In this document: positions 1 through 64,000 of the stretch, piece by piece
Layout: each line of letters starts with the position of its first letter
Numbering within the stretch: the first letter of the stretch is position 1
IMG/VR virus record: IMGVR_UViG_3300025872_000040
Coordinates: 1 to 64,000 of that record
Reading direction: 5' to 3' (one strand)
DNA from: a virus
Length of the DNA: 64,000 bases
Translations under genes and position numbers: made by a program
The notes under the pieces: generated by a model
Database searches by the model: none
Told to the model about the DNA's origin: nothing
Seen by the model: the letters and a program-made list of their open reading frames with translations, nothing else

Positions 1-269
1 ATGGATCGCAACAGGCCGCGATCGCCGAGATCACTGAATATAAAGTTACCAGCATACCGGGAGACGACAGGAACGTCGATCACTACGGCATAGTAGTCAA
101 CAAGGAGACGTTTGACGAGGATGCCGACCTGTCCACCTACGTGTACACTGAGGTCAACGCGTTCGACTCGGAGCTAGAAGAGAACACGTCGAAGCTAAAG
201 ATAGTCCTGCTGAACGAGCAGTATCTCATGCAGGCCAAGGACGAGCTGGTGAAGAAGCTAAATGAGTAG
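1..269 (+). CDS. 53: Baseplate wedge protein gp53-like, C-terminal fragment (5' end outside window)
   Basis: An open frame enters the window (first full codon at base 3) and ends at TAG 267-269, giving the last 88 residues of a protein. The tail reads KLKIVLLNEQYL...DELVKKLNE. This resembles the end of T4-type gp53, where a peptide-like segment with a Leu-rich KxxKLLxxxYL pattern closes the protein; gp53 helps join baseplate wedges. The stop overlaps the ATG of the next gene, so the two are translationally coupled. In T4, gene 53 immediately precedes gene 5, which fits the genes that follow. The call rests on a short, weakly conserved fragment plus position, so it is moderate. Confidence 0.55.
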   Translation, partial: GSQQAAIAEITEYKVTSIPGDDRNVDHYGIVVNKETFDEDADLSTYVYTEVNAFDSELEENTSKLKIVLLNEQYLMQAKDELVKKLNE

Positions 270-1617
270 ACCTGGTCAGGTAGTCGTAGAGAAGATCCTA
301 GTTCATGACTTCAACAAGACTCGGTCGTTCAACATCACTGACGATCTGGTCTCACTGAAGATCCACGAGGACGTGTTCAAGAACACGATGTACGGACACA
401 TCGTCTTCCTCGACAAGATGAACGCGCTCGAGGAGCTTCCGATACTGGGAGAGGAGTACCTCTCTATCAAGTTTCACCTGCCGTTTGACACGTCGAAGAA
501 GAGGGAGTTTGAGTTCTTCATCTACGCCATAGAGGGTCTCTCGTTCGACGACTCTCAGAGGTACACCGCGGTCACACTTAAGTTCGTCAGCTTCGAGCAG
601 ATCACCAACGCCAAGAAGCTCATAAGCTACGGGTTCAGGGACGGCAAGGTCACCGACTACGTCAAGAAGGTGATCGAGGACCAGGTGTTCTTAAACAGCA
701 AGAAGAAGCTCAAGGTTCAGGACTCGACCGAGACGAAGACTCTCGCGCTTCCGTACTTGACTCCGTTCGAGATGATCGAGTTCTTTAGAAAGAACGCCTT
801 CAACTCTAACACCAAGACCAGCTCGTACATGTTCTTTGAGAACGCCGAGGGCTTCAACTTCTACACCCTCGAGGGTCTCATCAAGGAGAACCGAGAGAAC
901 CCGATAAAGCTGTACTACCAGCCGACTCAGGACAAGAAGGACGAGGAAGACCTTCTCTATAAGACCAGGACTATCACCAACATCAGCTACGTATCTCTAA
1001 ACGACACATTGGAGTCGATGAGGCGAGGGACGTACAACACCAAGATGATGTTCTTTGACTTCAACACCAAGGTCTTCAACACAGAGCAGTTCAAGATACT
1101 CGACGAGTTCCAGAACTTCACACACCTCGACCAGAACGGCGGGCTAAAGAACAGCGAGGAGTTCTTGAAGAGCATTGCTCCAGACTCGACCGAGTACTAC
1201 GTGTTCAACAAGTCCTACTTCCTTCCTGACGACAGCTCTCGCGACAACAACACTACTCTTCTGTCAGTCAAGGAGATGGCCAAACACTTCGCCTATCTCG
1301 AGATGCTGCAGCAGACTCCTATGGTGTGTAGCATATACGGAGACGCTACCATCAAGGCCGGCGACGTCGTCAACATTCAGATCCCTCAGCCGACGGCTGC
1401 CGAGGCGTCTACCGGAAGGCAGATGCAGAAGTACCTGAACGGCAACTACTTCGTCGGGAGGGTCAACCACGTTATCGAGGGTGACTATTACAAGATGCAG
1501 ATGAACCTGTACAAGGAGTCTTACGCCAGCAAGATCGTCAAGCAGAACCCGTTCTACGCCAATGGGACAGCTAACGTGCTTGAGACTGTTGTCAAGGGTG
1601 GAGGTGGCGCGCCGTGA
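262..1617 (+). CDS. 27: Baseplate hub protein, gp27-like
   Basis: This 451-residue protein has the layout of the T4 gp27 hub: an N-terminal tube-like beta domain, a middle segment, and a C-terminal domain ending in a VCSIYGDATIKAGDVVNI stretch followed by a YFVGRVNHVIEGDYYKMQMNL strand pattern. That matches the late-control-D/gp27 fold, where the ring links the tail tube to the gp5 spike. It is somewhat longer than T4 gp27 (391 residues). It overlaps the upstream gene by 8 bases, and the downstream gp5-like gene starts on its stop codon. Hub next to spike is the expected functional pair. Similarity to T4 gp27 is at the fold-pattern level, so the assignment leans on context as well. Confidence 0.7.
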   Translation: MSRPGQVVVEKILVHDFNKTRSFNITDDLVSLKIHEDVFKNTMYGHIVFLDKMNALEELPILGEEYLSIKFHLPFDTSKKREFEFFIYAIEGLSFDDSQRYTAVTLKFVSFEQITNAKKLISYGFRDGKVTDYVKKVIEDQVFLNSKKKLKVQDSTETKTLALPYLTPFEMIEFFRKNAFNSNTKTSSYMFFENAEGFNFYTLEGLIKENRENPIKLYYQPTQDKKDEEDLLYKTRTITNISYVSLNDTLESMRRGTYNTKMMFFDFNTKVFNTEQFKILDEFQNFTHLDQNGGLKNSEEFLKSIAPDSTEYYVFNKSYFLPDDSSRDNNTTLLSVKEMAKHFAYLEMLQQTPMVCSIYGDATIKAGDVVNIQIPQPTAAEASTGRQMQKYLNGNYFVGRVNHVIEGDYYKMQMNLYKESYASKIVKQNPFYANGTANVLETVVKGGGGAP

Positions 1618-2417
1618 GAAATACATTCTTAGGCGTCAACGACGTCGTCTGGTTCATAGGAGTCGTCGAGGACACCAACGACCCGCTGCAGCAGGGAAGG
1701 GTGAGGGTCAGGATACACGGCCTGCACTCAAAAGACCCTCTCGAGCTTAAGACTAGCGACATACCGTGGGCTCCGGTCCTCATGCCGACGAACATGGGTG
1801 GCTTTCAGGGGTCTGGCTACTCTCCCTCCGGCGCGCTCGCTGGAGCCACGGTCATGGGCGTCGCGATGGACGGCGTCTCGTGCCAGTACCCCATCATACT
1901 AGGAATCCTCATGGGTAACAACATGAGTGACGGAAACATTCCTCCTGGTCCTTACGACAACCTTGACAAGAAAGACCTTCCGAAGCTCAAGCAGGACGCG
2001 TGCGAGGGCTACAACTACCTCAAGAGCATCGGCTACAGCGACGCTCAGGCTGCGGGTATCATGGGCAACCTCGTCGCCGAGTCCGGACTCAACACCAACG
2101 CGCTCAACACGGCCGGCGGCGGCCAAGGCGCGTACGGCATAGCTCAGTGGAGAGGTGCAAGACAGACGGCCCTCCGCCAGTTCGCCGCGGGCAAGGGTAC
2201 CGACCAGGCTGACTACGCCACGCAGCTGGCCTTCATCGACCACGAGTTTAAGACGACAGAGAAACCGGCATACGCCGCCATCAAGAATGCCAACACACCA
2301 GAAGACGCGGCCAATGCTTTCTACAGCAAGTTTGAGCGTCCCGGATCGTCTGACACCTCTGGACCAAAGCGCGCTGCTTATGCTCGTGAGATAGCAAACA
2401 AGTGCTCAATAAGTTAA
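1614..2417 (+). CDS. 5: Tail-tip lysozyme gp5-like: OB domain plus phage tail lysozyme domain, lacking the needle
   Basis: Residues 1-100 form a gp5-type OB domain (WFIGVVEDTNDPLQQGRVRV, then a DIPWAPVLMP strand), which seats the spike on the hub. Residues about 115-262 look like the Phage_lysozyme2 type of peptidoglycan hydrolase: a YLKSIGYSDAQAAGIMGNL helix and a probable catalytic Glu156 in NLVAESGL. T4 gp5 instead carries a T4-lysozyme domain and a C-terminal beta-helix in the same chain. Here the chain stops at 267 residues and the beta-helix is in the next gene. The start is GTG at 1614, in a GTGA overlap with the upstream stop. Predicted role: local digestion of the cell wall by the tail tip. 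Confidence 0.85.
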   Translation: MRNTFLGVNDVVWFIGVVEDTNDPLQQGRVRVRIHGLHSKDPLELKTSDIPWAPVLMPTNMGGFQGSGYSPSGALAGATVMGVAMDGVSCQYPIILGILMGNNMSDGNIPPGPYDNLDKKDLPKLKQDACEGYNYLKSIGYSDAQAAGIMGNLVAESGLNTNALNTAGGGQGAYGIAQWRGARQTALRQFAAGKGTDQADYATQLAFIDHEFKTTEKPAYAAIKNANTPEDAANAFYSKFERPGSSDTSGPKRAAYAREIANKCSIS

Positions 2418-2428
2418 TAGGATCGTGA

Positions 2429-5400
2429 ATGAACGTATCACAATTTCTTCCAGCTGGAACTGACAAGCTAGTAAGTGGAGTCATCCCTGTTGGGTGGGAC
2501 AACGCTCTCGTTAGAAACGTGGCCGGAGTAGCTCAGGCCATCACACCCGCACTTGTCGGCGGGCTAGCTCTCAAGACTAACATCGGCGCCCTCACCTCGG
2601 CGCTTACTGGTAGCTTGAACCTAGGAGCCCTGGCGAGTCTTGGTGCTATTGCTTCTTTTAACCCGTCGCAACTAGGCCAGATACTTCCAGCCGCGCTCAA
2701 CCTAACGTCGGTAGTTCCAAGCGCTCTTTCCATGGCTCAGAACTTAGGTGGGAGCATCGGTGGGTTAAACCCTATGGCGATGCTCTCATCGAGCACTGCT
2801 CTGGGTGGTCTCTCGTCTCTCTCGTTCATGAACACCGGTGTCACGCCCCTTCTGTCAGGTATGAGTCAGTTCGGTGGGATCAGCTCTGCTCTGTCTACTG
2901 GAATGCAGGCTCTCGGCGGTGTCGACAAAGTTCTAGGGTCTGCAGCGGGAGCCTTCACGTCGGCGCAGGGAGCATTCAGTAGTCTCGCTCAGTCGGCTAC
3001 CCAGAGCTTGAACGTCGCCATGCTAGGAAAGCCTCAGCTTCTAGACGGTAACACGCAGAGCGTCCTGTCCATGGCCTCGTCGATCAACACGATGGTTGGC
3101 GTGATGAGGCAGAGCTCCGGGTCTTTCTACGGCTCGTCGGCCGGGACGCAGCTCATCAACCAGATCGGATCCATGACGAGTCTCGCCGGCACCATCGGAC
3201 AGTTCGGAGCGAACGCTGCCGGGCTAGCGACCGGGGCATACAGCAACCCACTCGGACTAGTCAAGTCTCTTGCTGGAGCCATCAGTGGATCTGGGTCTCC
3301 TCTGGCCGGCTCAGGTTCTCTACTAGGAGGAATCGGAGGATTAGCACAAGCTTCTACGGCTATCAGCGCTGAGGCCCTGGTGGCGTGTGGGTTCGGCAAC
3401 AGCGAAGTGTACGAGAAGTACGACAGGAAGCCGAGCGCCATGAGCGACCCCGGATTCTGGACCGGAAAGCGACCGACGGACGACCCCGCCAAGAAAGGCG
3501 TCTATAACATGGGAGACTTCATGGGCTCTCAGGAGGCTCAGCAGGAGGTCTACTTCAGGCAGAACAGACAGAACTTCAACACCATGGTATCGCGCGGGCT
3601 GCTCGACGCTTCTACCGCTCAGCAGCAGCTCGGCGGCTTCATGTCTGTCGGGTTCTTTAACATAGCCGACGCCTTCGGAATGAAAGTTGGCGGACCGTCA
3701 GGCATGAACGCCTACGGTATGAACATAGCCAGCGTCTTTGCCTCAAGCGTCCCAGCGGTGTCGAAAGTTCTCTCGGCAGTAGCGACCGGAGCCGCGATAG
3801 TCAACAACGTACTAAACGCAGTATCGGGATTCCCAGGAGTGAGTCAGCTCCTAGGCGGAGTGGGCGGAGGCGCCAACAGCCTCGCTTGGACGGTAGGCAA
3901 CCTTCTCCAGTCGCCGCACATGCTCTCGTCTCAGATGTACAGCTACCTCAAGGAGCCGGACACCAACAGGCTGGCGAGAGGGACTGAGCACTACGACAAG
4001 ACCCCGGCGAACAACTACGACAGCACTCGCTCCATGGGCATACCTAAGCCCGACGGGAGCAAGTGGGAGATGCCTGAGTCGGCCTTCAACGCCAGCTACC
4101 CGCACAACGTCACTCGTCAGACTACCTCAGGAATGGTCGAGGAGTTCGACGGCACGCCCGCGTCTACTCGCTACCACCTCTATCACCCGTCTGGAACTAG
4201 GGTCGAGATCGACAACGCCGGAGTCAAGTCGGAGAGGGTAAACTCTGACAGGTATCTAGAGGTAACTGGAAACGACCACGTCTTCGTCAAGGGAGCCAAG
4301 AACCTAGTCATCGAGGGCGTCACCAACGTCATCATCAAGGACAAGGTGAACATGGTCGTGCACGGAGAGGTCAACGGCGAGTTCAGGAACGACGTCAACT
4401 TCACCGTCAGCGGCAGCATGAACACCATCGCCAAGGAGGCCTTCAGGGTCAAGGCGAGGGAGATACAGCTAGAGGCGTTCGACATCTCTCTGAAGTCTGA
4501 GTACGGTCTGTACGACGAGTCGAAGAGAAGGTCGTCGAAAGTCGGAGAGGGCGGCTGGGACATCAGCGGCAAGGGCGTGGCGGTGTCCATGGAGGGTCTG
4601 TCGGTAAAGATCGCCAAGGACTTCAAGCTACTAGCTGAGGGCAACGTCGAGATAGTATCTGACAAGAAGACCGTGATAGGGTCTGCCGGAGAGCTCATAG
4701 TCGCCTCGACCGACGACCTAGTCATCAGGTCGAAGAAGAACACCAAGGTCATATCAGGACAGACGCTCTTCCTGTCTGCCGGCTCCACGATGCACGAGTA
4801 CCGCGGCGGAACCAAATACGTCGTCAGCATCCCGACGGTCATCGGCGCTCAGCAGCAGACGCTCAGCACTCAGAGGATCGAGGTAGCCGACGTCAAGAAC
4901 GACGACATCAAGCCGGTCAAGGACGTCAACCCCAAGGTCTTCATCGACCTTCAGAAGATAGAGAAGAGAGCGAACCCAAGCAGCCCTCCACCTCCGACTC
5001 CTTACAGCAAGTCTAACGGAGAGAGAACGTCGATCTACAGTGAGAGAGAAGGTGGATCAGGCTCGGGAGCGACGTCGGTACCTACCAGCGCTCAGCCAGG
5101 AAACCAGCCGACCTCTCCTCCGGCAGGAAAGATAGTAGACGCCAGCGAGTTCGCCACCATCATAAGGGGCGACGAGATAGGAGACAGGGTCTACTCGATG
5201 AAGCTGTCCGAGAACTTCCTAGTTCGTCACCTGACTCTGGACCTAGGCCACCACCTCAGGGCTCAGTCCGGTCTGACGGCGGCTCAGATCCTGACCAACC
5301 TAAAGACTTTGGCTGAGAACGTCCTCGAGCCTCTCTACAAGAAGTACTCTTCAAACCTCATCATCACCAGTGGGTTCAGGGACGAGAGAAAGGTCTCGAA

Positions 5401-5638
5401 CAAGTCGTCCCAACACTGCAGGGGTCAGGCTATCGACGTTCAGAACAAAGCCTTCAATAAGTTCTCTCGCCAAGAGTTCGAGAAGTTCAGGTCCGAGATC
5501 CTCTCGACCGTTAACGGCTATGACCAGGTCATCCTCGAGCAGTCGACGAAGGGAAGCCACTGGATACACATCTCGTACAACGCGGCCGGAAACAGGAGAT
5601 CGGTGTTCAACATGACCGGTCAGTCCGGATCGGCGTGA
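2429..5638 (+). CDS. Tail needle (gp5 C-terminal beta-helix-like) with C-terminal M15 peptidase domain
   Basis: This 1069-residue protein has several parts. Residues 1 to about 320 are Gly/Ala/Ser/Leu-rich, hydrophobic and low in complexity; a second such stretch lies near 430-500. Residues about 575-700 show short valine/glycine-rich strands (NLVIEGVTNVIIKDKVNMVV) like the gp5C triple-stranded beta-helix. A Ser/Pro-rich linker lies near 855-900. The C-terminus from about 905 is an M15A-type zinc D-Ala-D-Ala peptidase: the SxHxxGxAxD motif is S994, H996, G999, A1001, D1003, and the second His is H1047 in WIHIS. It lies 11 bases after the tail lysozyme gene. Needle plus peptidase suggests a spike that cuts peptide cross-links while the neighbouring lysozyme cuts glycan. 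The hydrophobic N-terminal half is unexplained. Confidence 0.75.
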   Translation: MNVSQFLPAGTDKLVSGVIPVGWDNALVRNVAGVAQAITPALVGGLALKTNIGALTSALTGSLNLGALASLGAIASFNPSQLGQILPAALNLTSVVPSALSMAQNLGGSIGGLNPMAMLSSSTALGGLSSLSFMNTGVTPLLSGMSQFGGISSALSTGMQALGGVDKVLGSAAGAFTSAQGAFSSLAQSATQSLNVAMLGKPQLLDGNTQSVLSMASSINTMVGVMRQSSGSFYGSSAGTQLINQIGSMTSLAGTIGQFGANAAGLATGAYSNPLGLVKSLAGAISGSGSPLAGSGSLLGGIGGLAQASTAISAEALVACGFGNSEVYEKYDRKPSAMSDPGFWTGKRPTDDPAKKGVYNMGDFMGSQEAQQEVYFRQNRQNFNTMVSRGLLDASTAQQQLGGFMSVGFFNIADAFGMKVGGPSGMNAYGMNIASVFASSVPAVSKVLSAVATGAAIVNNVLNAVSGFPGVSQLLGGVGGGANSLAWTVGNLLQSPHMLSSQMYSYLKEPDTNRLARGTEHYDKTPANNYDSTRSMGIPKPDGSKWEMPESAFNASYPHNVTRQTTSGMVEEFDGTPASTRYHLYHPSGTRVEIDNAGVKSERVNSDRYLEVTGNDHVFVKGAKNLVIEGVTNVIIKDKVNMVVHGEVNGEFRNDVNFTVSGSMNTIAKEAFRVKAREIQLEAFDISLKSEYGLYDESKRRSSKVGEGGWDISGKGVAVSMEGLSVKIAKDFKLLAEGNVEIVSDKKTVIGSAGELIVASTDDLVIRSKKNTKVISGQTLFLSAGSTMHEYRGGTKYVVSIPTVIGAQQQTLSTQRIEVADVKNDDIKPVKDVNPKVFIDLQKIEKRANPSSPPPPTPYSKSNGERTSIYSEREGGSGSGATSVPTSAQPGNQPTSPPAGKIVDASEFATIIRGDEIGDRVYSMKLSENFLVRHLTLDLGHHLRAQSGLTAAQILTNLKTLAENVLEPLYKKYSSNLIITSGFRDERKVSNKSSQHCRGQAIDVQNKAFNKFSRQEFEKFRSEILSTVNGYDQVILEQSTKGSHWIHISYNAAGNRRSVFNMTGQSGSA

Positions 5639-5644
5639 TAAATA
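5637..5644 (+). promoter_or_regulatory. Late-promoter-like box GATAAATA (doubtful)
   Basis: A GATAAATA octamer spans the needle gene stop and lies only 5 bases before the gp25 ATG. Transcripts from it would start inside gp25, so it could serve only the downstream wedge genes. No clear Shine-Dalgarno precedes gp25. Confidence 0.2.
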
Positions 5645-5649
5645 TCTAG

Positions 5650-6042
5650 ATGGCTACGAAATCAAGCGTATACTCGGACTTCATGACCAACCTGAACAGG
5701 TCCCCCCTGAAGAAGGACCTGTCGGTTCTGGAGGACGTCGACGCGGTCAAGAAGTCGGTCAGGAATCTGGTTCTAACTAACTTCTTCGAGAGACCGTTCC
5801 AGCCTCTCCTTGGCTCAAACATACGAGCCCAGCTCTTTGAGAACCAGACCCCTACTCTCGACAGCGAGATCAGAAAGAGCATAGAGGACGTCATCACCAA
5901 CTACGAGCCTAGGGCCCAGGTGGTCGACGTCAAGGTCATATCGAACATCGACTACAACGAAATCAGGCTAATCGTCGCGTTCATCGTCCTCGGCAAGGCC
6001 GAGCCTACGGTGGTAGACATTCTAATAGACAGGGTAAGATAG
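5650..6042 (+). CDS. 25: Baseplate wedge subunit gp25
   Basis: The 130-residue length and the sequence match the GPW/gp25 family: an RNLVLTNFFERPFQPLLGS core carrying the conserved E-R-P-F element, then an EIRKSIEDVITNYEPRAQV helix and paired strands ending in LIVAFIVL. gp25 forms the sheath-like initiation point on the wedge, where sheath polymerisation begins. The gene lies between the needle gene and gp6. T4 gene 25 is in a different cluster, so this placement is a rearrangement seen in the wider superfamily. Its stop TAG (6040-6042) overlaps the GTG start of gp6 by one base. The assignment is firm. Confidence 0.92.
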   Translation: MATKSSVYSDFMTNLNRSPLKKDLSVLEDVDAVKKSVRNLVLTNFFERPFQPLLGSNIRAQLFENQTPTLDSEIRKSIEDVITNYEPRAQVVDVKVISNIDYNEIRLIVAFIVLGKAEPTVVDILIDRVR

Positions 6043-7814
6043 TGGCCGACAACTCCTTTCTAAGTCCGGGATCGCTCGACTTCGTCGACATCAAGGAGAA
6101 CCTGAAGAACTACCTCAAGGGACAGAAGACCTTCAAGGACTTCGACTTCGAGGGTTCTAACATCTCCGTCCTGCTCGACGTCCTGGCGTACAACACCTAC
6201 ATGAACGGTTTCTACCTGAACATGGTAGGAAACGAGATGTTCCTAGACAGCGCGCTGATGAGGGACTCTCTCGTCTCCCACGCCAAGGACCTCAACTACT
6301 TCCCTAGATCCGCCGGGTCTGCTCAAGCCGTGGTAGACGTTAACATCAGGGTCACCAACCCGACGGTTCAGTCTGTTACCATTCCGGCCTACACTGAGTT
6401 CAACTCAAGCTACAACGGGACAACGTACGTCTTTACTAACGACGAGTCGATAATAGTGAACAGGTCTCTAGCGAACACGTTCAGCGTGAGCGCGCTATCT
6501 ATCTACGAGGGAGTGGTAGTGACCGAGAGGTTCACCGTGCTACCGGCCTCTAGCCAGAAGCAGAGGTTCATTCTATCTAACAAGAACGTCGACGCCTCGA
6601 GCATAAGAGTCACGGTGTACTCGTCCAACACCAGCACTACCGGAACGCAGTACGACAGGGCCGAGAGCCTCCTTGGACTCCAGCCTACCTCGAAGGTGTT
6701 CTTCGTTCAGGCAGCAGCGTCCGACAAGTACGAGATCCTGTTTGGAGACGACGTCTTCGGAGCGGCGCTCTCAGCCGGCAACGTCGCCAGGATCACCTAC
6801 AGGGTGACGAAGGGAGAGGACGCCAACGGCGTGTCTACTTTCAACGGTCCGTCGGTGTCCGGATACACTACGACCGTCGTCACGATCAACTCCGCCACCG
6901 GCGGGTCTGCCATAGAAGACATCGAGACGATCAGGTACAGGGCACCGAGATACTTTACCGCTCAGGACAGGGCCGTGACCAGCGACGACTACGAGGCGAT
7001 AGTCCTCAAAGAGTTTCCGTACGTTAAGAACATGACTGTATACGGTGGTGAGACGGTAACTTCTTCACCTCAGTACGGAAGGGTGTTCATCTCGGCGGTC
7101 ACGGACGACGGCACCAACCTCACCAACACGCAGAAGAACGACATCAAGAACTTCTTGAAGAAGAAGACGTTCCTCTCGCTCGAGACTTTCTTCGAGGACC
7201 CGGACTACACTTACATAGACCTAAGCGTCTCGGCTGTAGTATCTAAGACCCTGCAGAGGTACAGCCTCCTCGACATGAGAAGCAAGATCATATCTGCCGT
7301 GAAGAAGTTTAACGAGAACAACCTTCAAGACTTTAAGACGACGTTCAGGTTCTCGAAGCTAGCCTCTACGGTTGACGCCGTCGACGAGGCCATCATCAGC
7401 ACTCAGATCGACGTTCGTCTGGTCAAGCAGTACACTCCTATCTTGAACTTCGATGAGAACAAGACTCTCATGTACAACTGCAAGATAGTTCCTGGGTCTC
7501 TGACGACCTCTACTTTCTACTACCTAATGAACAACGTCGAGCGCATCTCGACCCTGATAGACGACAACGGCATCCTCAAGATAAGAAGCACCTCGGCTAC
7601 CGGCAGCGAGATAACTAACACCAACGTCGGAACCGTAGACTATGAGACTGGAAAGGTCGCGATACAACTTCTCAACGTGTCCAACTTTGACGGACCAGGA
7701 CTCAGGGTCTACGTCGAACCGGACAATCAAGACGTGACGTCGACTTACAACCAAGTCATTGAGATCGACGAGCAGTACGGACTCAACGTGGTAGTCACAC
7801 AAGAGTCGAACTAA
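6042..7814 (+). CDS. 6: Baseplate wedge subunit gp6
   Basis: This 590-residue protein (T4 gp6: 660) opens with a FLSPGSLDFVDIKENLKNYL segment followed by LLDVLAYNTYMNGFYLNMVG. That is the hallmark N-terminus of gp6 in T4-type phages and is shared with the J-type baseplate protein family. gp6 forms the ring that holds wedges together and undergoes the hexagon-to-star change. The start is GTG at 6042, overlapping the gp25 stop by one base. Arginine is almost always AGG/AGA here (about 20 of 22). The 3' end overlaps the next ATG by one base (TAATG). Function and position agree. Confidence 0.92.
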   Translation: MADNSFLSPGSLDFVDIKENLKNYLKGQKTFKDFDFEGSNISVLLDVLAYNTYMNGFYLNMVGNEMFLDSALMRDSLVSHAKDLNYFPRSAGSAQAVVDVNIRVTNPTVQSVTIPAYTEFNSSYNGTTYVFTNDESIIVNRSLANTFSVSALSIYEGVVVTERFTVLPASSQKQRFILSNKNVDASSIRVTVYSSNTSTTGTQYDRAESLLGLQPTSKVFFVQAAASDKYEILFGDDVFGAALSAGNVARITYRVTKGEDANGVSTFNGPSVSGYTTTVVTINSATGGSAIEDIETIRYRAPRYFTAQDRAVTSDDYEAIVLKEFPYVKNMTVYGGETVTSSPQYGRVFISAVTDDGTNLTNTQKNDIKNFLKKKTFLSLETFFEDPDYTYIDLSVSAVVSKTLQRYSLLDMRSKIISAVKKFNENNLQDFKTTFRFSKLASTVDAVDEAIISTQIDVRLVKQYTPILNFDENKTLMYNCKIVPGSLTTSTFYYLMNNVERISTLIDDNGILKIRSTSATGSEITNTNVGTVDYETGKVAIQLLNVSNFDGPGLRVYVEPDNQDVTSTYNQVIEIDEQYGLNVVVTQESN

Positions 7815-10768
7815 TGAAGAACATCGAGAAGTACGTATCGCAGTACGTAGCTAACCAGTTTCCTTCCTTCTACAAAGAAGAGGGAGAGACTTTTATAGCT
7901 TTCATCAAGGCGTACTACGAGTGGCTCGAGAGCTCCGCGGTCAGCACTCTCTACCTAGAAGTTCCTACCGGCGCGTACGCCATCGGAGAGACGGTAGTTC
8001 AGCCTGCCAACGTCAACAACACAGCCACCGTCACCGAGGTCGGACCGGCCTTCATCAAGGTGATAGGGTCAGGCACCAGCTTCACCCCCGGCCCGGTATA
8101 CAAGTTAGACTCGATCAACTCTTCTCCGTCCGGTAAGGTGACCTGCACGGCAGGCAGCAGCATCATAACCGGCGACGGGACTTCCTTCCTGCTCGAGCTT
8201 GACGCCGGAGACTTCATAGTGGCAGACGGATCTGCCAGCGAGATCGAGTACGTCGCCTCAAACGACGTCGCTAAGATACCGTTCAAGTCTGGGGTCAACT
8301 ACTTCCTTAGCTCGTACGTCATCTACAGAGTGTCTCAGAAGTCGACCGTGACTCGCACCGAGAGCTCTCCCAACGTTGTGAGGGCGGCTAGAGAGCTACC
8401 CAGCTACGCAGACATCGACACGACCCTAGACCTGTTCATTGATCACTTCGTTAAGAAGTACCTCTACGGCGTACCGAGAGACACGCTCGGCGACAAGAGA
8501 AATCTTATCAAGAACATCATAAACTTCTACAGGGCTAAGGGCACCGACGACGCGTTCAAGTTCTTGTTCAGGCTCCTGTACAACGAGTCAGTAGAGATAT
8601 ACGTTCCGGGCAAGGACGTCCTCAGGGCGTCCGAGTCAGAGTGGGTCATACCTCGCTACCTAGAGGTGTCCGACTCTCCGTACCTCAAGGACATGGTCGG
8701 CAAGCAGATCTACAACTCTTCCAAGACAGCCACGGCTCTAGTTGAGAACTTCATAAGAAAGATCATAAAGAACAAGCCGGTCAACGTCCTGTCGGTGAGT
8801 CAGGTCAACGGAAACTTTAACTACAGTGAGTACGTCCTGTGCGACGGAGTCACCAACGACCTTCTACTCTCACCTAAGATCATAGGCTCGCTGAGCTCAC
8901 TTACCGTGGACAACGGTGGTTACGACTTTAAGGTCGGCGACGTCGTCGACGTTCAAGGCTCCGGACTTGGCGCTAAGGCGAGAGTGACGTCGATCATGAA
9001 CTTAACCGGCAAGGTACGGTTCTCTATTAGGGACGGAGGTTCTGGCTACAGCGTCGGTGACTCGGTCGTTACCGTCAGCCCGGTCTATAACTTGCTCTGT
9101 AACAACAGCGTCTCCTCCGTGGTCGTCGGCGAGAGAGTCTACCAGACGACTGGATCAAACACCTTCGTCGGAGAGGTGTTGAGCGTCGCCACTGGAGCAA
9201 ACACAGTAACGGTCAAGCGAGTGAGCGGCACACCGAACAACGCCCTCACACTTACTACCGTGACGTCCGCCTTGAGTCTCGACCTGACTAGCTTCTACGG
9301 AGGTGGAACCGGCGCTTCTTTCGCGGTCGGCGGGATAAAAGACCCAGAGATAATTCAGTACAGCACCGAGACCCTGGCTGCCTTCGTATCGGAGAACATA
9401 GACGACGGGGACTTTGAGGTTACCGTCGACGTGGTCAACGCCGGCACCTTTGAGGTCGGAGAGACGATAACCGGTGACATTCTAGCTAAAGACTTGATCA
9501 TAAACTACGCGATAGTGTCGAGCGCGTTTCAAGTCGGAGAGCAAGTCACCACCGGGATTGCCTCCGGAATAGTCGACAAAGTCGACGGCGACACGATGAC
9601 CATCAAGGGTTTCAACTCTACCGCTATATTCTTCGAGGGAGACACCCTCACCGGAGTCGACAGCGGTGCGACCGCCACGATAACAAAGACACTTAAGACT
9701 CAGAGGGTGTCCGCAGAAGCAACCATAGTGTCGATCGACGGAAACAAGCTTACTACTGACATACCTTTCTGCTACACCGTCCTTGAGGGGTACTACATCC
9801 CAGAGGTAACCATAGACAGCGCCGGTCAGGACTACGCTGTCGGAGACGTCGTAGAGTTCATAGGTGGTTCATACGTCGACACTCCTGCGACCGCCTACGT
9901 CGAGTCAGTCGACGGCTCCGGAGCCATCACTGGAATAAGGCTGGTGTCTCAGGGAAGATACAGCTCGGCCACGCTGCCAGACGTCGGTGTCCAGAGCAAC
10001 ATCGGTACCGGCGTAAGTCTGTCGGTTACCTTTGAGAGAGTCGCCGGAGACTACCTCACCGAGATGTACCTGACTGGTGGAACCTCCGGAGCGGTCGGAT
10101 ACGTCACGTCAGTCAAGAGGCTGTACGACTGGACCGACTTCGTGCACAAGAACGTAGAAGACCTCTATAACCTCGACGCCAAGATAGAAGACACTCTCAA
10201 CATACGCTCTAGGACGGTTGGGACTATCGACTATCTTAAGAACGTCAACCCAGGAACCGGCTACAACGTCAACCCTCACGTGGAGGTCCTCGAGACTAAC
10301 GTGTCGGACCTCTACATATACGACGCGGCGAGAGACAACTACAAGGGTAGAAACGCTAAGATCGACGGCATAGCTGGAGGTCTGACGGGAATCATCGGAA
10401 CCGTCGAGGTCATCGACTCAGGATTCGGCTACGGGCCTCAAGAGAGAGTGCTTCTTACCAGCGACTCTAACCCGTCAGCGGCATCTGCGACTTCGGTCAT
10501 CTTCCAGAAAGGAAGAAGCCCCGGTTACTGGAAGGACGACACGAGCTTCCTTAGCTCTAATAAATACATAATTGATAGTTACTACTACCAAGAGTACTCC
10601 TACGACCTAAGGTCAAAGGTTATGATCGATCGCTACAAGGAGGTCCTCCTGAAGCTAGCGCACCCGGCTGGATCAATTCCGTTCGGTAGCTTCCTGTTCA
10701 AGGACTCCTCGCTGAATGCTGAGAGCACCGTGGCGTCGTCTTACTTAACTCAAGCGGAAGACGCGTAA
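7814..10768 (+). CDS. 7: Baseplate wedge protein, gp7-like
   Basis: The 984-residue protein begins with KYVSQYVANQFPSFYKEEG and AFIKAYYEWLES, a signature I associate with the large wedge protein next to gp6 in environmental T4-type phages. T4 gp7 is 1032 residues, so size and position between gp6 and gp8 agree. After about residue 290 the sequence is a string of small beta modules with recurrent patterns such as FEVGETITGD and FFEGDTLTGVDSGATATI. The last 60 residues (YYYQEYSYDLRSKVMIDRYK) look like a conserved closing domain. The gp7 name is inferred mainly from order and length. It overlaps the gp6 stop by one base. Confidence 0.62.
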   Translation: MKNIEKYVSQYVANQFPSFYKEEGETFIAFIKAYYEWLESSAVSTLYLEVPTGAYAIGETVVQPANVNNTATVTEVGPAFIKVIGSGTSFTPGPVYKLDSINSSPSGKVTCTAGSSIITGDGTSFLLELDAGDFIVADGSASEIEYVASNDVAKIPFKSGVNYFLSSYVIYRVSQKSTVTRTESSPNVVRAARELPSYADIDTTLDLFIDHFVKKYLYGVPRDTLGDKRNLIKNIINFYRAKGTDDAFKFLFRLLYNESVEIYVPGKDVLRASESEWVIPRYLEVSDSPYLKDMVGKQIYNSSKTATALVENFIRKIIKNKPVNVLSVSQVNGNFNYSEYVLCDGVTNDLLLSPKIIGSLSSLTVDNGGYDFKVGDVVDVQGSGLGAKARVTSIMNLTGKVRFSIRDGGSGYSVGDSVVTVSPVYNLLCNNSVSSVVVGERVYQTTGSNTFVGEVLSVATGANTVTVKRVSGTPNNALTLTTVTSALSLDLTSFYGGGTGASFAVGGIKDPEIIQYSTETLAAFVSENIDDGDFEVTVDVVNAGTFEVGETITGDILAKDLIINYAIVSSAFQVGEQVTTGIASGIVDKVDGDTMTIKGFNSTAIFFEGDTLTGVDSGATATITKTLKTQRVSAEATIVSIDGNKLTTDIPFCYTVLEGYYIPEVTIDSAGQDYAVGDVVEFIGGSYVDTPATAYVESVDGSGAITGIRLVSQGRYSSATLPDVGVQSNIGTGVSLSVTFERVAGDYLTEMYLTGGTSGAVGYVTSVKRLYDWTDFVHKNVEDLYNLDAKIEDTLNIRSRTVGTIDYLKNVNPGTGYNVNPHVEVLETNVSDLYIYDAARDNYKGRNAKIDGIAGGLTGIIGTVEVIDSGFGYGPQERVLLTSDSNPSAASATSVIFQKGRSPGYWKDDTSFLSSNKYIIDSYYYQEYSYDLRSKVMIDRYKEVLLKLAHPAGSIPFGSFLFKDSSLNAESTVASSYLTQAEDA

Positions 10769-10777
10769 GGAATAGAA

Positions 10778-13700
10778 ATGTCAAAGCTGACTATATCACA
10801 TGACGTTACACAGGTCGTTAACTTCATAGGAGATATATCCTCGAACGCAGAGTCACACTACGTGTTCGTGGCCAAGCACAGTCCTTGGGCAGACGACAAC
10901 AACCCTCCCGCGGCAGACACCAGCGTCGACGCGACCGAGCACAAGCTCTATACGGATCTTCTCTTTGGAAAGAGGATAGAGGCTGACAACGTGGTAGCCG
11001 CAGTGAGGCGCTACGACTGGACGGCCAACACCGTGTACGGAATGTATGACGACATCGACGGTGACCTGTACGCTAAGGAGTTCTACGTCTTGACCGACGA
11101 GAACAACGTATACAAGTGCATCTATAACGCCGACGGTCGCCCATCCACCGAGAAGCCGGTGACTACCTCCGAGGCCATCTTCGAGACCGCGGACGGGTAC
11201 AAGTGGAAGTACATGTATACCGTCAGCTCGCAGGACATCGACGACTTCGTGACTGACGAGTTTATTCCTGTGAGGACTAACGCTAACGTCGCCAGCGTGG
11301 CTGTCCCCGGCACCATCGACTTCATAAGAGTGACCGACAACGGCTACGACTACAGGACCTACCACTCTGGTACTATAACCTACGTTTCAAACGCCCAACT
11401 TGTAGCCATAGAACAGAGCGCTTCCGCGGAAGACAACTTCTACAACGGGTCGGCGATGTATCTAGTGGCCGGTCTCGGAGCGGGTCAAGTTAGAAAGATC
11501 AAGGACTACGACGGCACTCAGAGGCTAGTCCTTCTCGAGACGCCGTTTGACACTTACGGAATCGTCACGATAACGGACATCACGGGAAATATTGCAGTAG
11601 ACCAGTTCATAAGACAGGACTACAGCGCCATGACTGTATCCGACCTTACCGGCTACTTCGCCAGGGAAGGTGTCTCTGGCGCCATCGGCAAGATAAAGCA
11701 GACCGACACCGGTGCTCTAGGAGACATAGGGTTCGCTAACAACTCGAGCATAATAGCTCAGGTTATCGGCGCTACTCAGTTCTCCAGCAACCAGTACCCA
11801 GTTCTGAACGCCGACGATGGTGGAAGCCAGGTGCTCGGAGTCGTCTCGACGTCGAAGCAGTTCAGCGCCAACGTTACCTCCGGAAGCAACACCGTAGTCT
11901 GCAACGTCGCTTCAAACTTTACTGCAACCGTGAACGCGACCGCGGTTCTAGTTGGTACCATGGTGACCGGCTCTGGGTTTCCGGACGGAGCCACCATAGT
12001 AACTGCTAACTCTACGCACATCGTTTTAAGTGACCAGTCGACTACAACGGCTACGGGCGTAACTCTTACGCTGTCAAACAAGAAGATCTTGTTCGGGGTC
12101 GGCGCCAGCAACCTACCGGGTCTGGTCGGTAACACTGCCTTCACTACCGAGCTGGTCGAAAAGGGATACGTCAGGATCGGCACTGACATCGACAAGAACG
12201 TCAGAAAGATCGAGACGATAGCCTCTCCTAACCTTCTCAAGGTCACCTATGGATTTACTAACGACCCAGCTACCGGTTACGTGTACGAGATAAACAACGC
12301 GTACACCATCTCCTCACTGAACACGGTTCAGGCCAACGGGATAGTGACGTCGGTCAACCTTGACGCCATGACCGTCGAGTTGCAGAACGTCGTCGGAACC
12401 TTCTCTACTGGAGAAAAGATTCTAATAGTAGACGACGACCTCGTGTCGACTGGATTCGGCGCGACCGTTTCCTATATAAGTAACTTGCAAAATAATACGA
12501 TCACAATGATCGTGACGAAGGTCGACAATCAGAACGCCTTCTATAACTACGACCTCAAGGTCAAGGGGCTAAACTCTGGAGCAGTAGCCGACATAGCTTC
12601 TTCTAGAGTTCTTCCGAGCATCACCTATCAGGAGACCGGCGGAAAGATCCTGCAGGGCTTGAGCTTCAACACCTACGCTGAGTCTGGATCGACTACCGTG
12701 CTAGGTAGCGCTGCCATCATTGGAAAGACGTTCATACCGGACACCACGACTCAGTACTACATATCTCCATACGTTCAGATAACTGGAGACGGGTCAGACG
12801 CAGTAGCGTACTGCACTATCGACCCAGTAGCAAATACCATCTCTAAGATAGACGTGCTGAGTCCCGGCCAGAACTATACTCATGCTAACGTTACCATAAC
12901 AGCCAACACTCTCTATGGAACTACCGCTACGGCTAGAGCGATCATAAGCCCACTCGACGGTCACGGCTCGTACCCACAGATCGAGCTGGGTGGAAAGTAC
13001 GTGTGCGTGTCTACTGACTTTAAGAACATTGGAAACGAGCTATACAAGTTTCCAGGATACGGTGAGTTCAGAAAGATCGGCATCTTAAAAGATCCTAGGT
13101 ACAAAGAGCTCTATCTAAACTATACCACTAAGTACTCAGCTAACCTGCAGCTGACTAACGTATCGGGAACTTTCTCAGCCGGAGACGTCCTAACTCAGCC
13201 GACATCGACTGACGCTGTGGGGACTATAAAGACGGTCAGCGGAAGCAACGTGGTCGTAGTTGGAGTCCAAGGGGAGTTCGACGCGGCGGCTACTCCTGAC
13301 ACCGTCAGGTCTCTCCCGTCTGGAGCTACTGCAAACGTCTCGTCGGTAACTATGAACTATCCGGCAAACTCGACGTTCATAACTCAGGCTAGCACCGGCG
13401 CCACGGCCAACGTAGTGACGGCCTATCCGGTCTCTGACTACGTCAAGGTGACAAACGTAAGAGGTAAGTTCTTAACTACGGACGCCGGCGTTGACTCCAC
13501 GACCGATACTGCATCTAAGAACGCAGCGATAGACGTCGACACCATAAAGATAAATAACAACAGTCTAAACGTCAGCGGAAGCTACTACTCCAGGTTCAAT
13601 CAGCTGGCTAGGGTGTCGCTAAGCTCTCTGACTGGCACCTTTGAGAACCTTGCTGAGGTAACTCAGACGGTGACCGGCGCCACTGGAATAGTATATGACA

Positions 13701-14158
13701 CGACCAAAGAGATCGACTTTGAGATTGATAACGTGGTCGGTTCGTTCGTCGTAGGCGCCCTCGTTACGGATGGAACTACCGGTGCTAACGCTAACGTTCT
13801 ATACGCCAACAGCACCTACATGAAGCTTACTGCGGTAAGCGGGTCGTTTGAAGTTGGATCTGTGATAACTACGCCGACGGGTGCAAGTGCGACCATAACA
13901 GAAGTCTACCCCGTGCTAGTTCTCTCCGACGTATCAGAGAACATGATACAAGGAAACACCTCGGTCTATCTAAAGCAGACGAAGTTTGCTAACGGCGCTA
14001 CGAGCACCGGCATCATTGGGTACAACGAGACAGCTAACACAGTAACTCTTCCAGACCTAATTAGAGACACTGGAGAGATACTATACATAGAGAATATACA
14101 GCCAGTAACCAGGTCAAAGACGAGCAAAGAGTCTTTCAGGCTGATCATAAAGATGTAG
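10778..14158 (+). CDS. 8: Baseplate wedge subunit gp8, greatly enlarged
   Basis: Both ends match T4 gp8. Near the N-terminus are FVAKHSPWADDNNPP, GYKWKYMYTVSSQDID and DEFIPVR. At the C-terminus is DLIRDTGEILYIENIQPV. T4 gp8 has 334 residues and this protein has 1126, so about 790 extra residues sit between the two conserved ends. The insert is a chain of beta modules, several with the pattern V-x-G-x-F-x-x-G-x-x-(V/I)-T-x-x-(S/T)-G-A-x-A, for example GSFEVGSVITTPTGASATI. gp8 bridges gp7 and gp10 in the wedge. The insert probably projects from the baseplate. A Shine-Dalgarno-like AAGGAA precedes the ATG. Confidence 0.82.
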   Translation: MSKLTISHDVTQVVNFIGDISSNAESHYVFVAKHSPWADDNNPPAADTSVDATEHKLYTDLLFGKRIEADNVVAAVRRYDWTANTVYGMYDDIDGDLYAKEFYVLTDENNVYKCIYNADGRPSTEKPVTTSEAIFETADGYKWKYMYTVSSQDIDDFVTDEFIPVRTNANVASVAVPGTIDFIRVTDNGYDYRTYHSGTITYVSNAQLVAIEQSASAEDNFYNGSAMYLVAGLGAGQVRKIKDYDGTQRLVLLETPFDTYGIVTITDITGNIAVDQFIRQDYSAMTVSDLTGYFAREGVSGAIGKIKQTDTGALGDIGFANNSSIIAQVIGATQFSSNQYPVLNADDGGSQVLGVVSTSKQFSANVTSGSNTVVCNVASNFTATVNATAVLVGTMVTGSGFPDGATIVTANSTHIVLSDQSTTTATGVTLTLSNKKILFGVGASNLPGLVGNTAFTTELVEKGYVRIGTDIDKNVRKIETIASPNLLKVTYGFTNDPATGYVYEINNAYTISSLNTVQANGIVTSVNLDAMTVELQNVVGTFSTGEKILIVDDDLVSTGFGATVSYISNLQNNTITMIVTKVDNQNAFYNYDLKVKGLNSGAVADIASSRVLPSITYQETGGKILQGLSFNTYAESGSTTVLGSAAIIGKTFIPDTTTQYYISPYVQITGDGSDAVAYCTIDPVANTISKIDVLSPGQNYTHANVTITANTLYGTTATARAIISPLDGHGSYPQIELGGKYVCVSTDFKNIGNELYKFPGYGEFRKIGILKDPRYKELYLNYTTKYSANLQLTNVSGTFSAGDVLTQPTSTDAVGTIKTVSGSNVVVVGVQGEFDAAATPDTVRSLPSGATANVSSVTMNYPANSTFITQASTGATANVVTAYPVSDYVKVTNVRGKFLTTDAGVDSTTDTASKNAAIDVDTIKINNNSLNVSGSYYSRFNQLARVSLSSLTGTFENLAEVTQTVTGATGIVYDTTKEIDFEIDNVVGSFVVGALVTDGTTGANANVLYANSTYMKLTAVSGSFEVGSVITTPTGASATITEVYPVLVLSDVSENMIQGNTSVYLKQTKFANGATSTGIIGYNETANTVTLPDLIRDTGEILYIENIQPVTRSKTSKESFRLIIKM

Positions 14159-14171
14159 AGGTAAGAAGAAA

Positions 14172-17100
14172 ATGGCATTAGAAACTAACCTAAACGCCTC
14201 TCCATACTACGACGACTTCGACGAGACAAAGAACTTCTATAGGGTTCTTCATCGTCCCGCGGTCGCCGTGCAGGCTCGCGAGCTCACGCAGGCTCAGTCG
14301 ATACTACAAGATCAGGTCAGCAAGTTTGGTCGACACATCTTCAAAGAAGGTTCTGTCGTAGAAGGTTGCTCGTTCTCTTTCAACAACAGATACTACTACG
14401 TCAAGCTAGTCGACAACCAGACAGACGGAACCAACCTAGACGTTCTGTCTCTCATGGACAAAGGTTACTCTCTTATCAACGGCGTCGACCTAAAAGCCTC
14501 GATAGTAAACGCCGTCGACGGTCTCGAGAGTCTTGCTCCAGACCTAAAGACGCTCTACATAGTATACTCAAATGCGAAGACGTATGCCAACGGCTACATG
14601 GTGTCCGTGTTTACTCCCGGTGAAGCCCTAAGCGTAGTTGACTCGTCAAACACCGTCATAGCGAACGTACAGATAGACTCTGCAACTACCTCGGTAGGAA
14701 CTGGTTACTCGTTCACTACCAGCGAAGGAGTCATCTTTAAGAAAGGATTCTTCGTCAGGGTAGACCCAGAGACGATAATAGTCAAGAAGTACGACAATCA
14801 GCCAGATAACTTGTCTGTTGGGTTTGAGGTCGCTGAAGAGATCGTTACGCCTGAAGTTGATCCAAGTCTGTTAGACAACGCTGCCGGAGCTAAGAACTTC
14901 GCTGCTCCAGGCGCGCACAGACTCAAGCTCAGTACTGGTCTGCTAGTCAAGACTACAGACTCGACCATCAGCGAGAACGAGTTCTTCTCTCTCGTAGACT
15001 TTAAGGGTGGAGTTCCAGTATCTATCAAGAACGACCCTCAGTATTCAACTCTTGGTAAAGAACTAGCCAGAAGGACTTTCGAGGAGTCTGGTCACTACAC
15101 GGTCAAGCCATTTCTTCTGTCTACTACAGAAGCTAACACTACTCACTTTACCGTTAACATCTCTCCGGGTGTGGCGTACGTCGACGGCTATAGGACTGAG
15201 ATTGCAAACAAGACTTTCATTCCGGCAAGAAGAGGTCTTGACACCGTCATAACACCGAACCAGCCGATGTCAACTAACTTCGGCTACTACTTCAGGATCA
15301 ATGAGTACTGCGGTGAGTTCGACGTCAACAGCATCACCAGGATAGAGATACACAATGACACGTACACCGCTCTAAGCACTAAGGCTTTCTTAGGAGTCGC
15401 TTATAACTCGGCTCAGATCATAGGAAGGGCTCATGTCAGAGGTCTTTCATACTCTGAGGGAACACCAGGGACTGCCGAGGCCGTATACAATCTTTACGTA
15501 TTCAACCTGATCATGAATAGAGGAAAGAACTTCTCTGACGCTAGAAGCGTAGTTTACTACAACGGTTCTGACGTAGTCGGAGTAGCCGACTTAATCCTCG
15601 AGAACGGCTACCCAGTCATTAAAGAGTCGGCGCTTAATTCTCTACTGTTTCCTCTTGGTCAGACGGCGATATCGCTGAATGGCTTCGACTCCATGAGCTA
15701 CGTCTATAGGAACAGGATCAACGCCTCTATCCAGACCAATGGTACTGCTACCATCTCTACCCCGTCGGTAATTGGAACTGCGACCGAGTCGTTCAGTGCA
15801 ACCGGAAGTCTAAGTAACAGTCTTGAGCAAGACTACATCGTCATCGCTGCTGAAGACGGAGAGACTGCTACTCTCTCAGGAAGTGCTACTTACACTAACG
15901 CCGCGAACACTGTAGTAGGAACCGGCGGATCGCTCTTCTCCACACAGTATCAGGTAGGAGACTATATAAGCGTCGACAACCAGATAGCGCAGATCACTAG
16001 GATCGCTAATAATACTTACATGGAAACCGACTTCAGTTTCACTGGAAGCGGCACCGTGACTCATAAGAAAGTGTTTCCAGAAGGTACGATCATACCTATC
16101 AACACTCGAGACAATAGGACTATAACAGTAGCTCCTGCCGGTGACACCGCGACTATAGACATCGACGAGACTCTTTCTACGTCGATGTCTGTAAAAATAT
16201 ACCAGAGCATCATTAGGGGCGGCACGTACCCAATAGCTAAGGTCATAAACAAGAGAAAGTACGTCAGGATCAACTGCGCTACTCATCCAAACGGTGCTAA
16301 CGGCCCGTGGGACCTTGGGTTCGTCGACGTCTATAAGATCAACGCCATATACATTGGTGATACCGCCGACACTACTCCTTATGATCCAACAGGAGCTGAC
16401 AAGAAGACAAAGTTCATCTATTCAGATGGACAGAGGGCCACGTGCTACATTCACGGCGTCCTTGAGAAAGACACAAGTAACCCTCCAGCTCTTACAGCTA
16501 CCAGCACAATACTGGTAGATCTTGATTACTTCACGTATGACCAGACTCAAGGTGTAGGTTTCTTTAACTTCCTGTCATATCCTATCGATGACACGAACAC
16601 AGCTAACACTAATGCTATAACAACGGCAACTATGCCGACATACGCCGGAGACTCGCTGAGAAACTACATTGACTTCAGGCCGTTCCTTGTCAACACCGCG
16701 GTAGTGACATCGGTCGTTAACGACTCAACCGTAAATCCTGCTACAACTAACACGTTTAGCGTCACGTCGGCTGGATCTTATCTTCCGTCGCCTGACAGCG
16801 TCTACCAATCTCAGACAGAACACTACCTGCCAAGGATCGACAGGATAGTGATGAACGCTAAAGGACAGTTGAACGTAGTAGAAGGAGTCAGTGACGACCA
16901 GCCGTATCCTCCTAAGGAGAGGCCCGGTGAGATGTCTCTCGGCCTCATCTACATTCCTCCATACCCTTCTCTCATCTACACGCAGCTGAGGAACGTTCCG
17001 AGGGCTAACAGAGGGTCTGAGTTCGTCACCATACAGCCGACGAAGAACCAGCGCTATACCATGAAGGACATCAGGACCATCGACTCTAGAGTCGAGGCCC

Positions 17101-17702
17101 TTGAGTACTACACCTCTCTCAGCCTTTTAGAGAAGAAGACAAAAGACATGCTGGTCAGAGACGACCAGGGTAACGACAGGTTCAAGAATGGATTCCTAGT
17201 CGACCCGTTCGACGATCACTTCATCGGTAACACCAAGAGCGTAGAATATAACTGCACCATCGACATGGAGATGGGTGAGATGAGACCTAAGATCAGGCAG
17301 TTCACCTCTGGCTTCAACCCTCAAGACTACACCAGCACTAACAAGATGGGTTCACTCGTCACTCTGGACTGGAGTGAAGTTAACTTTATGACCCAGCAGT
17401 ACGCCTCTAAGAAGAGAAACTGCATCGAGGGTAACGTCTACACGTACAGCGGCGTGATTACGCTGACACCATTTGTCGACACCTCGACTGACACTACAAC
17501 GAACCCGGTAGTAGCTACGGCTCAAGTTCAAAAGTATACGGCGGTGACCGACGGGGGAGCTGGAGCCATCACTACGGTGTTCAACAACTGGACTGGTGCA
17601 ACGGCCACTAAGTCTCCGACCTGGAAGCAAGATGAGAGAGCAAAGAAGAGAGCTGACAGGGACGACAGACTTCACATGAGAAATCATGGATTCAGAAGAT
17701 AA
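14172..17702 (+). CDS. Large baseplate/virion structural protein of DUF4815 type
   Basis: The 1176-residue protein starts with NLNASPYYDDFDETKNFYRVL and AVQARELTQAQSILQDQV. This is the DUF4815 N-terminus found in structural proteins of T4-type cyanophages and relatives. The middle is beta-rich, and the last 40 residues are basic (DERAKKRADRDDRLHMRNHG). Its place directly after gp8 corresponds to T4 gp9/gp10, so it probably forms part of the outer wedge or the fibre attachment site. I cannot show orthology to gp10. It is followed by two genes that I believe carry segments often found in the same large protein in related phages. AGGTAAGAAG before the ATG is a reasonable ribosome binding site. 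Confidence 0.72.
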   Translation: MALETNLNASPYYDDFDETKNFYRVLHRPAVAVQARELTQAQSILQDQVSKFGRHIFKEGSVVEGCSFSFNNRYYYVKLVDNQTDGTNLDVLSLMDKGYSLINGVDLKASIVNAVDGLESLAPDLKTLYIVYSNAKTYANGYMVSVFTPGEALSVVDSSNTVIANVQIDSATTSVGTGYSFTTSEGVIFKKGFFVRVDPETIIVKKYDNQPDNLSVGFEVAEEIVTPEVDPSLLDNAAGAKNFAAPGAHRLKLSTGLLVKTTDSTISENEFFSLVDFKGGVPVSIKNDPQYSTLGKELARRTFEESGHYTVKPFLLSTTEANTTHFTVNISPGVAYVDGYRTEIANKTFIPARRGLDTVITPNQPMSTNFGYYFRINEYCGEFDVNSITRIEIHNDTYTALSTKAFLGVAYNSAQIIGRAHVRGLSYSEGTPGTAEAVYNLYVFNLIMNRGKNFSDARSVVYYNGSDVVGVADLILENGYPVIKESALNSLLFPLGQTAISLNGFDSMSYVYRNRINASIQTNGTATISTPSVIGTATESFSATGSLSNSLEQDYIVIAAEDGETATLSGSATYTNAANTVVGTGGSLFSTQYQVGDYISVDNQIAQITRIANNTYMETDFSFTGSGTVTHKKVFPEGTIIPINTRDNRTITVAPAGDTATIDIDETLSTSMSVKIYQSIIRGGTYPIAKVINKRKYVRINCATHPNGANGPWDLGFVDVYKINAIYIGDTADTTPYDPTGADKKTKFIYSDGQRATCYIHGVLEKDTSNPPALTATSTILVDLDYFTYDQTQGVGFFNFLSYPIDDTNTANTNAITTATMPTYAGDSLRNYIDFRPFLVNTAVVTSVVNDSTVNPATTNTFSVTSAGSYLPSPDSVYQSQTEHYLPRIDRIVMNAKGQLNVVEGVSDDQPYPPKERPGEMSLGLIYIPPYPSLIYTQLRNVPRANRGSEFVTIQPTKNQRYTMKDIRTIDSRVEALEYYTSLSLLEKKTKDMLVRDDQGNDRFKNGFLVDPFDDHFIGNTKSVEYNCTIDMEMGEMRPKIRQFTSGFNPQDYTSTNKMGSLVTLDWSEVNFMTQQYASKKRNCIEGNVYTYSGVITLTPFVDTSTDTTTNPVVATAQVQKYTAVTDGGAGAITTVFNNWTGATATKSPTWKQDERAKKRADRDDRLHMRNHGFRR

Positions 17703-17736
17703 TAAATTAAGTTAAGGGCCTCATCAGGGATTAGAA

Positions 17737-18930
17737 ATGACAAAAGTAGTCACAGACGTCATAATTACACCACAACCAGATAAGGTTGTAACGGTACATG
17801 AGGACCTTGGGACGTTCGTCAACAAGGTCGATCTACTCCCTTATATAAAGTCGCGAGACATCAGATTCAAAGCCACAGGTCTAAAACCTACTACCAGAGT
17901 CTACGCGTTCTTTGGATCAAAGCCAGTCAGCGCGTGGGTAGCTCAAGATACAAAGACATTCGGTGACCCTCTGGTCACGGATGCTACTGGATCGATAAGC
18001 GGAACGTTCACCATCCCGCCTAAGACCTACACCGCTGACTCTATTGAGTTCATGCTTGTCGACGTCGACGATCTAACGACCGGAGCCAGCACGATCAGCA
18101 CGCGCGCAGTGGCAACGTATCATGGAAGTCGCTTAGCTGTCAGCTCCGAAAACATCACGCTTGACTTTAGCTTCTCAGTTCCCCAGATTCCTATCATCGA
18201 GGTTGTCTATGGGAACATCACGACTACTGGGACTGGCACACCGTCAACTGGAACAGGTACACCGTCTACGGGTACGCCGTCAACTGGAACTCCTTCTACA
18301 GGCACACCGTCAACTGGAACTCCAGCGACAGGAACTCCAGCGACAGGAACTCCAGCGACAGGAACTCAGACTCCGGAAGACACGTGCTTCACCGGTGATT
18401 CTCTCGTAACTATGGCTAACGGCTCTCTAAAGAGAATCGACGAGGTTAAGATCGGAGAGTTTGTCGCCACTCCTGAAGGAAACCCTGCTCAGGTCATCGG
18501 AATAGAGAACCCAATAGTCGGAGAACGTGGACTTTTAGGAATTAATGGCGGAAAAGCTTTTGCGACCGCAGACCACATATTCAAGTCGACAGGTAACGTC
18601 TGGATAGTTGGTGACGCAGGGCTGTCGCAAGATATATTTCCATCTTTCAACGAGATCATTGAGCAAGGTGGAGTAGTCAAGCAGATAGAGGTCGGAGACG
18701 TCATCGAGACCGATAACGGGCCTGTCACTGTCGTGAGCTTCAACATAGAAGGTCAGGGAAGCTACAGTGAGGTACCGGTGTACGATCTCATGCTGGACGA
18801 CGAGAGTGAGCATACCTACTTCGTCAACGGCTTCGTCGTGCATAACTGTACCCCATGGCAACCGCCGGACACGACTGGCGGAGGAGACGGTCTCGGCGGT
18901 GACGGCGTATCCAGCGGCCCTGAAGAATAA
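17737..18930 (+). CDS. Structural protein interrupted by a mini-intein/Hint domain
   Basis: Residues 1-160 are a beta-rich virion segment (DLLPYIKSRDIRFKATGLKP, then VYAFFGSKPVS), typical of the receptor-side baseplate proteins beside DUF4815 genes. Residues about 162-210 are a Thr-Gly-Thr-Pro-(Ser/Ala) repeat linker. Residues 217-370 form a Hint fold with the intein key residues: Cys217 in CFTGDSLVTMANGS, the TxxH block-B motif T277-H280, and a C-terminal VVHNC (His369, Asn370, +1 Cys371). Only 27 Gly-rich residues follow. There is no homing endonuclease. If it splices, the product is a 243-residue protein; if it only cleaves, it would release or transfer the N-part. The stop is a tandem TAATAA, and the next gene continues in the same frame 18 bases later. 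Confidence 0.8.
   Translation: MTKVVTDVIITPQPDKVVTVHEDLGTFVNKVDLLPYIKSRDIRFKATGLKPTTRVYAFFGSKPVSAWVAQDTKTFGDPLVTDATGSISGTFTIPPKTYTADSIEFMLVDVDDLTTGASTISTRAVATYHGSRLAVSSENITLDFSFSVPQIPIIEVVYGNITTTGTGTPSTGTGTPSTGTPSTGTPSTGTPSTGTPATGTPATGTPATGTQTPEDTCFTGDSLVTMANGSLKRIDEVKIGEFVATPEGNPAQVIGIENPIVGERGLLGINGGKAFATADHIFKSTGNVWIVGDAGLSQDIFPSFNEIIEQGGVVKQIEVGDVIETDNGPVTVVSFNIEGQGSYSEVPVYDLMLDDESEHTYFVNGFVVHNCTPWQPPDTTGGGDGLGGDGVSSGPEE
18229..18369 (+). repeat. Tandem 15-base repeat encoding Thr-Gly-Thr-Pro-Ser/Ala
   Basis: Imperfect 15-base units (for example GGAACTCCAGCGACA) are repeated head to tail, first as the STGTP type and then as the ATGTP type. They encode a flexible or extended Thr/Pro linker just before the Hint domain. 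Such DNA can change copy number by slippage. Confidence 0.85.
18385..18846 (+). other. Predicted mini-intein (Hint domain), 154 residues
   Basis: The segment from Cys217 through Asn370 has blocks A, B, F and G of an intein with no endonuclease between B and F. Block A is CFTGDSLVTM, block B ATADHIF, block F VPVYDLMLDD and block G NGFVVHN followed by Cys. All four chemically essential positions (first Cys, TxxH, penultimate His, last Asn with +1 Cys) are present, so activity is plausible. The host site is a repeat linker, not an enzyme active site, which is unusual for a selfish intein. Confidence 0.8.
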
Positions 18931-18948
18931 TAACTCTTAGGAAGAACA

Positions 18949-21477
18949 ATGAGACCAGTTGCACAGACTTTTACGATCAATGAGTCCGGAGTAGAAGGTG
19001 TCTATCTCTCGGCCGTGAACTTATACTTCGCTAAGAAGCACGACAACTTCGGGGTCACGATCCAGATAAGGTACACCGACAACGGTATGCCTGCCCCACA
19101 GATAGTTGAGTTCTCGCAGGTTCAGATGCCGTCCGCTTCGGTCAATGTATCAGCCGACGCATCGACCGCTACAAAGTTCTCCTTCGAGAGCCTAGTGTAT
19201 CTCAAGAACGGCACGTACGCTCTCGTCATCATTCCGGACGGCGGTAACGACCAGTACGAGGCGTGGGTCAGCAAGCTCTCTGAGATGGACATTACCACGC
19301 AGCTTCCCATCATCAAGAACAATGAGACCGGATCTTTCTACCTGTCAGGCAACGACGTGACGTGGACGCCCGTCATCGACGAGGACCTGAAGTTCGACCT
19401 TCTCAGGGCAAACTTTACAGCCGCGACTGGAACCACTACTTTTTCTAAGAGAGACATCGAGTACATCAAGGTCAAGACTACTCCGACCGGTCTGAGAAGA
19501 CTCTTTAACGACACTATGTTCTGCGGTATCGATGACTCCATATCTGTCATCGGTATCGGAACGGTGTCCGGCACGTTTGCAACCGGTGAGATAGTCTATC
19601 AGTACAGCGGCACTGAGATCATCGCTAAAGGAATAACTTACTCAGCTAACACCACCTTCCTTAAGCTTGAGAGCGTAGAGGGAACGTTCACCGACACCGG
19701 CGACTTGATGGGAGTCACATCTGGAGCTACGGCTCAGATAACTTCTCTTGCCCAGACTGTAGAGATAAACAGCGCAACTGCGGTAGTTACAGTCCCAGAC
19801 GCTTCGGTCTATGGAGTCGATGACTGGATCTATGTGGTAGACACGTCTACCAAGAAAGCTGAAGTGCACCTCGTACAGTCACGTGATACTTCTCTAAACA
19901 CTATCACGCTTAAAGACACTCCGAAGGGCGATGACACCGACGCCATCATTGGAAAGATTAAGGGTGGAACCGGTCTTGGATTTGTAACAGGCTCAGCCTC
20001 GGGTCTCCCGCTCAACGCTCAGTACTCAGGCTTGACGCGCGAGGCTCTTGGATACAACATAGTCGTTCTTAGTGGTTCTACTGCCAACTCAACAGTTAAC
20101 TTCGCCAACTCAGCCGGGCAGAGGCTCATTGGAAGGTTCTCAGGAATCAACACGAAGATCGACTCGACCGTTAACTTGTCATATGACTTGGCTCACTTCT
20201 TGTTCAACGACTTAATACCTAGATCGACTGACATAACGTACTCGTTCAGGGGATTTGAAGACGCTGCTGGATATGCAGAAGATGGAGACGCCATACCGTT
20301 TGAGAACGACTCGAACAAAGAGTTCAATGACATACCACGCGTCATCATGAGTAGAAGTAACGAGTTCACACAGCTTCCCGTCGGAAGAGAAGGTGACAGG
20401 TCTCTGTCTGTCTACGCTACGATGTCAACTATCGACTCTAGAATTTCTCCGGCTATCGATCTTAGGCCGTCGCGCGCGACGTTCGTTCATAACTTCATAG
20501 CCAAGAACTTCCAACTCAATGGAGTCTACCTAGTAGTAGAGCCGACAGCGGTAACTACAGCAGATCCTATACCAAGCAAGTACTTCAACAGGTTCAAGAA
20601 GGGTGCAGTTCTTCAGCAAGAGTCTAACACTAGCATCACTGGAATAGTCTACGAGGCGAACAATACCAATGTGACACTCATAAGCGGCACTAACATGCCT
20701 AACTTTACTGTAGGCGAGGTCATACAAAACTCTGCTAACACAGATCAAAGATCGACTATTTTAGCGGTCGAGACTTTCAACGAGATCTTAGGAAATGGCA
20801 TCACGTTCTTCTCTAGATACGTCAGCAAGAGAGTCAACCTTGCGGAAGGACTGGACTCAGAAGACCTTAAGGTCTATTTGACCGCTTACAGGCCAGTTGG
20901 TACCGAGTTTAGAGTTTACTGTAAGCTCCTTAACTCGGAGGACAACAAGGCTTTCAATACTAAGATCTGGACGCCGATGGTACCAGTAAGCTCTGCCGGC
21001 CTAAGGTCAGACCTTGTCGACAAAGAAGACTTCGTCGAGCTCGAGTACAGACTACCTCAGAGCATCACACTTCACACCGCAAACGTAGAAGCGAATGCTA
21101 CCTCTACTACTATCGTGTGCCCATCGACTGCCGAGATAGCTGTGGGAGACGAGGTGTACCTGTACGACTCTAACCTAGGACTGTTCAACGTTCGAAAGGT
21201 TTCGGCAATTAACAGCACCACCAGTCTCACTCTTGCTTACAAGCCAAGTGGCAACTTTGGCTACAGCAACACATCGATGGGAGTCATCGAGAACATCTCG
21301 TACAAGCAGTCTGCTTTCAGGTTCACTGAGACTGACGGTGTCGTTAGATACACCAACGAGAAAGATCGCGTGTTCGAGACGTTCAAGTCGTTTGCCATAA
21401 AGATCGTTCCGGTAAGTTCAAGCTCTCACATCGTTCCTAGACTGAGAGACATGAGAGCGCTGGCTCTTCAGCTATAA
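18949..21477 (+). CDS. Virion structural protein with 'xPxAQTF' N-terminal domain
   Basis: The 842-residue protein opens with RPVAQTFTINESGVEGVYLS and VNLYFAKKH...VTIQIRY. This is the DPLAQTF-type domain common in baseplate proteins of T4-type environmental phages. In my memory of those proteins this domain usually follows, in one chain, a domain like the N-part of the preceding gene. Inside are beta modules such as GTFATGEIVYQYSGTE and VEGTFTDTGDLMGVTSGATAQI, related to those in the gp7-like and gp8 proteins. The frame is the same as the upstream Hint gene, but a TAATAA stop and a Shine-Dalgarno TAGGAAG separate them. Likely a host-facing baseplate or fibre-anchor component. Confidence 0.65.
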   Translation: MRPVAQTFTINESGVEGVYLSAVNLYFAKKHDNFGVTIQIRYTDNGMPAPQIVEFSQVQMPSASVNVSADASTATKFSFESLVYLKNGTYALVIIPDGGNDQYEAWVSKLSEMDITTQLPIIKNNETGSFYLSGNDVTWTPVIDEDLKFDLLRANFTAATGTTTFSKRDIEYIKVKTTPTGLRRLFNDTMFCGIDDSISVIGIGTVSGTFATGEIVYQYSGTEIIAKGITYSANTTFLKLESVEGTFTDTGDLMGVTSGATAQITSLAQTVEINSATAVVTVPDASVYGVDDWIYVVDTSTKKAEVHLVQSRDTSLNTITLKDTPKGDDTDAIIGKIKGGTGLGFVTGSASGLPLNAQYSGLTREALGYNIVVLSGSTANSTVNFANSAGQRLIGRFSGINTKIDSTVNLSYDLAHFLFNDLIPRSTDITYSFRGFEDAAGYAEDGDAIPFENDSNKEFNDIPRVIMSRSNEFTQLPVGREGDRSLSVYATMSTIDSRISPAIDLRPSRATFVHNFIAKNFQLNGVYLVVEPTAVTTADPIPSKYFNRFKKGAVLQQESNTSITGIVYEANNTNVTLISGTNMPNFTVGEVIQNSANTDQRSTILAVETFNEILGNGITFFSRYVSKRVNLAEGLDSEDLKVYLTAYRPVGTEFRVYCKLLNSEDNKAFNTKIWTPMVPVSSAGLRSDLVDKEDFVELEYRLPQSITLHTANVEANATSTTIVCPSTAEIAVGDEVYLYDSNLGLFNVRKVSAINSTTSLTLAYKPSGNFGYSNTSMGVIENISYKQSAFRFTETDGVVRYTNEKDRVFETFKSFAIKIVPVSSSSHIVPRLRDMRALALQL

Positions 21478-21704
21478 TGACAAAGAAACCAATCTATAGA
21501 GTTGAGGAAGACAAGAGGCTGGTCAGAGATACCGGCAACAGGTTCATACTCAACACCGACCTTGAAGGTCTTCGTGCTTACAAAGAGAAGAAGAACGAGA
21601 GAGCCAAGATAAATAATCTAGAGAAGAGAGTGGACGAGTTGTCGTCCGACATAAGAGACATCAAGGACATGATCTCCCTTATCGCTAAGAAGGTCGCAGA
21701 ATGA
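21477..21704 (+). CDS. Small conserved coiled-coil protein, function unknown
   Basis: This 75-residue protein begins RVEEDKRLVRDTGNRFILNT and has a predicted heptad coiled coil from about residue 40 onward (INNLEKRVDELSSDIRDIKD). The N-terminal 'RDT.N..ILNTD..GL..YK' pattern is familiar from small genes in the structural clusters of T4-type cyanophages, but I know no function for it. It starts in a TAATG overlap with the preceding gene and overlaps the next by 4 bases. Tight coupling to an S74 fibre suggests a trimerisation or assembly role; that is inference. Confidence 0.7.
   Translation: MTKKPIYRVEEDKRLVRDTGNRFILNTDLEGLRAYKEKKNERAKINNLEKRVDELSSDIRDIKDMISLIAKKVAE
21608..21615 (+). promoter_or_regulatory. 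Possible late promoter box GATAAATA before the S74 fibre gene
   Basis: The octamer lies inside the small coiled-coil gene, 93 bases before the fibre ATG. It matches the late box, but the distance is longer than at other genes and coding chance is possible. Confidence 0.25.
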
Positions 21705-22699
21705 TAACCGTATCACCGGTATCCAACAACCAGACGTGGGCTGTCCTGATCAACAGGCTGAACACACTAACCGAGCTGATGACGCAGAACGTCGTCACCG
21801 CGGACGCCACTACTACCGGGTCAATAACGGTAGGAAACACGCAGCTGGTTGGAACGTTCAGCGCCAACACCATAGCGGTCGACAAGGCTCTCAGGGGTGG
21901 AAACGTCGCCACGTCCAACACCCTTAACATCGTATCTAACACCGTCATCTCTCTCGACAACGTTCCAGCGCTCAGCCTCAAGAAGATAGCAGGATCGGTC
22001 CAGTACGTGTTCACCTCGAACACTATGGACATTGACGTGACGACGCTCAACATCAGCTCTTCTAACACTATCATCAGCGGCGCGAACACCAACGTAAACT
22101 CTTTCTTGACCGTCAACGGGGAGTCGGCTCTCAACGGCAACTCGACCATAGTAGGAAACGTCTCTATCACCGGAATAGTAGAGACGTTCGGAAGCTTCGT
22201 TCAGGACGGCGGGTTTACTCACACCGGCGGACAGTTTGACATCACCGGAAACACTACTATTGTCGGAAAGCTCAGCGTCAACTCAAACACCGACGTCGGA
22301 AACCTAACGGTCAACGGTAACCAGACAGTCAACGGAAACGGTGCTATCACCGGTAACTTGACGGTCACAGATACCATATTTGGCACCGTCGTATCTCCGT
22401 CCGACATGAGGGTAAAGACCGGAGTCGAGCCGCTGGAAGGCGCCCTCGAGATGGTGACTAGGATGAACGGAATCACCTACAGGTGGTACTTCGGAGAGGT
22501 CGAGTCTTCAGAGAGACACTACGGTCTCATCGCCCAAGACGTCGAGAAGGCAGCGCCTCTCGCGGTGACGATAGCAGAGGCCTACAACTATCCAGACTTC
22601 AAGCACGTCAACTACATTGAGCTCGTCCCGATACTCATCGAGGCGATTAAGGAGCTCAAGGAAAGAGTAGAAGAGTTAGAGAATGGCGCGAAAGCTTAA
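21701..22699 (+). CDS. Tail fibre with C-terminal peptidase S74 intramolecular chaperone
   Basis: The first 220 or so residues are Asn/Thr/Val-rich repeats (TVNGNQTVNGNGAITGNLTV) typical of a trimeric beta-structured shaft. The last 100 residues match the S74 chaperone: SPSDMRVKTGVEPLEGAL, ITYRWYF, HYGLIAQDVEKAAP and YIELVPILIEAIKELKERVE. The Ser-Lys dyad of the family maps to Ser234 and Lys239. In known members the chaperone trimerises the fibre and then cuts itself off just before the Ser. This predicts a mature fibre of about 233 residues. The gene overlaps both neighbours by a few bases (ATGA with the upstream gene, 17 bases downstream). Confidence 0.88.
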   Translation: MITVSPVSNNQTWAVLINRLNTLTELMTQNVVTADATTTGSITVGNTQLVGTFSANTIAVDKALRGGNVATSNTLNIVSNTVISLDNVPALSLKKIAGSVQYVFTSNTMDIDVTTLNISSSNTIISGANTNVNSFLTVNGESALNGNSTIVGNVSITGIVETFGSFVQDGGFTHTGGQFDITGNTTIVGKLSVNSNTDVGNLTVNGNQTVNGNGAITGNLTVTDTIFGTVVSPSDMRVKTGVEPLEGALEMVTRMNGITYRWYFGEVESSERHYGLIAQDVEKAAPLAVTIAEAYNYPDFKHVNYIELVPILIEAIKELKERVEELENGAKA

Positions 22700-23006
22700 T
22701 CTAACGATCGATCAGGGCACGACGTTCAACTATACTATATTCTTGAACGACGCCAACGGTGCGCCTCAGAACCTGTCAAGTTTTACCGGCAGGGCTCAAA
22801 TGAGGAAGCACTACGCATCTACCACGGGAAAGAGCTTCACTGTGTCTGTAGGCGTAAATGGTACCGTCACTATGTCGATGAACGCGGCGTCCACCTCAAA
22901 CACTTCTCCAGGTCGCTACGTGTACGACCTAGAGCTAGTGAACGGAAGCGTCGTGACTAGACTCGCTGAAGGGATAGTGACAGTCACGCCAGAGGTTACT
23001 AAGTAA
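22683..23006 (+). CDS. Small virion protein, beta-sandwich type
   Basis: The 107-residue protein contains LTIDQGTTFNYTIFLNDANG, SFTGRAQMRKH and GRYVYDLELVNGSVVTRLAE. This order (DQGTTF, QMRK, GRYxYD, VxPEVT) recurs in small structural proteins of T4-type marine phages and resembles receptor-binding accessory domains. I know no proven role. It starts inside the 3' end of the S74 fibre gene and ends on the ATG of the next gene, so it is co-translated with both. Probably a fibre or baseplate accessory. Confidence 0.65.
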   Translation: MARKLNLTIDQGTTFNYTIFLNDANGAPQNLSSFTGRAQMRKHYASTTGKSFTVSVGVNGTVTMSMNAASTSNTSPGRYVYDLELVNGSVVTRLAEGIVTVTPEVTK

Positions 23007-23254
23007 TGACTACTAACTCGGCAACGTTCACAGTCTCAATAACTGGCGACGGTCAGATCCTAGACTCGACTACGTCCTATAGTCTTGCCACCGCTGGAGT
23101 CACTCCTACACCTGAGCCTATCAGGGGAAGGTTCGACCTGCTCGACGACGTCGTCGAGGCCGGTACCGCGAACACTGGAATGGTTCCTGTCTACAACAAG
23201 GACTCCGACCTCTACGAGATCAAAGACGTAGACCTCGACGGCGGCGAGTACTGA
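23006..23254 (+). CDS. Small putative virion protein
   Basis: The 82-residue protein ends in GRFDLLDDVVEAG and MVPVYNKDSDLYEIKDVDLD. That motif (a 'LxDVVE' element followed by 'V.YN...D.YEV') is common in fibre-joining segments of T4-type marine phages. It begins on the last base of the preceding gene (TAATG). Its stop abuts the stop of the convergent glycosyltransferase gene with no spacer, so rightward transcription must end or run antisense at this point. No function is established. Confidence 0.6.
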   Translation: MTTNSATFTVSITGDGQILDSTTSYSLATAGVTPTPEPIRGRFDLLDDVVEAGTANTGMVPVYNKDSDLYEIKDVDLDGGEY

Positions 23255-26200
23255 TCACTTTCTGATGAAGTGGTAGTCGCCGTCAGGCCCTTGGTTCGAG
23301 AACAGCTCCACGTACTTGAATCCGTTCTTCTCCAGCCAGTCTATAACCTCACCCCTGAGCGGCGCCCCTTTGTTGTACTCGACGTTTTGAAGCTCGAGCA
23401 CGAGGTGCTTCACCGTCTTAAGAGTCTTCTTCATTCCCCTCAGCACGTCTAGCTCGGCGCCCTGCACGTCCATCTTGACCATATCAGGAGCTGGAAAGTT
23501 CTTCTCCTTCACGACGCTGTCGACGGACCTGGTCAGCTTCTTGACTCGATGTGTCTCGTTGAAGAAGTTGACCGTGTTCGGGTTGATCTCCTCGTTCTCC
23601 TTGTAGTAGGAGTTGCCGCCGGGGTGCTCAACGTTCTCCCAGAAGTCGACTTCTTTCCCGTCCTTGTCACTCATGACTCCGTTGAAGTGCTTGTAGTTAC
23701 CCTCCTCGTAGAGGAACTTAGGAGCGTCCATCGCCTCGAACAGGACATACTCGGCGTCAGGCCACGCGAACCTCTTTGCCGACTTAGTCCAGTGAAGGAC
23801 GCAGGCTCCGATGTCGTAGATAACTTTTGGGTGAAAGTCGTACTGGTCTCGTATCTTAGTCAGGTACTCGCAGTGAGCCTGAGGTACCAACCACTGGTCA
23901 CCTAGGTCCCTCAGACGCTTCCTCACAGGATCCTCAAGCGTCGCTGCGGGCTTAAAGTTCTTGAGGACTGTCTGCGTCGTGTGCCCGACCCTGTAGACGT
24001 TCGTGCCGTGGTGGTCGCAGCGGATCGTAGTGTCGGCGTACATCTTGAACCCCTTCTCGCGAGCCTTGCGACAGAAGTCGACGTCCTCAGACACGGTGTT
24101 GCTGTGGTCTAGAGCCGAGTGGTAGACGAACCACGGGTAGCCGATTCCCTCGAACACCCTCTTCTTCACGAGCACGCAGCCGAAGCCACAGCCGTCGATC
24201 GACACCAGACCCTGACCGTCGATGTCCTCTAGTGGTACGTTGCTCATGCCGCCTCGATCGTTCATCCTGTACAGCTCGAGCGTGTGCTGGTTATGCTTCC
24301 TCTGTATGTAGAGTCCGGAAACCAGGTCGACGTCGTGGGCAAGCATCTTCTCTAAGGTGTCTGACGCGAACTCTACATCGTAGTCGACGGCGAACAGGTA
24401 GTCGTATCCGTTCACTACCCAGCTGGCTATCAGGTTTCTCACCTGGTCGATGTTGTATCCGTAGAAGTACTGGAAGTCTGCCCTGTAACCCTCCGGGATA
24501 GTCAGGTCGTAGATAGACTTGAACGTGGCCGGCTCGATGTTCTTAGCGGTCGGTATGGCGATGAGTATCTTCTTACTGTTCACTTTTTTTTTCTCCGGTG
24601 TCTCGAAGACCGTAGACACGGTCCGCTTCGAGAGAATCTTCTTGGCCGTCTTGTTCTGCTCCTCGCCGTTGACCTTGTAGTCGTTCAGCGGGCTGGCGTC
24701 ATTATAGTTATAGACTATCTCCTTGACGGCCTTCACACGGTCTGGGTCGGCGTTCTCTATCATGGCGTAGAACAGCGCGCCGTCGCCTCCAGCCCTGAAC
24801 CACTCGCCGCTCTCGTCCTTGAAGGCGTCGTCAGTAACGTGGTTGATGAGGGCGCGCCTGAAAGTCCTCAGGTGAGTGTACGGCATAATCCAGTTAAAGT
24901 GGTAGTTCCTGTAGTCCCTCCTAGCCTTTACTTCAGGCGGGTAGTCCTGAGCTATTAGAGGGATGTTGTCGACCATCGACCAGCAGCTGCCGTAGGTGAA
25001 CTCAGCGCCGTCCGGACCGTTGTACAGGTTGTTGTAGAAGTTGAGGACGTTGTTGTCGTTGACCAGACTGTCGTCGCCGTCTAGCAGCATGACTATGGAG
25101 TCGTCGTGAACGTACTTCCTGATCACCTCGACCTGATTGAACGGGGCGCCCCTGTTCTCCCTGCGGTTGATCACCATCACCTTCTGCATCCTGTCTGGAG
25201 GAAGCAACTGAAGCGTCTCGGCTATGACTCTCTCGCTGTCGTCAGTCGAGCAGTCGTTAACGACGAAGTGAGTGTAGTTCTCGTAGTCCTGGCATGCCAC
25301 CGACTCGATGCACCTTGCCACGTAGTCTTGAGCGTTGTATAAGGTGCTGATGACGGCTATGTGGTTAGTGACCGGAGAGCGGTACGTGTTCCACTCCTCT
25401 CGGTTGCTGAACCTGCGACCGAACACCCGGTGCACCTTGTCGTTGATGTACGACGCTCTACGGTAGTCATCCACCGACAGATACAGACCAAGCTTCCTGT
25501 ACAGGTGCTGCTTCCACTGGATGGCTACAGTATCCCATCCGTTAACGTCCTTGATGACAGAACAGTAGTTCATCTTTTGTTGGTGTAGATAAGTATTATA
25601 GTACGCTTCTACAACCTTGTCAACAAATTTGTTCACCTGCTCTTCCGAATTAATGTTCGGGAACAGACCGTTTGGCTCGATGGCGTAGTCTATGAGGTAG
25701 CAGGCCTGGTCGACTGCCGTCTCCTCCAGAGCACCGAAGCGAGTGGCCACCAGCGGAGTGTTGTAGGTGAGGGACTCGAGGCTAGAGATTCCGAACGTCT
25801 CTGGGAAGGCTCCCGGAAACAGAAACATCGAGGCCTCGCAGAGGATCTCGGCTATCTGTCTCTGAGTGATGACGCCGGTGAACTCGATGCCCTGCTTCTT
25901 GTAGCGCTTCTCCTCGATCAGCTTCCGCCAGGTCTCCTCCTGAGCGTCCGGAGGAGCGTCCGACCTGAACCTGTAGTACCCACCGATCACCTTCAGCCTG
26001 GCGTCCGGGATCCGCTCCTTGACCTTCGGCCACACTCTGTCTATCAGAGGGATCATGCCCTTGGTGACAGAGGCGTTGTAGACGAAGAGGTTCTTGTCTT
26101 TCTTACTGACGTCGACGTAGTCAAAGTACGGAACGACTCCGTTGCGGGTCATGAACATCTTGTTCTTCAGGACCTCGAAGTTGCGGCGCTTGCCGTGGTC

Positions 26201-26710
26201 CGAGTTTCCGATGTAGCTGGTGTGGAAGTCTGAGAGGGTGAAGAGCTCGTCGATGTAGCCGCTGACCACGAGCTCCTCGACGTTGAGGTCACCCTGACAG
26301 AAAGTGTCGTGCATCCAGAGCGCCTTGAACCTAGCGTTCTTTCTGATCTGCTCGAAGAGGGATGGCTCGAACCTGAACCCGGCGATGTGGCGGTAGGCCT
26401 CGTACATGTACTCCGGAACGAACGGTACGACTGTCCTCATAGATATGACCACGTCGAACGTGGTGTACTGAGTAACCTCCCGGACCGGACGGTAGGTGAC
26501 CCCATCGTACGTACCCGGCTTCGAGTCGTCATCCTCGCAGGAGTTAAAGACGGTCACGTCGAACCCGAGTCGAACGAGCTCCTTGGACATCAGAATCACC
26601 GCTGACTCTGACCCACCTAGGCCTCTCTTCTTAAGGGTATCTCCATCGTAGACGAGACCGATGGTATCGATTATAGCGACCGTAACTTTATCACTCATAT
26701 TGAAGCTCAC
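23255..26710 (-). CDS. Four-domain glycan enzyme: GT4-like, two GT2-like domains, FkbM methyltransferase
   Basis: The 1151-residue leftward gene fuses four enzyme domains. Residues about 5-420 are a GT-B/GT4 type (GLGGSESAVILMSKEL near the start; FPETFGISSLESL near 302). Residues about 450-690 are GT2 (HIAVISTLYNAQDYVARCIE; DxD-like LLDGDDS near 541). Residues about 710-930 are a second GT-A-like domain (ILIAIPTAKN; FAVDYDVEF near 774). Residues about 955-1151 are an FkbM-type SAM methyltransferase (VIYDIGACVLHW; MVKMDVQGAELDVL). The product should build and methylate a short glycan in the cytoplasm. It sits next to the collagen-like fibre gene, from which it is transcribed divergently. An A9 run at the linker before the third domain is a possible slippage site. 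Confidence 0.85.
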   Translation of the reverse strand: MSFNMSDKVTVAIIDTIGLVYDGDTLKKRGLGGSESAVILMSKELVRLGFDVTVFNSCEDDDSKPGTYDGVTYRPVREVTQYTTFDVVISMRTVVPFVPEYMYEAYRHIAGFRFEPSLFEQIRKNARFKALWMHDTFCQGDLNVEELVVSGYIDELFTLSDFHTSYIGNSDHGKRRNFEVLKNKMFMTRNGVVPYFDYVDVSKKDKNLFVYNASVTKGMIPLIDRVWPKVKERIPDARLKVIGGYYRFRSDAPPDAQEETWRKLIEEKRYKKQGIEFTGVITQRQIAEILCEASMFLFPGAFPETFGISSLESLTYNTPLVATRFGALEETAVDQACYLIDYAIEPNGLFPNINSEEQVNKFVDKVVEAYYNTYLHQQKMNYCSVIKDVNGWDTVAIQWKQHLYRKLGLYLSVDDYRRASYINDKVHRVFGRRFSNREEWNTYRSPVTNHIAVISTLYNAQDYVARCIESVACQDYENYTHFVVNDCSTDDSERVIAETLQLLPPDRMQKVMVINRRENRGAPFNQVEVIRKYVHDDSIVMLLDGDDSLVNDNNVLNFYNNLYNGPDGAEFTYGSCWSMVDNIPLIAQDYPPEVKARRDYRNYHFNWIMPYTHLRTFRRALINHVTDDAFKDESGEWFRAGGDGALFYAMIENADPDRVKAVKEIVYNYNDASPLNDYKVNGEEQNKTAKKILSKRTVSTVFETPEKKKVNSKKILIAIPTAKNIEPATFKSIYDLTIPEGYRADFQYFYGYNIDQVRNLIASWVVNGYDYLFAVDYDVEFASDTLEKMLAHDVDLVSGLYIQRKHNQHTLELYRMNDRGGMSNVPLEDIDGQGLVSIDGCGFGCVLVKKRVFEGIGYPWFVYHSALDHSNTVSEDVDFCRKAREKGFKMYADTTIRCDHHGTNVYRVGHTTQTVLKNFKPAATLEDPVRKRLRDLGDQWLVPQAHCEYLTKIRDQYDFHPKVIYDIGACVLHWTKSAKRFAWPDAEYVLFEAMDAPKFLYEEGNYKHFNGVMSDKDGKEVDFWENVEHPGGNSYYKENEEINPNTVNFFNETHRVKKLTRSVDSVVKEKNFPAPDMVKMDVQGAELDVLRGMKKTLKTVKHLVLELQNVEYNKGAPLRGEVIDWLEKNGFKYVELFSNQGPDGDYHFIRK

Positions 26711-26735
26711 CCTTCCATCTCAGTAACACACTGCT

Positions 26736-26743
26736 TATAAATA
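26736..26743 (+). promoter_or_regulatory. T4-type late promoter, TATAAATA, for first collagen-like fibre
   Basis: A perfect TATAAATA preceded by CT lies in the 79-base intergenic region, 54 bases before the fibre ATG. No -35 element is evident, as expected for the gp55-type late sigma system. Confidence 0.75.
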
Positions 26744-26752
26744 CTCACGAGA

Positions 26753-26760
26753 TATTTATC
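26753..26760 (-). promoter_or_regulatory. T4-type late promoter, GATAAATA, for the glycosyltransferase gene
   Basis: On the minus strand GATAAATATC lies about 50 bases before the glycosyltransferase start. It faces the plus-strand TATAAATA with a 9-base gap, so the two predicted start sites are only a few bases apart. Confidence 0.65.
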
Positions 26761-26789
26761 CCAGCTCTATAGCACACTAGGGACGCCAG

Positions 26790-29700
26790 ATGGCCAATAA
26801 GATCCAGATAAAGCGCAGCGCCGTGCCCGGCAAGGTACCCACCACGGGCAGTCTAGAGCTGGGCGAACTAGCCCTCAACACCTACGACGGCAAGCTCTTC
26901 ATCAAGATTGACAGGTCTGGTACCCAGTCGGTCGTCGAGATCGGAGCCATCGGCTACACTGGTTCTATCGGTTACACTGGATCTGTAGGATATACTGGTT
27001 CAATTGGCTACACCGGTTCCATCGGTTACACTGGTTCTCAGGGTGATACTGGCTACGTAGGAAGCAAAGGTGACCCCGGTGAGTTCGGCGGCGCCACCTT
27101 CAACTTTGAGTTCGACACCGCCGTCACTCATCCCGGCCCCCTCTCGAACGGAATAATCACCCTCAACAACGCTGACCTGACCGGCGCTTCCGTGATGGCG
27201 GTCGACTCATACGACTCAGACAACACCGACATATCGGCGTTCCTAACCTCGATTGGCGACTCTACCTCGAATATCAAAGGTCAGATAAAGCTCTCCGACA
27301 AGAACAACCTGTCGAGCTACGTCCTGTACTTCATAGACGCGGCCGCGACGCTTCACGAAGATCACTACGATATATCAGTCAACTACGTATCTGGCAGGAC
27401 TACCCAGTTCGCAGACGGCACCGCGCTGACCGCCACGTTCGCTAGGACGGGTGACCTAGGACCTACTGGTTACACTGGATCTCGTGGTGACACCGGCTTC
27501 GTAGGATCGAAGGGAGATCTAGGATACACTGGCAGCCAAGGATATACTGGATCGCAGGGCTTCACCGGCTCGCAGGGCTACGCTGGATCACGGGGCGATC
27601 AAGGCTTCACCGGATCTCAAGGTAACATCGGATTCACGGGATCGCAGGGAACTACTGGATACGTCGGATCTCAAGGATTTACCGGCAGCAAGGGCGACAT
27701 TGGCTACGTCGGATCCAAAGGAGACCAAGGATACTCAGGTTCTCAAGGATACGCCGGCAGCCAGGGTCCGATAGGTTACACCGGTTCTCAAGGTTACAGC
27801 GGCAGTCAAGGCATCATCGGCTTCACCGGCTCGCAAGGAGTTCAAGGTGTAATAGGTTACACCGGTTCTCAAGGTTACAGCGGCAGTCAAGGCAACATCG
27901 GCTTTACTGGCTCAAAGGGTGATCTAGGATATACCGGAAGTCAGGGTAACCTAGGTAACATTGGCTACACCGGCTCGAAAGGCGACATTGGATACACCGG
28001 TTCTAAGGGACTTCAGGGAGACCAAGGCGCTACTGGCTACACCGGCTCACAAGGCAACATCGGATACAGTGGGTCGCAGGGCGTAACTGGTTACACTGGA
28101 TCTTTTGGCCTGCAGGGTAACATCGGCTACAGCGGTTCGCAGGGCGTTATCGGATATACTGGTTCACAGGGTGACGTCGGGTACGTTGGCTCTCAAGGGT
28201 TCACGGGATCTCAAGGTGTCATAGGCTTCACTGGAAGTCAAGGTATAATTGGCTACACTGGAAGCCAAGGTGATCAAGGTTTCACTGGATCACAGGGTGA
28301 CGCTGGCTACACCGGCAGCCAAGGCGTTCAAGGCAATACCGGCTTCGTAGGAAGTCAAGGAATCCAGGGAGAGCTTGGCTACAGTGGAAGTCAAGGCGAC
28401 ATAGGCTACACTGGTTCTCAAGGAGAAACTGGATTCGTAGGAAGCCAAGGTGACCTAGGCTACACCGGCTCACTTGGTTACGTCGGATCACAGGGTGACA
28501 CTGGTTACGCAGGCTCTCAGGGCGACGTTGGGTTTACTGGATCCAAGGGTGACCAAGGAGTAATTGGATACACAGGATCGCAGGGTGACACTGGCTACGT
28601 TGGCTCACAGGGCTACTCCGGATCGAAAGGCGACATCGGTTGGACCGGATCGAAAGGCGACATAGGCTGGACTGGGTCGCAAGGCGACAGCGGATTTACC
28701 GGTAGTCAAGGAGTCATCGGCTACAGTGGATCTCAAGGTGAAACCGGATTTGCCGGCAGTCAAGGCGTAACAGGTTTTACTGGATCGCAGGGATACACCG
28801 GCTCTAAGGGCGACATCGGCTGGACCGGCTCTCAAGGAGACACCGGATTTACTGGATCTAAGGGAGACGCCGGATACAGTGGCTCTCAAGGAGATACCGG
28901 CTACGTCGGATCACAGGGCGACGTCGGCTTCACTGGATCTAAGGGATTCACGGGATCACAGGGCGACGTCGGCTTCACTGGATCAAAGGGCGACATTGGT
29001 TGGACCGGCTCCAAGGGTGACGCTGGATACACTGGATCGGAAGGTGTCGGCTACACTGGCTCCAAAGGTGACACCGGTCCGGCTTTCTCTGTCAGCGCTA
29101 GCGGTCTTCTCTCTGGTAAGAGTGCTTACGACGGAGAGGCTACTGGATTCTCTTACCTAGCTACAGACACCGGTGACCTGTACATCAAGAACAGCAACAC
29201 GTCCGGTGACTGGTCTTCTCCGATTCCGTTCGTTGGGTACACAGGATCTCAGGGAGCGCTGGGATACACTGGGTCGCAGGGAGTCGGATACACTGGATCA
29301 CAGGGAGACGTAGGCTTCGTAGGATCAAAGGGCGACGTCGGCTTCACTGGATCCACCGGCTACTCTGGATCACAGGGCGTCATCGGCTTTACCGGTTCAG
29401 CCTCTACCGTAGTCGGATACACTGGGTCTCAGGGCGTCATCGGCTACAGTGGATCACAGGGTGACACTGGATACGTCGGAAGTCAGGGATACACCGGCTC
29501 TAAGGGCGACATCGGTTGGACCGGGTCACAAGGTACTACCGGATACTCTGGATCGCAGGGCGACATCGGCTACTCTGGATCTAAGGGCGACATCGGCTTC
29601 ACGGGTAGCCAGGGAGACGTCGGCTACATCGGATCTCAAGGCTATACTGGCTCGCAAGGCGTCATCGGCTACAGCGGCTCGCAGGGTGTCATCGGCTACA

Positions 29701-32700
29701 CCGGTTCGAAGGGCGACCAAGGAGTAATTGGATACACTGGCTCGCAAGGCGTCATCGGCTACACCGGATCTAAGGGTGATCAGGGCGTCATAGGCTACAC
29801 TGGAAGCCTAGGTAACACAGGCTACACCGGATCGGCATCTACTGTAGCTGGTCCGACTGGATACACCGGCTCTAAAGGTGACATAGGCTACACTGGTTCC
29901 AAGGGTGCCGACGGCGGCCAGCTCACTGCGGGTGATTATGTAGTTCGCGGCAAGCTCTCAGGTACACAGACCCTCACAAACAATTCAGACACCGTTATAG
30001 CGTTCATAGACGACTACGACCCAAAGAACTGGCTGAACGCTTCTACTCACAGATTTCAACCGGACGTCGCCGGTTACTATATCATTGACCTAGCAGTAAT
30101 CTGGTCGTCGGCCTCGGTCTCAAACAACCAGTGTAACATTCAGTTCAAGAAGAACGGTACTACTCAGCTAGCGATCGCCATGAAGCAGCTTGAGACTAAT
30201 ACCGCGTACTCACAAGCTCTGACTGACGTCGTCTACTTCAACGGTAGCACTGACTACATCGAGTTCACCGCTTATACAGGAAACTCCACTAGTCAGAATC
30301 TTGAGGTAGCTGGAACTTGGTTCTCGGCCGCCCTCTACGCTTACGGACCCAAGGGTTACACCGGCTCTCTCGGCTACACCGGATCGGCCGGCGCGGGGTT
30401 CACCGGCTCGCAGGGTAACATCGGCTACACTGGGTCTCAGGGATTCACCGGCTCACAGGGTATTATTGGCTACACTGGAAGCCAGGGCATCATCGGCTTT
30501 ACCGGCTCGCAGGGCTACGCTGGATCGCAGGGCGACCTAGGCTTTACGGGAAGTCAAGGCCTCATTGGGTACACCGGGTCTCAAGGATTCACGGGCTCGC
30601 AGGGAACTACTGGCTTCGTAGGAAGTCAAGGCGTACAAGGTGAGTTGGGCTACACTGGATCACAGGGCGAGATAGGTTACACCGGCTCTCGCGGCGTGAC
30701 TGGATTCGCTGGATCACAAGGTGACCAAGGCGTAATTGGGTTCACCGGCTCCAAGGGAGACACCGGCGCAACTGGATACGTCGGTTCGCAGGGGCTACAG
30801 GGTGACCTAGGCTTCACTGGATCGCAGGGTCCGATCGGCTACACCGGAAGCCAAGGCGTACAAGGTGACACCGGGTTCATCGGCTCGCAAGGCTACACCG
30901 GCAGCCAAGGTGACCAAGGTTTAATCGGCTACACTGGAAGCCAAGGCGTACAGGGCGTAACTGGATTCGTAGGCTCTCAGGGTGACCAGGGCAACATCGG
31001 CTACACTGGCTCGCAAGGAACTACTGGATACGTTGGCTCACAAGGATACTCTGGGTCTCAAGGAGACATTGGCTACACCGGCAGTCAAGGAGAAGTTGGC
31101 TACGTAGGATCTAAAGGCTACACCGGCTCTCAGGGCGTAATCGGATTCACCGGCTCTCAGGGCGACGTAGGCTACGTAGGCTCTAAGGGAGACACCGGAA
31201 GCACCGGATACACTGGCAGCAAGGGCGACATAGGTTACACCGGCTCGTTCGGTCTGACCGGTTACACCGGCTCGTTTGGTACGACGGGTTATACCGGCTC
31301 GCGCGGCTTCGGCTACGCCGGTCTAACCTCTACCACCAGCGTCAACGCTACCGGAACTGGAATGAAGACGTTCTACGTCAGCCAGTCCTACGGTGACAAC
31401 GCGTTCGCGGTCGGTCAGAGAGTCAGGGCGATCTACCTCTACGATCCGACCCTCTTCAACGAGGGTGTGATTGACTCCTACAGTGGCACGACTCTAGTTC
31501 TCAACGTAGACTACACCTCGGGCAACGGCTTCGCCGCTGACTGGACTATCGTGGTCGCCGGTGACAGGGGAATCAGAGGCTACACTGGATCGATCGGCTT
31601 CACAGGCTCGCAGGGAGACCAGGGCGCGACTGGATACACCGGAAGCAAGGGTGATCAAGGAAACGTCGGCTACACCGGAAGTCAGGGACTGCAGGGCGAC
31701 GTTGGCTTCGTAGGCTCGCAGGGCTACACTGGCTCGAAGGGACTGCAGGGAGACCAGGGCTACACGGGGTCGCAGGGATCTACGGGTCTGACTGGATACA
31801 CTGGAAGTCAGGGCGACGTCGGAGCAATTGGCTACACCGGATCTAAGGGTGACCAAGGATTCATCGGCTACACCGGATCTAAAGGCGATCAAGGTAACAT
31901 CGGCTACACTGGATCTCAGGGAGACCAGGGCGTCAGAGGTTACACCGGCTCGCAGGGAGACCAGGGAGCTACCGGCTACGTCGGCTCGCAGGGCGCTCAG
32001 GGCAACATAGGCTACACGGGCTCTAAGGGTGACGCAGGGTCTACCGGCTACGCTGGAAGCAAGGGTGACATAGGTTACACAGGCTCGCAGGGAGACCTAG
32101 GATACAGTGGATCCAAGGGTGACCTAGGTTACACCGGCTCGATCGGTTCTACCGGATACACCGGAAGCAAGGGTGAGCCAGGAACGTTTGGTGGAGCGGC
32201 GTTCGACTACACGTTCGACACGTCCACCGCCGACTCAGACCCCGGCACCGGAAAGATCCGCCTCAGCAACGCCAACACCGCGCTGGCGTCGTCTCTCTAC
32301 ATCAACGAGAACGACGACCTGGCAGTCTCAGTGTACAACTACCTGCAGACGATCGACGACTCGACCTCCTCGATCAAGGGTCACTTCACGATAACCGAGA
32401 AAGCGAACACCGCCAACTTCGCTCAGTTCTCGATAACTGGCACTCATACACACAACACTAACTACTTCTCCGTTCCGATCGCGTGGCTGACCGGAGCTTA
32501 CTCTTTCTCTAACGGCCTTGACATCATCGTCACCTTCGCTAGGACCGGCGACAAGGGCGACGCTGGCTACACCGGTTCTGCCGGCGGACTTGGATATACT
32601 GGCAGCAAGGGCGACACGGGTTACACTGGATCTATCGGATCTATCGGCTACACCGGATCGCAGGGAACTCAGGGAACCACCGGCTACACCGGAAGTCAAG

Positions 32701-33713
32701 GTGACCAAGGCGTAACTGGATACACAGGATCTGTCGGAGCTCAGGGCAACCTAGGCTACACAGGATCGCAGGGGTCTCAGGGTGACCTAGGCTTCACGGG
32801 CTCTAAGGGTGACATCGGCTACACTGGCTCCGCTGGAAGTTCTGGAGCGGCAGGTGCTACCGGCTATACAGGATCGCAGGGAGACGCTGGCAGCATCGGT
32901 TACACCGGCTCCAAGGGTGACCAAGGTACGACTGGGTATACCGGATCTGCTGGAACCCAAGGCGCCATCGGCTACACCGGTTCTGCAGGAACTCAAGGAG
33001 ACGTTGGCTACACCGGAAGTCAGGGCAACGTTGGTTACACTGGATCCGTAGGATCGCAGGGTGTTATCGGTTACACCGGCTCTAAGGGCGACATCGGGTA
33101 TACCGGCTCACAGGGTACTCAGGGTAGCATAGGCTACACTGGATCGGTTGGATCGATCGGCTACACCGGCTCGCAAGGAGCTCTCGGCCCTCTGGGATAC
33201 ACCGGCTCCGCGGGTGTGGGTTACACCGGATCAGCTGGAGTCGCTACCGCGGCCGGCGCAGACACACAGGTGCAGTTCAACGACGGTGGGACTACTACCG
33301 GCGCGTCGGCAGGCTTCACCTTCAACAAGACTACCAACACGGTCTTTATCTCTGGAAAGCTAGGTCTCGGCACCGCGGCTACCGCAGAGCTAGACCTCAG
33401 TGGAAACTACGCCCTCAACATAGTGACAGTCTCTGCAAACAGCGTCGACTGCTCTGCTGGTAACTACTTCACTAAGACCGCGGCGGGCAACATCACCTGG
33501 ACTTTTGATAACGTTCCCGCCTCCAGGGCCTACGGCTTCGTGCTAGAGCTGACCAACGGTGGAGCATACACGATGACTTGGCCGGCTGCAACCAAGTGGC
33601 CCTCGGCTACGGCTCCTACTCTGACCGCCAGCGGGGTCGACGTACTAACGTTCATTACCGACGACGGTGGCACTACCTGGCGCGGCCTCGCCTCGATGAT
33701 CAACAGCTCGTAA
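26790..33713 (+). CDS. Giant collagen-like tail fibre with embedded beta domains, including a C1q-like domain
   Basis: The 2307-residue protein starts with KIQIKRSAVPGKVPTTGSLE and ELALNTYDGKLFIK, a common phage fibre N-terminus. Most of the rest is Gly-X-Y repeat of the GYTGSQGDxG type. Non-collagen domains interrupt it at about residues 99-222, 766-815, 1040-1184, 1508-1593, 1798-1921 and 2154-2307. The 1040-1184 domain looks C1q-like (HRFQPDVAGYYIIDLAVIW; TDYIEFTAYTG). Domains 99-222 and 1798-1921 are related to each other. The C-terminal domain is shared with the fibre at 44452. Proline is rare and Thr/Ser are very common in the repeat. The gene is followed by a small chaperone-like gene and an RCC1-repeat gene. 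Predicted: long trimeric host-recognition fibre. Confidence 0.85.
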   Translation: MANKIQIKRSAVPGKVPTTGSLELGELALNTYDGKLFIKIDRSGTQSVVEIGAIGYTGSIGYTGSVGYTGSIGYTGSIGYTGSQGDTGYVGSKGDPGEFGGATFNFEFDTAVTHPGPLSNGIITLNNADLTGASVMAVDSYDSDNTDISAFLTSIGDSTSNIKGQIKLSDKNNLSSYVLYFIDAAATLHEDHYDISVNYVSGRTTQFADGTALTATFARTGDLGPTGYTGSRGDTGFVGSKGDLGYTGSQGYTGSQGFTGSQGYAGSRGDQGFTGSQGNIGFTGSQGTTGYVGSQGFTGSKGDIGYVGSKGDQGYSGSQGYAGSQGPIGYTGSQGYSGSQGIIGFTGSQGVQGVIGYTGSQGYSGSQGNIGFTGSKGDLGYTGSQGNLGNIGYTGSKGDIGYTGSKGLQGDQGATGYTGSQGNIGYSGSQGVTGYTGSFGLQGNIGYSGSQGVIGYTGSQGDVGYVGSQGFTGSQGVIGFTGSQGIIGYTGSQGDQGFTGSQGDAGYTGSQGVQGNTGFVGSQGIQGELGYSGSQGDIGYTGSQGETGFVGSQGDLGYTGSLGYVGSQGDTGYAGSQGDVGFTGSKGDQGVIGYTGSQGDTGYVGSQGYSGSKGDIGWTGSKGDIGWTGSQGDSGFTGSQGVIGYSGSQGETGFAGSQGVTGFTGSQGYTGSKGDIGWTGSQGDTGFTGSKGDAGYSGSQGDTGYVGSQGDVGFTGSKGFTGSQGDVGFTGSKGDIGWTGSKGDAGYTGSEGVGYTGSKGDTGPAFSVSASGLLSGKSAYDGEATGFSYLATDTGDLYIKNSNTSGDWSSPIPFVGYTGSQGALGYTGSQGVGYTGSQGDVGFVGSKGDVGFTGSTGYSGSQGVIGFTGSASTVVGYTGSQGVIGYSGSQGDTGYVGSQGYTGSKGDIGWTGSQGTTGYSGSQGDIGYSGSKGDIGFTGSQGDVGYIGSQGYTGSQGVIGYSGSQGVIGYTGSKGDQGVIGYTGSQGVIGYTGSKGDQGVIGYTGSLGNTGYTGSASTVAGPTGYTGSKGDIGYTGSKGADGGQLTAGDYVVRGKLSGTQTLTNNSDTVIAFIDDYDPKNWLNASTHRFQPDVAGYYIIDLAVIWSSASVSNNQCNIQFKKNGTTQLAIAMKQLETNTAYSQALTDVVYFNGSTDYIEFTAYTGNSTSQNLEVAGTWFSAALYAYGPKGYTGSLGYTGSAGAGFTGSQGNIGYTGSQGFTGSQGIIGYTGSQGIIGFTGSQGYAGSQGDLGFTGSQGLIGYTGSQGFTGSQGTTGFVGSQGVQGELGYTGSQGEIGYTGSRGVTGFAGSQGDQGVIGFTGSKGDTGATGYVGSQGLQGDLGFTGSQGPIGYTGSQGVQGDTGFIGSQGYTGSQGDQGLIGYTGSQGVQGVTGFVGSQGDQGNIGYTGSQGTTGYVGSQGYSGSQGDIGYTGSQGEVGYVGSKGYTGSQGVIGFTGSQGDVGYVGSKGDTGSTGYTGSKGDIGYTGSFGLTGYTGSFGTTGYTGSRGFGYAGLTSTTSVNATGTGMKTFYVSQSYGDNAFAVGQRVRAIYLYDPTLFNEGVIDSYSGTTLVLNVDYTSGNGFAADWTIVVAGDRGIRGYTGSIGFTGSQGDQGATGYTGSKGDQGNVGYTGSQGLQGDVGFVGSQGYTGSKGLQGDQGYTGSQGSTGLTGYTGSQGDVGAIGYTGSKGDQGFIGYTGSKGDQGNIGYTGSQGDQGVRGYTGSQGDQGATGYVGSQGAQGNIGYTGSKGDAGSTGYAGSKGDIGYTGSQGDLGYSGSKGDLGYTGSIGSTGYTGSKGEPGTFGGAAFDYTFDTSTADSDPGTGKIRLSNANTALASSLYINENDDLAVSVYNYLQTIDDSTSSIKGHFTITEKANTANFAQFSITGTHTHNTNYFSVPIAWLTGAYSFSNGLDIIVTFARTGDKGDAGYTGSAGGLGYTGSKGDTGYTGSIGSIGYTGSQGTQGTTGYTGSQGDQGVTGYTGSVGAQGNLGYTGSQGSQGDLGFTGSKGDIGYTGSAGSSGAAGATGYTGSQGDAGSIGYTGSKGDQGTTGYTGSAGTQGAIGYTGSAGTQGDVGYTGSQGNVGYTGSVGSQGVIGYTGSKGDIGYTGSQGTQGSIGYTGSVGSIGYTGSQGALGPLGYTGSAGVGYTGSAGVATAAGADTQVQFNDGGTTTGASAGFTFNKTTNTVFISGKLGLGTAATAELDLSGNYALNIVTVSANSVDCSAGNYFTKTAAGNITWTFDNVPASRAYGFVLELTNGGAYTMTWPAATKWPSATAPTLTASGVDVLTFITDDGGTTWRGLASMINSS
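26951..33245 (+). repeat. Gly-X-Y collagen-like coding repeats (first fibre)
   Basis: Degenerate in-frame 9- and 18-base units (GGNTACACNGGNTCNCARGG-like) run through this interval, broken by the folded domains listed in the gene entry. The repetition is at the protein-coding level and is prone to copy-number change and assembly collapse. Confidence 0.9.
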
Positions 33714-33725
33714 GGAATACTGAAG

Positions 33726-34208
33726 ATGCCAAACTACGCACACGTTGAGAACGACCAGATCCAGAGGCTGTACGACGTTGTCCCTACCGCGTGGAGAAAC
33801 GTGAGCGGCCTCGACAAGCTCAGCGACGAGGAGCTAGTCGACTACGGCTGGTACAGGATACAGAAGCAAGACGTAAGCTTCGACGCGGCGACTCACTACG
33901 CCACCTACGACTACTCCTACGACTCGGCCGACGACGTCGTCAGAGAGACGACCGTCATTCATGAGAAGGTCGCGCCCTCCATCGAGGAGGCAAAGCCGGC
34001 GTTCCTGCGCTTTCTTAGAGAGGTGAGGAACGAGAAGCTAGCCGAGACAGACTTCACCCAGCTGGCAGACGTAGTAGCCAGGTCCACTCCGGAGCAGAAC
34101 CAGGCCTGGGCAGACTACAGGCAGGCCCTGAGGGATCTACCGGAGCAGTACGCCACAAACGACGTAATAAATATCCAGAACGTCGAGTGGCCTTCTAAAC
34201 CGGAATGA
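33726..34208 (+). CDS. Tail-fibre assembly chaperone-like protein (copy 1)
   Basis: The 160-residue protein starts YAHVENDQIQRLYDVVPTAW and ends with a helical part: FLREVRNEKLAETDFTQL, then WADYRQALRDLPEQY. This 'RN..L...D.TQL...  YRQALRDLP' pattern is typical of phage tail-assembly chaperone-like proteins (Phage_tail_APC group) beside fibre genes. The protein at 47824 is a paralogue with the same layout and the same position between a collagen-like and an RCC1-repeat gene. Such proteins may fold fibres or be structural. The ATG follows the fibre stop by 12 bases. Confidence 0.7.
   Translation: MPNYAHVENDQIQRLYDVVPTAWRNVSGLDKLSDEELVDYGWYRIQKQDVSFDAATHYATYDYSYDSADDVVRETTVIHEKVAPSIEEAKPAFLRFLREVRNEKLAETDFTQLADVVARSTPEQNQAWADYRQALRDLPEQYATNDVINIQNVEWPSKPE
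34166..34173 (+). promoter_or_regulatory. Possible late promoter AATAAATA inside the chaperone gene, for the RCC1 gene
   Basis: AATAAATA lies 53 bases before the ATG of the giant RCC1-repeat gene, the spacing seen at clear late promoters here. The first base departs from TATAAATA and the equivalent place in the second cassette lacks a box. Confidence 0.35.
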
Positions 34209-34218
34209 TTGTCAGCAG

Positions 34219-37200
34219 ATGCTTATCTTTCAGAGTCTTCTAGCGCCAGCAGCGACCTCTAGCCCAGTGGTCGTGACCCCGTACCCTCTGTACGGTTGGG
34301 GTGTTAACACTACCGGCAAGCTAGGAATCAACAACAACACCACTCAGTCCTATCCCGTTCAGGTGCTGTCCGGCACGTCTTGGAAGAGCTTCTCCACCGC
34401 TTTCAACCACTCGCTCGGAGTGAAGTCAGACGGCACCCTGTGGGCTTGGGGTGGAAACGCTAGTGGTGAGCTTGGTATCAATGTTAAGTCAGGAAGAAGG
34501 ACCTCTCTCGATAAGTTTGATAACTCCAGCTGGACGATGATAAAGACCGACAACCAGCACACCGTCGGTCTCAAGTCAGACGGATCTCTCTGGGCTTGGG
34601 GAGTAAACTCTAGCGGACAGCTCGGAACTAACGACGTCGTCACGAGGTCGTCTCCGGTACAGATAGGCACCAGCAGCTGGACGTCAGTCGACGCCGGAGC
34701 AAACTTCACTGTAGCGCTTAAAGTAGGTGGTACTCTCTGGGCGTGGGGTCTAGGAACTGGCGGGCAGCTAGGCATCAGCGCTGCAACCAGTCGCTCTTCA
34801 CCTACACAGGTCGGCGCTCTTACGACATGGTCAAAGGTCTCTGCCGGATCTGCAGCAGTTATAGCGTCAACTTCTGACAACTATGCATACGTCTGGGGAA
34901 CTGGTCTGATGCAGGCCGCCAACGACGGCTTCGTACTCGTTAGGTCTTCTCCTGTAGCAGTTGCTTTCCAGCCGTTCGATGGAGCTCTTTCTGCAGCAGG
35001 AATATTCCAAAGTACAATACTTATCGACAAACAGTACAGATTGTGGGCATGGGGAGGTAACACTTATTCCGGTTTAGCTCCCGGTATTCTTGGAACAAAT
35101 GATACGTTTGACAGAAGCTCGCCTGTCTTAGTCAGCTCTACTGGCTCTTGGACCATGATCTCCGGTAAGAGCAACTCGTTTGCAGCAATCAAGTCTGACG
35201 GCTCGCTGTGGACGTGGGGATACAACGCGCAGGGACAACTTGGGACGGGTGATACTAAGAACAGGAGCTCTCCGACTCAGATCGGCACCAGCAGCTGGTC
35301 GATGGTGTCGACCGGTACTTACTTCATGGCCGCGATTAACATCAACGGACAGGTGTTCTGCTGGGGAAGTGGCGGTCAGGGATCATTAGGAAACAACGCG
35401 GCTATCGACAGGAGCTCTCCCGTACAGCTCGCCTCTACCTCTAGCTTTAACGTCGTCTCTGTCGGAAACTTTCACGCTCTCGCTAGAACCATTAACAACA
35501 AGCTCTGGGCTTGGGGAATAAACAACTACGGCCAGCTTGGAGCTAGCTTAGGAGTTACTGCTGCTAGATCATCTCCAGTCGCGATAGGAACGACTACTAG
35601 CTGGACCGCGATATCAGCCGGCAGCGACCACTCCGCGGGAATAACCTCTGCCGGATCGCTATGGACCTGGGGAAGCAACGGCCTAGGAGCTCTCGGAAAC
35701 TCATCCACCATCAACAGGTCGTCACCAATTCAAGTTGGAGCGGCTACAACATGGACAAAGGTGGAAGGTGGAGTTGACTACACGCTGGCGATGACTGAGA
35801 GCGCCGGAACTGCAACAGTATATCACTTTGGCCAGAACGCCGGTAGGGCTGGAAATGGAACTACGGCTACTACCAGCTCGCCGGTTGCCGTGTACACGAC
35901 TGCAGGAACACCGAAGCTCATAACTTCTTTCTCTGGTGGTTCTACTTACATCATATCTCCAGACGATACTATCATCGGAACAGGAGAGAACGTATTATAC
36001 TCTCTGGCTCTTGTTGACTCTCCTCTAGCTAATACTACAGTGTGGAAGATAGTAGGTCACTCTCCACCTGGAACAATTAACTCTGTAGCTATGGGCACTG
36101 TACATGGAGCGGTAGTTGCTAATAATAAGCTTTATGGTCTAGGACTCAATGACTTCGGTCAGCTTGGCGCTGGCACTACGATCAGCAGGTCACGCGCCGT
36201 CTTGGTAGACTCCTCGAAGACGTGGTCAACGATCGACACGGGTTACTACGCGTCTATGGGAATAACCAGCGACGGTAAGCTCTGGTCCTGGGGAAACAAC
36301 ACACAGGGACAACTCGGGTTAGGTGATATAGTCGACAGAAGTAGTCCGACGCAGGTAGGAAGCAGTAGTTGGACTGTGGTTAGTTTGTCAAAAGCTAGCG
36401 CTGGCCCAGTGTTTGCTGCGGGTGTAACGACCGACGGAAAGCTCTGGGGCTGGGGAAGGAACTACGACTACCTGCCTCTAGGGTTCCTTGGAGACACAGC
36501 CGTTCTTACTAATAGGTCTGCACCAGTTCAGATCGGATCCGCTACAAACTGGACAAGCGTCTCGGTCGAGGGTCAGCAGACGTCATCTACGAACGACGCT
36601 CTGATCGTTGGGGTCAACAGTCTTGGCGAGGCGTACTGGCAAGGCAACGGAACTGACTTCGCCATCAACGACGCAAACAGGGTCTCTCCAGTTCAGATCG
36701 GCACCGACACCGACTGGGAGAGCGTAGCAGCAGGTGGCGGTGTCGCCCTTCTCGCTCACTCGTTCGCGATCAAGACGAACAAGACCCTATGGTCGTGGGG
36801 CTCAAACTACTGGGGAAACCTTGGACTTGGTCTAGCTAACAACGTCGATAGGTCATCTCCTACTCAAGTAACGGCAGGGCCGACAAACGGAAGCTGGAGC
36901 GCGGTCGCCGGAGGGTATAACTTCGACTACGGTATCGACACCTCTGGAAAGCTCTGGGCCTGGGGCTACAACTATACCGGCGGCGGTCTAGGCCTCGGGG
37001 TCGGAGACGTCACTAACTACACCGCACCTCAGCTAGTGACCAAGCAGAGAAGCTTCACTTTAGCAAGCGCACCCTACGTTGCAGGCGGTGGCAATTTCGG
37101 AGCCACGGTCATAGACTCTCTGAACAACGAGGCTTGGTCGTGGGGTGGAGGCACGTCTGGTGTAACAGGTCTAGGAGTGACGACGACATACTACAGTCCG

Positions 37201-40200
37201 ACTCTCGTCCCGAGCACATCGTGGAGAGTAATATCTTCAGGGTCAGACTTTGCTGTCGGCGTTAAGGCTGACGGCACCCTCTGGTCGTGGGGTGGAAACG
37301 TCAACGGTCAGCTCGGCAAGAACAGCACGGTGGGGTCACTAACGCCGGCGCAGATCATGACTGGAAGCAGCTTCACGACGGTCTCAGCTGCAGAATACAG
37401 GGCCTACGCCATATCTACGGCCGGTCAACTCTTCGCCTGGGGCTACAACAGCGCAGGAAACGCCTGGAACGACGGGAACGCTAGGTCGTCTCCGGTCCAG
37501 ATCGGCTCTAGCAGCTGGTCAGCTATCGCCTCTGGTCACAAGCACGACGTCGCTCTAACAGTCGACGGAAGTATGTACGCGTGGGGAGACAACGCTGCCG
37601 GACAGCACGGACTCAACGACGACCTCTACATTAGCAGGAGCAGTCCGACTCTGGTGGCTACTTCCATCTCGAAAGTATTCGCGGGCAACGCATGCACCTC
37701 GTACATCGACGGACTGTCTAGGTTGTTCTACGCCGGAAATGACATAGCTGGAGGAGCTGGAAGAAGTGGTCCGTTCTTTAACCCGGTCGTCGGATACATG
37801 AACGAGCCTTTCAACGAGACTCTCGGCGCCGCGGCAGGATCCTGGACCATGGTAGCCTTCGGCTACTATCCTGGCTTTGAGTCTTCTTACACTACCGCTC
37901 TAGGCGTGAAGAGCGACGGAAGTCTCTGGGCCTGGGGAAACAACAACGCTGGCACCATAGGTGACGGTACTACAGTAAACAGGTTTAGAAACCCTCAGAA
38001 GATAGGAAGTAGCAGTTGGTCGTTCGTTGCAGTAAATAACCAAGTGGCGGCGGCGATAGATACCGCCGGCCGGTTGTTTACCTGGGGTGTTAACACGGAC
38101 GGAAAGCTCGGTCAGAACAGCGTGGCGAGCAGGTCTTCTCCCGTGCAGGTGGCTGGATCTTGGAACTTCGTCGCGATAGGTCAGTCTAGCGTGGCTGCGA
38201 TTAAGACCGACAGCACACTGTGGACGTGGGGAGGTAACGCTAACGGTCAGCTCGGCGTCAGCGACACAATAAACAGGTCTTCACCCGTGCAGGTGGCGGG
38301 AGCTTGGGTCATGGTTGCCTTCTCGGGTGCTCAGTCAAACGAGTCTAAGAGCATGATCGGAATAAAGACCAACGGTCAGGTCTACACATGGGGACTGGGT
38401 TCGATCCAAAACAGCTATCTCGGAGGATCTATCGGAGCCCGAAACGAAGTCTACGGGATCGACAGGTCTTCTCCTGTATCTATAGGAGCCCCGCTGACCT
38501 ACACAGGAATAAGCGCGACCACCGTCAGCGCTTCAGACTACGGAGTGTCTCTCATAAGAATGTCCGACGGAAACTTGCTCACGTGGGGCTACGGCGGCTT
38601 CGGGAGCCATGGACACAGCGATCAAATCAACCGTTCGTGGCCTACCGTAGTCGGACAGACTCTGTCTTGGTCAGTGCTGTCGATGGGCGTAGATCACGTC
38701 GCAGCGGTTAGATCGGACGGCTCTCTCTGGTCATGGGGTCTCAACTCGGACGGAAGGTTAGGCACCAACGACACTAACAATAGGTCTTCTCCTGTACAGA
38801 TTGGCTCCTTGACTAACTGGTCAGACGTCTCTGCAGGAAACGGACACACGCTAGCGAGAAAGACAGACGGAACTCTCTGGGCTTGGGGTTCTAACGGGCA
38901 GGGAAGACTGGGAGACGGCACCACCATAAACAAGTCTTCACCGATACAGATAGGTACCAGCAGCTGGAGCGCGATCTCGGCAGGGTATACAACCTCTGCA
39001 GGAATAAGCGCGTTTAGACTGTTTGTCTGGGGTGACGACGGTTTAGGAAGACTCGGTCTCAACACTAGTAACGTTCATCAGTCTTCGCCGGTCCAACTCG
39101 GCACCAGTAGCTGGTCTGCGGTCTCTGTAGGAGAGCCGCACATGTTAGCTATAAGAACTGACGGAGCCTTGTTCGCCTGGGGAGGTGACGCTGGCTACGG
39201 TTGTCTAGGCTTAGACATCTCGACGAGCAGGTCCTCTCCGATTCAAGTCGGTACCAGCAGCTGGTCGCAGGTATCAGCCGGCTACTACGGCAGCATGGGC
39301 ATCACTACAGCCACCTCTCTATGGGCGTGGGGGTCTAACTCGCAGGGGAGACTAGGTGTTGGAGACGTTAGAAATAGGTCAGTGCCTACTCAAGTGGGAG
39401 CTCTTACTGGCTGGACGGCTCTAGGTAAAACTATTGTTACAGAGGTTAATACTGCCATCAGAGGCTCGGCGCTGTACGCGATGGGCGCAGTAGACGCTAT
39501 AACCGGAGACAGATCTTCGCCGGTCCTAGTGGGAGTAGGAGACTGGAAGAACAGCTGCACTACTCAGTACTATCATCTTGCTATCTATAATAAGACTATG
39601 ATTCTTACTGAGGGTCATGTTAACACGCCTTACGTCCTCGGAAACAACAGCACCACGACTAACTCCTGGAACACCAGTTCGCGAACGATCATGGAGGGTA
39701 CAAAGGGACACCGCGCTTACCCAGACGGCCCGTGGTCCAACAACTCTCACATGTTGTACGGTACTACTAAAGCGGTGAAGACCGACGGCACTCTATGGGC
39801 TTGGGGTGACAACTCTCTTTATCAGATTGCCACAAAAGACAACGTATCTAGATCGTCACCCACTCAGATAGGAACGGCCACGAGTTGGAGAACTACGAGC
39901 GTGGCGGTTAGAGCTCTTGGGGCATCAATACTTGGAGAATTAGACACGACCGGAAAGGTCTGGACGTGGGGCATCGGCAACTACGCTGGCTCCATGGTGA
40001 ACCCACTCCAGTCGTTCACGCAGATCCCAGGATCTTGGTCGATGGTCTCGTACGCCAGACAGGACTACTCTACTCAGGCGGGAATCAAGACCGACGGCAC
40101 GCTATGGACTTGGGGCTACGGCCAGTCCGGCTCGACAGGTCTCGGAAGCACCACCGCTAGGTCGTCTCCGACACAGGTCGGAACCAAGAACGACTGGACC

Positions 40201-41931
40201 TACGTGGCCTCTGGTCAGAACACAGTGATAGCCATCGGAGACTACGGTCAAGTAGTCTACGCCTGGGGTTACAGGCCGGGGGCTTTTTCTATCAATAGCA
40301 CCTCTTCTCCAGTAGCGCTGTTCGCGCCTAACTTCTCGGCTAAAGAGCTCGCTCCGAGCATGCTCGGCTCACACACGATGGTGCTGTCGACTGCCGGGTC
40401 TCTCTACGCCATCGGCGCTGGAAAGGACGGAGCGTTCGGAGACGGACTGACTACTACGTCGGCGTACGTTCCGATCAAGATAGACAACGGCACCTGGAAG
40501 AAGATAGCCACGGGCAACTCGCACACGCTCGGTCTAAAGACTGACAGCACTCTGTGGGCATGGGGCCTTAACACGTCGGGACAGCTGGGGATACAGGACG
40601 CTACAACGAGAAGTTCTCCGGTACAGGTCATGGCTGGAAAGAGCTTCACTGCGATAAGTGCCGGAGCGACTGGTTTCTCGCAAGTCATCGATCAGAACGG
40701 AATCATGTGGGGATTCGGTTTACCTACCAACGGCGTGCTCGGCATATCATCAACGGTCTCAAATAGATCAATGCCGGTAACCGTCGGTGAAGACTGGTCT
40801 ATCATTTCTACGGGAGGGTCGCACACGGCGGCGATAGACAGTGAAGGAGGTCTTTGGGTCTGGGGAACAAACTCATTTGGTTCACTCGGCGTTAATGACA
40901 CCATCGCTAGAAACGTAGTGACTAAGATTGGTACTTCTAGTTGGGTGTTCGTCACTTGCGCAGTCAACAGTACTATGGGAATCACCGCCGACGGCAAGCT
41001 TTATGCTTGGGGAAGGAACAGTAACGCAAACCTCGGCGTCGGAGACACGCTAGATAGGTCGTCGCCTGTACAAGTCACGAGCAGCGTCAGCAGCTGGAAG
41101 TTCGTAAGCACTATGGACGACGTGTCGTTTGGAATCGCGTCAGATGGAACTCTCTGGTCGTGGGGATCTGGAGCTAAGGGAACTCTTGGAGACGGAAGTG
41201 CTACTCTTACTAGATCCGCCCCGAACCAGATCTCGACAAGCAACTGGACAGTAGTTCGATCTTCGTATGGAAGTAGCAACAACGGCTACGGAATCACTGC
41301 CAGCGGAGACCTGTACGCTTGGGGCAACGGAGCCGGCGGAGCTATACCTCTCAACGCTTCTACAGGAGACAGGTCATATCCAACTCTTATATCTAGCGGG
41401 TGGTGGGCTAACGTCAACGCTCTTGCAGCACCGAACAACGGCGTCGGAGTGGCCATCAAGTCAGATCGTACTCTCTGGGTGTGGGGCTCACCAAACAACG
41501 TTGCTGTACTCGGCCTGAACAGCGCGACCAACAACAGAAGCTCGCCGACTCAGATTGGAACGAGTTCGTGGTCTGCAGTCACCGGTCAGCTGACTCAGGT
41601 AGCGGCTATCGACGTCGACGGTCGTCTGTTCATGTGGGGGGCAAACGCAAGCGGCATACTAGGAAACAACGATACACTTACTAGGTCGTCACCGACTCAG
41701 GTCACGGGTTCACTTAGCTACACGATGGTTACAATCGCAGCCGCGTACACGCACGGAATACAAGCAGTCACAAAAGACAGGTACTACTGGGGAGCCTCTA
41801 ATGCTGCGTATAGCGGACTTGGTACCGGTATAGCAAGAAGCAACCCAACGTTCGTTGCAGAGGGAAAGATAGGAAGCTGGACAGCAGTAAACGCAGGGTA
41901 CGACTCGGTTCTTGCCACGAAGACCGTATAA
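34219..41931 (+). CDS. Giant RCC1-repeat beta-propeller protein, predicted fibre adhesin
   Basis: The 2570-residue protein consists almost wholly of RCC1-type repeats of about 45-60 residues: SDGSLWAWGVNSSGQLG, RSSPVQIGTSSWTSVDAG, then HTVGLKSDG. By length that is roughly 45-55 blades, enough for about seven propellers; I did not count each. There is no signal peptide; the N-terminus is MLIFQSLLAPAATSSPVVV. Bacterial and phage RCC1-like repeats occur in secreted binding proteins, whereas the eukaryotic RCC1 exchange activity is not expected here. The gene follows the chaperone-like gene by 10 bases and has a 787-residue paralogue at 48338. No strong Shine-Dalgarno precedes the ATG. A host-contact role is inferred from context. 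Confidence 0.85.
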   Translation: MLIFQSLLAPAATSSPVVVTPYPLYGWGVNTTGKLGINNNTTQSYPVQVLSGTSWKSFSTAFNHSLGVKSDGTLWAWGGNASGELGINVKSGRRTSLDKFDNSSWTMIKTDNQHTVGLKSDGSLWAWGVNSSGQLGTNDVVTRSSPVQIGTSSWTSVDAGANFTVALKVGGTLWAWGLGTGGQLGISAATSRSSPTQVGALTTWSKVSAGSAAVIASTSDNYAYVWGTGLMQAANDGFVLVRSSPVAVAFQPFDGALSAAGIFQSTILIDKQYRLWAWGGNTYSGLAPGILGTNDTFDRSSPVLVSSTGSWTMISGKSNSFAAIKSDGSLWTWGYNAQGQLGTGDTKNRSSPTQIGTSSWSMVSTGTYFMAAININGQVFCWGSGGQGSLGNNAAIDRSSPVQLASTSSFNVVSVGNFHALARTINNKLWAWGINNYGQLGASLGVTAARSSPVAIGTTTSWTAISAGSDHSAGITSAGSLWTWGSNGLGALGNSSTINRSSPIQVGAATTWTKVEGGVDYTLAMTESAGTATVYHFGQNAGRAGNGTTATTSSPVAVYTTAGTPKLITSFSGGSTYIISPDDTIIGTGENVLYSLALVDSPLANTTVWKIVGHSPPGTINSVAMGTVHGAVVANNKLYGLGLNDFGQLGAGTTISRSRAVLVDSSKTWSTIDTGYYASMGITSDGKLWSWGNNTQGQLGLGDIVDRSSPTQVGSSSWTVVSLSKASAGPVFAAGVTTDGKLWGWGRNYDYLPLGFLGDTAVLTNRSAPVQIGSATNWTSVSVEGQQTSSTNDALIVGVNSLGEAYWQGNGTDFAINDANRVSPVQIGTDTDWESVAAGGGVALLAHSFAIKTNKTLWSWGSNYWGNLGLGLANNVDRSSPTQVTAGPTNGSWSAVAGGYNFDYGIDTSGKLWAWGYNYTGGGLGLGVGDVTNYTAPQLVTKQRSFTLASAPYVAGGGNFGATVIDSLNNEAWSWGGGTSGVTGLGVTTTYYSPTLVPSTSWRVISSGSDFAVGVKADGTLWSWGGNVNGQLGKNSTVGSLTPAQIMTGSSFTTVSAAEYRAYAISTAGQLFAWGYNSAGNAWNDGNARSSPVQIGSSSWSAIASGHKHDVALTVDGSMYAWGDNAAGQHGLNDDLYISRSSPTLVATSISKVFAGNACTSYIDGLSRLFYAGNDIAGGAGRSGPFFNPVVGYMNEPFNETLGAAAGSWTMVAFGYYPGFESSYTTALGVKSDGSLWAWGNNNAGTIGDGTTVNRFRNPQKIGSSSWSFVAVNNQVAAAIDTAGRLFTWGVNTDGKLGQNSVASRSSPVQVAGSWNFVAIGQSSVAAIKTDSTLWTWGGNANGQLGVSDTINRSSPVQVAGAWVMVAFSGAQSNESKSMIGIKTNGQVYTWGLGSIQNSYLGGSIGARNEVYGIDRSSPVSIGAPLTYTGISATTVSASDYGVSLIRMSDGNLLTWGYGGFGSHGHSDQINRSWPTVVGQTLSWSVLSMGVDHVAAVRSDGSLWSWGLNSDGRLGTNDTNNRSSPVQIGSLTNWSDVSAGNGHTLARKTDGTLWAWGSNGQGRLGDGTTINKSSPIQIGTSSWSAISAGYTTSAGISAFRLFVWGDDGLGRLGLNTSNVHQSSPVQLGTSSWSAVSVGEPHMLAIRTDGALFAWGGDAGYGCLGLDISTSRSSPIQVGTSSWSQVSAGYYGSMGITTATSLWAWGSNSQGRLGVGDVRNRSVPTQVGALTGWTALGKTIVTEVNTAIRGSALYAMGAVDAITGDRSSPVLVGVGDWKNSCTTQYYHLAIYNKTMILTEGHVNTPYVLGNNSTTTNSWNTSSRTIMEGTKGHRAYPDGPWSNNSHMLYGTTKAVKTDGTLWAWGDNSLYQIATKDNVSRSSPTQIGTATSWRTTSVAVRALGASILGELDTTGKVWTWGIGNYAGSMVNPLQSFTQIPGSWSMVSYARQDYSTQAGIKTDGTLWTWGYGQSGSTGLGSTTARSSPTQVGTKNDWTYVASGQNTVIAIGDYGQVVYAWGYRPGAFSINSTSSPVALFAPNFSAKELAPSMLGSHTMVLSTAGSLYAIGAGKDGAFGDGLTTTSAYVPIKIDNGTWKKIATGNSHTLGLKTDSTLWAWGLNTSGQLGIQDATTRSSPVQVMAGKSFTAISAGATGFSQVIDQNGIMWGFGLPTNGVLGISSTVSNRSMPVTVGEDWSIISTGGSHTAAIDSEGGLWVWGTNSFGSLGVNDTIARNVVTKIGTSSWVFVTCAVNSTMGITADGKLYAWGRNSNANLGVGDTLDRSSPVQVTSSVSSWKFVSTMDDVSFGIASDGTLWSWGSGAKGTLGDGSATLTRSAPNQISTSNWTVVRSSYGSSNNGYGITASGDLYAWGNGAGGAIPLNASTGDRSYPTLISSGWWANVNALAAPNNGVGVAIKSDRTLWVWGSPNNVAVLGLNSATNNRSSPTQIGTSSWSAVTGQLTQVAAIDVDGRLFMWGANASGILGNNDTLTRSSPTQVTGSLSYTMVTIAAAYTHGIQAVTKDRYYWGASNAAYSGLGTGIARSNPTFVAEGKIGSWTAVNAGYDSVLATKTV

Positions 41932-41937
41932 TAAATA
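41930..41937 (+). promoter_or_regulatory. Late promoter AATAAATA for the GT9-methyltransferase/GT25 pair
   Basis: The box overlaps the stop of the RCC1 gene, 42 bases before the preferred ATG at 41972. A transcript from here would start after an alternative upstream ATG at 41912, which supports the shorter gene model. Confidence 0.5.
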
Positions 41938-41971
41938 CACGCGAGTCGTAATTCTACAACATGGAGTAGAC

Positions 41972-43705
41972 ATGCACAAGATTGACATGCAACTGAAGCT
42001 TATGCTCGACGGAAGGTTCGACGAGGCTTGGCAACTCTCAGAGGAGATGCAGGCGATCGGGCCAGAGAACCTCCTCGATGCGCGCGGTCAAAAGAACCCA
42101 GAGATGTGGGTCAGACACAGCTTCAACCGAGGCTGGTTCCTCCTTCAGCAGAACAAGTACAAAGAGGGGTGCCAGCTCCTTGAGAACGGTCGCTTCATCA
42201 AGGTCTACGGCAGCCCACCGATGAAGACTACGGCTCCTCTCTTCAACCCAGAGGAGCACGACGTCAAGGGTAAGTCGATAATCATCTCGCTCGAGGGAGG
42301 ATACGGCGACGAGATGATCCACGCTCGCTTCGCTACTTCGTTCAAGAACCTCGGCGCGGAGAACGTCTACCTCGCGGCGGACCCGTCGCTTCACTCTATC
42401 TTAGAGCGCATAGACGGCGTGACCAAGTGCATAACGCGAGCCGAGGCGCACACGGTTCACCACGACTACTGGCTTCCTGGCTTCTCGGCGGGGTGGTTGT
42501 CTGGTCATACGTTCGACGACTTCCCTGGAAAACCTTACCTCACCGCGAAGCCAGAGTCGGTCGATATGTGGAAGAGCGTCCTCAACTCTGACAAGAAGAA
42601 GGTCGGCATCCGCTGGGCAGGCAACCCGAAGTTCGAGCACCAGCAGTTCAGGCGCTTCCCAGAGAAGTTCATGACCCAGATGTCAGAGTACGAGGGCCTG
42701 CAGCTCTACTCCCTCCAGAGAGACAACAACGTTATCGAGCTTCCCGAGAAGATCATCGACCTCCAGCACCTACTGATCTCGTGGGAGGACACCGCCGCGG
42801 CGATCATGAACCTAGACCTAGTGATCACCTCATGTACCTCAGTGGCGCATCTCTCTGCAGCTTTGGGCAAGGAGACGTGGGTGATGGTGCCGATCCTCCC
42901 CTACCACACCTGGACACTGAACGCTCCGTACTCGACTTCCTCACCTTACTACGAGAGCGTCAGACTCTATCGACAAGAGAAGAAGAGCGAGTGGAACCAA
43001 CCGTTTCAGCGTCTCTACGCAGACCTCGAGAGAAAGTTTGACCTTCCTCACCTAGACCTCCCTACACAAGACAAGGAGGTCAAAAGGTTAAACCTCGGGT
43101 GCGGCTTCAAGAAGCACGAAGGATTCGTTAACGTCGACGCCTCGAGCATATGCTCACCGGATCAGGTCGTAGACCTCAACAGCAAGACGTGGCCGTGGAA
43201 GGACGACGAGTTCAGTCACGTCATAGCCAAGGACATCCTTGAGCACCTCGGTCACTCCGGCGTCAAGTTTGAGGACATCATCAAGGAGATGTACAGGGTC
43301 TCTGACAACGGGGCAGTCTGGGAGGTTCAGTTCCCTCACTGGAACTGCGACATAGCCAAGTCAGACCCGGAGCACGTTCGACTGCTGACCATCGACACCT
43401 TCAAGCTCTTCGACAAGAAGCGTTGCTACGAGAAGGCTGTGGCTGGTGAGACCGACTCGTACCACGCTTTCACGCACGACGTGGACATCGAGGTTCTCGA
43501 GCACGCGCTGGAGTTCACCGGTGAGCTGCAGAAGATGATAGACTCCGGACAGATAGGTGAGGGTGAGCTCGAGCACGCCATCAACCACCTGAACAACACG
43601 GTGCTGTCAGTGAAGCTTCTCATTCAGGTCCACAAGCCTGGAAGACACGACCGTCAGGAGTTGGACCGCGAGCTAAGGAAGGCAGCCCTCCATGGATCTA
43701 TCTAA
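41972..43705 (+). CDS. TPR-GT9-like glycosyltransferase fused to a SAM methyltransferase
   Basis: From ATG 41972 (preceded by GGAG) the protein has 577 residues; an in-frame ATG at 41912 lies inside the RCC1 gene and lacks a ribosome site. Residues 1-85 are helical and TPR-like. Residues about 90-340 match the GT9/TPR-linked GT-B family: SIIISLEGGYGDEMIHARF, VGIRWAGNP near 210, IDLQHLLISWEDTAAAIMNL, then TSCTSVAHLSAALGKETW near 287. GT9 includes ADP-heptose heptosyltransferases. Residues from about 370 are a class I methyltransferase (KRLNLGCGFKKHEGFVNVD; VIAKDILEHLGHSG). It lies between a giant RCC1 gene and a GT25 gene, and a heptose-type pathway is encoded 8 kb away. Acceptor unknown; fibre proteins are the obvious candidates. 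Confidence 0.8.
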   Translation: MHKIDMQLKLMLDGRFDEAWQLSEEMQAIGPENLLDARGQKNPEMWVRHSFNRGWFLLQQNKYKEGCQLLENGRFIKVYGSPPMKTTAPLFNPEEHDVKGKSIIISLEGGYGDEMIHARFATSFKNLGAENVYLAADPSLHSILERIDGVTKCITRAEAHTVHHDYWLPGFSAGWLSGHTFDDFPGKPYLTAKPESVDMWKSVLNSDKKKVGIRWAGNPKFEHQQFRRFPEKFMTQMSEYEGLQLYSLQRDNNVIELPEKIIDLQHLLISWEDTAAAIMNLDLVITSCTSVAHLSAALGKETWVMVPILPYHTWTLNAPYSTSSPYYESVRLYRQEKKSEWNQPFQRLYADLERKFDLPHLDLPTQDKEVKRLNLGCGFKKHEGFVNVDASSICSPDQVVDLNSKTWPWKDDEFSHVIAKDILEHLGHSGVKFEDIIKEMYRVSDNGAVWEVQFPHWNCDIAKSDPEHVRLLTIDTFKLFDKKRCYEKAVAGETDSYHAFTHDVDIEVLEHALEFTGELQKMIDSGQIGEGELEHAINHLNNTVLSVKLLIQVHKPGRHDRQELDRELRKAALHGSI

Positions 43706-44399
43706 GTCTCTAAACTTCGGGTATGATACCTCGGTAGAGTCAGCCTACATCATCACGATCAAAGACCACTCCGAGTCAGAGAGACTAGCCAAGGGATGTC
43801 AGCGATCTTGCGACATAGCCGGCATGCCGTGGAAGACATGGGACGCCTTCGACGCTACCGACGGCAAGACCATAAAGATACCTGAGCACTCTAAAGACTC
43901 GTCGTGGCTGAAGTGGGTGAAGGTGTACGATCATCACCTATCAATCACCGAGATAGCATGCTTCTTCAGCCACGCTAGCCTCTGGGCGAGGTGTCTCGAG
44001 ATGGACAGGCCGATAGTCATCCTCGAGCACGACGCCATCATGGTCCAGCGCTACCCTCACATGACTGCCTACAACAGCATCGTGTACCTCGGGGGAGAGG
44101 AGCAGAAGAACCACAGGATGCCGGTAGGTCCCGTGCCGCCTCACGGCTCCCTCAACAACAACTATCACTTCATCTGCAGGGCGCACGCCTACGCCATAGA
44201 CCCACCGATGGCCAAGAACCTGCTCGGCACCCTGATCCAGAGGGGCATATGCGAGAGTCTAGACGTCATCATGAGGGCGGACCTCTTCAACATCAGTCAG
44301 GCAGGCCTGTACGCCTACGACAGGTTCGAGGGTACTACGATCGTTAATAGAAAGAAAGACGTCAGCCTCAAGGACGAGAACGTGGGCAATGAGCGGTAG
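43692..44399 (+). CDS. GT25-family glycosyltransferase
   Basis: The 235-residue protein fits GT25 (LPS beta-galactosyltransferase/procollagen galactosyltransferase family). It opens with SAYIITIKDHSESERLAKGC and has a WDAFDATDGKT element. ITEIACFFSHASLWARCLEM is followed by IVILEHDAIM, where most members have E-D-D-A. The His in place of the first Asp is a notable change in the presumed metal site. The C-terminal part (AHAYAIDPPMAKNLL) fits the family. The start overlaps the preceding gene by 14 bases and has AAGGAAGG upstream. It lies 52 bases before the second collagen-like fibre gene. Donor and acceptor cannot be told from sequence. Confidence 0.8.
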   Translation: MDLSKSLNFGYDTSVESAYIITIKDHSESERLAKGCQRSCDIAGMPWKTWDAFDATDGKTIKIPEHSKDSSWLKWVKVYDHHLSITEIACFFSHASLWARCLEMDRPIVILEHDAIMVQRYPHMTAYNSIVYLGGEEQKNHRMPVGPVPPHGSLNNNYHFICRAHAYAIDPPMAKNLLGTLIQRGICESLDVIMRADLFNISQAGLYAYDRFEGTTIVNRKKDVSLKDENVGNER

Positions 44400-44404
44400 G
44401 TTCT

Positions 44405-44412
44405 TATAAATA
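44405..44412 (+). promoter_or_regulatory. T4-type late promoter, TATAAATA, for second collagen-like fibre
   Basis: A perfect box preceded by CT lies in the 52-base gap after the GT25 gene, 47 bases before the fibre ATG. Confidence 0.75.
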
Positions 44413-44451
44413 ACCTAGATTCCCACCAACAACAAATAAGAACGAGCTCAA

Positions 44452-47400
44452 ATGGCCGATACTATCTGGGACTACAGCGGTTCAGTACAGGAGCTGATCG
44501 ATCTCTACAACAGCTGGTCTACTCTTCCACTCGAGGAGCAGGCAGCCAAGGAGGGAACTCGGTTTCTTATCACTGGTGACGGCTTTACTAACGGGGCCGG
44601 AGCTTGGTTTGACTGGGGGCTAGACGGCGGTATCATATGGGTCTACAGTATCACACCGTCTTGGTGGGTCTGGTATAATAATGAAAAGGTAACCACGTCA
44701 CCGTTTGGTTCCACTCTACCAGGATACGCAGCTGACGTAGTCTATATGCTTAATGCAGTCGGTCTACCCGGCTCAACTTCGGCATTTCCTTCTAACACCC
44801 CCCGCTACAGCTTCTGGGGAGAAGCCAGAGTACAAGGATATACCGGTTCACGCGGCATGATCGGCTACACTGGTACGATCGGCTTCGCAGGATCTATCGG
44901 TTATGCCGGCTCTCGAGGCTACACTGGCTCGTCAGGCTACACCGGGTCCGCATCTACTTTCCCAGGATACACCGGATCTCAGGGCTACACCGGATCTGCA
45001 ATCGTCGGCTCTCGCGGTTACACCGGGTCTGCGTCTACGGTCATCGGCTACACTGGAAGCATTGGGTACACCGGCTCCAAGGGTGTACAGGGCATTCAAG
45101 GAAACACCGGTTATACCGGATCCGAGGGTCCTCCCAACGGCTACACCGGCTCTAGAGGTAGCACCGGCTACACTGGCTCGGTTGGATACTCTGGAAGCCT
45201 AGGCTACACTGGATCGAGAGGACTGACTGGATTCTCCGGATCTGGCTTCGCCGGCTCTCAGGGATACACTGGCTCACTCGGCTACACGGGCTCACAGGGC
45301 TACAGCGGCTCTGCCGGATTCACCGGATCGGCGTCGACTGCTCCGGGATACACCGGATCTATCGGATACACGGGTTCAGCTGGTTACACCGGCAGCAGGG
45401 GTCTAACAGGCATACAAGGAGACCAAGGTCTTGCTGGCTACACCGGTTCGGTAGGAGAGTCGCTGCAGCCGGACGAGGTCGGACCTCTCTCTGGCAGAAG
45501 TGCTTACGACACTCAAGCTAAAGGATTCGCGTACCTAGCGACCGACACCGACTCCATCTACTATAAGCTCAGCGCTACTTCTGGCGACTGGTCAGACCCT
45601 ATAGCTCTCCTTCGCGGATTCACTGGGTCGCAGGGCTTCACTGGATCTTTTGGATTCACCGGCTCAGTCGGGTTCGTAGGGTCTCTCGGCTACACTGGTA
45701 GCATCGGCTACACTGGATCGATAGGCTACACTGGATCGCAGGGCTTCACCGGGTCTAAGGGATTCACCGGCTCCGCGTCTGAGATTCCTGGTTACAGCGG
45801 TTCTCGCGGCTTCACCGGCTCGGTAGGCTTCGTAGGATCTCAGGGCGTTCAAGGATGGACTGGCTCGCAAGGTCCGCCGGACGGATACACCGGTTCTAGA
45901 GGTTACACCGGCTCACTGGGGTCTCTTGGCTACACCGGCAGCATCGGCTACACCGGATCTCAAGGCATCCGCGGCTACACGGGTTCAGTAGGTTTCGTAG
46001 GTTCTGCCAGCACGACGCCAGGGTACACCGGCTCGAAGGGCGACTCTGGCTACACCGGATCCAAGGGAGACATAGGCTACACCGGTTACACCGGCTCTAA
46101 GGGTGACCCAGACGGATACACTGGATCTACCGGAGCTCAGGGATACACCGGCTCGCGCGGCTTCGGCTACTCCGGAGTTGCTAGCTCGACCAACATAAAC
46201 GCCTCAGGTACTGGTAACAAGACCTGGGTGATGAACCAGTCCTACACGCAGAACGCTTTCGAGCCTGGAATGCGCGTCAGGATGATATGCGTCGACGACC
46301 CGAACGTCTCGAACGAGGGTAACATCGTCAGCTACGTCGGAACCAACTTGACCATCTCGGTCGACGCGGTCGACGGCGCAGGATTCCAGAACAACTGGAT
46401 ACTCGCTGCTACGGGACGCGTCGGATACCTAGGCTACTCAGGATCTAGGGGCTACACCGGCTCGGTAGGATTTACCGGCTCGGTAGGCTTCGTCGGATCG
46501 GTCGGATTCGCTGGGTCTAGGGGATACACCGGATCGCAGGGTGACATCGGTTACACCGGATCTGCCTCTACCGTCGCCGGCCCTCTCGGCTACACGGGCT
46601 CACAGGGCTACAGCGGGTCGAGGGGCGACACCGGAGCTACCGGCTTCGTAGGGTCTCAAGGTGACCTAGGCTACACCGGCTCTCGCGGCTTCGGTGGAAG
46701 TCAGGGTTACGCTGGATCGCGCGGCTTCACTGGATCGATAGGCGACACGGGCTACACCGGATCCGCCTCGTCGACTCCAGGGTACACCGGCTCACTTGGC
46801 TATACCGGGTCTAGAGGATACAACGGAAGCCAGGGCGACATAGGCTACACCGGCAGCCTAGGCTACACGGGATCTCAGGGACCGATCGGCTACGTCGGAT
46901 CTGCTTCTACCGAGATAGGTCCTACGGGATACACCGGTAGCATCGGTTACACTGGATCGAGAGGCTACGCTGGATCGATCGGTGATACTGGATTCACCGG
47001 CTCGTTCGGAACGACAGGCTACACCGGATCGTTTGGGTTTACCGGATCGAAGGGCGACATCGGGTACTCAGGATCTGCGTCTACCGTTCCTGGTTATACG
47101 GGAAGTCTGGGTTACACTGGATCGCAAGGAGACATCGGCTACACCGGTTCAGCCTCTACTGTAGCTGGACCTACTGGTTACTCCGGCTCACAGGGTGACA
47201 TCGGTTACACTGGATCTAAAGGATTCACCGGATCGTTCGGTAACACCGGCTACACCGGCTCTGCTGGTGCGGGATTTACCGGCTCGCAGGGTGACACAGG
47301 CTTCACTGGATCGGGTGGATACACCGGATCGTTCGGATACACCGGGTCGGCTGGATCATTCGTCGTACCAGGTACGAACACACAGGTAGTGTTCAACGAC

Positions 47401-47811
47401 GGCGGTAACGCTAACACCGCGGCTACCTTCGTGTACGACAAGACCAACGGCAGGGTCGGTGTGGGAACTGCCTCGCCGGCGGCCACGATCGACGTGACCG
47501 GAAACTATGGCATGAACATCGTCACTGTCACTGCGTCGGACATCGACTGCTCTCAGGGCAACTACTTCACTAAGACTGCATCTGGAGCTCTGACGTGGAC
47601 CTTCTCTAACGTACCGGCTTCTAGGGCGGTGCTCGTGATCCTCGAGCTCACCAACGGTGGCACCGGAACTCAGACCTGGCCGGCGTCTGTTAAGTGGCCA
47701 GGTGGAACGGCACCAGTTCTAACGGTGTCTGGAGTAGACGTCATAACGTTCCTAACTGACGACAGCGGCACGACGTGGCGCGGTAACCCGACCATGTTGG
47801 ACAGCAAGTAA
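44452..47811 (+). CDS. Second collagen-like tail fibre
   Basis: The 1119-residue protein has a unique N-terminal domain of about 130 residues (DTIWDYSGSVQELIDLYNSW; Trp-rich). Gly-X-Y repeats of the GYTGSRG/GYTGSAS type follow. Two inserted domains, GPLSGRSAYDTQAKGFAYLA and GYSGVASSTNINASGTGNKT, each have a counterpart in the fibre at 26790. The C-terminal domain (NTQVVFNDGGN; SQGNYFTKTASGALTWTFSN; FLTDDSGTTWRG) is also shared. Many repeats here are broken by SASTxxGYTGS segments, which interrupt the Gly-X-Y phase. The C1q-like domain of the larger fibre is absent. It is followed in order by a chaperone-like and an RCC1 gene, repeating the first cassette. Confidence 0.85.
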   Translation: MADTIWDYSGSVQELIDLYNSWSTLPLEEQAAKEGTRFLITGDGFTNGAGAWFDWGLDGGIIWVYSITPSWWVWYNNEKVTTSPFGSTLPGYAADVVYMLNAVGLPGSTSAFPSNTPRYSFWGEARVQGYTGSRGMIGYTGTIGFAGSIGYAGSRGYTGSSGYTGSASTFPGYTGSQGYTGSAIVGSRGYTGSASTVIGYTGSIGYTGSKGVQGIQGNTGYTGSEGPPNGYTGSRGSTGYTGSVGYSGSLGYTGSRGLTGFSGSGFAGSQGYTGSLGYTGSQGYSGSAGFTGSASTAPGYTGSIGYTGSAGYTGSRGLTGIQGDQGLAGYTGSVGESLQPDEVGPLSGRSAYDTQAKGFAYLATDTDSIYYKLSATSGDWSDPIALLRGFTGSQGFTGSFGFTGSVGFVGSLGYTGSIGYTGSIGYTGSQGFTGSKGFTGSASEIPGYSGSRGFTGSVGFVGSQGVQGWTGSQGPPDGYTGSRGYTGSLGSLGYTGSIGYTGSQGIRGYTGSVGFVGSASTTPGYTGSKGDSGYTGSKGDIGYTGYTGSKGDPDGYTGSTGAQGYTGSRGFGYSGVASSTNINASGTGNKTWVMNQSYTQNAFEPGMRVRMICVDDPNVSNEGNIVSYVGTNLTISVDAVDGAGFQNNWILAATGRVGYLGYSGSRGYTGSVGFTGSVGFVGSVGFAGSRGYTGSQGDIGYTGSASTVAGPLGYTGSQGYSGSRGDTGATGFVGSQGDLGYTGSRGFGGSQGYAGSRGFTGSIGDTGYTGSASSTPGYTGSLGYTGSRGYNGSQGDIGYTGSLGYTGSQGPIGYVGSASTEIGPTGYTGSIGYTGSRGYAGSIGDTGFTGSFGTTGYTGSFGFTGSKGDIGYSGSASTVPGYTGSLGYTGSQGDIGYTGSASTVAGPTGYSGSQGDIGYTGSKGFTGSFGNTGYTGSAGAGFTGSQGDTGFTGSGGYTGSFGYTGSAGSFVVPGTNTQVVFNDGGNANTAATFVYDKTNGRVGVGTASPAATIDVTGNYGMNIVTVTASDIDCSQGNYFTKTASGALTWTFSNVPASRAVLVILELTNGGTGTQTWPASVKWPGGTAPVLTVSGVDVITFLTDDSGTTWRGNPTMLDSK
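44833..47360 (+). repeat. Gly-X-Y collagen-like coding repeats (second fibre)
   Basis: Degenerate in-frame units like those of the first fibre, with more frequent interruptions (SAST-type breaks) and two folded-domain inserts. Confidence 0.9.
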
Positions 47812-47823
47812 CAGGTAGAAGAG

Positions 47824-48321
47824 ATGGCTAGATACGCTTACGTAGATAACAACGAGATAGTAGAGCTAGTAGATCAGCTACCGAAGAGCTGGAAGAACTA
47901 CAGCAACTTTGATCTTATGGACCCTCAGTCCCTATTCGAGCTGGGTTGGCTTCCGGTCGACGAGTCTCAGGTAGTCGTACCCCCGTTCAACGGACTAGCA
48001 GAGAGAGCCGTAGTCAACTACGAGATCACTCCGTCTGGTGTTAGAGCGTTCGTGACGATAGTTCCTCATGACTCGACGTCGGATCAGGAGGTCAGACAGG
48101 CCTACATGGCCGCTCTGAGAGACAGAAGAAACTCGAAGCTGCAGCAGTGTGACTGGACTGTGCTTCCCGACTCCATAGAGTCTAGAGGACAGCAGTGGAA
48201 GGAGCAGTGGGCCTCCTACAGGCAGACGCTGAGAGACTTTCCGTCGTTCTACGAGACAGTTCCTCTCAGCGATCTACCGGACATCGACTCTATTCTATGG
48301 CCTATTCCCCCAGCGGTTTAA
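47824..48321 (+). CDS. Tail-fibre assembly chaperone-like protein (copy 2)
   Basis: The 165-residue protein parallels the one at 33726: RYAYVDNNEIVELVDQLPKS at the start, then YMAALRDRRNSKLQQCDWTV and WASYRQTLRDFPSFYETV at the end. Overall identity looks low outside the C-terminal helical part, so the duplication is old or the copies have diverged fast. It follows the second collagen-like fibre by 12 bases, exactly the spacing of copy 1. Each copy may serve its own fibre. Confidence 0.7.
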   Translation: MARYAYVDNNEIVELVDQLPKSWKNYSNFDLMDPQSLFELGWLPVDESQVVVPPFNGLAERAVVNYEITPSGVRAFVTIVPHDSTSDQEVRQAYMAALRDRRNSKLQQCDWTVLPDSIESRGQQWKEQWASYRQTLRDFPSFYETVPLSDLPDIDSILWPIPPAV

Positions 48322-48337
48322 TATCGAGAACTAACAG

Positions 48338-50701
48338 ATGCTGATCCTTGGCTCAGGAATTATGAGAAAGAAAGTTCAGAGTGACTCTCTGTTCGGGGCC
48401 GGCTATAGTACTTGGTATAGTCTCGGAAACAGCTTTGATGGTGCTAGAAGCTCTCCAGTCGCGGTGACTGCAGCCGGAAACCCTCTGATCTACAAGTCTT
48501 GGAAGACTGTTACTGGAACTAACGGAAACACCGCGGCGTTAAACAGCGTCGGAGAGCTCTACGTCTGGGGTGACAATAACTTTGGACAGTGGGGAAACAA
48601 GACTGCAGGAAATACGAGTCTAGCTCAGCCTGGATTTGACAGAGCGACGCATAGGTCTAGCCCTACGCTGGTTCCCTCTACAGGAAGTTGGACAGTAATT
48701 TCTGTCGGAGGTTACTCGGGGGAAGAGTATAGAGAAGTATGCAATACTGGAATCTACGACCCTAGCGCTCACGTTGCAGGGATCAAGTCAGACGGGACTC
48801 TCTGGACCTGGGGTTACGGGATCTACGGTAAGCTTGGAGCTGGAAACACTTTTAGCAGGTCTTCTCCTACTCAGCTTGGAACTAAGACTGACTGGGTAGA
48901 CGTTGCGTGCGGACCGGAGTTTACGATAGCGTGCGACTCTGCGGGTGACTTGTACGCGTGGGGACACAACTACAGAGGTCAGCTCGGTGACGGAACTACT
49001 ATCGACAGGTCTTCACCGGTCCTCGTGTCCTCAGTTAGAAACTACACCAAGGTCTACGCATCTGGGATGAAGTCGTTCGCAGTCGACGACACTAATCAGT
49101 TGTACTGGGCAGGAGCCGGAGCGAACGCTACATCCCTTGGATACTATCCGACATCAATCGACTCATTGACTCACTCGTCAGTAACCCTTGGAAACAACTT
49201 CTCTAGCGGTTCGATGGGTCCTCAGCACGGTCTGTTCATAAAGACTACCGGCGCTCTATACGCGGCTGGAATCAACGACTACGGGCAGCTTGGTCTCAAC
49301 GACACTTTCAGCAGGTCGAGCTTTGTTCAAGTAGGAGCTGGAACCAACTGGTCAACCGTTATAGTGTCAGCCAGCCACACGCTAGCTCTCAACAACACCG
49401 GGTCTCTGTTCGTCTGGGGAAGAAATAACTACGGACAGCTTGGACTCGGCGACGTCGTGAACAGGTCTTCTCCGACTCTTCTGTCCACCGGCGTCTCTTA
49501 CGTAATGGCTGCTGGATATAACACCTTCTACGTTAAGACCGACGGTACCCTGTGGGCCGTCGGAACCGAGAGATCTGGTCAGCTAGGTAATCAAGACTTA
49601 CTGCTTGACTTTGACACACCACACATCAACAGATCTTCTCCGATTCAGATAGGCTCCGGATTCACGTCTAACATCTTTGGAAAGTCTAACTATCGCGGGG
49701 CTGGAGCTAAGAGCTATATAAACGACGGAAAGCTCTACATGTGGGGTGTCAACGGATACGCGGCTGCGGACGACAACGCTACGAGTTGGACACCATACAA
49801 AAACTTCTGGCTTATGGAGACGAACAGACTCTTCACCAAGGTGCCCGGATCATGGAGTGCTGTATCCATGGGAACTGAGTACGCAGTAGCTATCAAGTCA
49901 GATGGGACCCTATGGTCTTGGGGATCTAATGCATCTTATGGACAGCTTGGAATCAACCTTACTAGCGCAGCAGGAAACAACGGCAGAAGCATACCAGTTC
50001 TAGTATCAAGCGACACGACCTGGAAGAAAGTTCAGGCTGGATTTGGCGGAGCTCTAGCTCTAAAGGGAGCTAGCAGCCCATACAGCCTCTACGGCTGGGG
50101 ATACTACTACATCACGGGTCAGAACAGTTCTATAAACAGAAGCTCTCCGGTGATCATTGGAGCGGCAAACAACTGGAAAGACATAGGCTTCAGTGAGAAT
50201 AGTCTGACGGTCTACGCCGTGGATAAGAACGACAACATCTACGTGTGGGGATACAACAACGTAGGACAGCTAGGCTTAAGCGACACGATCGATCGCTTCA
50301 GTCCTGTGCTACTTGCTACAGGTCAAGCAGGGGCAAAGGTGCAGGCCGGACAGGATCACGGACATATAATTAAGTCCGACGGCTCGCTGTGGTCCACTGG
50401 AAGCAGCGCCTACGGACAGACCGCTCTCGGCTACACTAACGTTTCTAGCTTCACTCAGGTCGGAAGCTCCTCTTGGACAGCGGTAAGCGCCGGCCAGCAA
50501 CACTCTCTAGGCATAGACGCGGCTGGTCGCCTTTTTGCCTGGGGAAGAAACAACTACGGGCAGCTGATGGGTCCGTCTCCAAACATTATCACCTACACGT
50601 ACTCGACGGTTCAAGTCGGGTCTGGCGCTTACGGAAGTTGGACTCTCGTTCGTGCAGCGAGAGACAGCTCGTTCGCCTCAGCTAAGGTAGACATTACTTA
50701 A
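48338..50701 (+). CDS. RCC1-repeat beta-propeller protein, shorter paralogue
   Basis: The 787-residue protein has RCC1-type repeats through most of its length (SDGTLWTWGYGIYGKLG, RSSPTQLGTKTDWVDVACG, SAGDLYAWGHNYRGQLGDG). By length that is about 14-16 blades, or two propellers. The N-terminus MLILGSGIMRKKVQS parallels the MLIFQSLLA start of the giant copy. Its stop overlaps the stop of the convergent HldD-like gene by 8 bases, and no terminator hairpin is evident there. The leader ends in AACAGATGCT with no strong ribosome site, similar to the giant copy (CAGATGCT). Confidence 0.85.
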   Translation: MLILGSGIMRKKVQSDSLFGAGYSTWYSLGNSFDGARSSPVAVTAAGNPLIYKSWKTVTGTNGNTAALNSVGELYVWGDNNFGQWGNKTAGNTSLAQPGFDRATHRSSPTLVPSTGSWTVISVGGYSGEEYREVCNTGIYDPSAHVAGIKSDGTLWTWGYGIYGKLGAGNTFSRSSPTQLGTKTDWVDVACGPEFTIACDSAGDLYAWGHNYRGQLGDGTTIDRSSPVLVSSVRNYTKVYASGMKSFAVDDTNQLYWAGAGANATSLGYYPTSIDSLTHSSVTLGNNFSSGSMGPQHGLFIKTTGALYAAGINDYGQLGLNDTFSRSSFVQVGAGTNWSTVIVSASHTLALNNTGSLFVWGRNNYGQLGLGDVVNRSSPTLLSTGVSYVMAAGYNTFYVKTDGTLWAVGTERSGQLGNQDLLLDFDTPHINRSSPIQIGSGFTSNIFGKSNYRGAGAKSYINDGKLYMWGVNGYAAADDNATSWTPYKNFWLMETNRLFTKVPGSWSAVSMGTEYAVAIKSDGTLWSWGSNASYGQLGINLTSAAGNNGRSIPVLVSSDTTWKKVQAGFGGALALKGASSPYSLYGWGYYYITGQNSSINRSSPVIIGAANNWKDIGFSENSLTVYAVDKNDNIYVWGYNNVGQLGLSDTIDRFSPVLLATGQAGAKVQAGQDHGHIIKSDGSLWSTGSSAYGQTALGYTNVSSFTQVGSSSWTAVSAGQQHSLGIDAAGRLFAWGRNNYGQLMGPSPNIITYTYSTVQVGSGAYGSWTLVRAARDSSFASAKVDIT

Positions 50702-51473
50702 TCAAGTCGTTGTAGTTGTACTGCGCGCTCGTGAAGTACTGATACTTTCCCTGTAGCTTCAAGGGAAACTTGATTCTCTCTATTCTAGCGCCGGTCCTGC
50801 TAGCTATCGACTCAGCCACCTCTGTGAAGCTCTTAGGCGCAGCAGTACCTACGTCGTAGATTCCTGACTCTTTCTTGCACTCTAGGATAGTCTTCACGAC
50901 GCTGTTGACATGTATAAAGTCACGGTGAGCGCTGTCAGAGTTGTCGAAGATCTTTATGACTCTTGTCTCGTTCGCCTGCTGCATGAACTTGTAGTATGGA
51001 CTCGCCTGCTCCCCCTTCGACCCCTCGTTGTCACCGTACACATTGAAAAACCTCATCCCCCTCACGAGCTTGAACCTGCTCATGTTGTCCTCGACCCAGG
51101 CGTCGACGGTAGCCTTGGTCATGGCGTAGTAGTTAAGCGGGTTTATCCTGTACTGCTTTCCCTCACATGTGTTGCCATAGACCGACCCAGAGCTCGCGTA
51201 TGTGACCGGGATCTGGTAGTCGATCGCCTTCTCAAAGAGCCTGATGCTGAAGTCCACGTTGTGCGCGTGCAAGAGGTTAATGTCCTTGCAGGTCGTGTCT
51301 GATATTGCTCCGAGGTGATAGATCTCGTCGACGTTCTCCCACTCTATCGCGTCTAGGATGGTAAAGATGTCTGGGAGAGTGTTCGTCAGCGTGTCGTAGC
51401 AGGCGACCTGACCGTCAAGCTTTGCCAGCAGGTTCCTTCCAATGAATCCACAGTTACCGGTGACAAACTTCAT
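50694..51473 (-). CDS. hldD: ADP-glyceromanno-heptose 6-epimerase-like (HldD-type) SDR enzyme
   Basis: The 259-residue extended SDR protein has the nucleotide-binding GNCGFIG at 6-12, a YASS element near 92-95 and the YxxxK pair Tyr116/Lys120. Several segments match HldD closely: IYHLGAISDTT, RFFNVYGDNEGSKGEQAS, HRDFIHVNSV, GIYDVGTAAPKSFTEVAE and FPLKLQGKYQYFTSAQ. HldD (about 310 residues in E. coli) converts ADP-D,D-heptose to ADP-L,D-heptose. This version is shorter, mainly between the binding loop and the active site and at the C-terminus. It is last in a leftward four-gene operon and overlaps the preceding gene by 20 bases. A closely related nucleotide-sugar epimerase activity remains possible. 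Confidence 0.82.
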   Translation of the reverse strand: MKFVTGNCGFIGRNLLAKLDGQVACYDTLTNTLPDIFTILDAIEWENVDEIYHLGAISDTTCKDINLLHAHNVDFSIRLFEKAIDYQIPVTYASSGSVYGNTCEGKQYRINPLNYYAMTKATVDAWVEDNMSRFKLVRGMRFFNVYGDNEGSKGEQASPYYKFMQQANETRVIKIFDNSDSAHRDFIHVNSVVKTILECKKESGIYDVGTAAPKSFTEVAESIASRTGARIERIKFPLKLQGKYQYFTSAQYNYNDLIK

Positions 51474-51789
51474 CTTGGTTGATCTCCCTGTGAGGACCGG
51501 TGAAGTACAGGTCTGCGTTCATGGCCTTGTCGTCTATCCACACGTCGTACGACGGCTTCTTCATCTTCAAGCTAGTGTACCTGCAGCCCCACTCGTGAAG
51601 CTGTCTCTCGGTCAGTTCGCTCCAGTCGATACCAGAGTTTCCGCCGCGCGCGGTCCAGTAGTGGATCTCGTGACCCCAGTCGTACAGCATGTTGAAGTGG
51701 TTGATCCTATCCTTGATGGGCTCGCTCCTCGTGTAGTCAGACCCCTTGGTCCTGCATATGGTCCCGTCGATGTCGACCATGTACCTCAT
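51454..51789 (-). CDS. Small HAD-superfamily phosphatase
   Basis: The 111-residue protein carries the HAD motif I YMVDIDGTICRT, a motif II-like HYWTARGG, and a motif III/IV region KMKKPSYDVWIDDKAMN. It is a capless or minimally capped HAD of the type found in sugar and capsule clusters. In ADP-heptose synthesis a HAD enzyme (GmhB) removes the C7 phosphate between the kinase and adenylyltransferase steps. This protein is well placed for that step, but it is much shorter than GmhB and lacks its zinc loop, so the role is only a suggestion. It overlaps the cupin gene by 4 bases (ATGA). Confidence 0.75.
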   Translation of the reverse strand: MRYMVDIDGTICRTKGSDYTRSEPIKDRINHFNMLYDWGHEIHYWTARGGNSGIDWSELTERQLHEWGCRYTSLKMKKPSYDVWIDDKAMNADLYFTGPHREINQDEVCHR

Positions 51790-52145
51790 CGCTGAGAGTC
51801 TCCTGGCATCACGCGGTAGTTGTCGGCCGGATCGTCCTGACTTGACACCTCGAAGATGGAGGAGTCGTCCTCTAGAGCCTCGAGCTGGTGAACGAAGCCT
51901 GGCATCACACGCACCACGTGACCCATGACGATAGTCTCTTCTTTGATCTGGGCTGTAGACTGGTCTATGGTTCTAAGGTTGAAAGACCCAGTCACCACCA
52001 TGAAGGTCTCGTCCTTCTTCATGTGATAGTGCATGCTTCCCTTTGAGCCCGCCTTGTCAAACTGAAGTATCTTACCACAGTACAGCTCGTTTGAGGCAAA
52101 TATGATCTCTCTTCCCCATCCTTTTTCTACCGTCTGTCTACTCAT
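51786..52145 (-). CDS. Single-domain cupin, possible sugar isomerase or regulator
   Basis: The 119-residue protein is a single cupin barrel. Metal ligands look intact: His39 and His41 (MHYHMKKDE) with Glu46, and His86 in GFVHQLEA. The opening VEKGWGREIIFASNELYCGK resembles mannose-6-phosphate isomerase-like cupins often seen with nucleotide-sugar genes in phages. It overlaps the HldE-like gene by 8 bases and the HAD gene by 4, so the operon is translationally coupled. Substrate unknown. It could replace a missing isomerase (GmhA is absent from the window), but that is speculation. Confidence 0.7.
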   Translation of the reverse strand: MSRQTVEKGWGREIIFASNELYCGKILQFDKAGSKGSMHYHMKKDETFMVVTGSFNLRTIDQSTAQIKEETIVMGHVVRVMPGFVHQLEALEDDSSIFEVSSQDDPADNYRVMPGDSQR

Positions 52146-53307
52146 TTCTCATCTTCTCCACGATGTCAGTAGTCGAGAAACCCTCGACGAGTGGTATGAT
52201 TATAACTTCAGCTAGATCGTTGCCTACTACGGTAGACACCTGATAGTCGCCTCCCTTGGTGATGATTGACGGCTGTACGCTCTTGATTAGCTCGAGCGGA
52301 GTGTCCTCATCGAAGATGATCACCTCGTCGACCCACTTGATCGCCTCGAGTGCGGCCTTCCTAGACTCCTGGTCATTGATGGGTCTGCACATTCCTTTAA
52401 GCCTGCGAACGCTCTCGTCGCTGTTGATCCCCACTACGAGTCTGTCTCCCATGTCGCGAGACTTCTTAAGTAACTCGATGTGCCCACGGTGCAGGATGTC
52501 GAAGCAGCCGTTGGTGAAGACTACCTTAGGACGCGCCTTAGCTATGTCCTCGGCAGTAAGCTTGTACGTGCCGAAGCGAGTGACTGATATCGTGGCCAGG
52601 GTGGTGGCCTGATGAAGCGCCGTGGCGAGATCCTTTCCTGCAGCCAGAGCTGATACCATTCCGGCAGTCACCACGTCTCCCGCTCCAGTGACGTCGGCCA
52701 CCTCTACCTTCTCGGTCGGGAAGTGTCCAACTGACCCGTCCTTGCTATAGGTGTATATTCCGTCGGATCCAGCCGTCACCACTAGGTTCTCGATGTCATA
52801 GTACTTTAAGACGTCGAGTGCCTCATAACCCTCGACGCCACTCTTCTTGAGTTCCTGCTTGTTCATCTTGACCATCCAGGCTCCGGAGCACTCTTGCAGG
52901 ACTCCCTTGGTATCTACGATAACGCGACTCCCTCTCTCGCTGTAGTACTCGATCAGATCTTCTACTGAAGTGATTGTGCCCTTTAGATAGTCTACCAAGA
53001 CGACGTAGTCGTAGTGCTTGTCAGACTTAAATGAGCTTGTCGGGTGACTGTCGGTGGCGTCGTCGTCACACCTGAAGACTATCTTGTTGTCGCAGACGTA
53101 CCGAGTCTTAAACGAGGTGCTACCCGTCATGATGTCGGGTCTACACCCTAGAGCCTTGAGGTTCTCGTATACGTTGTATACCCCTCCAGACTTACTGGTC
53201 TCTCTGATCTGATAGAAGATTGGGATAGGAGCCTCGGCAGAGACCCTCTCGGTTCCACAGTAGACGTATCGGTCTAGTATGGCGTCTCCGATCACTAGAA
53301 CATTCAT
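52138..53307 (-). CDS. hldE: HldE-like bifunctional sugar-phosphate kinase/adenylyltransferase
   Basis: From ATG 53307 the protein has 389 residues; AAGGTGAG lies 5 bases upstream, and the GTG at 53316 is part of that ribosome site. Residues 1-250 are a PfkB/ribokinase-type kinase with the DVTGAGD signature at 205-211. Residues 260-389 are a nucleotidyltransferase with TNGCFDILHRGH (HxGH 273-276), NSDESVRRLKG and ITKGGDYQ. The order and motifs are those of HldE, which phosphorylates heptose-7-phosphate at C1 and adenylylates heptose-1-phosphate. The kinase part is about 65-70 residues shorter than in E. coli HldE. It is first in the operon, ahead of cupin, HAD and HldD-like genes. Confidence 0.85.
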   Translation of the reverse strand: MNVLVIGDAILDRYVYCGTERVSAEAPIPIFYQIRETSKSGGVYNVYENLKALGCRPDIMTGSTSFKTRYVCDNKIVFRCDDDATDSHPTSSFKSDKHYDYVVLVDYLKGTITSVEDLIEYYSERGSRVIVDTKGVLQECSGAWMVKMNKQELKKSGVEGYEALDVLKYYDIENLVVTAGSDGIYTYSKDGSVGHFPTEKVEVADVTGAGDVVTAGMVSALAAGKDLATALHQATTLATISVTRFGTYKLTAEDIAKARPKVVFTNGCFDILHRGHIELLKKSRDMGDRLVVGINSDESVRRLKGMCRPINDQESRKAALEAIKWVDEVIIFDEDTPLELIKSVQPSIITKGGDYQVSTVVGNDLAEVIIIPLVEGFSTTDIVEKMRNE

Positions 53308-53318
53308 GTCGCTCACCT

Positions 53319-53326
53319 TATAAATA
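53319..53326 (+). promoter_or_regulatory. T4-type late promoter, TATAAATA, for the neck/terminase genes
   Basis: A perfect box preceded by CT lies 45 bases before the gp13 ATG, in the divergent gap. It very likely drives gp13-gp17. Confidence 0.75.
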
Positions 53327-53335
53327 CCACGGATC

Positions 53336-53343
53336 TATTTATC
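53336..53343 (-). promoter_or_regulatory. Late promoter GATAAATA for the heptose-type operon
   Basis: On the minus strand the box lies about 36 bases before the HldE-like ATG and faces the plus-strand TATAAATA with a 9-base gap. This is the same geometry as at 26736-26760. Confidence 0.65.
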
Positions 53344-53363
53344 GCTTTACAGAAGAGGCTCAG

Positions 53364-54101
53364 ATGGCCGTTCCCACTACCAGAGAAGAGTTCAAGCTCA
53401 ACTGCCTCCGCCGCTGCGGTTACCCAGTTATCGAGATCAACGTCGACGACGACCAGATAGAGGACCGAATCGACGAGGCCCTGTCTAAGTACTGGGACTA
53501 CCATTTTGACGGTACAGAAAAATTATACTACAAGTACGAGCTAACGTCAACTGATATTGATAACCAGTACATAACTATTCCTGAGAACATCATCGGGGTG
53601 GTCAACCTCTTTGACATCGGAAGCTCGCTCAGTACCAACAACCTGTTCAACATCAGGTACCAGATAGCCCTGAACGACCTCTACACGCTGACCTCGACCA
53701 GCATGGTCCCGTACTACATGGCCATGCAGCACATCCAGCACCTGGAGCAGCTCTTAGTAGGAAAGCAGCCGATCAGGTACAACCGCCACAGGAACAGGCT
53801 CCACATCGACATGGACTGGAAGAAGGTGGACGTCGGTTACTTCATCGTCGCCGAGTGCTACCAGATCGTAGACCCGACCGAGTTCACCAACGTCTGGAAA
53901 GACACCTGGCTCCAGAAGTACGCGGCGGCCCTCATCAAGAGGCAGTGGGGAACCAACCTGACCAAGTTCAGCGGAATGGTCTTGCCAGGTGGCGTGACCT
54001 TCAACGGCGAGAAGATCTACGACGACGCAAACGCGGCGGTAGAGAAGATAGAGGCCGAGCTTCTAGACTACTCGCTTCCAGTCTCAGACATGATAGGCTG
54101 A
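53364..54101 (+). CDS. 13: Neck protein gp13
   Basis: The 245-residue protein starts AVPTTREEFKLNCLRRCGYP and VIEINVDDDQIEDRIDEALS, the standard opening of T4-type gp13 head-completion proteins. A YHFDGTEKLYYKYELTSTDI segment follows, with ITIPENIIGVVNLF and a WKDTWLQKYAAALIKRQWG helix further on. gp13 binds the portal vertex with gp14 and seals the filled head before tail joining. T4 gp13 is 309 residues. It begins the run 13-14-15-16-17, in T4 order. AGAAGAGG upstream is the ribosome site. Confidence 0.9.
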   Translation: MAVPTTREEFKLNCLRRCGYPVIEINVDDDQIEDRIDEALSKYWDYHFDGTEKLYYKYELTSTDIDNQYITIPENIIGVVNLFDIGSSLSTNNLFNIRYQIALNDLYTLTSTSMVPYYMAMQHIQHLEQLLVGKQPIRYNRHRNRLHIDMDWKKVDVGYFIVAECYQIVDPTEFTNVWKDTWLQKYAAALIKRQWGTNLTKFSGMVLPGGVTFNGEKIYDDANAAVEKIEAELLDYSLPVSDMIG

Positions 54102-54107
54102 TTCTAG

Positions 54108-54839
54108 ATGGTCACCTCGACGTTCTTCAACAACTACAACAACTTTGCTGAGCAGGGTCTCATCGAGGACTTGATCGTCGAGAGCATCAAGATCTACGGA
54201 ACCGACATCTACTACATGCCTAGAAGGAACGTTAACGTCGACGGCGTCCTGAACGAGCCTGAGTACTACGTGCTGCAGGACTACTGCATGCTCGAGATCT
54301 ACATAAAGAACACTCAGGGCTTTGAGGGCGAGGGTGACTTCATGTCGAAGTTCGGTCTCGAGGTCCGCGAGGAGCTCACGGTCAGCGTCGCCAGAAGGTC
54401 GTGGCTTCAGGACCTAGGACAGCAGTTCGGTTTCATAAGGCCTCGAGAGGGAGACGTCATCTACATGCCAATGACGCAGGACCTGTTCAGCGTCAGGTTC
54501 GTCGAGGACAAGTCTGTCTTCTACCAGATGGGCGCGCTGCAGATGTGGGACCTCTACCTCGAGAAGTTTGAGTACTCCAACGAGGTGTTCAACACCGGGG
54601 TGCCGGAGGTCGACAACGCCGGTAACGCCTACGCGACTGACACGCTTCTCAACCTTGTCACCGAGAGCGCTCTTGACAGGATAACCACGGAGTCTGGAGA
54701 CTTCATCGACCTCAACGAGGTGGAGGCTTCGCTCGACCTTCTAGATCCTAACGCTCAGAACGACGAGTTCCAGACCGAGTCGAACAACATACTTGACTTC
54801 ACTGAAAAAGACCCGTTCAGTGAGGGAGGAATCTACTAA
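54108..54839 (+). CDS. 14: Neck protein gp14
   Basis: The 243-residue protein is near T4 gp14 in size (256). It contains EQGLIEDLIVESIKIYGTDI, YYMPRRNVNVDGVLNEPEY and SKFGLEVREELTVSVARRSW, then GDVIYMPMTQDLFSVRFVED; these are the familiar gp14 segments. It works with gp13 at the head-tail connection. It follows gp13 by 6 bases, and its stop overlaps the gp15 ATG (TAATG). Confidence 0.9.
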   Translation: MVTSTFFNNYNNFAEQGLIEDLIVESIKIYGTDIYYMPRRNVNVDGVLNEPEYYVLQDYCMLEIYIKNTQGFEGEGDFMSKFGLEVREELTVSVARRSWLQDLGQQFGFIRPREGDVIYMPMTQDLFSVRFVEDKSVFYQMGALQMWDLYLEKFEYSNEVFNTGVPEVDNAGNAYATDTLLNLVTESALDRITTESGDFIDLNEVEASLDLLDPNAQNDEFQTESNNILDFTEKDPFSEGGIY

Positions 54840-55684
54840 TGCTAGGACATAACTTCTACCACGGTCTGACCAGGAAGTACGTCATCCTCTTTGGTACTCT
54901 CTTCAACGACATCTACATATACAGGCAGGACACGCAGGGCGGCGGAAACACTCAGAAGATAAAAGTTCCGATAGCGTACGGACCTCGAGAGAAGTTCCTG
55001 GCTCGCGTCAACGAGGACCCGACCATCAACAGGCCGGTGGCGATCAGGCTGCCTAGGATGGGGTTCGAGATCACCGGCATCAACTACGCTCCGAACAGGG
55101 CTATCTCTAGGGCCGGAAAGTTCAAGTCGAAGATACTCGCCGACGACGAGACGCAGTACTCGAACGTATTCAACCCGTCGCCTTACGACATCAACTTCCA
55201 ACTGTCGATCATGGTGAAGACTAACGAGGACGGCTCGAGGATAATCGAGCAGATCCTTCCTTACTTCAGGCCGGAGTTCAGCATCACAGCAAAGCTCCTG
55301 GACGACTTCCCAGACCTTAAGCTTGACATACCGGTAGTTCTAAACTCGGTGTCTCTCGACGACACCTATGACTCCGACTTCCTGTCAAGGAGAAGTCTGA
55401 CGTTCGTTCTAGACTTCACGATGAAGGCCATGTACTTCGGTCCGGTCATACAGGAGAAGATCATCAAGGTCGCGCAGGTTCCAGTCTACACCGACGCGGC
55501 GATTCAAGCGGACATACAGGCAGACCCACCGACCCAGTACAGTCAGAAGGTCACCACTCAGCCAGGTCTGACCGCCGAGGGTCAGCCAACCACCGTGCTC
55601 GCCGACAGCATAGACCCGCTGCTGATCGACGAGGTAGATAACTATGCATACATCGTGACCACGGAGGAACCTAATGTCGCGTGA
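54839..55684 (+). CDS. 15: Tail completion and sheath stabiliser gp15
   Basis: The 281-residue protein matches T4 gp15 (272) across its length: NFYHGLTRKYVILFGTLFND, IYRQD, VPIAYGPREKFLARV, LPRMGFEITGINYAPNR, FNPSPYDINFQLSIMVKTNE, IIEQILPYFRPEFSITAKL and FLSRRSLTFVLDFTM. gp15 caps the finished tail and docks it to the neck. The C-terminal 60 residues are a variable, Thr/Gln/Pro-rich tail. It overlaps gp16 by 11 bases. Confidence 0.93.
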   Translation: MLGHNFYHGLTRKYVILFGTLFNDIYIYRQDTQGGGNTQKIKVPIAYGPREKFLARVNEDPTINRPVAIRLPRMGFEITGINYAPNRAISRAGKFKSKILADDETQYSNVFNPSPYDINFQLSIMVKTNEDGSRIIEQILPYFRPEFSITAKLLDDFPDLKLDIPVVLNSVSLDDTYDSDFLSRRSLTFVLDFTMKAMYFGPVIQEKIIKVAQVPVYTDAAIQADIQADPPTQYSQKVTTQPGLTAEGQPTTVLADSIDPLLIDEVDNYAYIVTTEEPNVA

Positions 55685-56051
55685 CGTAATTGCTAACTCT
55701 CTCAACATGACTCCCATGTCCGTGGAGGATCCGATCCCGGTCGACCACGTCGAGGACGACTACGACTTCGCTAGAAAGAACCTAAGAGACGTCATCCATC
55801 GCGGAGCGTCTGCCCTAGAGGACATCATCGACATAGCCCAGCAGAGCGAGTCACCTCGAGCCTACGAGGTCGTGTCGACACTCATCGGTCAGATAACCGA
55901 CGCCAACAAGAAGCTTCTAGAGCTGGCAGCCCAGAAGAAGAAGCTTCAGGACGAGAAGCAGTCGGACGGACCATCGACCGTCAACAACAACCTGTTCGTC
56001 GGAAACTCCACCGAGCTTCTAAAGATGCTCAAGGCCAAGGCGAATGAGTGA
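55674..56051 (+). CDS. 16: Small terminase subunit gp16
   Basis: The 125-residue protein has the gp16 layout: an acidic VDHVEDDYDFARKNLRDVIH start and a central coiled coil (SALEDIIDIAQQSESPRAYE; LIGQITDANKKLLELAAQKK) that forms the ring in family members. The end reads STVNNNLFVGNSTELLKMLK. It regulates gp17 during DNA packaging. It is somewhat shorter than T4 gp16 (164), with a reduced N-terminal part. Overlaps on both sides (11 and 8 bases) show tight coupling. Confidence 0.88.
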   Translation: MSRDVIANSLNMTPMSVEDPIPVDHVEDDYDFARKNLRDVIHRGASALEDIIDIAQQSESPRAYEVVSTLIGQITDANKKLLELAAQKKKLQDEKQSDGPSTVNNNLFVGNSTELLKMLKAKANE

Positions 56052-57669
56052 CATCTACCTCGGCAACAACAACCTAAAGCGCGCCGGCGTCGTAATAGAC
56101 TTTAAGAGGGAGCAGATCGAGGAGTTCATAAAGTGCTCCCAGGATCCCGTCTACTTCTGCGAGAACTACGTCAAGATCGTCAGCGTCGACAAGGGTCTGA
56201 TCCCGTTCGTCCCTTACGAGTATCAGAAGACCATGTTCAAGCAGATAGTGGGCAACAGGTTCACCATCTGCAAGATGCCTCGCCAGGTCGGTAAGACCAC
56301 CGGAGTCGTCGGTCTCCTCCTGTGGTACGTTCTCTTCAACGAGAACTACAGCATCGCAGTCCTGGCCAACAAGGAGAAGCAGTCCAGGGAGATCTTAGGT
56401 CGCGTCCAGCTGGCCTACGAGTGGCTTCCTAAGTGGCTGCAGCAGGGCATCGTCGAGTGGAACAAGAGCAACATAGTCCTCGAGAACGGCTCGAAGATAA
56501 TGGCCTCGTCCACCTCCTCGAGCGCCATCCGTGGACAGTCCTACAACATGGTGTACCTCGACGAGTTCGCGTTCGTACCCAGGAACATCCAGGACCAGTT
56601 CTTCGCCTCGACCTTCCCGACCATCTCGTCCGGTCAGACCAGTAAGGTGGTGATCACCTCTACCCCCAATGGCATGGACTTGTTCCACAAGCTCTGGGTA
56701 GACTCGGAGCACGACAGGAACACCTACGTCAGGGTAGACGTCCACTGGTCAGACGTCCCAGGTCGCGACGAGGCCTGGCGAGACGAGATGATCAGGAACA
56801 CCAGCGAGCAGCAGTTCAAGCAGGAGTTCGAGTGCGAGTTCCTCGGATCGACCAACACCCTCATCTCAGGATCTTATCTCTCTAAGATGGTTTTCTACCC
56901 TCCGATCGAGTCGAAGAACGGGCTAGACATATACGAGAGGGCTAAGAAGGACCACACCTACGTCTGCGCCGCCGACACCAGTCGAGGGGTGGGACTGGAC
57001 TACTCGGCCTTCGTCATAGTCGACGTCACCGAGTTCCCGTACAAGATGGTGGCCAAGTTCAGGGACAACATGATGGAGCCGGTACTGTTTCCGACCCTCA
57101 TCATAAATACGTGTCGGCACTACAACGACGCCTACGTCTTGGTGGAGGTCAACGACAACGGCCAGCAGATCGTCGACATGCTCTACATGGAGTTCGAGTA
57201 CGAGAACGTTGTCATGACCCAGCCTAACCCAAAGGTGGGCGTAAGGGCCAACTCGGAGGGTGGAAGAAAGACCCGCTTAGGAGTAAAGACCACGGCCACG
57301 GTCAAGAAAGTCGGCTGCTCTAACTTCAAGTCCCTGGTCGAGAACAACAAGCTGTTCATACCGGACTACGACACCATACAGGAGCTGGCCTCCTTCATAG
57401 CCGTAAACTCCTCCTTCCAGGCCGAAGAGGGGAAACATGACGACTTGGTCATGTGTCTGGTCCTGTTCTCGTGGCTGGCTAACCAGCAGTACTTCAGGGA
57501 CCTGACTAGCCTAGACTACAGGAAGCACATAGCGCTAGACAATGAGAGATTTATAGAGGAACAATTGACACCGTTTGGAATGATCGAGGACGGCCGGGAC
57601 GAGTACCAGGATGACAACGGGTACAGAATCATTGACTCCAATAGCTTTGATAGGGATCTCCTCCTATAA
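56044..57669 (+). CDS. 17: Large terminase subunit gp17 (packaging ATPase and nuclease)
   Basis: The 541-residue protein has Walker A at about 80-86 (PRQVGKTT, Lys84), Walker B at about 170-174 (VYLDE, Asp173/Glu174) and a coupling VVITSTPNG motif. The C-terminal RNase H-like nuclease has AADTSRGVGLDYSAFV (Asp311), VLVEVNDNGQQI and HDDLVMCLVLFSW, supplying the acidic residues. It powers DNA translocation into the head and cuts the concatemer. No intron or intein is inserted. T4 gp17 is 610 residues. The gene overlaps gp16 by 8 bases and ends before the gp18 promoter. Confidence 0.95.
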   Translation: MSDIYLGNNNLKRAGVVIDFKREQIEEFIKCSQDPVYFCENYVKIVSVDKGLIPFVPYEYQKTMFKQIVGNRFTICKMPRQVGKTTGVVGLLLWYVLFNENYSIAVLANKEKQSREILGRVQLAYEWLPKWLQQGIVEWNKSNIVLENGSKIMASSTSSSAIRGQSYNMVYLDEFAFVPRNIQDQFFASTFPTISSGQTSKVVITSTPNGMDLFHKLWVDSEHDRNTYVRVDVHWSDVPGRDEAWRDEMIRNTSEQQFKQEFECEFLGSTNTLISGSYLSKMVFYPPIESKNGLDIYERAKKDHTYVCAADTSRGVGLDYSAFVIVDVTEFPYKMVAKFRDNMMEPVLFPTLIINTCRHYNDAYVLVEVNDNGQQIVDMLYMEFEYENVVMTQPNPKVGVRANSEGGRKTRLGVKTTATVKKVGCSNFKSLVENNKLFIPDYDTIQELASFIAVNSSFQAEEGKHDDLVMCLVLFSWLANQQYFRDLTSLDYRKHIALDNERFIEEQLTPFGMIEDGRDEYQDDNGYRIIDSNSFDRDLLL

Positions 57670-57680
57670 TTCTACCAATT

Positions 57681-57688
57681 GATAAATA
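57681..57688 (+). promoter_or_regulatory. Late promoter GATAAATA for gp18
   Basis: The box lies in the 69-base gap between gp17 and gp18, 58 bases before the ATG. A strong ribosome site (AAAAGGAGA) stands 7 bases before the start, fitting a highly expressed gene. Confidence 0.6.
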
Positions 57689-57738
57689 AACGAGTAAGAA
57701 AAGAATTGAAAACGTTCTTATCATAAAAGGAGATCACA

Positions 57739-59838
57739 ATGCCATTTCAGGTTTCACCGGGCGTAAATGTCTCTGAGATTGACCTTACTACGATCGTCCC
57801 TGCAGTATCCACCACAGAGGGTGGTATCGCGGGTGTCTTTCGCTGGGGTCCAATCGAAGACCGCCAACTAATAAGCAACGAGGATGAGCTCGTCCGCTCG
57901 TACGGCAAGCCGGACGACAACAACTACGAGACCTTCTTCACTGCAGCATCGTTCCTAGCCTACGGTAACAAGCTGTACGTCTCTCGCGCCGCGGCGTCCA
58001 ACGCCTACAACGCTAGGGCAAACACCGCTGGTACCGCTACCTCTGTCCAGATCAAGAACAAGGTAGCCTTCGAGACGTTCACCCCGGACGCCAACGTCAC
58101 TTTCTACGCTAAGTACGCAGGCGCCCTCGGTAACTCTCTCAAGGTCTCGGTCATCGACAGTGAGGCAGCATACCACAGCCTCATCTTTGGAGACACGACT
58201 TCTACGGTATCAGTAGTTGGCGACTCTACTGCCGCCGGCGACGGTACGGTTCCAGTAGCAAACGGCATCTTTGCAGACGCCAACAGCATCTTGCAGGTTA
58301 CTGGTACGGTCGGAAGCGCGAACCTAACCGTCGTCATCAGTAGCACAAGCAGCACTACTGCTAACACGGACTACCAGACCCTTCTGACCAAGCTTACCGT
58401 AGGTGACTACATCCGCGTCGGTGACTCGACTGTCGGCTATCAGGACATGAAGATCAAGGCTCTGAACACGGTTCCGGCTTCAAACACTGCTACCGCTATC
58501 ACAGCGATCATCAACTGTGAGAACATATTCGGTCTGTCCGGCAACGTCACGATGAACGACAAGTTCATTCGCTACTGGGAGTTCTACAACACCGTCGACG
58601 CCCCTCCAGGACAGTCGGCTTACATACAGAACAACACTACCAGCACCGTCAAGGACGAGATGCACATCGTTGTCGTCGATGCTGACGGCAAGTGGACAGG
58701 TATCAAGGGCACTATCCTTGAGGCTTGGGAAGGTCTCTCTCGCGCTACCGACGCTAAGTCGGAGCAGGGTGGAACCCTTTACTATAAAGAAGTTCTCAAG
58801 AACGGTTCAAGATACCTCTACGCTGGATCTAACAGGTCTGGGTCGGCTACAGGCACTGCTGCCGCTCTTACGGCTTCAACAAACACCAAGCCTCTCTCGG
58901 CAGTCATGTCTGACGGCACCGACGGTGTGTCTGAGACTGCGATCTCGGTGTCTGCTCTCGCCAATGCCTACGACCAGTTCAAGTCAGCTGAGGACGTCGA
59001 CATCAGTCTAGTTCTGGCTGGTAAGGCGATCGGAGGCACCAACGGAGAACAGGTAGCCAACTACCTCATCGACAACATCGCTGAGTTCCGCAGGGACTGC
59101 GTGGTGTTCGTATCTCCTGACGTTAACGACGTGGTCAACAACGTCGGTGAGGAAGTCGAGGCTCTCGTTGCTTTCCGCGACGGACTTCGCTCGACCTCAT
59201 ACGCGGTCATGGACAGCGGCTACAAGTACATGTACGACCGCTACAACGACAAGTATCGCTACGTACCTCTGAACGGCGACACCGCCGGTCTCTGCGTTCG
59301 TACCGACGACCTCCGCGACCCTTGGTTCTCACCGGCCGGCTTCAACCGCGGTCAGATCAAGAACGTGGTTCGTCTGGCCTACAATCCAGACAAGGCCGAC
59401 CGCGACGTCCTCTACAAGAAGGGCATCAACCCGGTCGTCACCTTCCCTGGTCAGGGCACCATTCTCTACGGAGACAAGACTCTCCTGGCCAAGCCGTCGG
59501 CTTTCGACAGGATCAACGTCCGCCGTCTCTTCATCGTTCTTGAGAAGTCGATCGCGACCTCTGCTAAGTTCACCCTGTTCGAGTTCAACGACGAGTTCAC
59601 CAGGGCGACCTTCAAGAACCTGGTTGAGCCGTTCCTTCGCGACGTGCAGGGAAGGCGCGGTATCTATGACTTCAAGGTGGTCTGCGACACGACCAACAAC
59701 ACCCCTGAGGTCATCGACCGCAACGAGTTCATTGGCGACATCTATATCAAGCCTGCTCGCTCCATCAACTTCATTCAGCTCAACTTTGTGGCTGTGAGGA
59801 CGGGCGTGCAGTTTGAAGAAGTCGTCGGCAGGTTCTAA
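57739..59838 (+). CDS. 18: Tail sheath protein gp18
   Basis: The 699-residue protein (T4: 659) begins FQVSPGVNVSEIDLTTIVPA and GIAGVFRWGPIE, the hallmark sheath N-terminus. The C-terminal domain includes SPAGFNRGQIKNVVRLAYNP, KKGINPVVTFPGQGTILYGD, FDRINVRRLFIVLEKSI and FLRDVQGRRGIYDFKVVCD. These form the conserved sheath core that contracts. An outer variable insert spans about residues 110-330. Arginine is mostly CGC/CGT here (about 23 of 32), unlike in the baseplate genes. It is followed after 12 bases by the tail tube gene. Confidence 0.95.
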   Translation: MPFQVSPGVNVSEIDLTTIVPAVSTTEGGIAGVFRWGPIEDRQLISNEDELVRSYGKPDDNNYETFFTAASFLAYGNKLYVSRAAASNAYNARANTAGTATSVQIKNKVAFETFTPDANVTFYAKYAGALGNSLKVSVIDSEAAYHSLIFGDTTSTVSVVGDSTAAGDGTVPVANGIFADANSILQVTGTVGSANLTVVISSTSSTTANTDYQTLLTKLTVGDYIRVGDSTVGYQDMKIKALNTVPASNTATAITAIINCENIFGLSGNVTMNDKFIRYWEFYNTVDAPPGQSAYIQNNTTSTVKDEMHIVVVDADGKWTGIKGTILEAWEGLSRATDAKSEQGGTLYYKEVLKNGSRYLYAGSNRSGSATGTAAALTASTNTKPLSAVMSDGTDGVSETAISVSALANAYDQFKSAEDVDISLVLAGKAIGGTNGEQVANYLIDNIAEFRRDCVVFVSPDVNDVVNNVGEEVEALVAFRDGLRSTSYAVMDSGYKYMYDRYNDKYRYVPLNGDTAGLCVRTDDLRDPWFSPAGFNRGQIKNVVRLAYNPDKADRDVLYKKGINPVVTFPGQGTILYGDKTLLAKPSAFDRINVRRLFIVLEKSIATSAKFTLFEFNDEFTRATFKNLVEPFLRDVQGRRGIYDFKVVCDTTNNTPEVIDRNEFIGDIYIKPARSINFIQLNFVAVRTGVQFEEVVGRF

Positions 59839-59850
59839 TAGGAGGGAATA

Positions 59851-60402
59851 ATGGCTTTCAGCATTAACGACATCAGAAGCCAGCTTACCTTCGGTGGTGC
59901 TCGCCCCAACCTGTTTCAGGTGGCGATCACTAACCCGATCAACCCGGCAGCTGACCTCAAGGTACCGTTCATGGCAAAGGCGACTACCCTGCCTGAGTCA
60001 AACATCGGTCTCATCGAGGTACCTTACTTCGGCCGCAAGATCAAGCTGGCAGGCGACAGAACGTTCGCCGAGTGGACTACCACTATCATCAACGACGAGG
60101 ACTTCCTGATCAGGAACGCCCTCGAGCAGTGGATCAACACCATACAGTCGCCGGAGTCCAACCTCCGCGAGCTGGCTAACCCGTCGCCTCTTCTGTACAA
60201 GTCTCAGGCGACTGTTACTCAGTTCGGAAAGACCGGCGACGTGCTTCGCATCTACCAGTTCAACGGGATCTACCCTCAGACTCTCGCGCCGATCGATCTC
60301 TCTTGGGAGTCGGTCGACACGATCGAGGAGTTCCAGGTGACCTGGCAGTACGACAGCTTCGAGGTCATCGGTGGAATCACCGGGATCCCTGGTCCAGTAT
60401 AA
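59851..60402 (+). CDS. 19: Tail tube protein gp19
   Basis: The 183-residue protein (T4: 163) contains GGARPNLFQVAITNP, MAKATTLPESNIGLIEVPYF and GRKIKLAGDRTFAEWTTTII, then RIYQFNGIYPQTLAPIDLSW and TIEEFQVTWQYDSFEV. These are the conserved strands of the gp19 tube fold. It polymerises into the inner tail tube. A very strong Shine-Dalgarno (AGGAGG) precedes it. A hairpin follows the stop, so gp18-gp19 form one strongly translated unit. Confidence 0.95.
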   Translation: MAFSINDIRSQLTFGGARPNLFQVAITNPINPAADLKVPFMAKATTLPESNIGLIEVPYFGRKIKLAGDRTFAEWTTTIINDEDFLIRNALEQWINTIQSPESNLRELANPSPLLYKSQATVTQFGKTGDVLRIYQFNGIYPQTLAPIDLSWESVDTIEEFQVTWQYDSFEVIGGITGIPGPV

Positions 60403-60416
60403 TAAGTGACTCAATG

Positions 60417-60444
60417 GAGGGGCTATAAATGTATATAGCCCCTC
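60417..60444 (+). terminator. Perfect 11-bp hairpin between gp19 and gp20
   Basis: GAGGGGCTATA (60417-60427) pairs fully with TATAGCCCCTC (60434-60444) around a 6-base loop. Only a short, mixed TATACTATT follows instead of a long U-run, so termination may be partial. A late-box-like TATAAATG lies inside the stem-loop. Confidence 0.65.
60424..60431 (+). promoter_or_regulatory. Possible late promoter TATAAATG for gp20, inside the hairpin
   Basis: One mismatch from TATAAATA, 41 bases before the gp20 ATG, the same spacing as clear late promoters. The overlap with the hairpin means the DNA could act as a promoter and its upstream-derived RNA as a terminator. Confidence 0.45.
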
Positions 60445-60464
60445 TATACTATTAGGAAATCATC

Positions 60465-61979
60465 ATGGATCTGTTCGGCTTTAAGATTGTTAAGAAGAGC
60501 GACGAGGAGAAGCAACCTCTGTCGTTCGCACCGCCCGTCGAGGACGACGGCGCGGTAGTCGTCGCTGCCGGTGGCTACTACGGTACGTACGTAGACCTCG
60601 AAGGTACGACGAAGAATGAGAACGACCTGATCACCCGCTACCGCGAGATGTCGCTTCAGCCGGAGTGTGAGAGCGCGATCGACGACATCGTCAACGACGC
60701 CATCATAACTGACGAGGACGAGATAGTCACGATCAACCTAGACACCGTCGAGGTCCCTGAGAACATCAAGGAGATCATCAAAGACGAGTTTGACGAGATC
60801 AAGAAACTTCTCAACTTTGACAGCACTGCGTACGAGTTGTTCAAGCGTTGGTACATCGACGGTCGGTTGAACTATCACATACTGATAGATCCTGACAACC
60901 CGATGGACGGAATCAAGGAGCTCAGGTACCTTGACCCAAGAAAGATTAAGAAGATCAGACAGGTAGAGGCGAAGCGCAAGGGCGCGGCCACTATGAAGAA
61001 GGTCAAGGAAGAGTTCTACATCTACAACGACAGGGGCTTTGGCAAGGGTTCCGTGGCTCTTACTCAAGGTGACCACAGCAGCACTCAGGGTCTCAGGATC
61101 GCCAGAGACTCGATACTAAGCGTTACTTCGGGCCTCACAGACCAGAACAACATGGTCGTACTGTCGTACCTACATAAGGCGATCAAGCCGCTCAACCAGC
61201 TCAGGACCCTAGAGGACGCGACGGTCATCTACAGGATGTCTCGAGCTCCGGAGCGCAGGATATTCTACATCGACGTCGGTAACCTTCCTAAGATGAAGGC
61301 CGAGCAGTATCTTCGTGACATGATGGTCAAGCACAAGAACCGACTGATCTACGACGCCAGCACCGGTGAGATCAGGGACGATCGTAAGTTCATGACCATG
61401 ATGGAGGACTACTGGCTCCCTCGTCGCGACGGCAACAGGGGAACCGAGATCCAGACTCTTCCAGGCGGGCAGAACCTAGGTGAGCTCGAGGACGTTAAGT
61501 ACTTCAGAAAGAAGCTTTACAACGCCCTCAACGTTCCAGTTAGTCGTCTTGAGACTGAGACTGGGTTCAACATGGGTAGGACCAGCGAGATCTCTCGAGA
61601 CGAGGTGAAGTTCACCAAGTTCATCTCTAGGCTGAGAAAGAGGTTCTCGATCCTGTTCCTTAAGGCTCTCGAAAAGCAGCTAATCCTTAAGAACGTGATC
61701 ACTCCAGAGGACTGGCCGGATCTGCAGTACAAGATCGGCTTTGACTTCGCTAACGACAACTTCTTCGGCGAGCTCAAAGACAACGACATCCTCAAGGAGA
61801 GAATCGCGATCGCCGATGGGATACAGACCTACATCGGAAAGTACTTCTCGAACGAGTGGGTCAGGAAGAACGTGTTCAAGCAGACTGACGAGGACATCAA
61901 GAACGAGGACGCTCTGATAAAGCAAGAAACTCCCGAGATGACCCCTCTGCCTCCAGGCACGCCGCCTCAGACAGAGTAA
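60465..61979 (+). CDS. 20: Portal vertex protein gp20
   Basis: The 504-residue protein (T4: 524) contains LITRYREMSLQPECESAIDD IVND as a split motif, VNTINLD-type strands, and WYIDGRLNYHILIDPDNP. Further on come GIKELRYLDPRKIKKIRQVE, LSYLHKAIKPLNQLRTLEDA, VIYRMSRAPERRIFYIDVGN, KHKNRLIYDASTGEIRDDRK and NMGRTSEISRDEVKFTKFIS. These are strongly conserved in T4-type portals. It forms the dodecameric DNA gateway and starts head assembly. The C-terminus is Pro-rich. The ATG follows TAGGAAATCATC. Confidence 0.96.
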   Translation: MDLFGFKIVKKSDEEKQPLSFAPPVEDDGAVVVAAGGYYGTYVDLEGTTKNENDLITRYREMSLQPECESAIDDIVNDAIITDEDEIVTINLDTVEVPENIKEIIKDEFDEIKKLLNFDSTAYELFKRWYIDGRLNYHILIDPDNPMDGIKELRYLDPRKIKKIRQVEAKRKGAATMKKVKEEFYIYNDRGFGKGSVALTQGDHSSTQGLRIARDSILSVTSGLTDQNNMVVLSYLHKAIKPLNQLRTLEDATVIYRMSRAPERRIFYIDVGNLPKMKAEQYLRDMMVKHKNRLIYDASTGEIRDDRKFMTMMEDYWLPRRDGNRGTEIQTLPGGQNLGELEDVKYFRKKLYNALNVPVSRLETETGFNMGRTSEISRDEVKFTKFISRLRKRFSILFLKALEKQLILKNVITPEDWPDLQYKIGFDFANDNFFGELKDNDILKERIAIADGIQTYIGKYFSNEWVRKNVFKQTDEDIKNEDALIKQETPEMTPLPPGTPPQTE

Positions 61980-61988
61980 CGAGCTTTT

Positions 61989-61996
61989 GATAAATA
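61989..61996 (+). promoter_or_regulatory. Late promoter GATAAATA for head-core genes
   Basis: The box lies in the 39-base gap between gp20 and the next gene, 30 bases before the ATG, which has AGGAGA as its ribosome site. Confidence 0.5.
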
Positions 61997-62018
61997 AAGA
62001 AGACAGGAGATAGTTATC

Positions 62019-62267
62019 ATGGACAATGAAGTAACTGCGGCAGACGTAGTCAATGGAATCATGAGTGGAAACTCGATGGATGCCAAGAGCGCCTTCGACT
62101 CGCTGGTAACGGCTAGAGTCGGAGAGTTGATAAACATGGCAAGACCGGACGTAGCGGCGTCGCTGTTCTCAGACGACGAGGTTCGGGTCGAGGAAGACAT
62201 CAACACGAATCTAGATAGCGAAGAAGGATCAGTAGATGGCGATCAAGTTCAATCAGTTCCAGAGTAA
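62019..62267 (+). CDS. Small acidic prohead-core protein (gp67-like by position)
   Basis: The 82-residue protein begins with a short helical part (TAADVVNGIMSGNSMDAKSA; FDSLVTARVGELINMARPDV; AASLF) and ends in a very acidic tail (DDEVRVEEDINTNLDSEEGS). T4 gene 67, right after gene 20, encodes an 80-residue acidic core protein that is cut by the prohead protease. Size, charge and place agree, and helices of this kind are common in cyanophage counterparts. No clear sequence match to T4 gp67 can be claimed. It overlaps the next gene by 31 bases. Confidence 0.6.
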   Translation: MDNEVTAADVVNGIMSGNSMDAKSAFDSLVTARVGELINMARPDVAASLFSDDEVRVEEDINTNLDSEEGSVDGDQVQSVPE

Positions 62268-64000
62268 GATCGAGGAGATCTATACTCCTCGAGCAGAAGA
62301 CGAGAAGCGCTTCGCCGCTAAGCACGTCGTCGCCGTCACCAAGGACGCGGCCGGCAACCCTCCTGACTTTGCCACCAAGGGCATGGCCGGGAAGAAGAAG
62401 CGACTCGCGGACACCGACTCTGAGGAGCAGAAGAAGGTTTACGAGTACGCGTATCCCTACGTTCCTAATCAGATAGCCTACGAAGATGACGACTCCGGCG
62501 AGACTGAGGTCGAGCCGTCTGAGCCAGCAGAGACTGACTACGAGGGTGAGATGGCCAAGGCCGAGCTCAGGGCGGTAGCGTCTAAGGCTGGGGCTCTTGC
62601 CCAGATGATGGACGACGAGATGGAGCTAGAAGCTTGGCTTCAGTCAAAGATCTCGGTCGCTAAGAAAGACATCGACACCGTGTACGACTACGTTGTCTTC
62701 AGCATGATGCCGAGGATGAACACCGAGGAGTTCGAGTCTGCTCTCGAGATGCTCTCTGAGGAAGCCCTTGAAGAGGTGCTCAGAAAGTCTGACTCAGCTG
62801 GCAAGTGGATCAGCGACTTCGTTCACTCTGACAACCCAAAGTTCAAGGGTAAGTCAAAGAAGCAGAGGATGAAGCAGGCTCTCGCGGCTTACTACGCTAA
62901 GCAGCGCAACGAGTCGGTCGAGATGGACGAGGCTCGTCGCAGCGAGGACTATCTCGGTACCGTTCACAAGGATGACCCAGACTACGACAAGAAGATCGCT
63001 GCTTATAGGAAAGATCACGTAGTAAGAATTCGCGGTCGAGCACCGAAGCCAGAGCATAAAGACAAGTACAAGCGCGGCGGTGAGCTCTATCGCTCTTCGT
63101 CTCAAGACGTCAAGCCTGAGCACGCTTCTAGAGTAGACATCTATTCTCGCGGTAAGAAGAAGACCGTCAAGGAAGAGGTCGATCTCGAAGAGGGTGTGGT
63201 CGACGTATACGCTCACGAGCGCAAGGACGACAGCCACAAACTACAGGACTGGTCGAAGGCCAAGCTAGACAAGTATAGAAAGATGCCACACGGCTCTCAT
63301 TCTAACAAGGACATCGAGGACGAGCACAAACGTCGAATCAGGACCTCTGAGTACGAGATGCGCTCCAAGGAGCCAGTCAAGGAAGAGGTCGAGCAGATCG
63401 ACGAGCTCTCGAAGAAGACCATGCTTAGCTACGTCGACAAAGCTCTAAGAGACAAGAGAAGAACTGATCGTGCACATGGTATTGAGAGCAACAAGCCATA
63501 CTCTACGTCAGCTGCTGGAAAAAGTGACTATAGTGTCAAGTTGCTCGGCAAAGAGTCTGACAAGCGTCACAAAGGTATCGTGACGGCAACTAAGAAGCTA
63601 GCTAAAGAAGACGTCGAGCAGATCGACGAGCTCTCAAAGAAGACTCTAGGTTCTTACATTAAGAAGTCTGCAGAAAAAGTTCATAAGTCGTCTTTCATGG
63701 CTGCTAAAGATAAGCCAGAAAATGCTGCTAAGCATGGTATGGATTCTTATAAGCGTATTGAAGGTATTCGCAAAGCTACAGATAAGTTAACCAAAGAAGA
63801 AGTTGAGCTAGACGAGGCAAAGCGCGGTCGTCCTCGCAAAGACGGATCTTCATCCGGTGAGGACGAGGGTGGTCGCGAGCACATTGTGATTCAGCTTCGC
63901 AAGGCCATCAACCTTCGCGGTCAGAAGCACGTCGAGTTCAACAGCGGTGAGAAGCATCAGGTTCCAGTCGATCATGCTAAGAAAGCTCTCGACATGCACG
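62237..64000 (+). CDS. Head-core/internal protein with repeated 'EEVEQIDELSKKT' motifs, 3' end outside window
   Basis: An open frame of 588 codons runs from ATG 62237 (GAAGGA upstream) to the window end without a stop. The N-terminal half is acidic and helical (EAWLQSKISVAKKDIDTVYD) with a KWISDFVHSDNPKFKGKSKK QRMKQALAAYY-type segment, written here in two parts. The second half repeats EEVEQIDELSKKTxxSYxxK-type units at about residues 376, 460 and beyond. It is highly charged and Lys-rich. The visible end has HIVIQLRKAINLRGQKHVEF. Such motif-rich proteins lie between portal and prohead protease genes in several T4-type phages. It is probably a scaffold or internal head protein processed by gp21; T4 gp68 is much smaller. 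Codon choice becomes more A/T-ending after about 63450. Confidence 0.65.

Follow-up and report, generated by a model that had tools for sequence, protein, structure and literature searches.

Inteins are mostly seen as selfish insertions in enzymes. The viral DNA studied here, referred to as the window (64,000 nucleotides, positions 1–64,000 of the 117.8-kb record IMGVR_UViG_3300025872_000040; L-numbers denote the loci compared), carries an intein-like Hint domain near the end of a gene for a virion protein, and opens the question of whether a phage tail is completed by protein splicing or thioester chemistry. A preliminary description of the locus had proposed a functional use of the domain, namely splicing, C-terminal release, or transfer of the N-terminal part to another virion protein. 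Our analysis partly supports this reading and adds three elements that it lacked: the host is a split VrlC baseplate protein, the modeled fold is closer to BIL domains, and the +1 Cys is an exception among Hints with +1 Lys. No report of a Hint domain in VrlC, or of a conserved +1 Lys, was found in the open-access literature.

The Hint domain and its host protein

The Hint domain was described at the outset as complete, lacking an endonuclease, preceded by a Thr-Pro repeat linker and ending 27 residues before the stop codon, and each of these points was borne out. A position check located all key residues, i.e., Cys217, Thr277, His280, Asp350, His359, His369, Asn370, and Cys371. The domain comprises residues 217 to 370 of a 397-aa protein (Table 1), and its 154 aa leave no room for an endonuclease and fall within the length class of BIL domains and mini-inteins. 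It is preceded by a Thr-Pro-Gly repeat whose last residue is Thr216 and followed by a tail of 27 residues that begins with Cys371. Subtraction of 154 from 397 residues gives the proposed spliced product of 243 residues, a figure that is correct as arithmetic. C217 and C371 are the only cysteines of the protein. An N-terminal Cys is combined with a block B His (Cys217 and Thr277-x-x-His280), and the C-terminus, His369-Asn370-Cys371, fits that of a class 1 intein.

Table 1. Features of the split VrlC locus in the window.
Feature	Position	Strand	Evidence or remark
VrlC part 1, 1176 aa, DUF4815 and following modules	14172–17702	+	PHROG 358, 4e-219; Pfam DUF4815, 7.6e-54
VrlC part 2, 397 aa: Ig-like module, Thr-Pro-Gly linker, Hint domain, 27-aa tail	17737–18930	+	ATG start
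Ig-like VrlC module, about aa 16–145	17782–18171	+	PHROG 358, 2.2e-11; model pLDDT 92
Thr-Pro-Ser/Ala-Thr-Gly repeat linker, ending ...TQTPEDT; -1 residue Thr216	18220–18384	+	15-bp tandem DNA repeat
Hint domain, 154 aa, Cys217–Asn370	18385–18846	+	Profiles, fold, residues
+1 residue Cys371, potential splicing nucleophile	18847–18849	+	
C-terminal 27-aa Gly/Pro-rich tail, would-be C-extein	18847–18927	+	No recognised domain (Pfam)
Tandem stop TAA TAA	18928–18933	+	
AGGAAG, likely ribosome-binding site of VrlC part 3	18939–18944	+	Inferred from sequence
VrlC part 3, 842 aa, starting MRPVAQTF: PxAQTF (lectin/CBM-like) module and C-terminal part	18949–21477	+	

Profile searches gave a graded picture. 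The intein C-terminal model TIGR01443 matched with 24.9 bits, above its cut-off of 15.6, and the N-terminal model TIGR01445 scored 13.2 against a cut-off of 24.5. Pfam Intein_splicing, which a class 1 intein is expected to match, scored 15.3 bits against a cut-off of 35.8. Hom_end_hint (1.9e-5), Vint (3.3e-5), and Hint (2.5e-4) were the other Pfam matches, none of which reached its curated cut-off. In tblastn, the domain retrieved a Hint-bearing protein of Providencia phage PSTNGR1 (QPB11246, 1e-11). A profile built from 11 Hint relatives, including the window sequence itself, found a single match in the 117.8-kb record (2.7e-49) and no second Hint. With identity to the relatives of about 35%, the full set of catalytic residues is retained, and the domain is confirmed as a real Hint rather than a chance match. 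A first scan of genome contigs gave no relative, and a second one revealed relatives in bacteria. No loci were returned with the window protein alone as query, and the searches yielded no relative close to the window.

The host protein was identified through PHROG 358 (about 2056 positions), which is matched in order by three consecutive ORFs: the first at positions 1–478, the second at 1189–1240, and the third at 1423–2021 (7.7e-74). All three VrlC modules are also present in one solved chain, 9euf_0, the DUF4815 protein of phage phi812 (1152 aa). VrlC part 1 matched this baseplate chain in a phmmer search (4.7e-19). For the Ig-like module it is the best PDB match (residues 681–773, Z 8.7, 27% identity over 85 residues) and is matched by profile as well (2.8e-10), and the PxAQTF module matches residues 806–968 by way of the relative L013. 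By these matches, the 397-aa protein is the middle third of VrlC, which is split here into three genes, and the original label of virion structural protein is well supported and can be narrowed to a VrlC/DUF4815 baseplate protein. Homologues of phi812 ORF65 include A511 gp106 and Deep-Blue Gp176 (PMC11406892). The neighboring genes encode baseplate, sheath, fibre, and portal proteins, indicating that the phage is a myovirus and that VrlC part 2 is very probably in the virion, as judged by analogy with phi812 9euf_0 and from PMC7029224.

Parts 2 and 3 share a reading frame (404 codons). Nevertheless, joining of the two by read-through or frameshift was rejected: two TAA stops lie between them, part 3 has a separate ribosome-binding site, and the gene of near relatives is interrupted at the corresponding point, with a clean start of the downstream part. 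The 15-bp repeat of the linker is probably variable in length. Just downstream of VrlC, positions 21701–22699 encode a protein of tail fibre type whose C-terminus is an S74 chaperone, and a gene with a similar C-terminus lies in the same place in L008, L011, L013, and L163. On the opposite strand, between tail genes, positions 23255–26710 encode a protein of 1151 aa that matches glycosyltransferases and methyltransferases.

The VrlC junction in other phages

In phi812, about 20 residues connect the Ig-like to the PxAQTF module. Among 80 VrlC loci taken from viral contigs, the stretch between the modules was 24–230 aa long, and all 80 lacked a Hint domain there. Searches seeded with Hint sequences recovered a Hint at this junction in at least seven other phage sequences (L008, L011, L013, L159, L162–L164, L169, and L171). 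L163 and L164 share the same Hint and that of L008 is close to both, so that about six distinct VrlC Hint sequences exist besides that of the window. Two arrangements were observed. VrlC is fused with an internal Hint in L011, L013, L159, L169, and L171, and the PxAQTF module follows directly or after a short linker. It is split in L008, L162–L164, and the window, where the Hint is C-terminal and the next gene begins with PxAQTF; the tails after the Hint are 28 and 37 aa long in split relatives. Across the entire tree of the Ig-like VrlC module (see below), Hint presence changes at least five times. No endonuclease was found in the VrlC Hints examined, and with the short window domain this led us to reject a homing intein with an endonuclease.

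A quick tree of the Ig-like module placed the window with L077, L080, L083/L084, and three unsplit sequences (moderate support, 84). The break of the window recurs in L077, L080, and L083, where the next genes start with MAKPIGQTF, MTKPIGQTF, and MKPIAQTF, respectively. The gene end that corresponds to the Hint site is occupied by a Peptidase_S74 domain in L083/L084 (Pfam 2.3e-9), by a Gly-rich tail in L080/L081, and by another, unassigned Cys-led domain starting CKIVCTAMNEAYGFGSYRNAVW in L077; a gene that begins with PxAQTF comes next in every case. Once folded, S74 domains release themselves by self-cleavage. This VrlC piece thus seems to end in a slot for exchangeable C-terminal modules, of which the Hint and S74 would be the self-processing kinds. 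A selfish intein in the window is opposed chiefly by this exchange, for which the evidence comes from trees of weak resolution and from few contigs.

As initially noted, the domain lies outside a conserved enzyme site; it occupies the end of a split gene, which is variable among VrlC loci. A class 1 intein is expected in a conserved host site with continuous intein-less homologues, and the window Hint is not placed in this way. The fused relatives L011, L013, L159, L169, and L171 could be. By its position, the window Hint looks like a swappable C-terminal module and not like a homing intein in an enzyme site. The comparison of loci lends support to the suggested functional, as opposed to selfish, role: Hints recur at the VrlC junction, and relatives of the window VrlC have S74 domains there. 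The recurrent Hint resembles a tool that phages have employed repeatedly in the maturation of virion proteins; if exchanged with S74 at one baseplate junction, it would represent a domesticated autoprocessing step in virion assembly.

The residue following the C-terminal Asn

The first residue after the Hint is Lys in 27 of 40 distinct phage Hints ending His-Asn and in 15 of 19 Hints from bacterial genome contigs; the MADGS motif served as seed for this sample, so these counts describe that subfamily only. Clustering at 60% identity left Lys in 22 and Cys in 5 of 36 sequences. Against a Lys frequency of 6.5%, the excess corresponds to a binomial P of about 1e-17, a value that ignores shared ancestry. 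Several proteins terminate with the +1 Lys, which suggests a role of this residue in the Hint itself. Among the VrlC Hints, only that of the window deviates from Lys at this position, with Cys. The window Hint groups with L007/L158, which also end HN-C (support 93/85), whereas a clade uniting it with the other VrlC Hints was not rejected (AU p 0.348).

Several further features of the subfamily were recorded. HN-Lys occurs in L008, L009, L011, L013, L019, L022, L041–L043, L046, L049, L051, L053–L055, L160, L167, and L170, and in the bacterial L180–L189. Two tandem Hint domains per protein are present in L049, L022, L054, and L184; the pair in L022 and L054 consists of a first domain ending HN-Phe and a second, C-terminal one ending HN-Lys. 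Cys precedes Cys1 at position -1 (CCF motif) in L008, L013, L162–L164, L169, L171, L182, and L196, and thereby in most VrlC Hints; the window has Thr. A vicinal disulfide of this motif could gate the reaction. Another phage clade (L002, which is PSTNGR1, L010, L017, L034, L048, and L175), found close to the C-termini of tail-type proteins, lacks the C-terminal His-Asn, so that N-terminal chemistry alone would be possible there. A decayed Hint lies past the stop of a tail-type gene in L014 (5960–6300) and also in L015, with the N-terminal motif CFTGDSLVTMYNGDLKRIDEV kept and the rest deleted.

Lys is of a residue type that excludes canonical splicing, which therefore cannot be the outcome that the other VrlC Hints share with the window; speculatively, this leaves BIL-like cleavage or formation of a Lys isopeptide bond. 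It is conceivable, though distinctly unlikely, that in a large clade of phage virion Hints the +1 Lys attacks the thioester in cis or in trans to form an isopeptide bond, and that Cys replaced this Lys in the window. If so, non-canonical splicing would serve phages to mature, to cap, or to cross-link their tail proteins, and the Cys-for-Lys change would have yielded a unit for canonical splicing or ligation. The isopeptide route of BIL2 was rejected as a direct precedent for the +1 Lys: the +1 residue of BIL2 is Met in the solved chains, so BIL2 covers the Lys chemistry and not the position. The +1 Lys of the wider group makes a specific chemical prediction and may be a source of ligation tools.

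Probable self-removal and comparison with known Hint systems

The AlphaFold model of the window Hint had a pLDDT of 83.5 overall and of about 90–98 over most of the domain. Its best fold match was BIL2 of Tetrahymena BUBL1 (6y75, Z 18.4), followed by the C. thermocellum BIL domain 2lwy (Z 16.2), mini-inteins (about 15), and hedgehog Hog (1at0, 13.7); all top matches were Hint domains. A profile of 20 Hint relatives searched against the PDB also ranked BIL2 first (1.4e-15). The modeled fold is thus nearer to BIL domains than to classical inteins.

Most likely, the window Hint would remove itself. Our preferred explanation, held with a little better than even confidence, is that it acts as a BIL-like self-processing C-terminal module of the split VrlC middle piece and splices out. 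In the lineage of the window, VrlC is broken between the Ig-like and PxAQTF modules, with the freed end capped by interchangeable modules, a Hint in the present case. After folding, the Thr216-Cys217 bond would be converted into a thioester, Cys371 would take over the N-terminal part, and cyclisation of Asn370 would release the Hint. The product would be the 243-residue VrlC piece with its Gly/Pro-rich tail, ready for baseplate assembly. Should transesterification fail, the same chemistry would lead to N- and C-terminal cleavage, and the Hint would be removed as well. The domain with its residues, the host protein, and the conserved junction are established by the data, whereas the activity, its timing, and the preference for splicing over cleavage are predictions. 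Splicing is the likeliest route because the window Hint has the full class 1 residue set including the +1 Cys; its two nucleophiles are the sole cysteines of the protein, and the nearest folds are domains with demonstrated autoprocessing (BIL2, 2lwy, and mini-inteins). Against it stand the Pfam Intein_splicing score below cut-off, the Lys in place of Cys in the other junction Hints, the ambiguous placement of the window Hint with either L007/L158 or the other VrlC Hints, and a C-extein without a domain, which leaves splicing without an obvious product logic.

The main rival is cleavage only, in which thioester hydrolysis and Asn cyclisation leave an N-terminal part ending at Thr216 and the tail is lost. 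We consider this outcome somewhat unlikely. It agrees with the BIL domains being the closest folds, as these mostly yield cleaved products (PMC7664689), with the short, domain-free tails after HN in split genes (27, 28, and 37 aa), and with the inability of the +1 Lys in the other VrlC Hints to carry out canonical transesterification. The window has a +1 Cys, however, and in mutation studies a +1 nucleophile turned BIL domains into splicing domains (PMC7664689). The thioester might instead be attacked by a second virion protein, through an amine or a thiol, which would attach the N-terminal part covalently to this partner. BIL2, the nearest structural relative, conjugates ubl4 to other proteins through a Lys isopeptide bond (PMC8616854), the junction adjoins a lectin-like module in the baseplate, and the Hint is kept in split genes, in which the two VrlC modules cannot be joined in cis. 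Yet VrlC part 3 starts with Met-Arg-Pro and is therefore not an obvious thiol acceptor, the +1 Cys would compete in cis, and the open-access literature searched reports no cross-link in VrlC baseplates; such a transfer is very doubtful. That the Hint is degenerate or inert and kept structurally in the virion, or is a selfish mini-intein that has lost its endonuclease in a harmless linker, we regard as very unlikely. Decayed remnants in L014/L015 and the patchy presence, with no Hint in the 80 loci from viral contigs, fit this explanation, but all catalytic residues are kept despite the low identity to relatives, the VrlC Hints examined all lack an endonuclease, and the gene-end site of this lineage provides no intein-less allele with a continuous host chain for homing.

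Among known systems, BIL domains (6y75, 6tmm, and 2lwy) share with the window the Hint fold, Cys1, the block B His, the C-terminal His-Asn, a length of about 140–155 aa without an endonuclease, and a location in variable protein parts. They differ in having no +1 nucleophile, as opposed to Cys371 (PMC7664689), and the window Hint resides in a phage baseplate protein. A-type BIL domains are defined by a C-terminal His-Asn in hypervariable regions, at non-essential sites of proteins (PMC7765530). The window Hint has His-Asn in a variable region, but its +1 Cys departs from the absence of Cys, Ser, or Thr at this position that marks the type; the other VrlC Hints, with Lys, conform to it. Class 1 mini-inteins (gp41-1 6qaz, Ssp DnaB 1mi8, and Npu DnaB 4o1r) resemble the window in Cys1, TxxH, HN, Cys+1, size, and fold (Z about 15). 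Unlike them, the window Hint lies outside a conserved enzyme site and precedes a 27-aa C-extein without a domain. The mini-inteins of Ackermannviridae terminases matched it weakly in tblastn, and an origin from them was rejected at E values of only about 0.1–1. The hedgehog Hog sterol-recognition region is absent after the window Hint, where only the Gly/Pro-rich tail follows.

Hints of other phage virion proteins (PSTNGR1 QPB11246, L010, L041, L051, L160, and others), which databases list without a name or as 'Hint domain containing' proteins, belong to the same sequence family and likewise lie close to the C-terminal end of tail-type proteins; the majority have Lys after HN or no HN at all, whereas the window ends HN-Cys. 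The Peptidase S74 chaperone of L083 and L084 is, like the window Hint, a C-terminal module at the same VrlC break, but it is unrelated in fold and chemistry. Finally, phi812 ORF65 (9euf_0) has the same modules in the same order as the three window ORFs; in phi812 and most phages VrlC is one chain without a Hint, whereas in the window it is divided into three genes with a Hint between modules two and three.

Follow-up and report, generated by a model that had tools for sequence, protein, structure and literature searches.

We analyzed a 64,000-nucleotide stretch of viral DNA (the window; positions 1 to 64,000 of IMG/VR record IMGVR_UViG_3300025872_000040), the source record being a 117.8-kb T4-like virus contig. 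The gene of interest, here called GT9-MT, lies among the following genes:

33726-34208, + strand: tail-fibre-assembly-like protein (160 aa, PHROG_4912 / 8716)
34219-41931, + strand: giant RCC1-repeat protein, the presumed acceptor (2570 aa, PF00415)
41972-43705, + strand: GT9-MT, a fusion of a TPR-like region and GT9-fold glycosyltransferase with a class I SAM methyltransferase (577 aa)
43692-44399, + strand: GT25-family glycosyltransferase (235 aa, PF01755, E 2e-14)
44452-47811, + strand: collagen-like (GXY) fibre protein (1119 aa, PF01391, E 2e-82)
48338-50701, + strand: second RCC1-repeat protein (787 aa, PF00415, E 1e-68)

The fibre-assembly-like gene precedes the giant RCC1 gene, an order repeated in many relatives. 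The giant RCC1 gene, which an earlier note on this DNA had placed beside GT9-MT, indeed ends 40 bp before it, and the last 14 nt of GT9-MT are also the first 14 nt of the GT25 gene. Given this short gap and this overlap, the three genes are likely to form one transcription unit.

The GT9-MT open reading frame was present where the earlier note had put it, as were all of the motifs quoted from it: GGYGDEMIHARF (residues 109-120), VGIRWAGNP (residues 211-219) and TSCTSVAHLSAALGKETW (residues 286-303). A mechanical ORF call begins at a TTG at 41912, upstream of the ATG at 41972. The latter is immediately preceded by GGAG and is supported as the start by an 'MHxxD' beginning common to dozens of relatives of the 577-residue protein; the stop codon ends at 43705. 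The glycosyltransferase part spans residues ~98-358 and the methyltransferase part residues ~366-560. In the predicted structure the first 76 residues form two helical hairpins. The TPR-linked layout claimed earlier therefore held in part: the hairpins are there, but TPR HMMs gave significant matches to several relatives and none to the window protein itself. Hence, we describe the N-terminus as short, helical and, judging by the model, TPR-like.

Direct sequence searches (phmmer and hmmsearch against Pfam, NCBIfam and PDB) did not identify the glycosyltransferase domain. The Pfam GT9 family PF01075 (Glyco_transf_9) fell below detection for the window protein; among 56 relatives, 8 had weak matches to it, with E values no better than 0.004. 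A profile comparison against WaaC and WaaF yielded nothing beyond short local matches of low probability. The GT9-like domain proposed in the earlier note was borne out by structure prediction and fold search. An AlphaFold2 model of the whole protein, built from 56 aligned sequences, had a mean pLDDT of 92.5 (93.2 when the glycosyltransferase part was modeled alone). When this part was searched against solved structures, rows 1-8 were all GT9 proteins with Z scores of 16.9-19.1, among them a Veillonella GT9 (3tov, 19.1), WaaF (18.5), TibC (17.1) and WaaC (17.0). The UDP-GlcNAc 2-epimerases (11.9) followed only after three plant NDH subunits. A GT41 (OGT) assignment was dropped, OGT being far down the fold list (Z ~9). 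The plant proteins (rows 9-11, Z ~15) are subunits of the chloroplast NDH-PSI supercomplex that have the GT9 fold, which suggests that a GT9-like protein was recruited to that complex.

The putative active site shares some, but not all, features with the heptosyltransferases. D113 was invariant in the 164 aligned relatives (164/164) and by its motif would correspond to D13, the catalytic base of WaaC. Residue R227, which is R or K in the relatives, would by the same reasoning stand at the position of WaaC K192. Like these two residues, W271, T274, H293, R334, Q335 and W341 were almost perfectly conserved. The position of WaaC D261 is taken by C288, a cysteine in 160 of the 164 aligned relatives; weak-scoring profile alignments put the SCTS motif on VDTG of WaaC and NDSG of WaaF. 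Distant bacterial members (such as L104) retain aspartate at this position. LPS heptosyltransferases require D261, and the D261A substitution costs WaaC about 2000-fold (PMC5713226). The D-to-C change could thus mean that the donor chemistry was altered or lost.

The linkage to RCC1 genes was followed in both directions. The forward set consisted of GT9-MT relatives from viral contigs with near-copies removed (53 loci, 51 of them with upstream sequence). In 45 of these 51 non-redundant loci a same-strand RCC1 gene lay upstream of GT9-MT at a distance of no more than 300 bp, and 49 had one somewhere in the locus; RCC1 genes make up about 9% of all genes in the GT9-MT loci. The reverse, RCC1-first set was fetched by RCC1 proteins of a marine virus and of S-SRM01, with GT9 ignored. 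GT9 was found in 43 of the 63 non-redundant RCC1 groups and lay within 300 bp of RCC1 in 37, always on the same strand (37/37); among loci longer than 9 kb the count was 29/34. The 20 groups without GT9 included many loci that were short or were another part of a GT9-positive contig. A terminase-anchored control gave no GT9 in 35 loci (296 kb). Across 50,697 phage records, those with a GT9 of the type found in marine virus AG-345-E08 and those with a closely related RCC1 protein were exactly the same: AG-345-E08, S-SRM01 (two entries) and BUCT-ZZ01. Beyond these, RCC1 matches came solely from a pair of Clostridioides phages and reached about 24% identity. A search with the window's own 787-residue RCC1 protein returned only a near-identical copy. 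This conserved, bidirectional linkage strongly supports the idea of fibre-protein glycosylation put forward in the earlier note. As GT9-MT nearly always adjoins RCC1 fibre genes, it probably decorates RCC1 fibres with capped sugars, although linkage by itself does not establish RCC1 as the acceptor. A GT9-specific sequon in RCC1 was also sought (SSP/RSSP counts and a repeat profile), and loci with and without GT9 showed no clear difference.

Further RCC1 loci deserve mention. Bacterial MAG contigs assigned to Bdellovibrionales and Patescibacteria (L102:2453-8024 and L103:1-9955) pair RCC1 with the same SCTS-type GT9; these are possibly bacterial surface proteins or prophages. In AG-345-E08 (L017:4465-5617), a 2OG-Fe(II) oxygenase (PF13640) and a second, unassigned small ORF lie between RCC1 and GT9, and it is possible that the oxygenase hydroxylates the acceptor ahead of glycosylation.

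The C-terminal part is the fused methyltransferase that the earlier note had described. The window protein matched PHROG_6636 (E 1e-15) and contains the SAM motif LNLGCG, Methyltransf_11 was matched in 39 of 56 relatives, and residues 367-558 found class I methyltransferase structures at Z 12-14. The fusion partner varies among relatives: instead of a C-terminal methyltransferase, 39 of 53 GT9 ORFs in the RCC1-first set carried an N-terminal sulfotransferase (PF13469, E values down to 7e-18), and in AG-345-E08 and S-SRM01 the sulfotransferase is a separate gene near GT9. In environmental phages, such sulfotransferase-GT9 fusions (L120:8269-10011 and, in L109-L186, about 38 ORFs like it) directly adjoin RCC1 genes. 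If both enzymes decorate the transferred sugar, one would expect methyltransferase and sulfotransferase to replace each other beside the same GT9. The sister-gene fusions thus fit the earlier suggestion that the methyltransferase caps the sugar, and we infer that the transferred sugar is its substrate.

These fusions also bear on whether the GT9 domain is active. It could be a pseudoenzyme devoid of glycosyltransfer activity that serves as an RCC1 chaperone or assembly factor; the near-universal cysteine in place of a residue so important to WaaC would agree with this, as would the plant NDH-complex subunits, in which a GT9-like fold is part of a structural complex. However, near-perfect conservation of the base, of R/K227 and of the six other residues named above argues for a functioning site, and fusion to a methyltransferase or sulfotransferase is easiest to understand if a glycan is produced. 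Hence, we regard a non-catalytic role as improbable.

The interpretation that we favor, with moderate confidence, is that GT9-MT is a glycosyltransferase dedicated to fibre proteins of the RCC1-repeat (beta-propeller) type, the fused methyltransferase capping the sugar. The N-terminal helical region would probably bind the substrate. A nucleotide-sugar would then serve the GT9 domain (D113 as the base, R/K227 at the phosphate/sugar site) as donor; the sugar would go to side chains, probably those of Ser/Thr, that are exposed on the product of the RCC1 gene immediately upstream, and the methyltransferase would methylate it. The coupled GT25 would either extend the glycan or act on the collagen-like fibre.

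The gene neighborhood fits a role in the fibres. The usual gene order in relatives is fibre, fibre-assembly protein, RCC1, GT9-MT and GT25, with GT25 at most 2.5 kb from GT9-MT in 39 of 51 non-redundant loci. The nearest phage relative of the window GT25 is in AG-345-E08 (44%). The GT25 family includes collagen galactosyltransferases, and in the window the GT25 gene is directly 5' of the collagen-like GXY fibre gene (43692-47811); GT25 may glycosylate this fibre rather than RCC1. Elsewhere in the window, a gene that runs counter to the fibre genes (23255-26710, - strand) encodes a 1151-residue protein in which an FkbM methyltransferase is fused to two glycosyltransferase domains, one of group 1 and one of family 2. 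That multi-glycosyltransferase fusion is one reason to consider that GT9-MT modifies host LPS or capsule, giving superinfection exclusion or receptor masking as for many phage glycosyltransferases. GT9 enzymes act mostly on the LPS core and GT25 is also an LPS family. We nevertheless think this unlikely, as such a role does not account for same-strand adjacency to RCC1 in both search directions, for the location of the gene inside the late fibre module or for a TPR-like N-terminus of the sort found in FlmG.

FlmG of Caulobacter crescentus is a flagellin O-glycosyltransferase composed of TPR and GT-B parts, the TPR part binding the protein substrate (PMC7591256). As it acts in the cytoplasm on the protein of a surface filament, FlmG sets a precedent for protein glycosylation there by a TPR-GT enzyme (PMC7591256). 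The phage protein, with two helical hairpins in the model ahead of a GT-B domain, would resemble FlmG in this soluble two-part layout. FlmG is described with only these two parts and transfers pseudaminic acid to flagellins, whereas the presumed acceptor of the phage protein is an RCC1 propeller. The analogy drawn in the earlier note was with the bacterial autotransporter heptosyltransferases TibC and Aah, which have a GT9-type fold (Z ~17) and a catalytic aspartate and whose substrate is a surface adhesin (PMC4358343). This analogy did not hold for the two distinguishing features that we looked for. The four-cysteine iron finger of the TibC C-lobe (C339, C342, C358 and C370; PMC4358343) is absent from the phage GT9, in which the only cysteines of the glycosyltransferase part are at 67, 153 and 288, and the N-terminal beta-barrel of TibC/Aah is replaced in the GT9-MT model by helices. 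TibC and Aah also lack a fused methyltransferase and modify a beta-helix passenger. WaaC and WaaF share the fold (Z 17-18.5) and the catalytic base (D13, our D113) with the phage protein, but differ from it in the cysteine at D261, the TPR-like helices, the fused methyltransferase and linkage to fibre rather than LPS genes. Thus, fold and base are GT9-like, but the cysteine at D261 and the absence of TibC traits mean that membership among the ADP-heptose enzymes is not established. RCC1-type repeats are known in virions: an RCC1/BLIP-II-like protein is a structural protein of phage GAP32 identified by mass spectrometry (GAP_001, with multiple copies in 121Q; PMC5259590), and that paper mentions no glycosyltransferase. 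Taken together, GT9-MT appears to be an RCC1-dedicated protein glycosyltransferase of GT9 fold with a capping domain that may work like FlmG or like TibC, the autotransporter-type features of the latter being absent.

The identity of the sugar is the point at which a more specific version of this interpretation has to be considered, namely protein O-heptosylation, in which a nearby operon would supply ADP-heptose, Ser/Thr residues on the fibres (RCC1 or collagen-like) would receive the heptose and the methyltransferase would cap it. The genes in question are:

50694-51473, - strand: HldD-like ADP-heptose epimerase, candidate donor supply (TIGR02197, E 5e-55, below the curated cut-off)
51454-51789, - strand: HAD phosphatase-like protein with a putative GmhB role (weak PF25109)
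51786-52145, - strand: cupin, possibly a sugar isomerase (PF14667, E 2e-06, and PF00190), conserved in the cluster
52138-53316, - strand: HldE-like fused heptose-7-P kinase / heptose-1-P adenylyltransferase, candidate donor supply (NF008454, E 3e-83; TIGR02199, E 1e-51; all below curated cut-offs)

The heptose-type operon of the earlier note is therefore real (50694-53316, minus strand) and lies 7.0 kb downstream of the gene. No GmhA was detected anywhere in the 117.8-kb record. The small cupin is kept inside the phage heptose-type cluster in 14 loci, with GmhA absent, and could be an alternative isomerase or epimerase.

The presence of these genes 7 kb away, and of Hld-type genes in the nearest GT9-MT clade as well (L001, L023 and L025), argues for heptosylation, as do the fold-search matches, the nearest of which are heptosyltransferases (one of them TibC in complex with ADP-heptose). 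Cyanobacterial hosts usually lack heptose in their LPS (PMC4515613). A phage needing ADP-heptose in such hosts would thus be obliged to carry its own enzymes. HldE family controls in named genomes were too unspecific to call ADP-heptose synthesis in S. elongatus. For the window phage itself, a search of the 117.8-kb record yielded no psbA that would point to a cyanobacterial host, and the terminase of that record is only 55% identical to those of cyanophages.

Distribution of the Hld-type genes argues against heptosylation as the general function. They were nearby in 15 of the 51 non-redundant GT9-MT loci, and their presence required about seven changes on the GT9-MT tree, where it was somewhat clustered (14 of 500 shuffles were as low), partly through near-copies. 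The pair is absent from the complete GT9-bearing genomes of BUCT-ZZ01 (which encodes a UDP-glucose 4-epimerase) and S-SRM01 and from long GT9-bearing records of 244 kb (G038), 137 kb (G018) and 99 kb; absence from fragments is weak evidence, and the weight rests on the two complete genomes. BUCT-ZZ01 grows on S. elongatus, the species formerly named Anacystis nidulans. The LPS of A. nidulans was reported to be heptose-free (PMC4515613). Conversely, HldE-like genes occur in some 30 cyanophage or marine-virus records, among which only AG-345-E08 has this GT9. With the cysteine at D261, the missing GmhA and operon matches below equivalog cut-offs, these data leave O-heptosylation a possibility that we hold less probable than not, though well ahead of a role in LPS or capsule modification. 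The heptose donor of the earlier note is thus plausible for this phage, in which the operon is real, but is not general for the GT9-MT family.

Our literature search for RCC1, phage and glycosyltransferase found no account of such a system. We judge the chances evenly balanced that, in environmental phages and some bacteria, RCC1 propellers and their co-encoded GT9 transferase make up a surface-protein glycosylation system that is widespread and has so far gone undescribed, in which the propeller is the acceptor and the sugar is capped by a methyltransferase or sulfotransferase. If so, many uncultured phages would glycosylate their host-recognition or fibre proteins by means of a dedicated enzyme and seal the product with methyl or sulfate, a new route to diversify or protect adhesion proteins that leaves their sequence unchanged. 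This would give a function to phage RCC1-repeat genes and make RCC1 beside GT9 a genomic marker for such systems, bacteria included. BUCT-ZZ01, growing on S. elongatus PCC 7942, would then be a cultured lake phage that has such a system.

Follow-up and report, generated by a model that had tools for sequence, protein, structure and literature searches.

On balance, we read a four-gene operon in the window analysed here (positions 1 to 64,000 of virus record IMGVR_UViG_3300025872_000040) as a late-expressed pathway to ADP-L-glycero-β-D-manno-heptose that operates without GmhA. The four minus-strand genes (50694-53307, or to 53316 from an alternative GTG) overlap their neighbours by 4-20 nt and encode an HldE-like protein, a cupin, a small HAD phosphatase and an HldD-like protein (Table 1), all as listed in the preliminary description, quoted motifs included. 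ATG 53307, the start given there, is the better start for the HldE-like gene because AAGGTGAG lies directly upstream. The operon sits in the late structural region, as also described, with tail-fibre genes on one side and gp13, gp14 and terminase on the other, and runs opposite to the surrounding structural genes. The virus appears to be T4-like and cyanophage-related, with terminase similarity as the sole pointer to its host; psbA, looked for as proof of a cyanobacterial host, was not found in the 118 kb record. The operon's gene content, its conservation, its late promoter motif, the lack of GmhA and the near-constant linkage of cupin, HldE and HldD are direct observations, as is strong purifying selection on all four genes. 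In comparison with relative L002, whose proteins are 84-95% identical, the HldE-like gene has a dN/dS of 0.063, the cupin 0.056, the HAD 0.072 and the HldD-like gene 0.039, so the four genes are not chance open frames. Since GmhA is missing and the HAD phosphatase is not GmhB, the heptose product itself is a prediction.

Table 1. Coordinates of the operon and of related features in the window.
Feature	Position	Strand	Remarks
HldE-like fused kinase/nucleotidyltransferase (PfkB domain and HxGH domain)	52138..53316	-	ATG 53307 probable start, GTG 53316 alternative
Metal-binding cupin; proposed ketose/aldose sugar-phosphate isomerase, GmhA stand-in	51786..52145	-	
Small capless HAD phosphatase; proposed heptose-1,7-bisphosphate 7-phosphatase (non-GmhB)	51454..51789	-	
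HldD-like ADP-glycero-manno-heptose 6-epimerase	50694..51473	-	Trimmed to 259 aa
T4-type late-promoter motif ATAAATA	53336..53342	-	26 nt upstream of GTG start, 35 nt upstream of ATG 53307
Divergent late-promoter motif ATAAATA for gp13 (start 53364)	53320..53326	+	
Methyltransferase with weak GT9 (heptosyltransferase)-like N-terminal part; possible sugar user	41912..43705	+	Overlaps GT25 gene; phrog_6636 1.3e-15
GT25 glycosyltransferase; possible sugar user	43692..44399	+	PF01755 2.3e-14; 52 nt upstream of collagen-like fibre gene
Collagen-like tail fibre, rich in GYT/GSx triplets; speculative acceptor	44452..47811	+	PF01391 2.4e-82

The identities of the first and last enzymes proposed from the preliminary description, an HldE-like kinase/adenylyltransferase and an HldD-like epimerase, are borne out by profile comparison, in which the HldE and HldD models keep a margin of roughly 30 orders of magnitude, or greater, over all other specific families. 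The HldE-like protein matches PRK11316 (2.6e-83), with its kinase part assigned to rfaE_dom_I (5e-49, against 7e-17 for the next-best family) and its nucleotidyltransferase part to rfaE_dom_II (1.4e-51, against 2e-16, a generic domain model at 2e-19 aside). It retains the catalytic residues of E. coli HldE, with which it shares the motifs GDxxLDRY, RxSxEAPxP, DVTGAGD, NGCFDILHxGH and KGGDY. The HldD-like protein matches TIGR02197 (5.4e-55) far above any other SDR model, and its nearest solved relatives are the E. coli HldD structures 1eq2 and 2x6t. Residues Y116, K120 and K153 are invariant in eight phages and align with the YGYSK and HKG residues of E. coli HldD; they thus supply the SDR YxxxK and the epimerase lysine that accompanies it, K178 in E. 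coli. Both proteins are shorter than their E. coli counterparts (about 390 against 477 aa for HldE, 259 against 310 aa for HldD) and fall below curated cut-offs: the HldE-like protein scores 280 against 521, 167 against 345 and 174 against 181.5 bits at equivalog level, and the HldD-like protein 186.8 against 274.6 bits for TIGR02197, a model on which no generic SDR in five bacterial genomes scores above 143.

The two remaining genes depart from the E. coli pathway of GmhA, HldE, GmhB and HldD. A phosphatase of the kind expected at the bisphosphate step is present, but it is not GmhB. The small HAD (motifs DxD, T46, K78 and DD) matches phrog_1238 (3.7e-26) and not GmhB models, with the GmhB structure 2gmw reached at E 0.06 only; its nearest solved relative is 9iqw, the phage D-arabinose-1,5-diphosphate phosphatase AfhF (31% identity, TM 0.74 by query). 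The RefSeq label 'phosphoheptose isomerase', the best known in cyanophage cassettes, is likewise to be rejected, as the protein that bears it is this HAD phosphatase. GmhA itself (SIS_2) is absent from the operon and from record G000, from all 12 records searched (nine of them complete cyanophages, all with the cassette) and from all 50 cassette-bearing viral contigs of up to 253 kb; the same search recovers GmhA in control bacteria. In a set of 80 viral loci selected by an HldE profile led by E. coli, the cupin is present at 66, GmhA at one and the two together at none. Fused HldE and HldD lie within 4 kb at 64 of 80 viral cupin loci. Both counts draw on fragmentary contigs, on relatives that are not independent and on two overlapping sets. 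At the cupin loci the phosphatase alternates between the small HAD family (9 loci) and true GmhB (homologues at 27, two of which match the beta-heptose 7-phosphatase model best, at 1e-39 to 1e-41). This exchange between loci suggests that the small HAD suits the step otherwise taken by GmhB. Such an anatomy of the cassette, free of GmhA and with an alternating phosphatase, appears not to have been reported before.

The likely stand-in for GmhA is the 119-aa cupin, a predicted ketose/aldose sugar-phosphate isomerase. Its structural model (pLDDT 95.6) combines the cupin fold with an HxH/E/H metal site, whose ligands H39, H41, E46 and H86 are invariant in 78 relatives, and its Foldseek matches include the archaeal phosphomannose isomerase 7zvy/7zvm and the D-lyxose isomerases 2y0o and 7nzo. 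These share the barrel and metal site at only about 20% identity, and their conversion of a ketose to a manno-aldose equals the chemistry proposed here. Because the metal ligands never vary and the fold resembles metal isomerases that make manno-configured aldoses, the cupin supports an isomerase role. The fold is generic: matches to oxalate decarboxylase, quercetinase, CapF and KdgF are equally good or better. We know of no cupin with activity on sedoheptulose-7-phosphate, and a literature search for one found nothing relevant. At least 578 relatives were confirmed in one scan, with the cassette widespread in aquatic viruses; cupin relatives in soil bacteria (L023 and L024) adjoin another phosphatase without HldE, so the family is not confined to heptose. 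A suggestive bacterial case comes from a metagenome-assembled genome (L039), where the cupin accompanies HldE and a GDP-mannose dehydratase-like gene, with no clear GmhA in the genome and no clear HldD.

In the proposed pathway, the cupin would convert sedoheptulose-7-phosphate from the host Calvin/pentose-phosphate pool to D-glycero-D-manno-heptose-7-phosphate. Homology suggests that the HldE N-terminal domain then forms the 1,7-bisphosphate; the small HAD, by analogy with GmhB and AfhF, may remove the 7-phosphate. The HldE C-terminal domain would add AMP and the HldD-like enzyme would invert C6, both as predicted from their homologues, and phage glycosyltransferases probably place the sugar on a surface glycan or the virion. 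Should the cupin prove to be the isomerase, the ADP-heptose pathway would have a second, unrelated class of entry enzyme, and viruses whose hosts reportedly have heptose-free LPS would carry everything needed for making heptose.

The co-occurrence of HldE and HldD in a phage, initially considered striking, is long known from cyanophages. The cassette T4-GC 304-308 (nucleotidyltransferase, kinase, small HAD, cupin and HldD-like epimerase) is carried by P-SSM2, S-SSM7, S-SM2, S-CAM1 and others, as well as S-CAM3, P-TIM68 and Sf-FS3, and often adjoins gp13 and fibre genes; papers name these LPS or heptose genes, of putative function. All five functions are clustered in the window, and its HldD forms a single supported clade (98) with those of the cassette-bearing cyanophages. 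The window differs in the fusion of kinase and nucleotidyltransferase in the bacterial order, in having all four genes on one strand with the cupin before the HAD, and in lacking an adjacent carbamoyltransferase. The function of phage 'LPS genes', a question dating from the first P-SSM2 genome, is now reduced to direct enzyme and mass-spectrometry tests.

Late expression had been proposed from position among late genes, which is no proof since the operon is oriented opposite to its structural neighbours; it is nonetheless probable, as the operon has a late motif of its own. The NATAAATA motif, of the T4-type late-promoter consensus (PMC2984593), lies directly upstream on the correct strand, and relatives L001 and L002 retain it. 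ATAAATA is present 14 times where 4.3 would be expected. Just two of these sites are on the minus strand, one 26 nt and the other 49 nt upstream of a minus-strand unit, and there are no further minus-strand units. The motif holds for the window and close relatives, and was not supported as a general cassette feature (8 of 163 loci, with an expectation of 3.8).

Other readings were weighed against this pathway. ADP-heptose might be made from heptose-7-phosphate supplied by a host GmhA, with the cupin as a tailoring epimerase or oxidase acting on a sugar or nucleotide sugar. The promiscuity of the cupin fold fits this account, as does the presence of CapF, a capsule sugar synthesis enzyme, among the closest structural matches, but we consider it unlikely: the cupin accompanies HldE/HldD in phages that differ greatly in gene content, and it is missing from the sole viral HldE locus with GmhA. 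A host supply is also doubtful for cyanophages because heptose is reportedly absent from the LPS of marine Synechococcus (PMC4515613). More improbable is a different nucleotide sugar for DNA or surface modification, such as an activated pentose. The small HAD family does include 9iqw and RB69 ORF051c-type proteins, arabinosylating T4-like phages were proposed to use similar gene logic (isomerase, epimerase, sugar kinase and NTP-transferase; PMC13390438), and in cyanophages S-T4 and Sf-CH8 the set lacks a nearby HldD. A pentose pathway, however, offers no role for an HldD-type 6-epimerase, late timing is ill-suited to DNA modification, and many viral cassettes use a beta-heptose-type GmhB instead. 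Moreover, the HAD search returned 173 Escherichia phages, whereas a tally by organism of the 113 phage matches of the HldE-like protein shows no RB69-type coliphage group, and no RB69-type phage has the cupin. Functionless passenger or 'stuffer' DNA, a possibility raised for large cyanophage LPS clusters (PMC3037559), is highly implausible given the operon's own late promoter motif and a linkage kept over very diverse phages, and is rejected by dN/dS values of 0.04-0.07 in all four genes.

Fibre glycosylation, a change of host LPS and signalling, the uses suggested at the outset, are all candidate fates of the predicted ADP-heptose; we propose only tentatively that it serves glycosylation of the collagen-like fibre and not remodelling of host LPS. 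The late promoter and the GT25 and methyltransferase genes directly upstream of the fibre gene are consistent with such a use, but GT25 and GT9 enzymes are also LPS glycosyltransferases, and the cassette stays within glycan clusters in other cyanophages. The GT9 likeness in the window is weak (hhalign probability 20%), and Pfam and PDB searches found no GT9 in the 597-aa protein upstream of GT25. A fuller scheme, in which marine T4-like phages use a cupin-type sedoheptulose-7-phosphate isomerase in a late, GmhA-free ADP-heptose pathway and GT25/GT9-like enzymes load the sugar onto collagen-like fibres, commands little confidence as a whole. In favour of a use on fibres, the cassettes of cyanophages adjoin fibre genes in the company of 2OG oxygenases, a carbamoyltransferase and a protein resembling GT9. 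A further virus with the same glycosyltransferase pair (L217, genome G070) also has, at another site, a cluster of nucleotidyltransferase, kinase, cupin and HldD.

The preliminary description had placed four overlapping minus-strand genes of ADP-heptose type here, and the window does contain this operon; the ATG at 53307 proposed for HldE is indeed its probable start, with AAGGTGAG just 5' of it. The 117,822-base virus record has T4-like structural genes and a terminase 55% identical to cyanophage terminases, but no psbA was found in it, so a cyanobacterial host is only likely. In comparison with a relative at 84-95% amino acid identity (L002), dN/dS is 0.039-0.072 across all four proteins, indicating strong purifying selection. 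Two large RCC1/β-propeller-repeat proteins are encoded in the tail-fibre region, and the smaller directly abuts the operon.

Features of the window and of related cyanophage loci (L handles)
Feature	Position	Strand	Content
Four-gene putative heptose operon	50694-53316	minus	overlapping HldE-like kinase/nucleotidyltransferase, cupin, small HAD, HldD-like epimerase
Glycosyltransferase/methyltransferase, 1151 aa	23255-26710	minus	GT1/GT4-type, GT2, FkbM methyltransferase domains
RCC1/β-propeller-repeat protein, 2570 aa	34219-41931	plus	
RCC1/β-propeller-repeat protein, 787 aa	48338-50701	plus	
T4-GC 302, unannotated	L006:5174-6313, L007:5072-6184, L011:5160-6299		beside carbamoyltransferase and heptose genes; GT9-like motif

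The HldE-like protein matches the NCBIfam HldE model at 2.6e-83, far ahead of other sugar kinases and cytidylyltransferases, and the HldD-like protein matches HldD at 5.4e-55, far ahead of other SDR families; both fall under the curated cut-offs, in part because both are shortened. The HldD model scores 187 bits here, 234-238 in two viral relatives and at most 143 for generic SDRs from five bacterial genomes. Motifs are retained in both proteins (RxSxEAPxP, DVTGAGD, HxGH and KGGDY; YxxxK and the KG lysine, respectively), and the outcome named beforehand as refuting, a grouping with non-heptose families, was not seen.

The classical heptose pathway requires GmhA. Searches for GmhA (SIS_2) came up empty in the record that contains the window, in two close relatives, in nine complete cyanophage genomes and in 50 viral contigs bearing the cupin; the control genomes were positive. 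The 'phosphoheptose isomerase' label of phrog_1238 was considered and rejected: DxD, T, K and DD motifs mark the gene product as a small HAD phosphatase, and its nearest solved relative by both structure and sequence is the phage D-arabinose-1,5-diphosphate phosphatase AfhF (PDB 9iqw). The same label is found on RB69 (27774-28058), many coliphages and P-SSM2 (PSSM2_311), and is a phrog_1238/RefSeq annotation error spread across many phages.

For the missing step, gene linkage favours the cupin. Both HldE domains lie within 4 kb of it in 74 of 80 viral cupin loci, and fused HldE accompanies HldD in 64, counts drawn from fragmentary contigs and non-independent relatives. A second set of 80 viral loci, chosen independently by how closely they match E. 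coli HldE but overlapping the first, has the cupin in 66, none of them with GmhA; the only GmhA-bearing locus (L190) lacks the cupin. Among cultured phages, all cupin matches (35/35) are cyanophages or marine single-cell viruses; in bacteria the family also occurs away from HldE. We take this to mean that the cupin belongs to the core of the cassette and most likely fills the GmhA step. The phosphatase in the 80 cupin loci is a GmhB homologue in 27 (two best matching the β-heptose 7-phosphatase model, 1e-39 to 1e-41), a small HAD in nine and not recognised in the rest; we conclude that either of two HAD families can fill this step.

The cupin's metal tetrad (H39, H41, E46, H86) is kept in 78/78 relatives, and its structure is confidently predicted (pLDDT 95.6). 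Solved proteins that it resembles include CapF, quercetinase, oxalate decarboxylase, KdgF, archaeal phosphomannose isomerase and D-lyxose isomerases; the fold by itself is too generic to settle function. Phosphomannose and D-lyxose isomerases convert a ketose to a manno-aldose, and turning sedoheptulose-7-phosphate into heptose-7-phosphate is a reaction of the same type. What is new here, and can be tested, is a putative heptose pathway that dispenses with GmhA and relies on a cupin isomerase. The analysis shows gene anatomy, homology, purifying selection, linkage and the late motif, whereas all the enzymatic steps, the product and the use made of it are inferred from these. The RefSeq label 'cysteine dioxygenase' on the cyanophage cupin (phrog_7851; e.g. 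L007:9426-9782) is doubtful, given its sugar-cupin look and the sugar enzymes alongside.

The cassette itself is not new. The first reading is right in what it observed and partly right in how it interpreted this, namely for the HldE/HldD-type enzymes and probable late expression. T4-GC 304, 305, 307 and 308 co-occur in cyanophages, whether LPS genes work being left open (Sullivan et al. 2010, PMC3037559), and heptose-related LPS genes are reported in SynMITS9220M01 (PMC7378029). The functions also cluster in P-SSM2, S-SSM7, S-SM2, S-CAM1, S-CAM3, P-TIM68 and Sf-FS3, and in S-T4 and Sf-CH8, but there without nearby HldD. A 78-sequence HldD tree groups the window with the seven sampled cyanophages and fused-HldE viruses (15-row clade, support 98), its exact placement unsure owing to a long terminal branch. 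The operon is a variant arrangement of this known cassette. Two contigs with a cyanophage-style cassette (L038, L040) that were assigned to Rhodobacteraceae and Euryarchaeota MAGs are probably viral contamination. Among the viral loci L044, L046, L054 and L068, some cassettes have a Nudix-like gene in first position, immediately before HldE; several adjoin very large structural genes.

ATAAATA, the core of a late motif described for cyanophages (NATAAATA; PMC2984593), is found 14 times in the window, where 4.3 would be expected, and ten of these sites precede a gene start by 12-92 nt. The minus strand has only two sites, each facing a plus-strand late motif 16 bases off as a divergent pair. 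One precedes the GTG start of HldE by 26 nt, so the operon is probably expressed late though opposite in direction to its neighbours. This upstream motif is kept in two related loci (L001, L002) but is no general feature of the cassette in other loci. The other (26753-26759, plus-strand partner 26737) lies 49 nt upstream of the glycosyltransferase/methyltransferase gene, the window's only other minus-strand unit.

Marine Synechococcus LPS is reported to lack heptose (PMC4515613), so that simply supplying the LPS core is a less obvious role, and a novel surface glycan, or else the virion, is favoured as the destination of the putative sugar. The window's collagen-like fibre gene comes directly after a GT25 gene and a methyltransferase gene, part of which weakly resembles GT9. 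Two related contigs that barely differ from one another in this region (L216, L217) have the same pair next to gp13, and one of them (G070, 172 kb) also carries a cluster of nucleotidyltransferase, kinase, cupin and HldD at another site. The T4-GC 302 protein adjoining the cyanophage cassette matches GT9 heptosyltransferase at 22.0 bits in S-CAM1, exactly at the Pfam cut-off, and more weakly in three other cyanophages.
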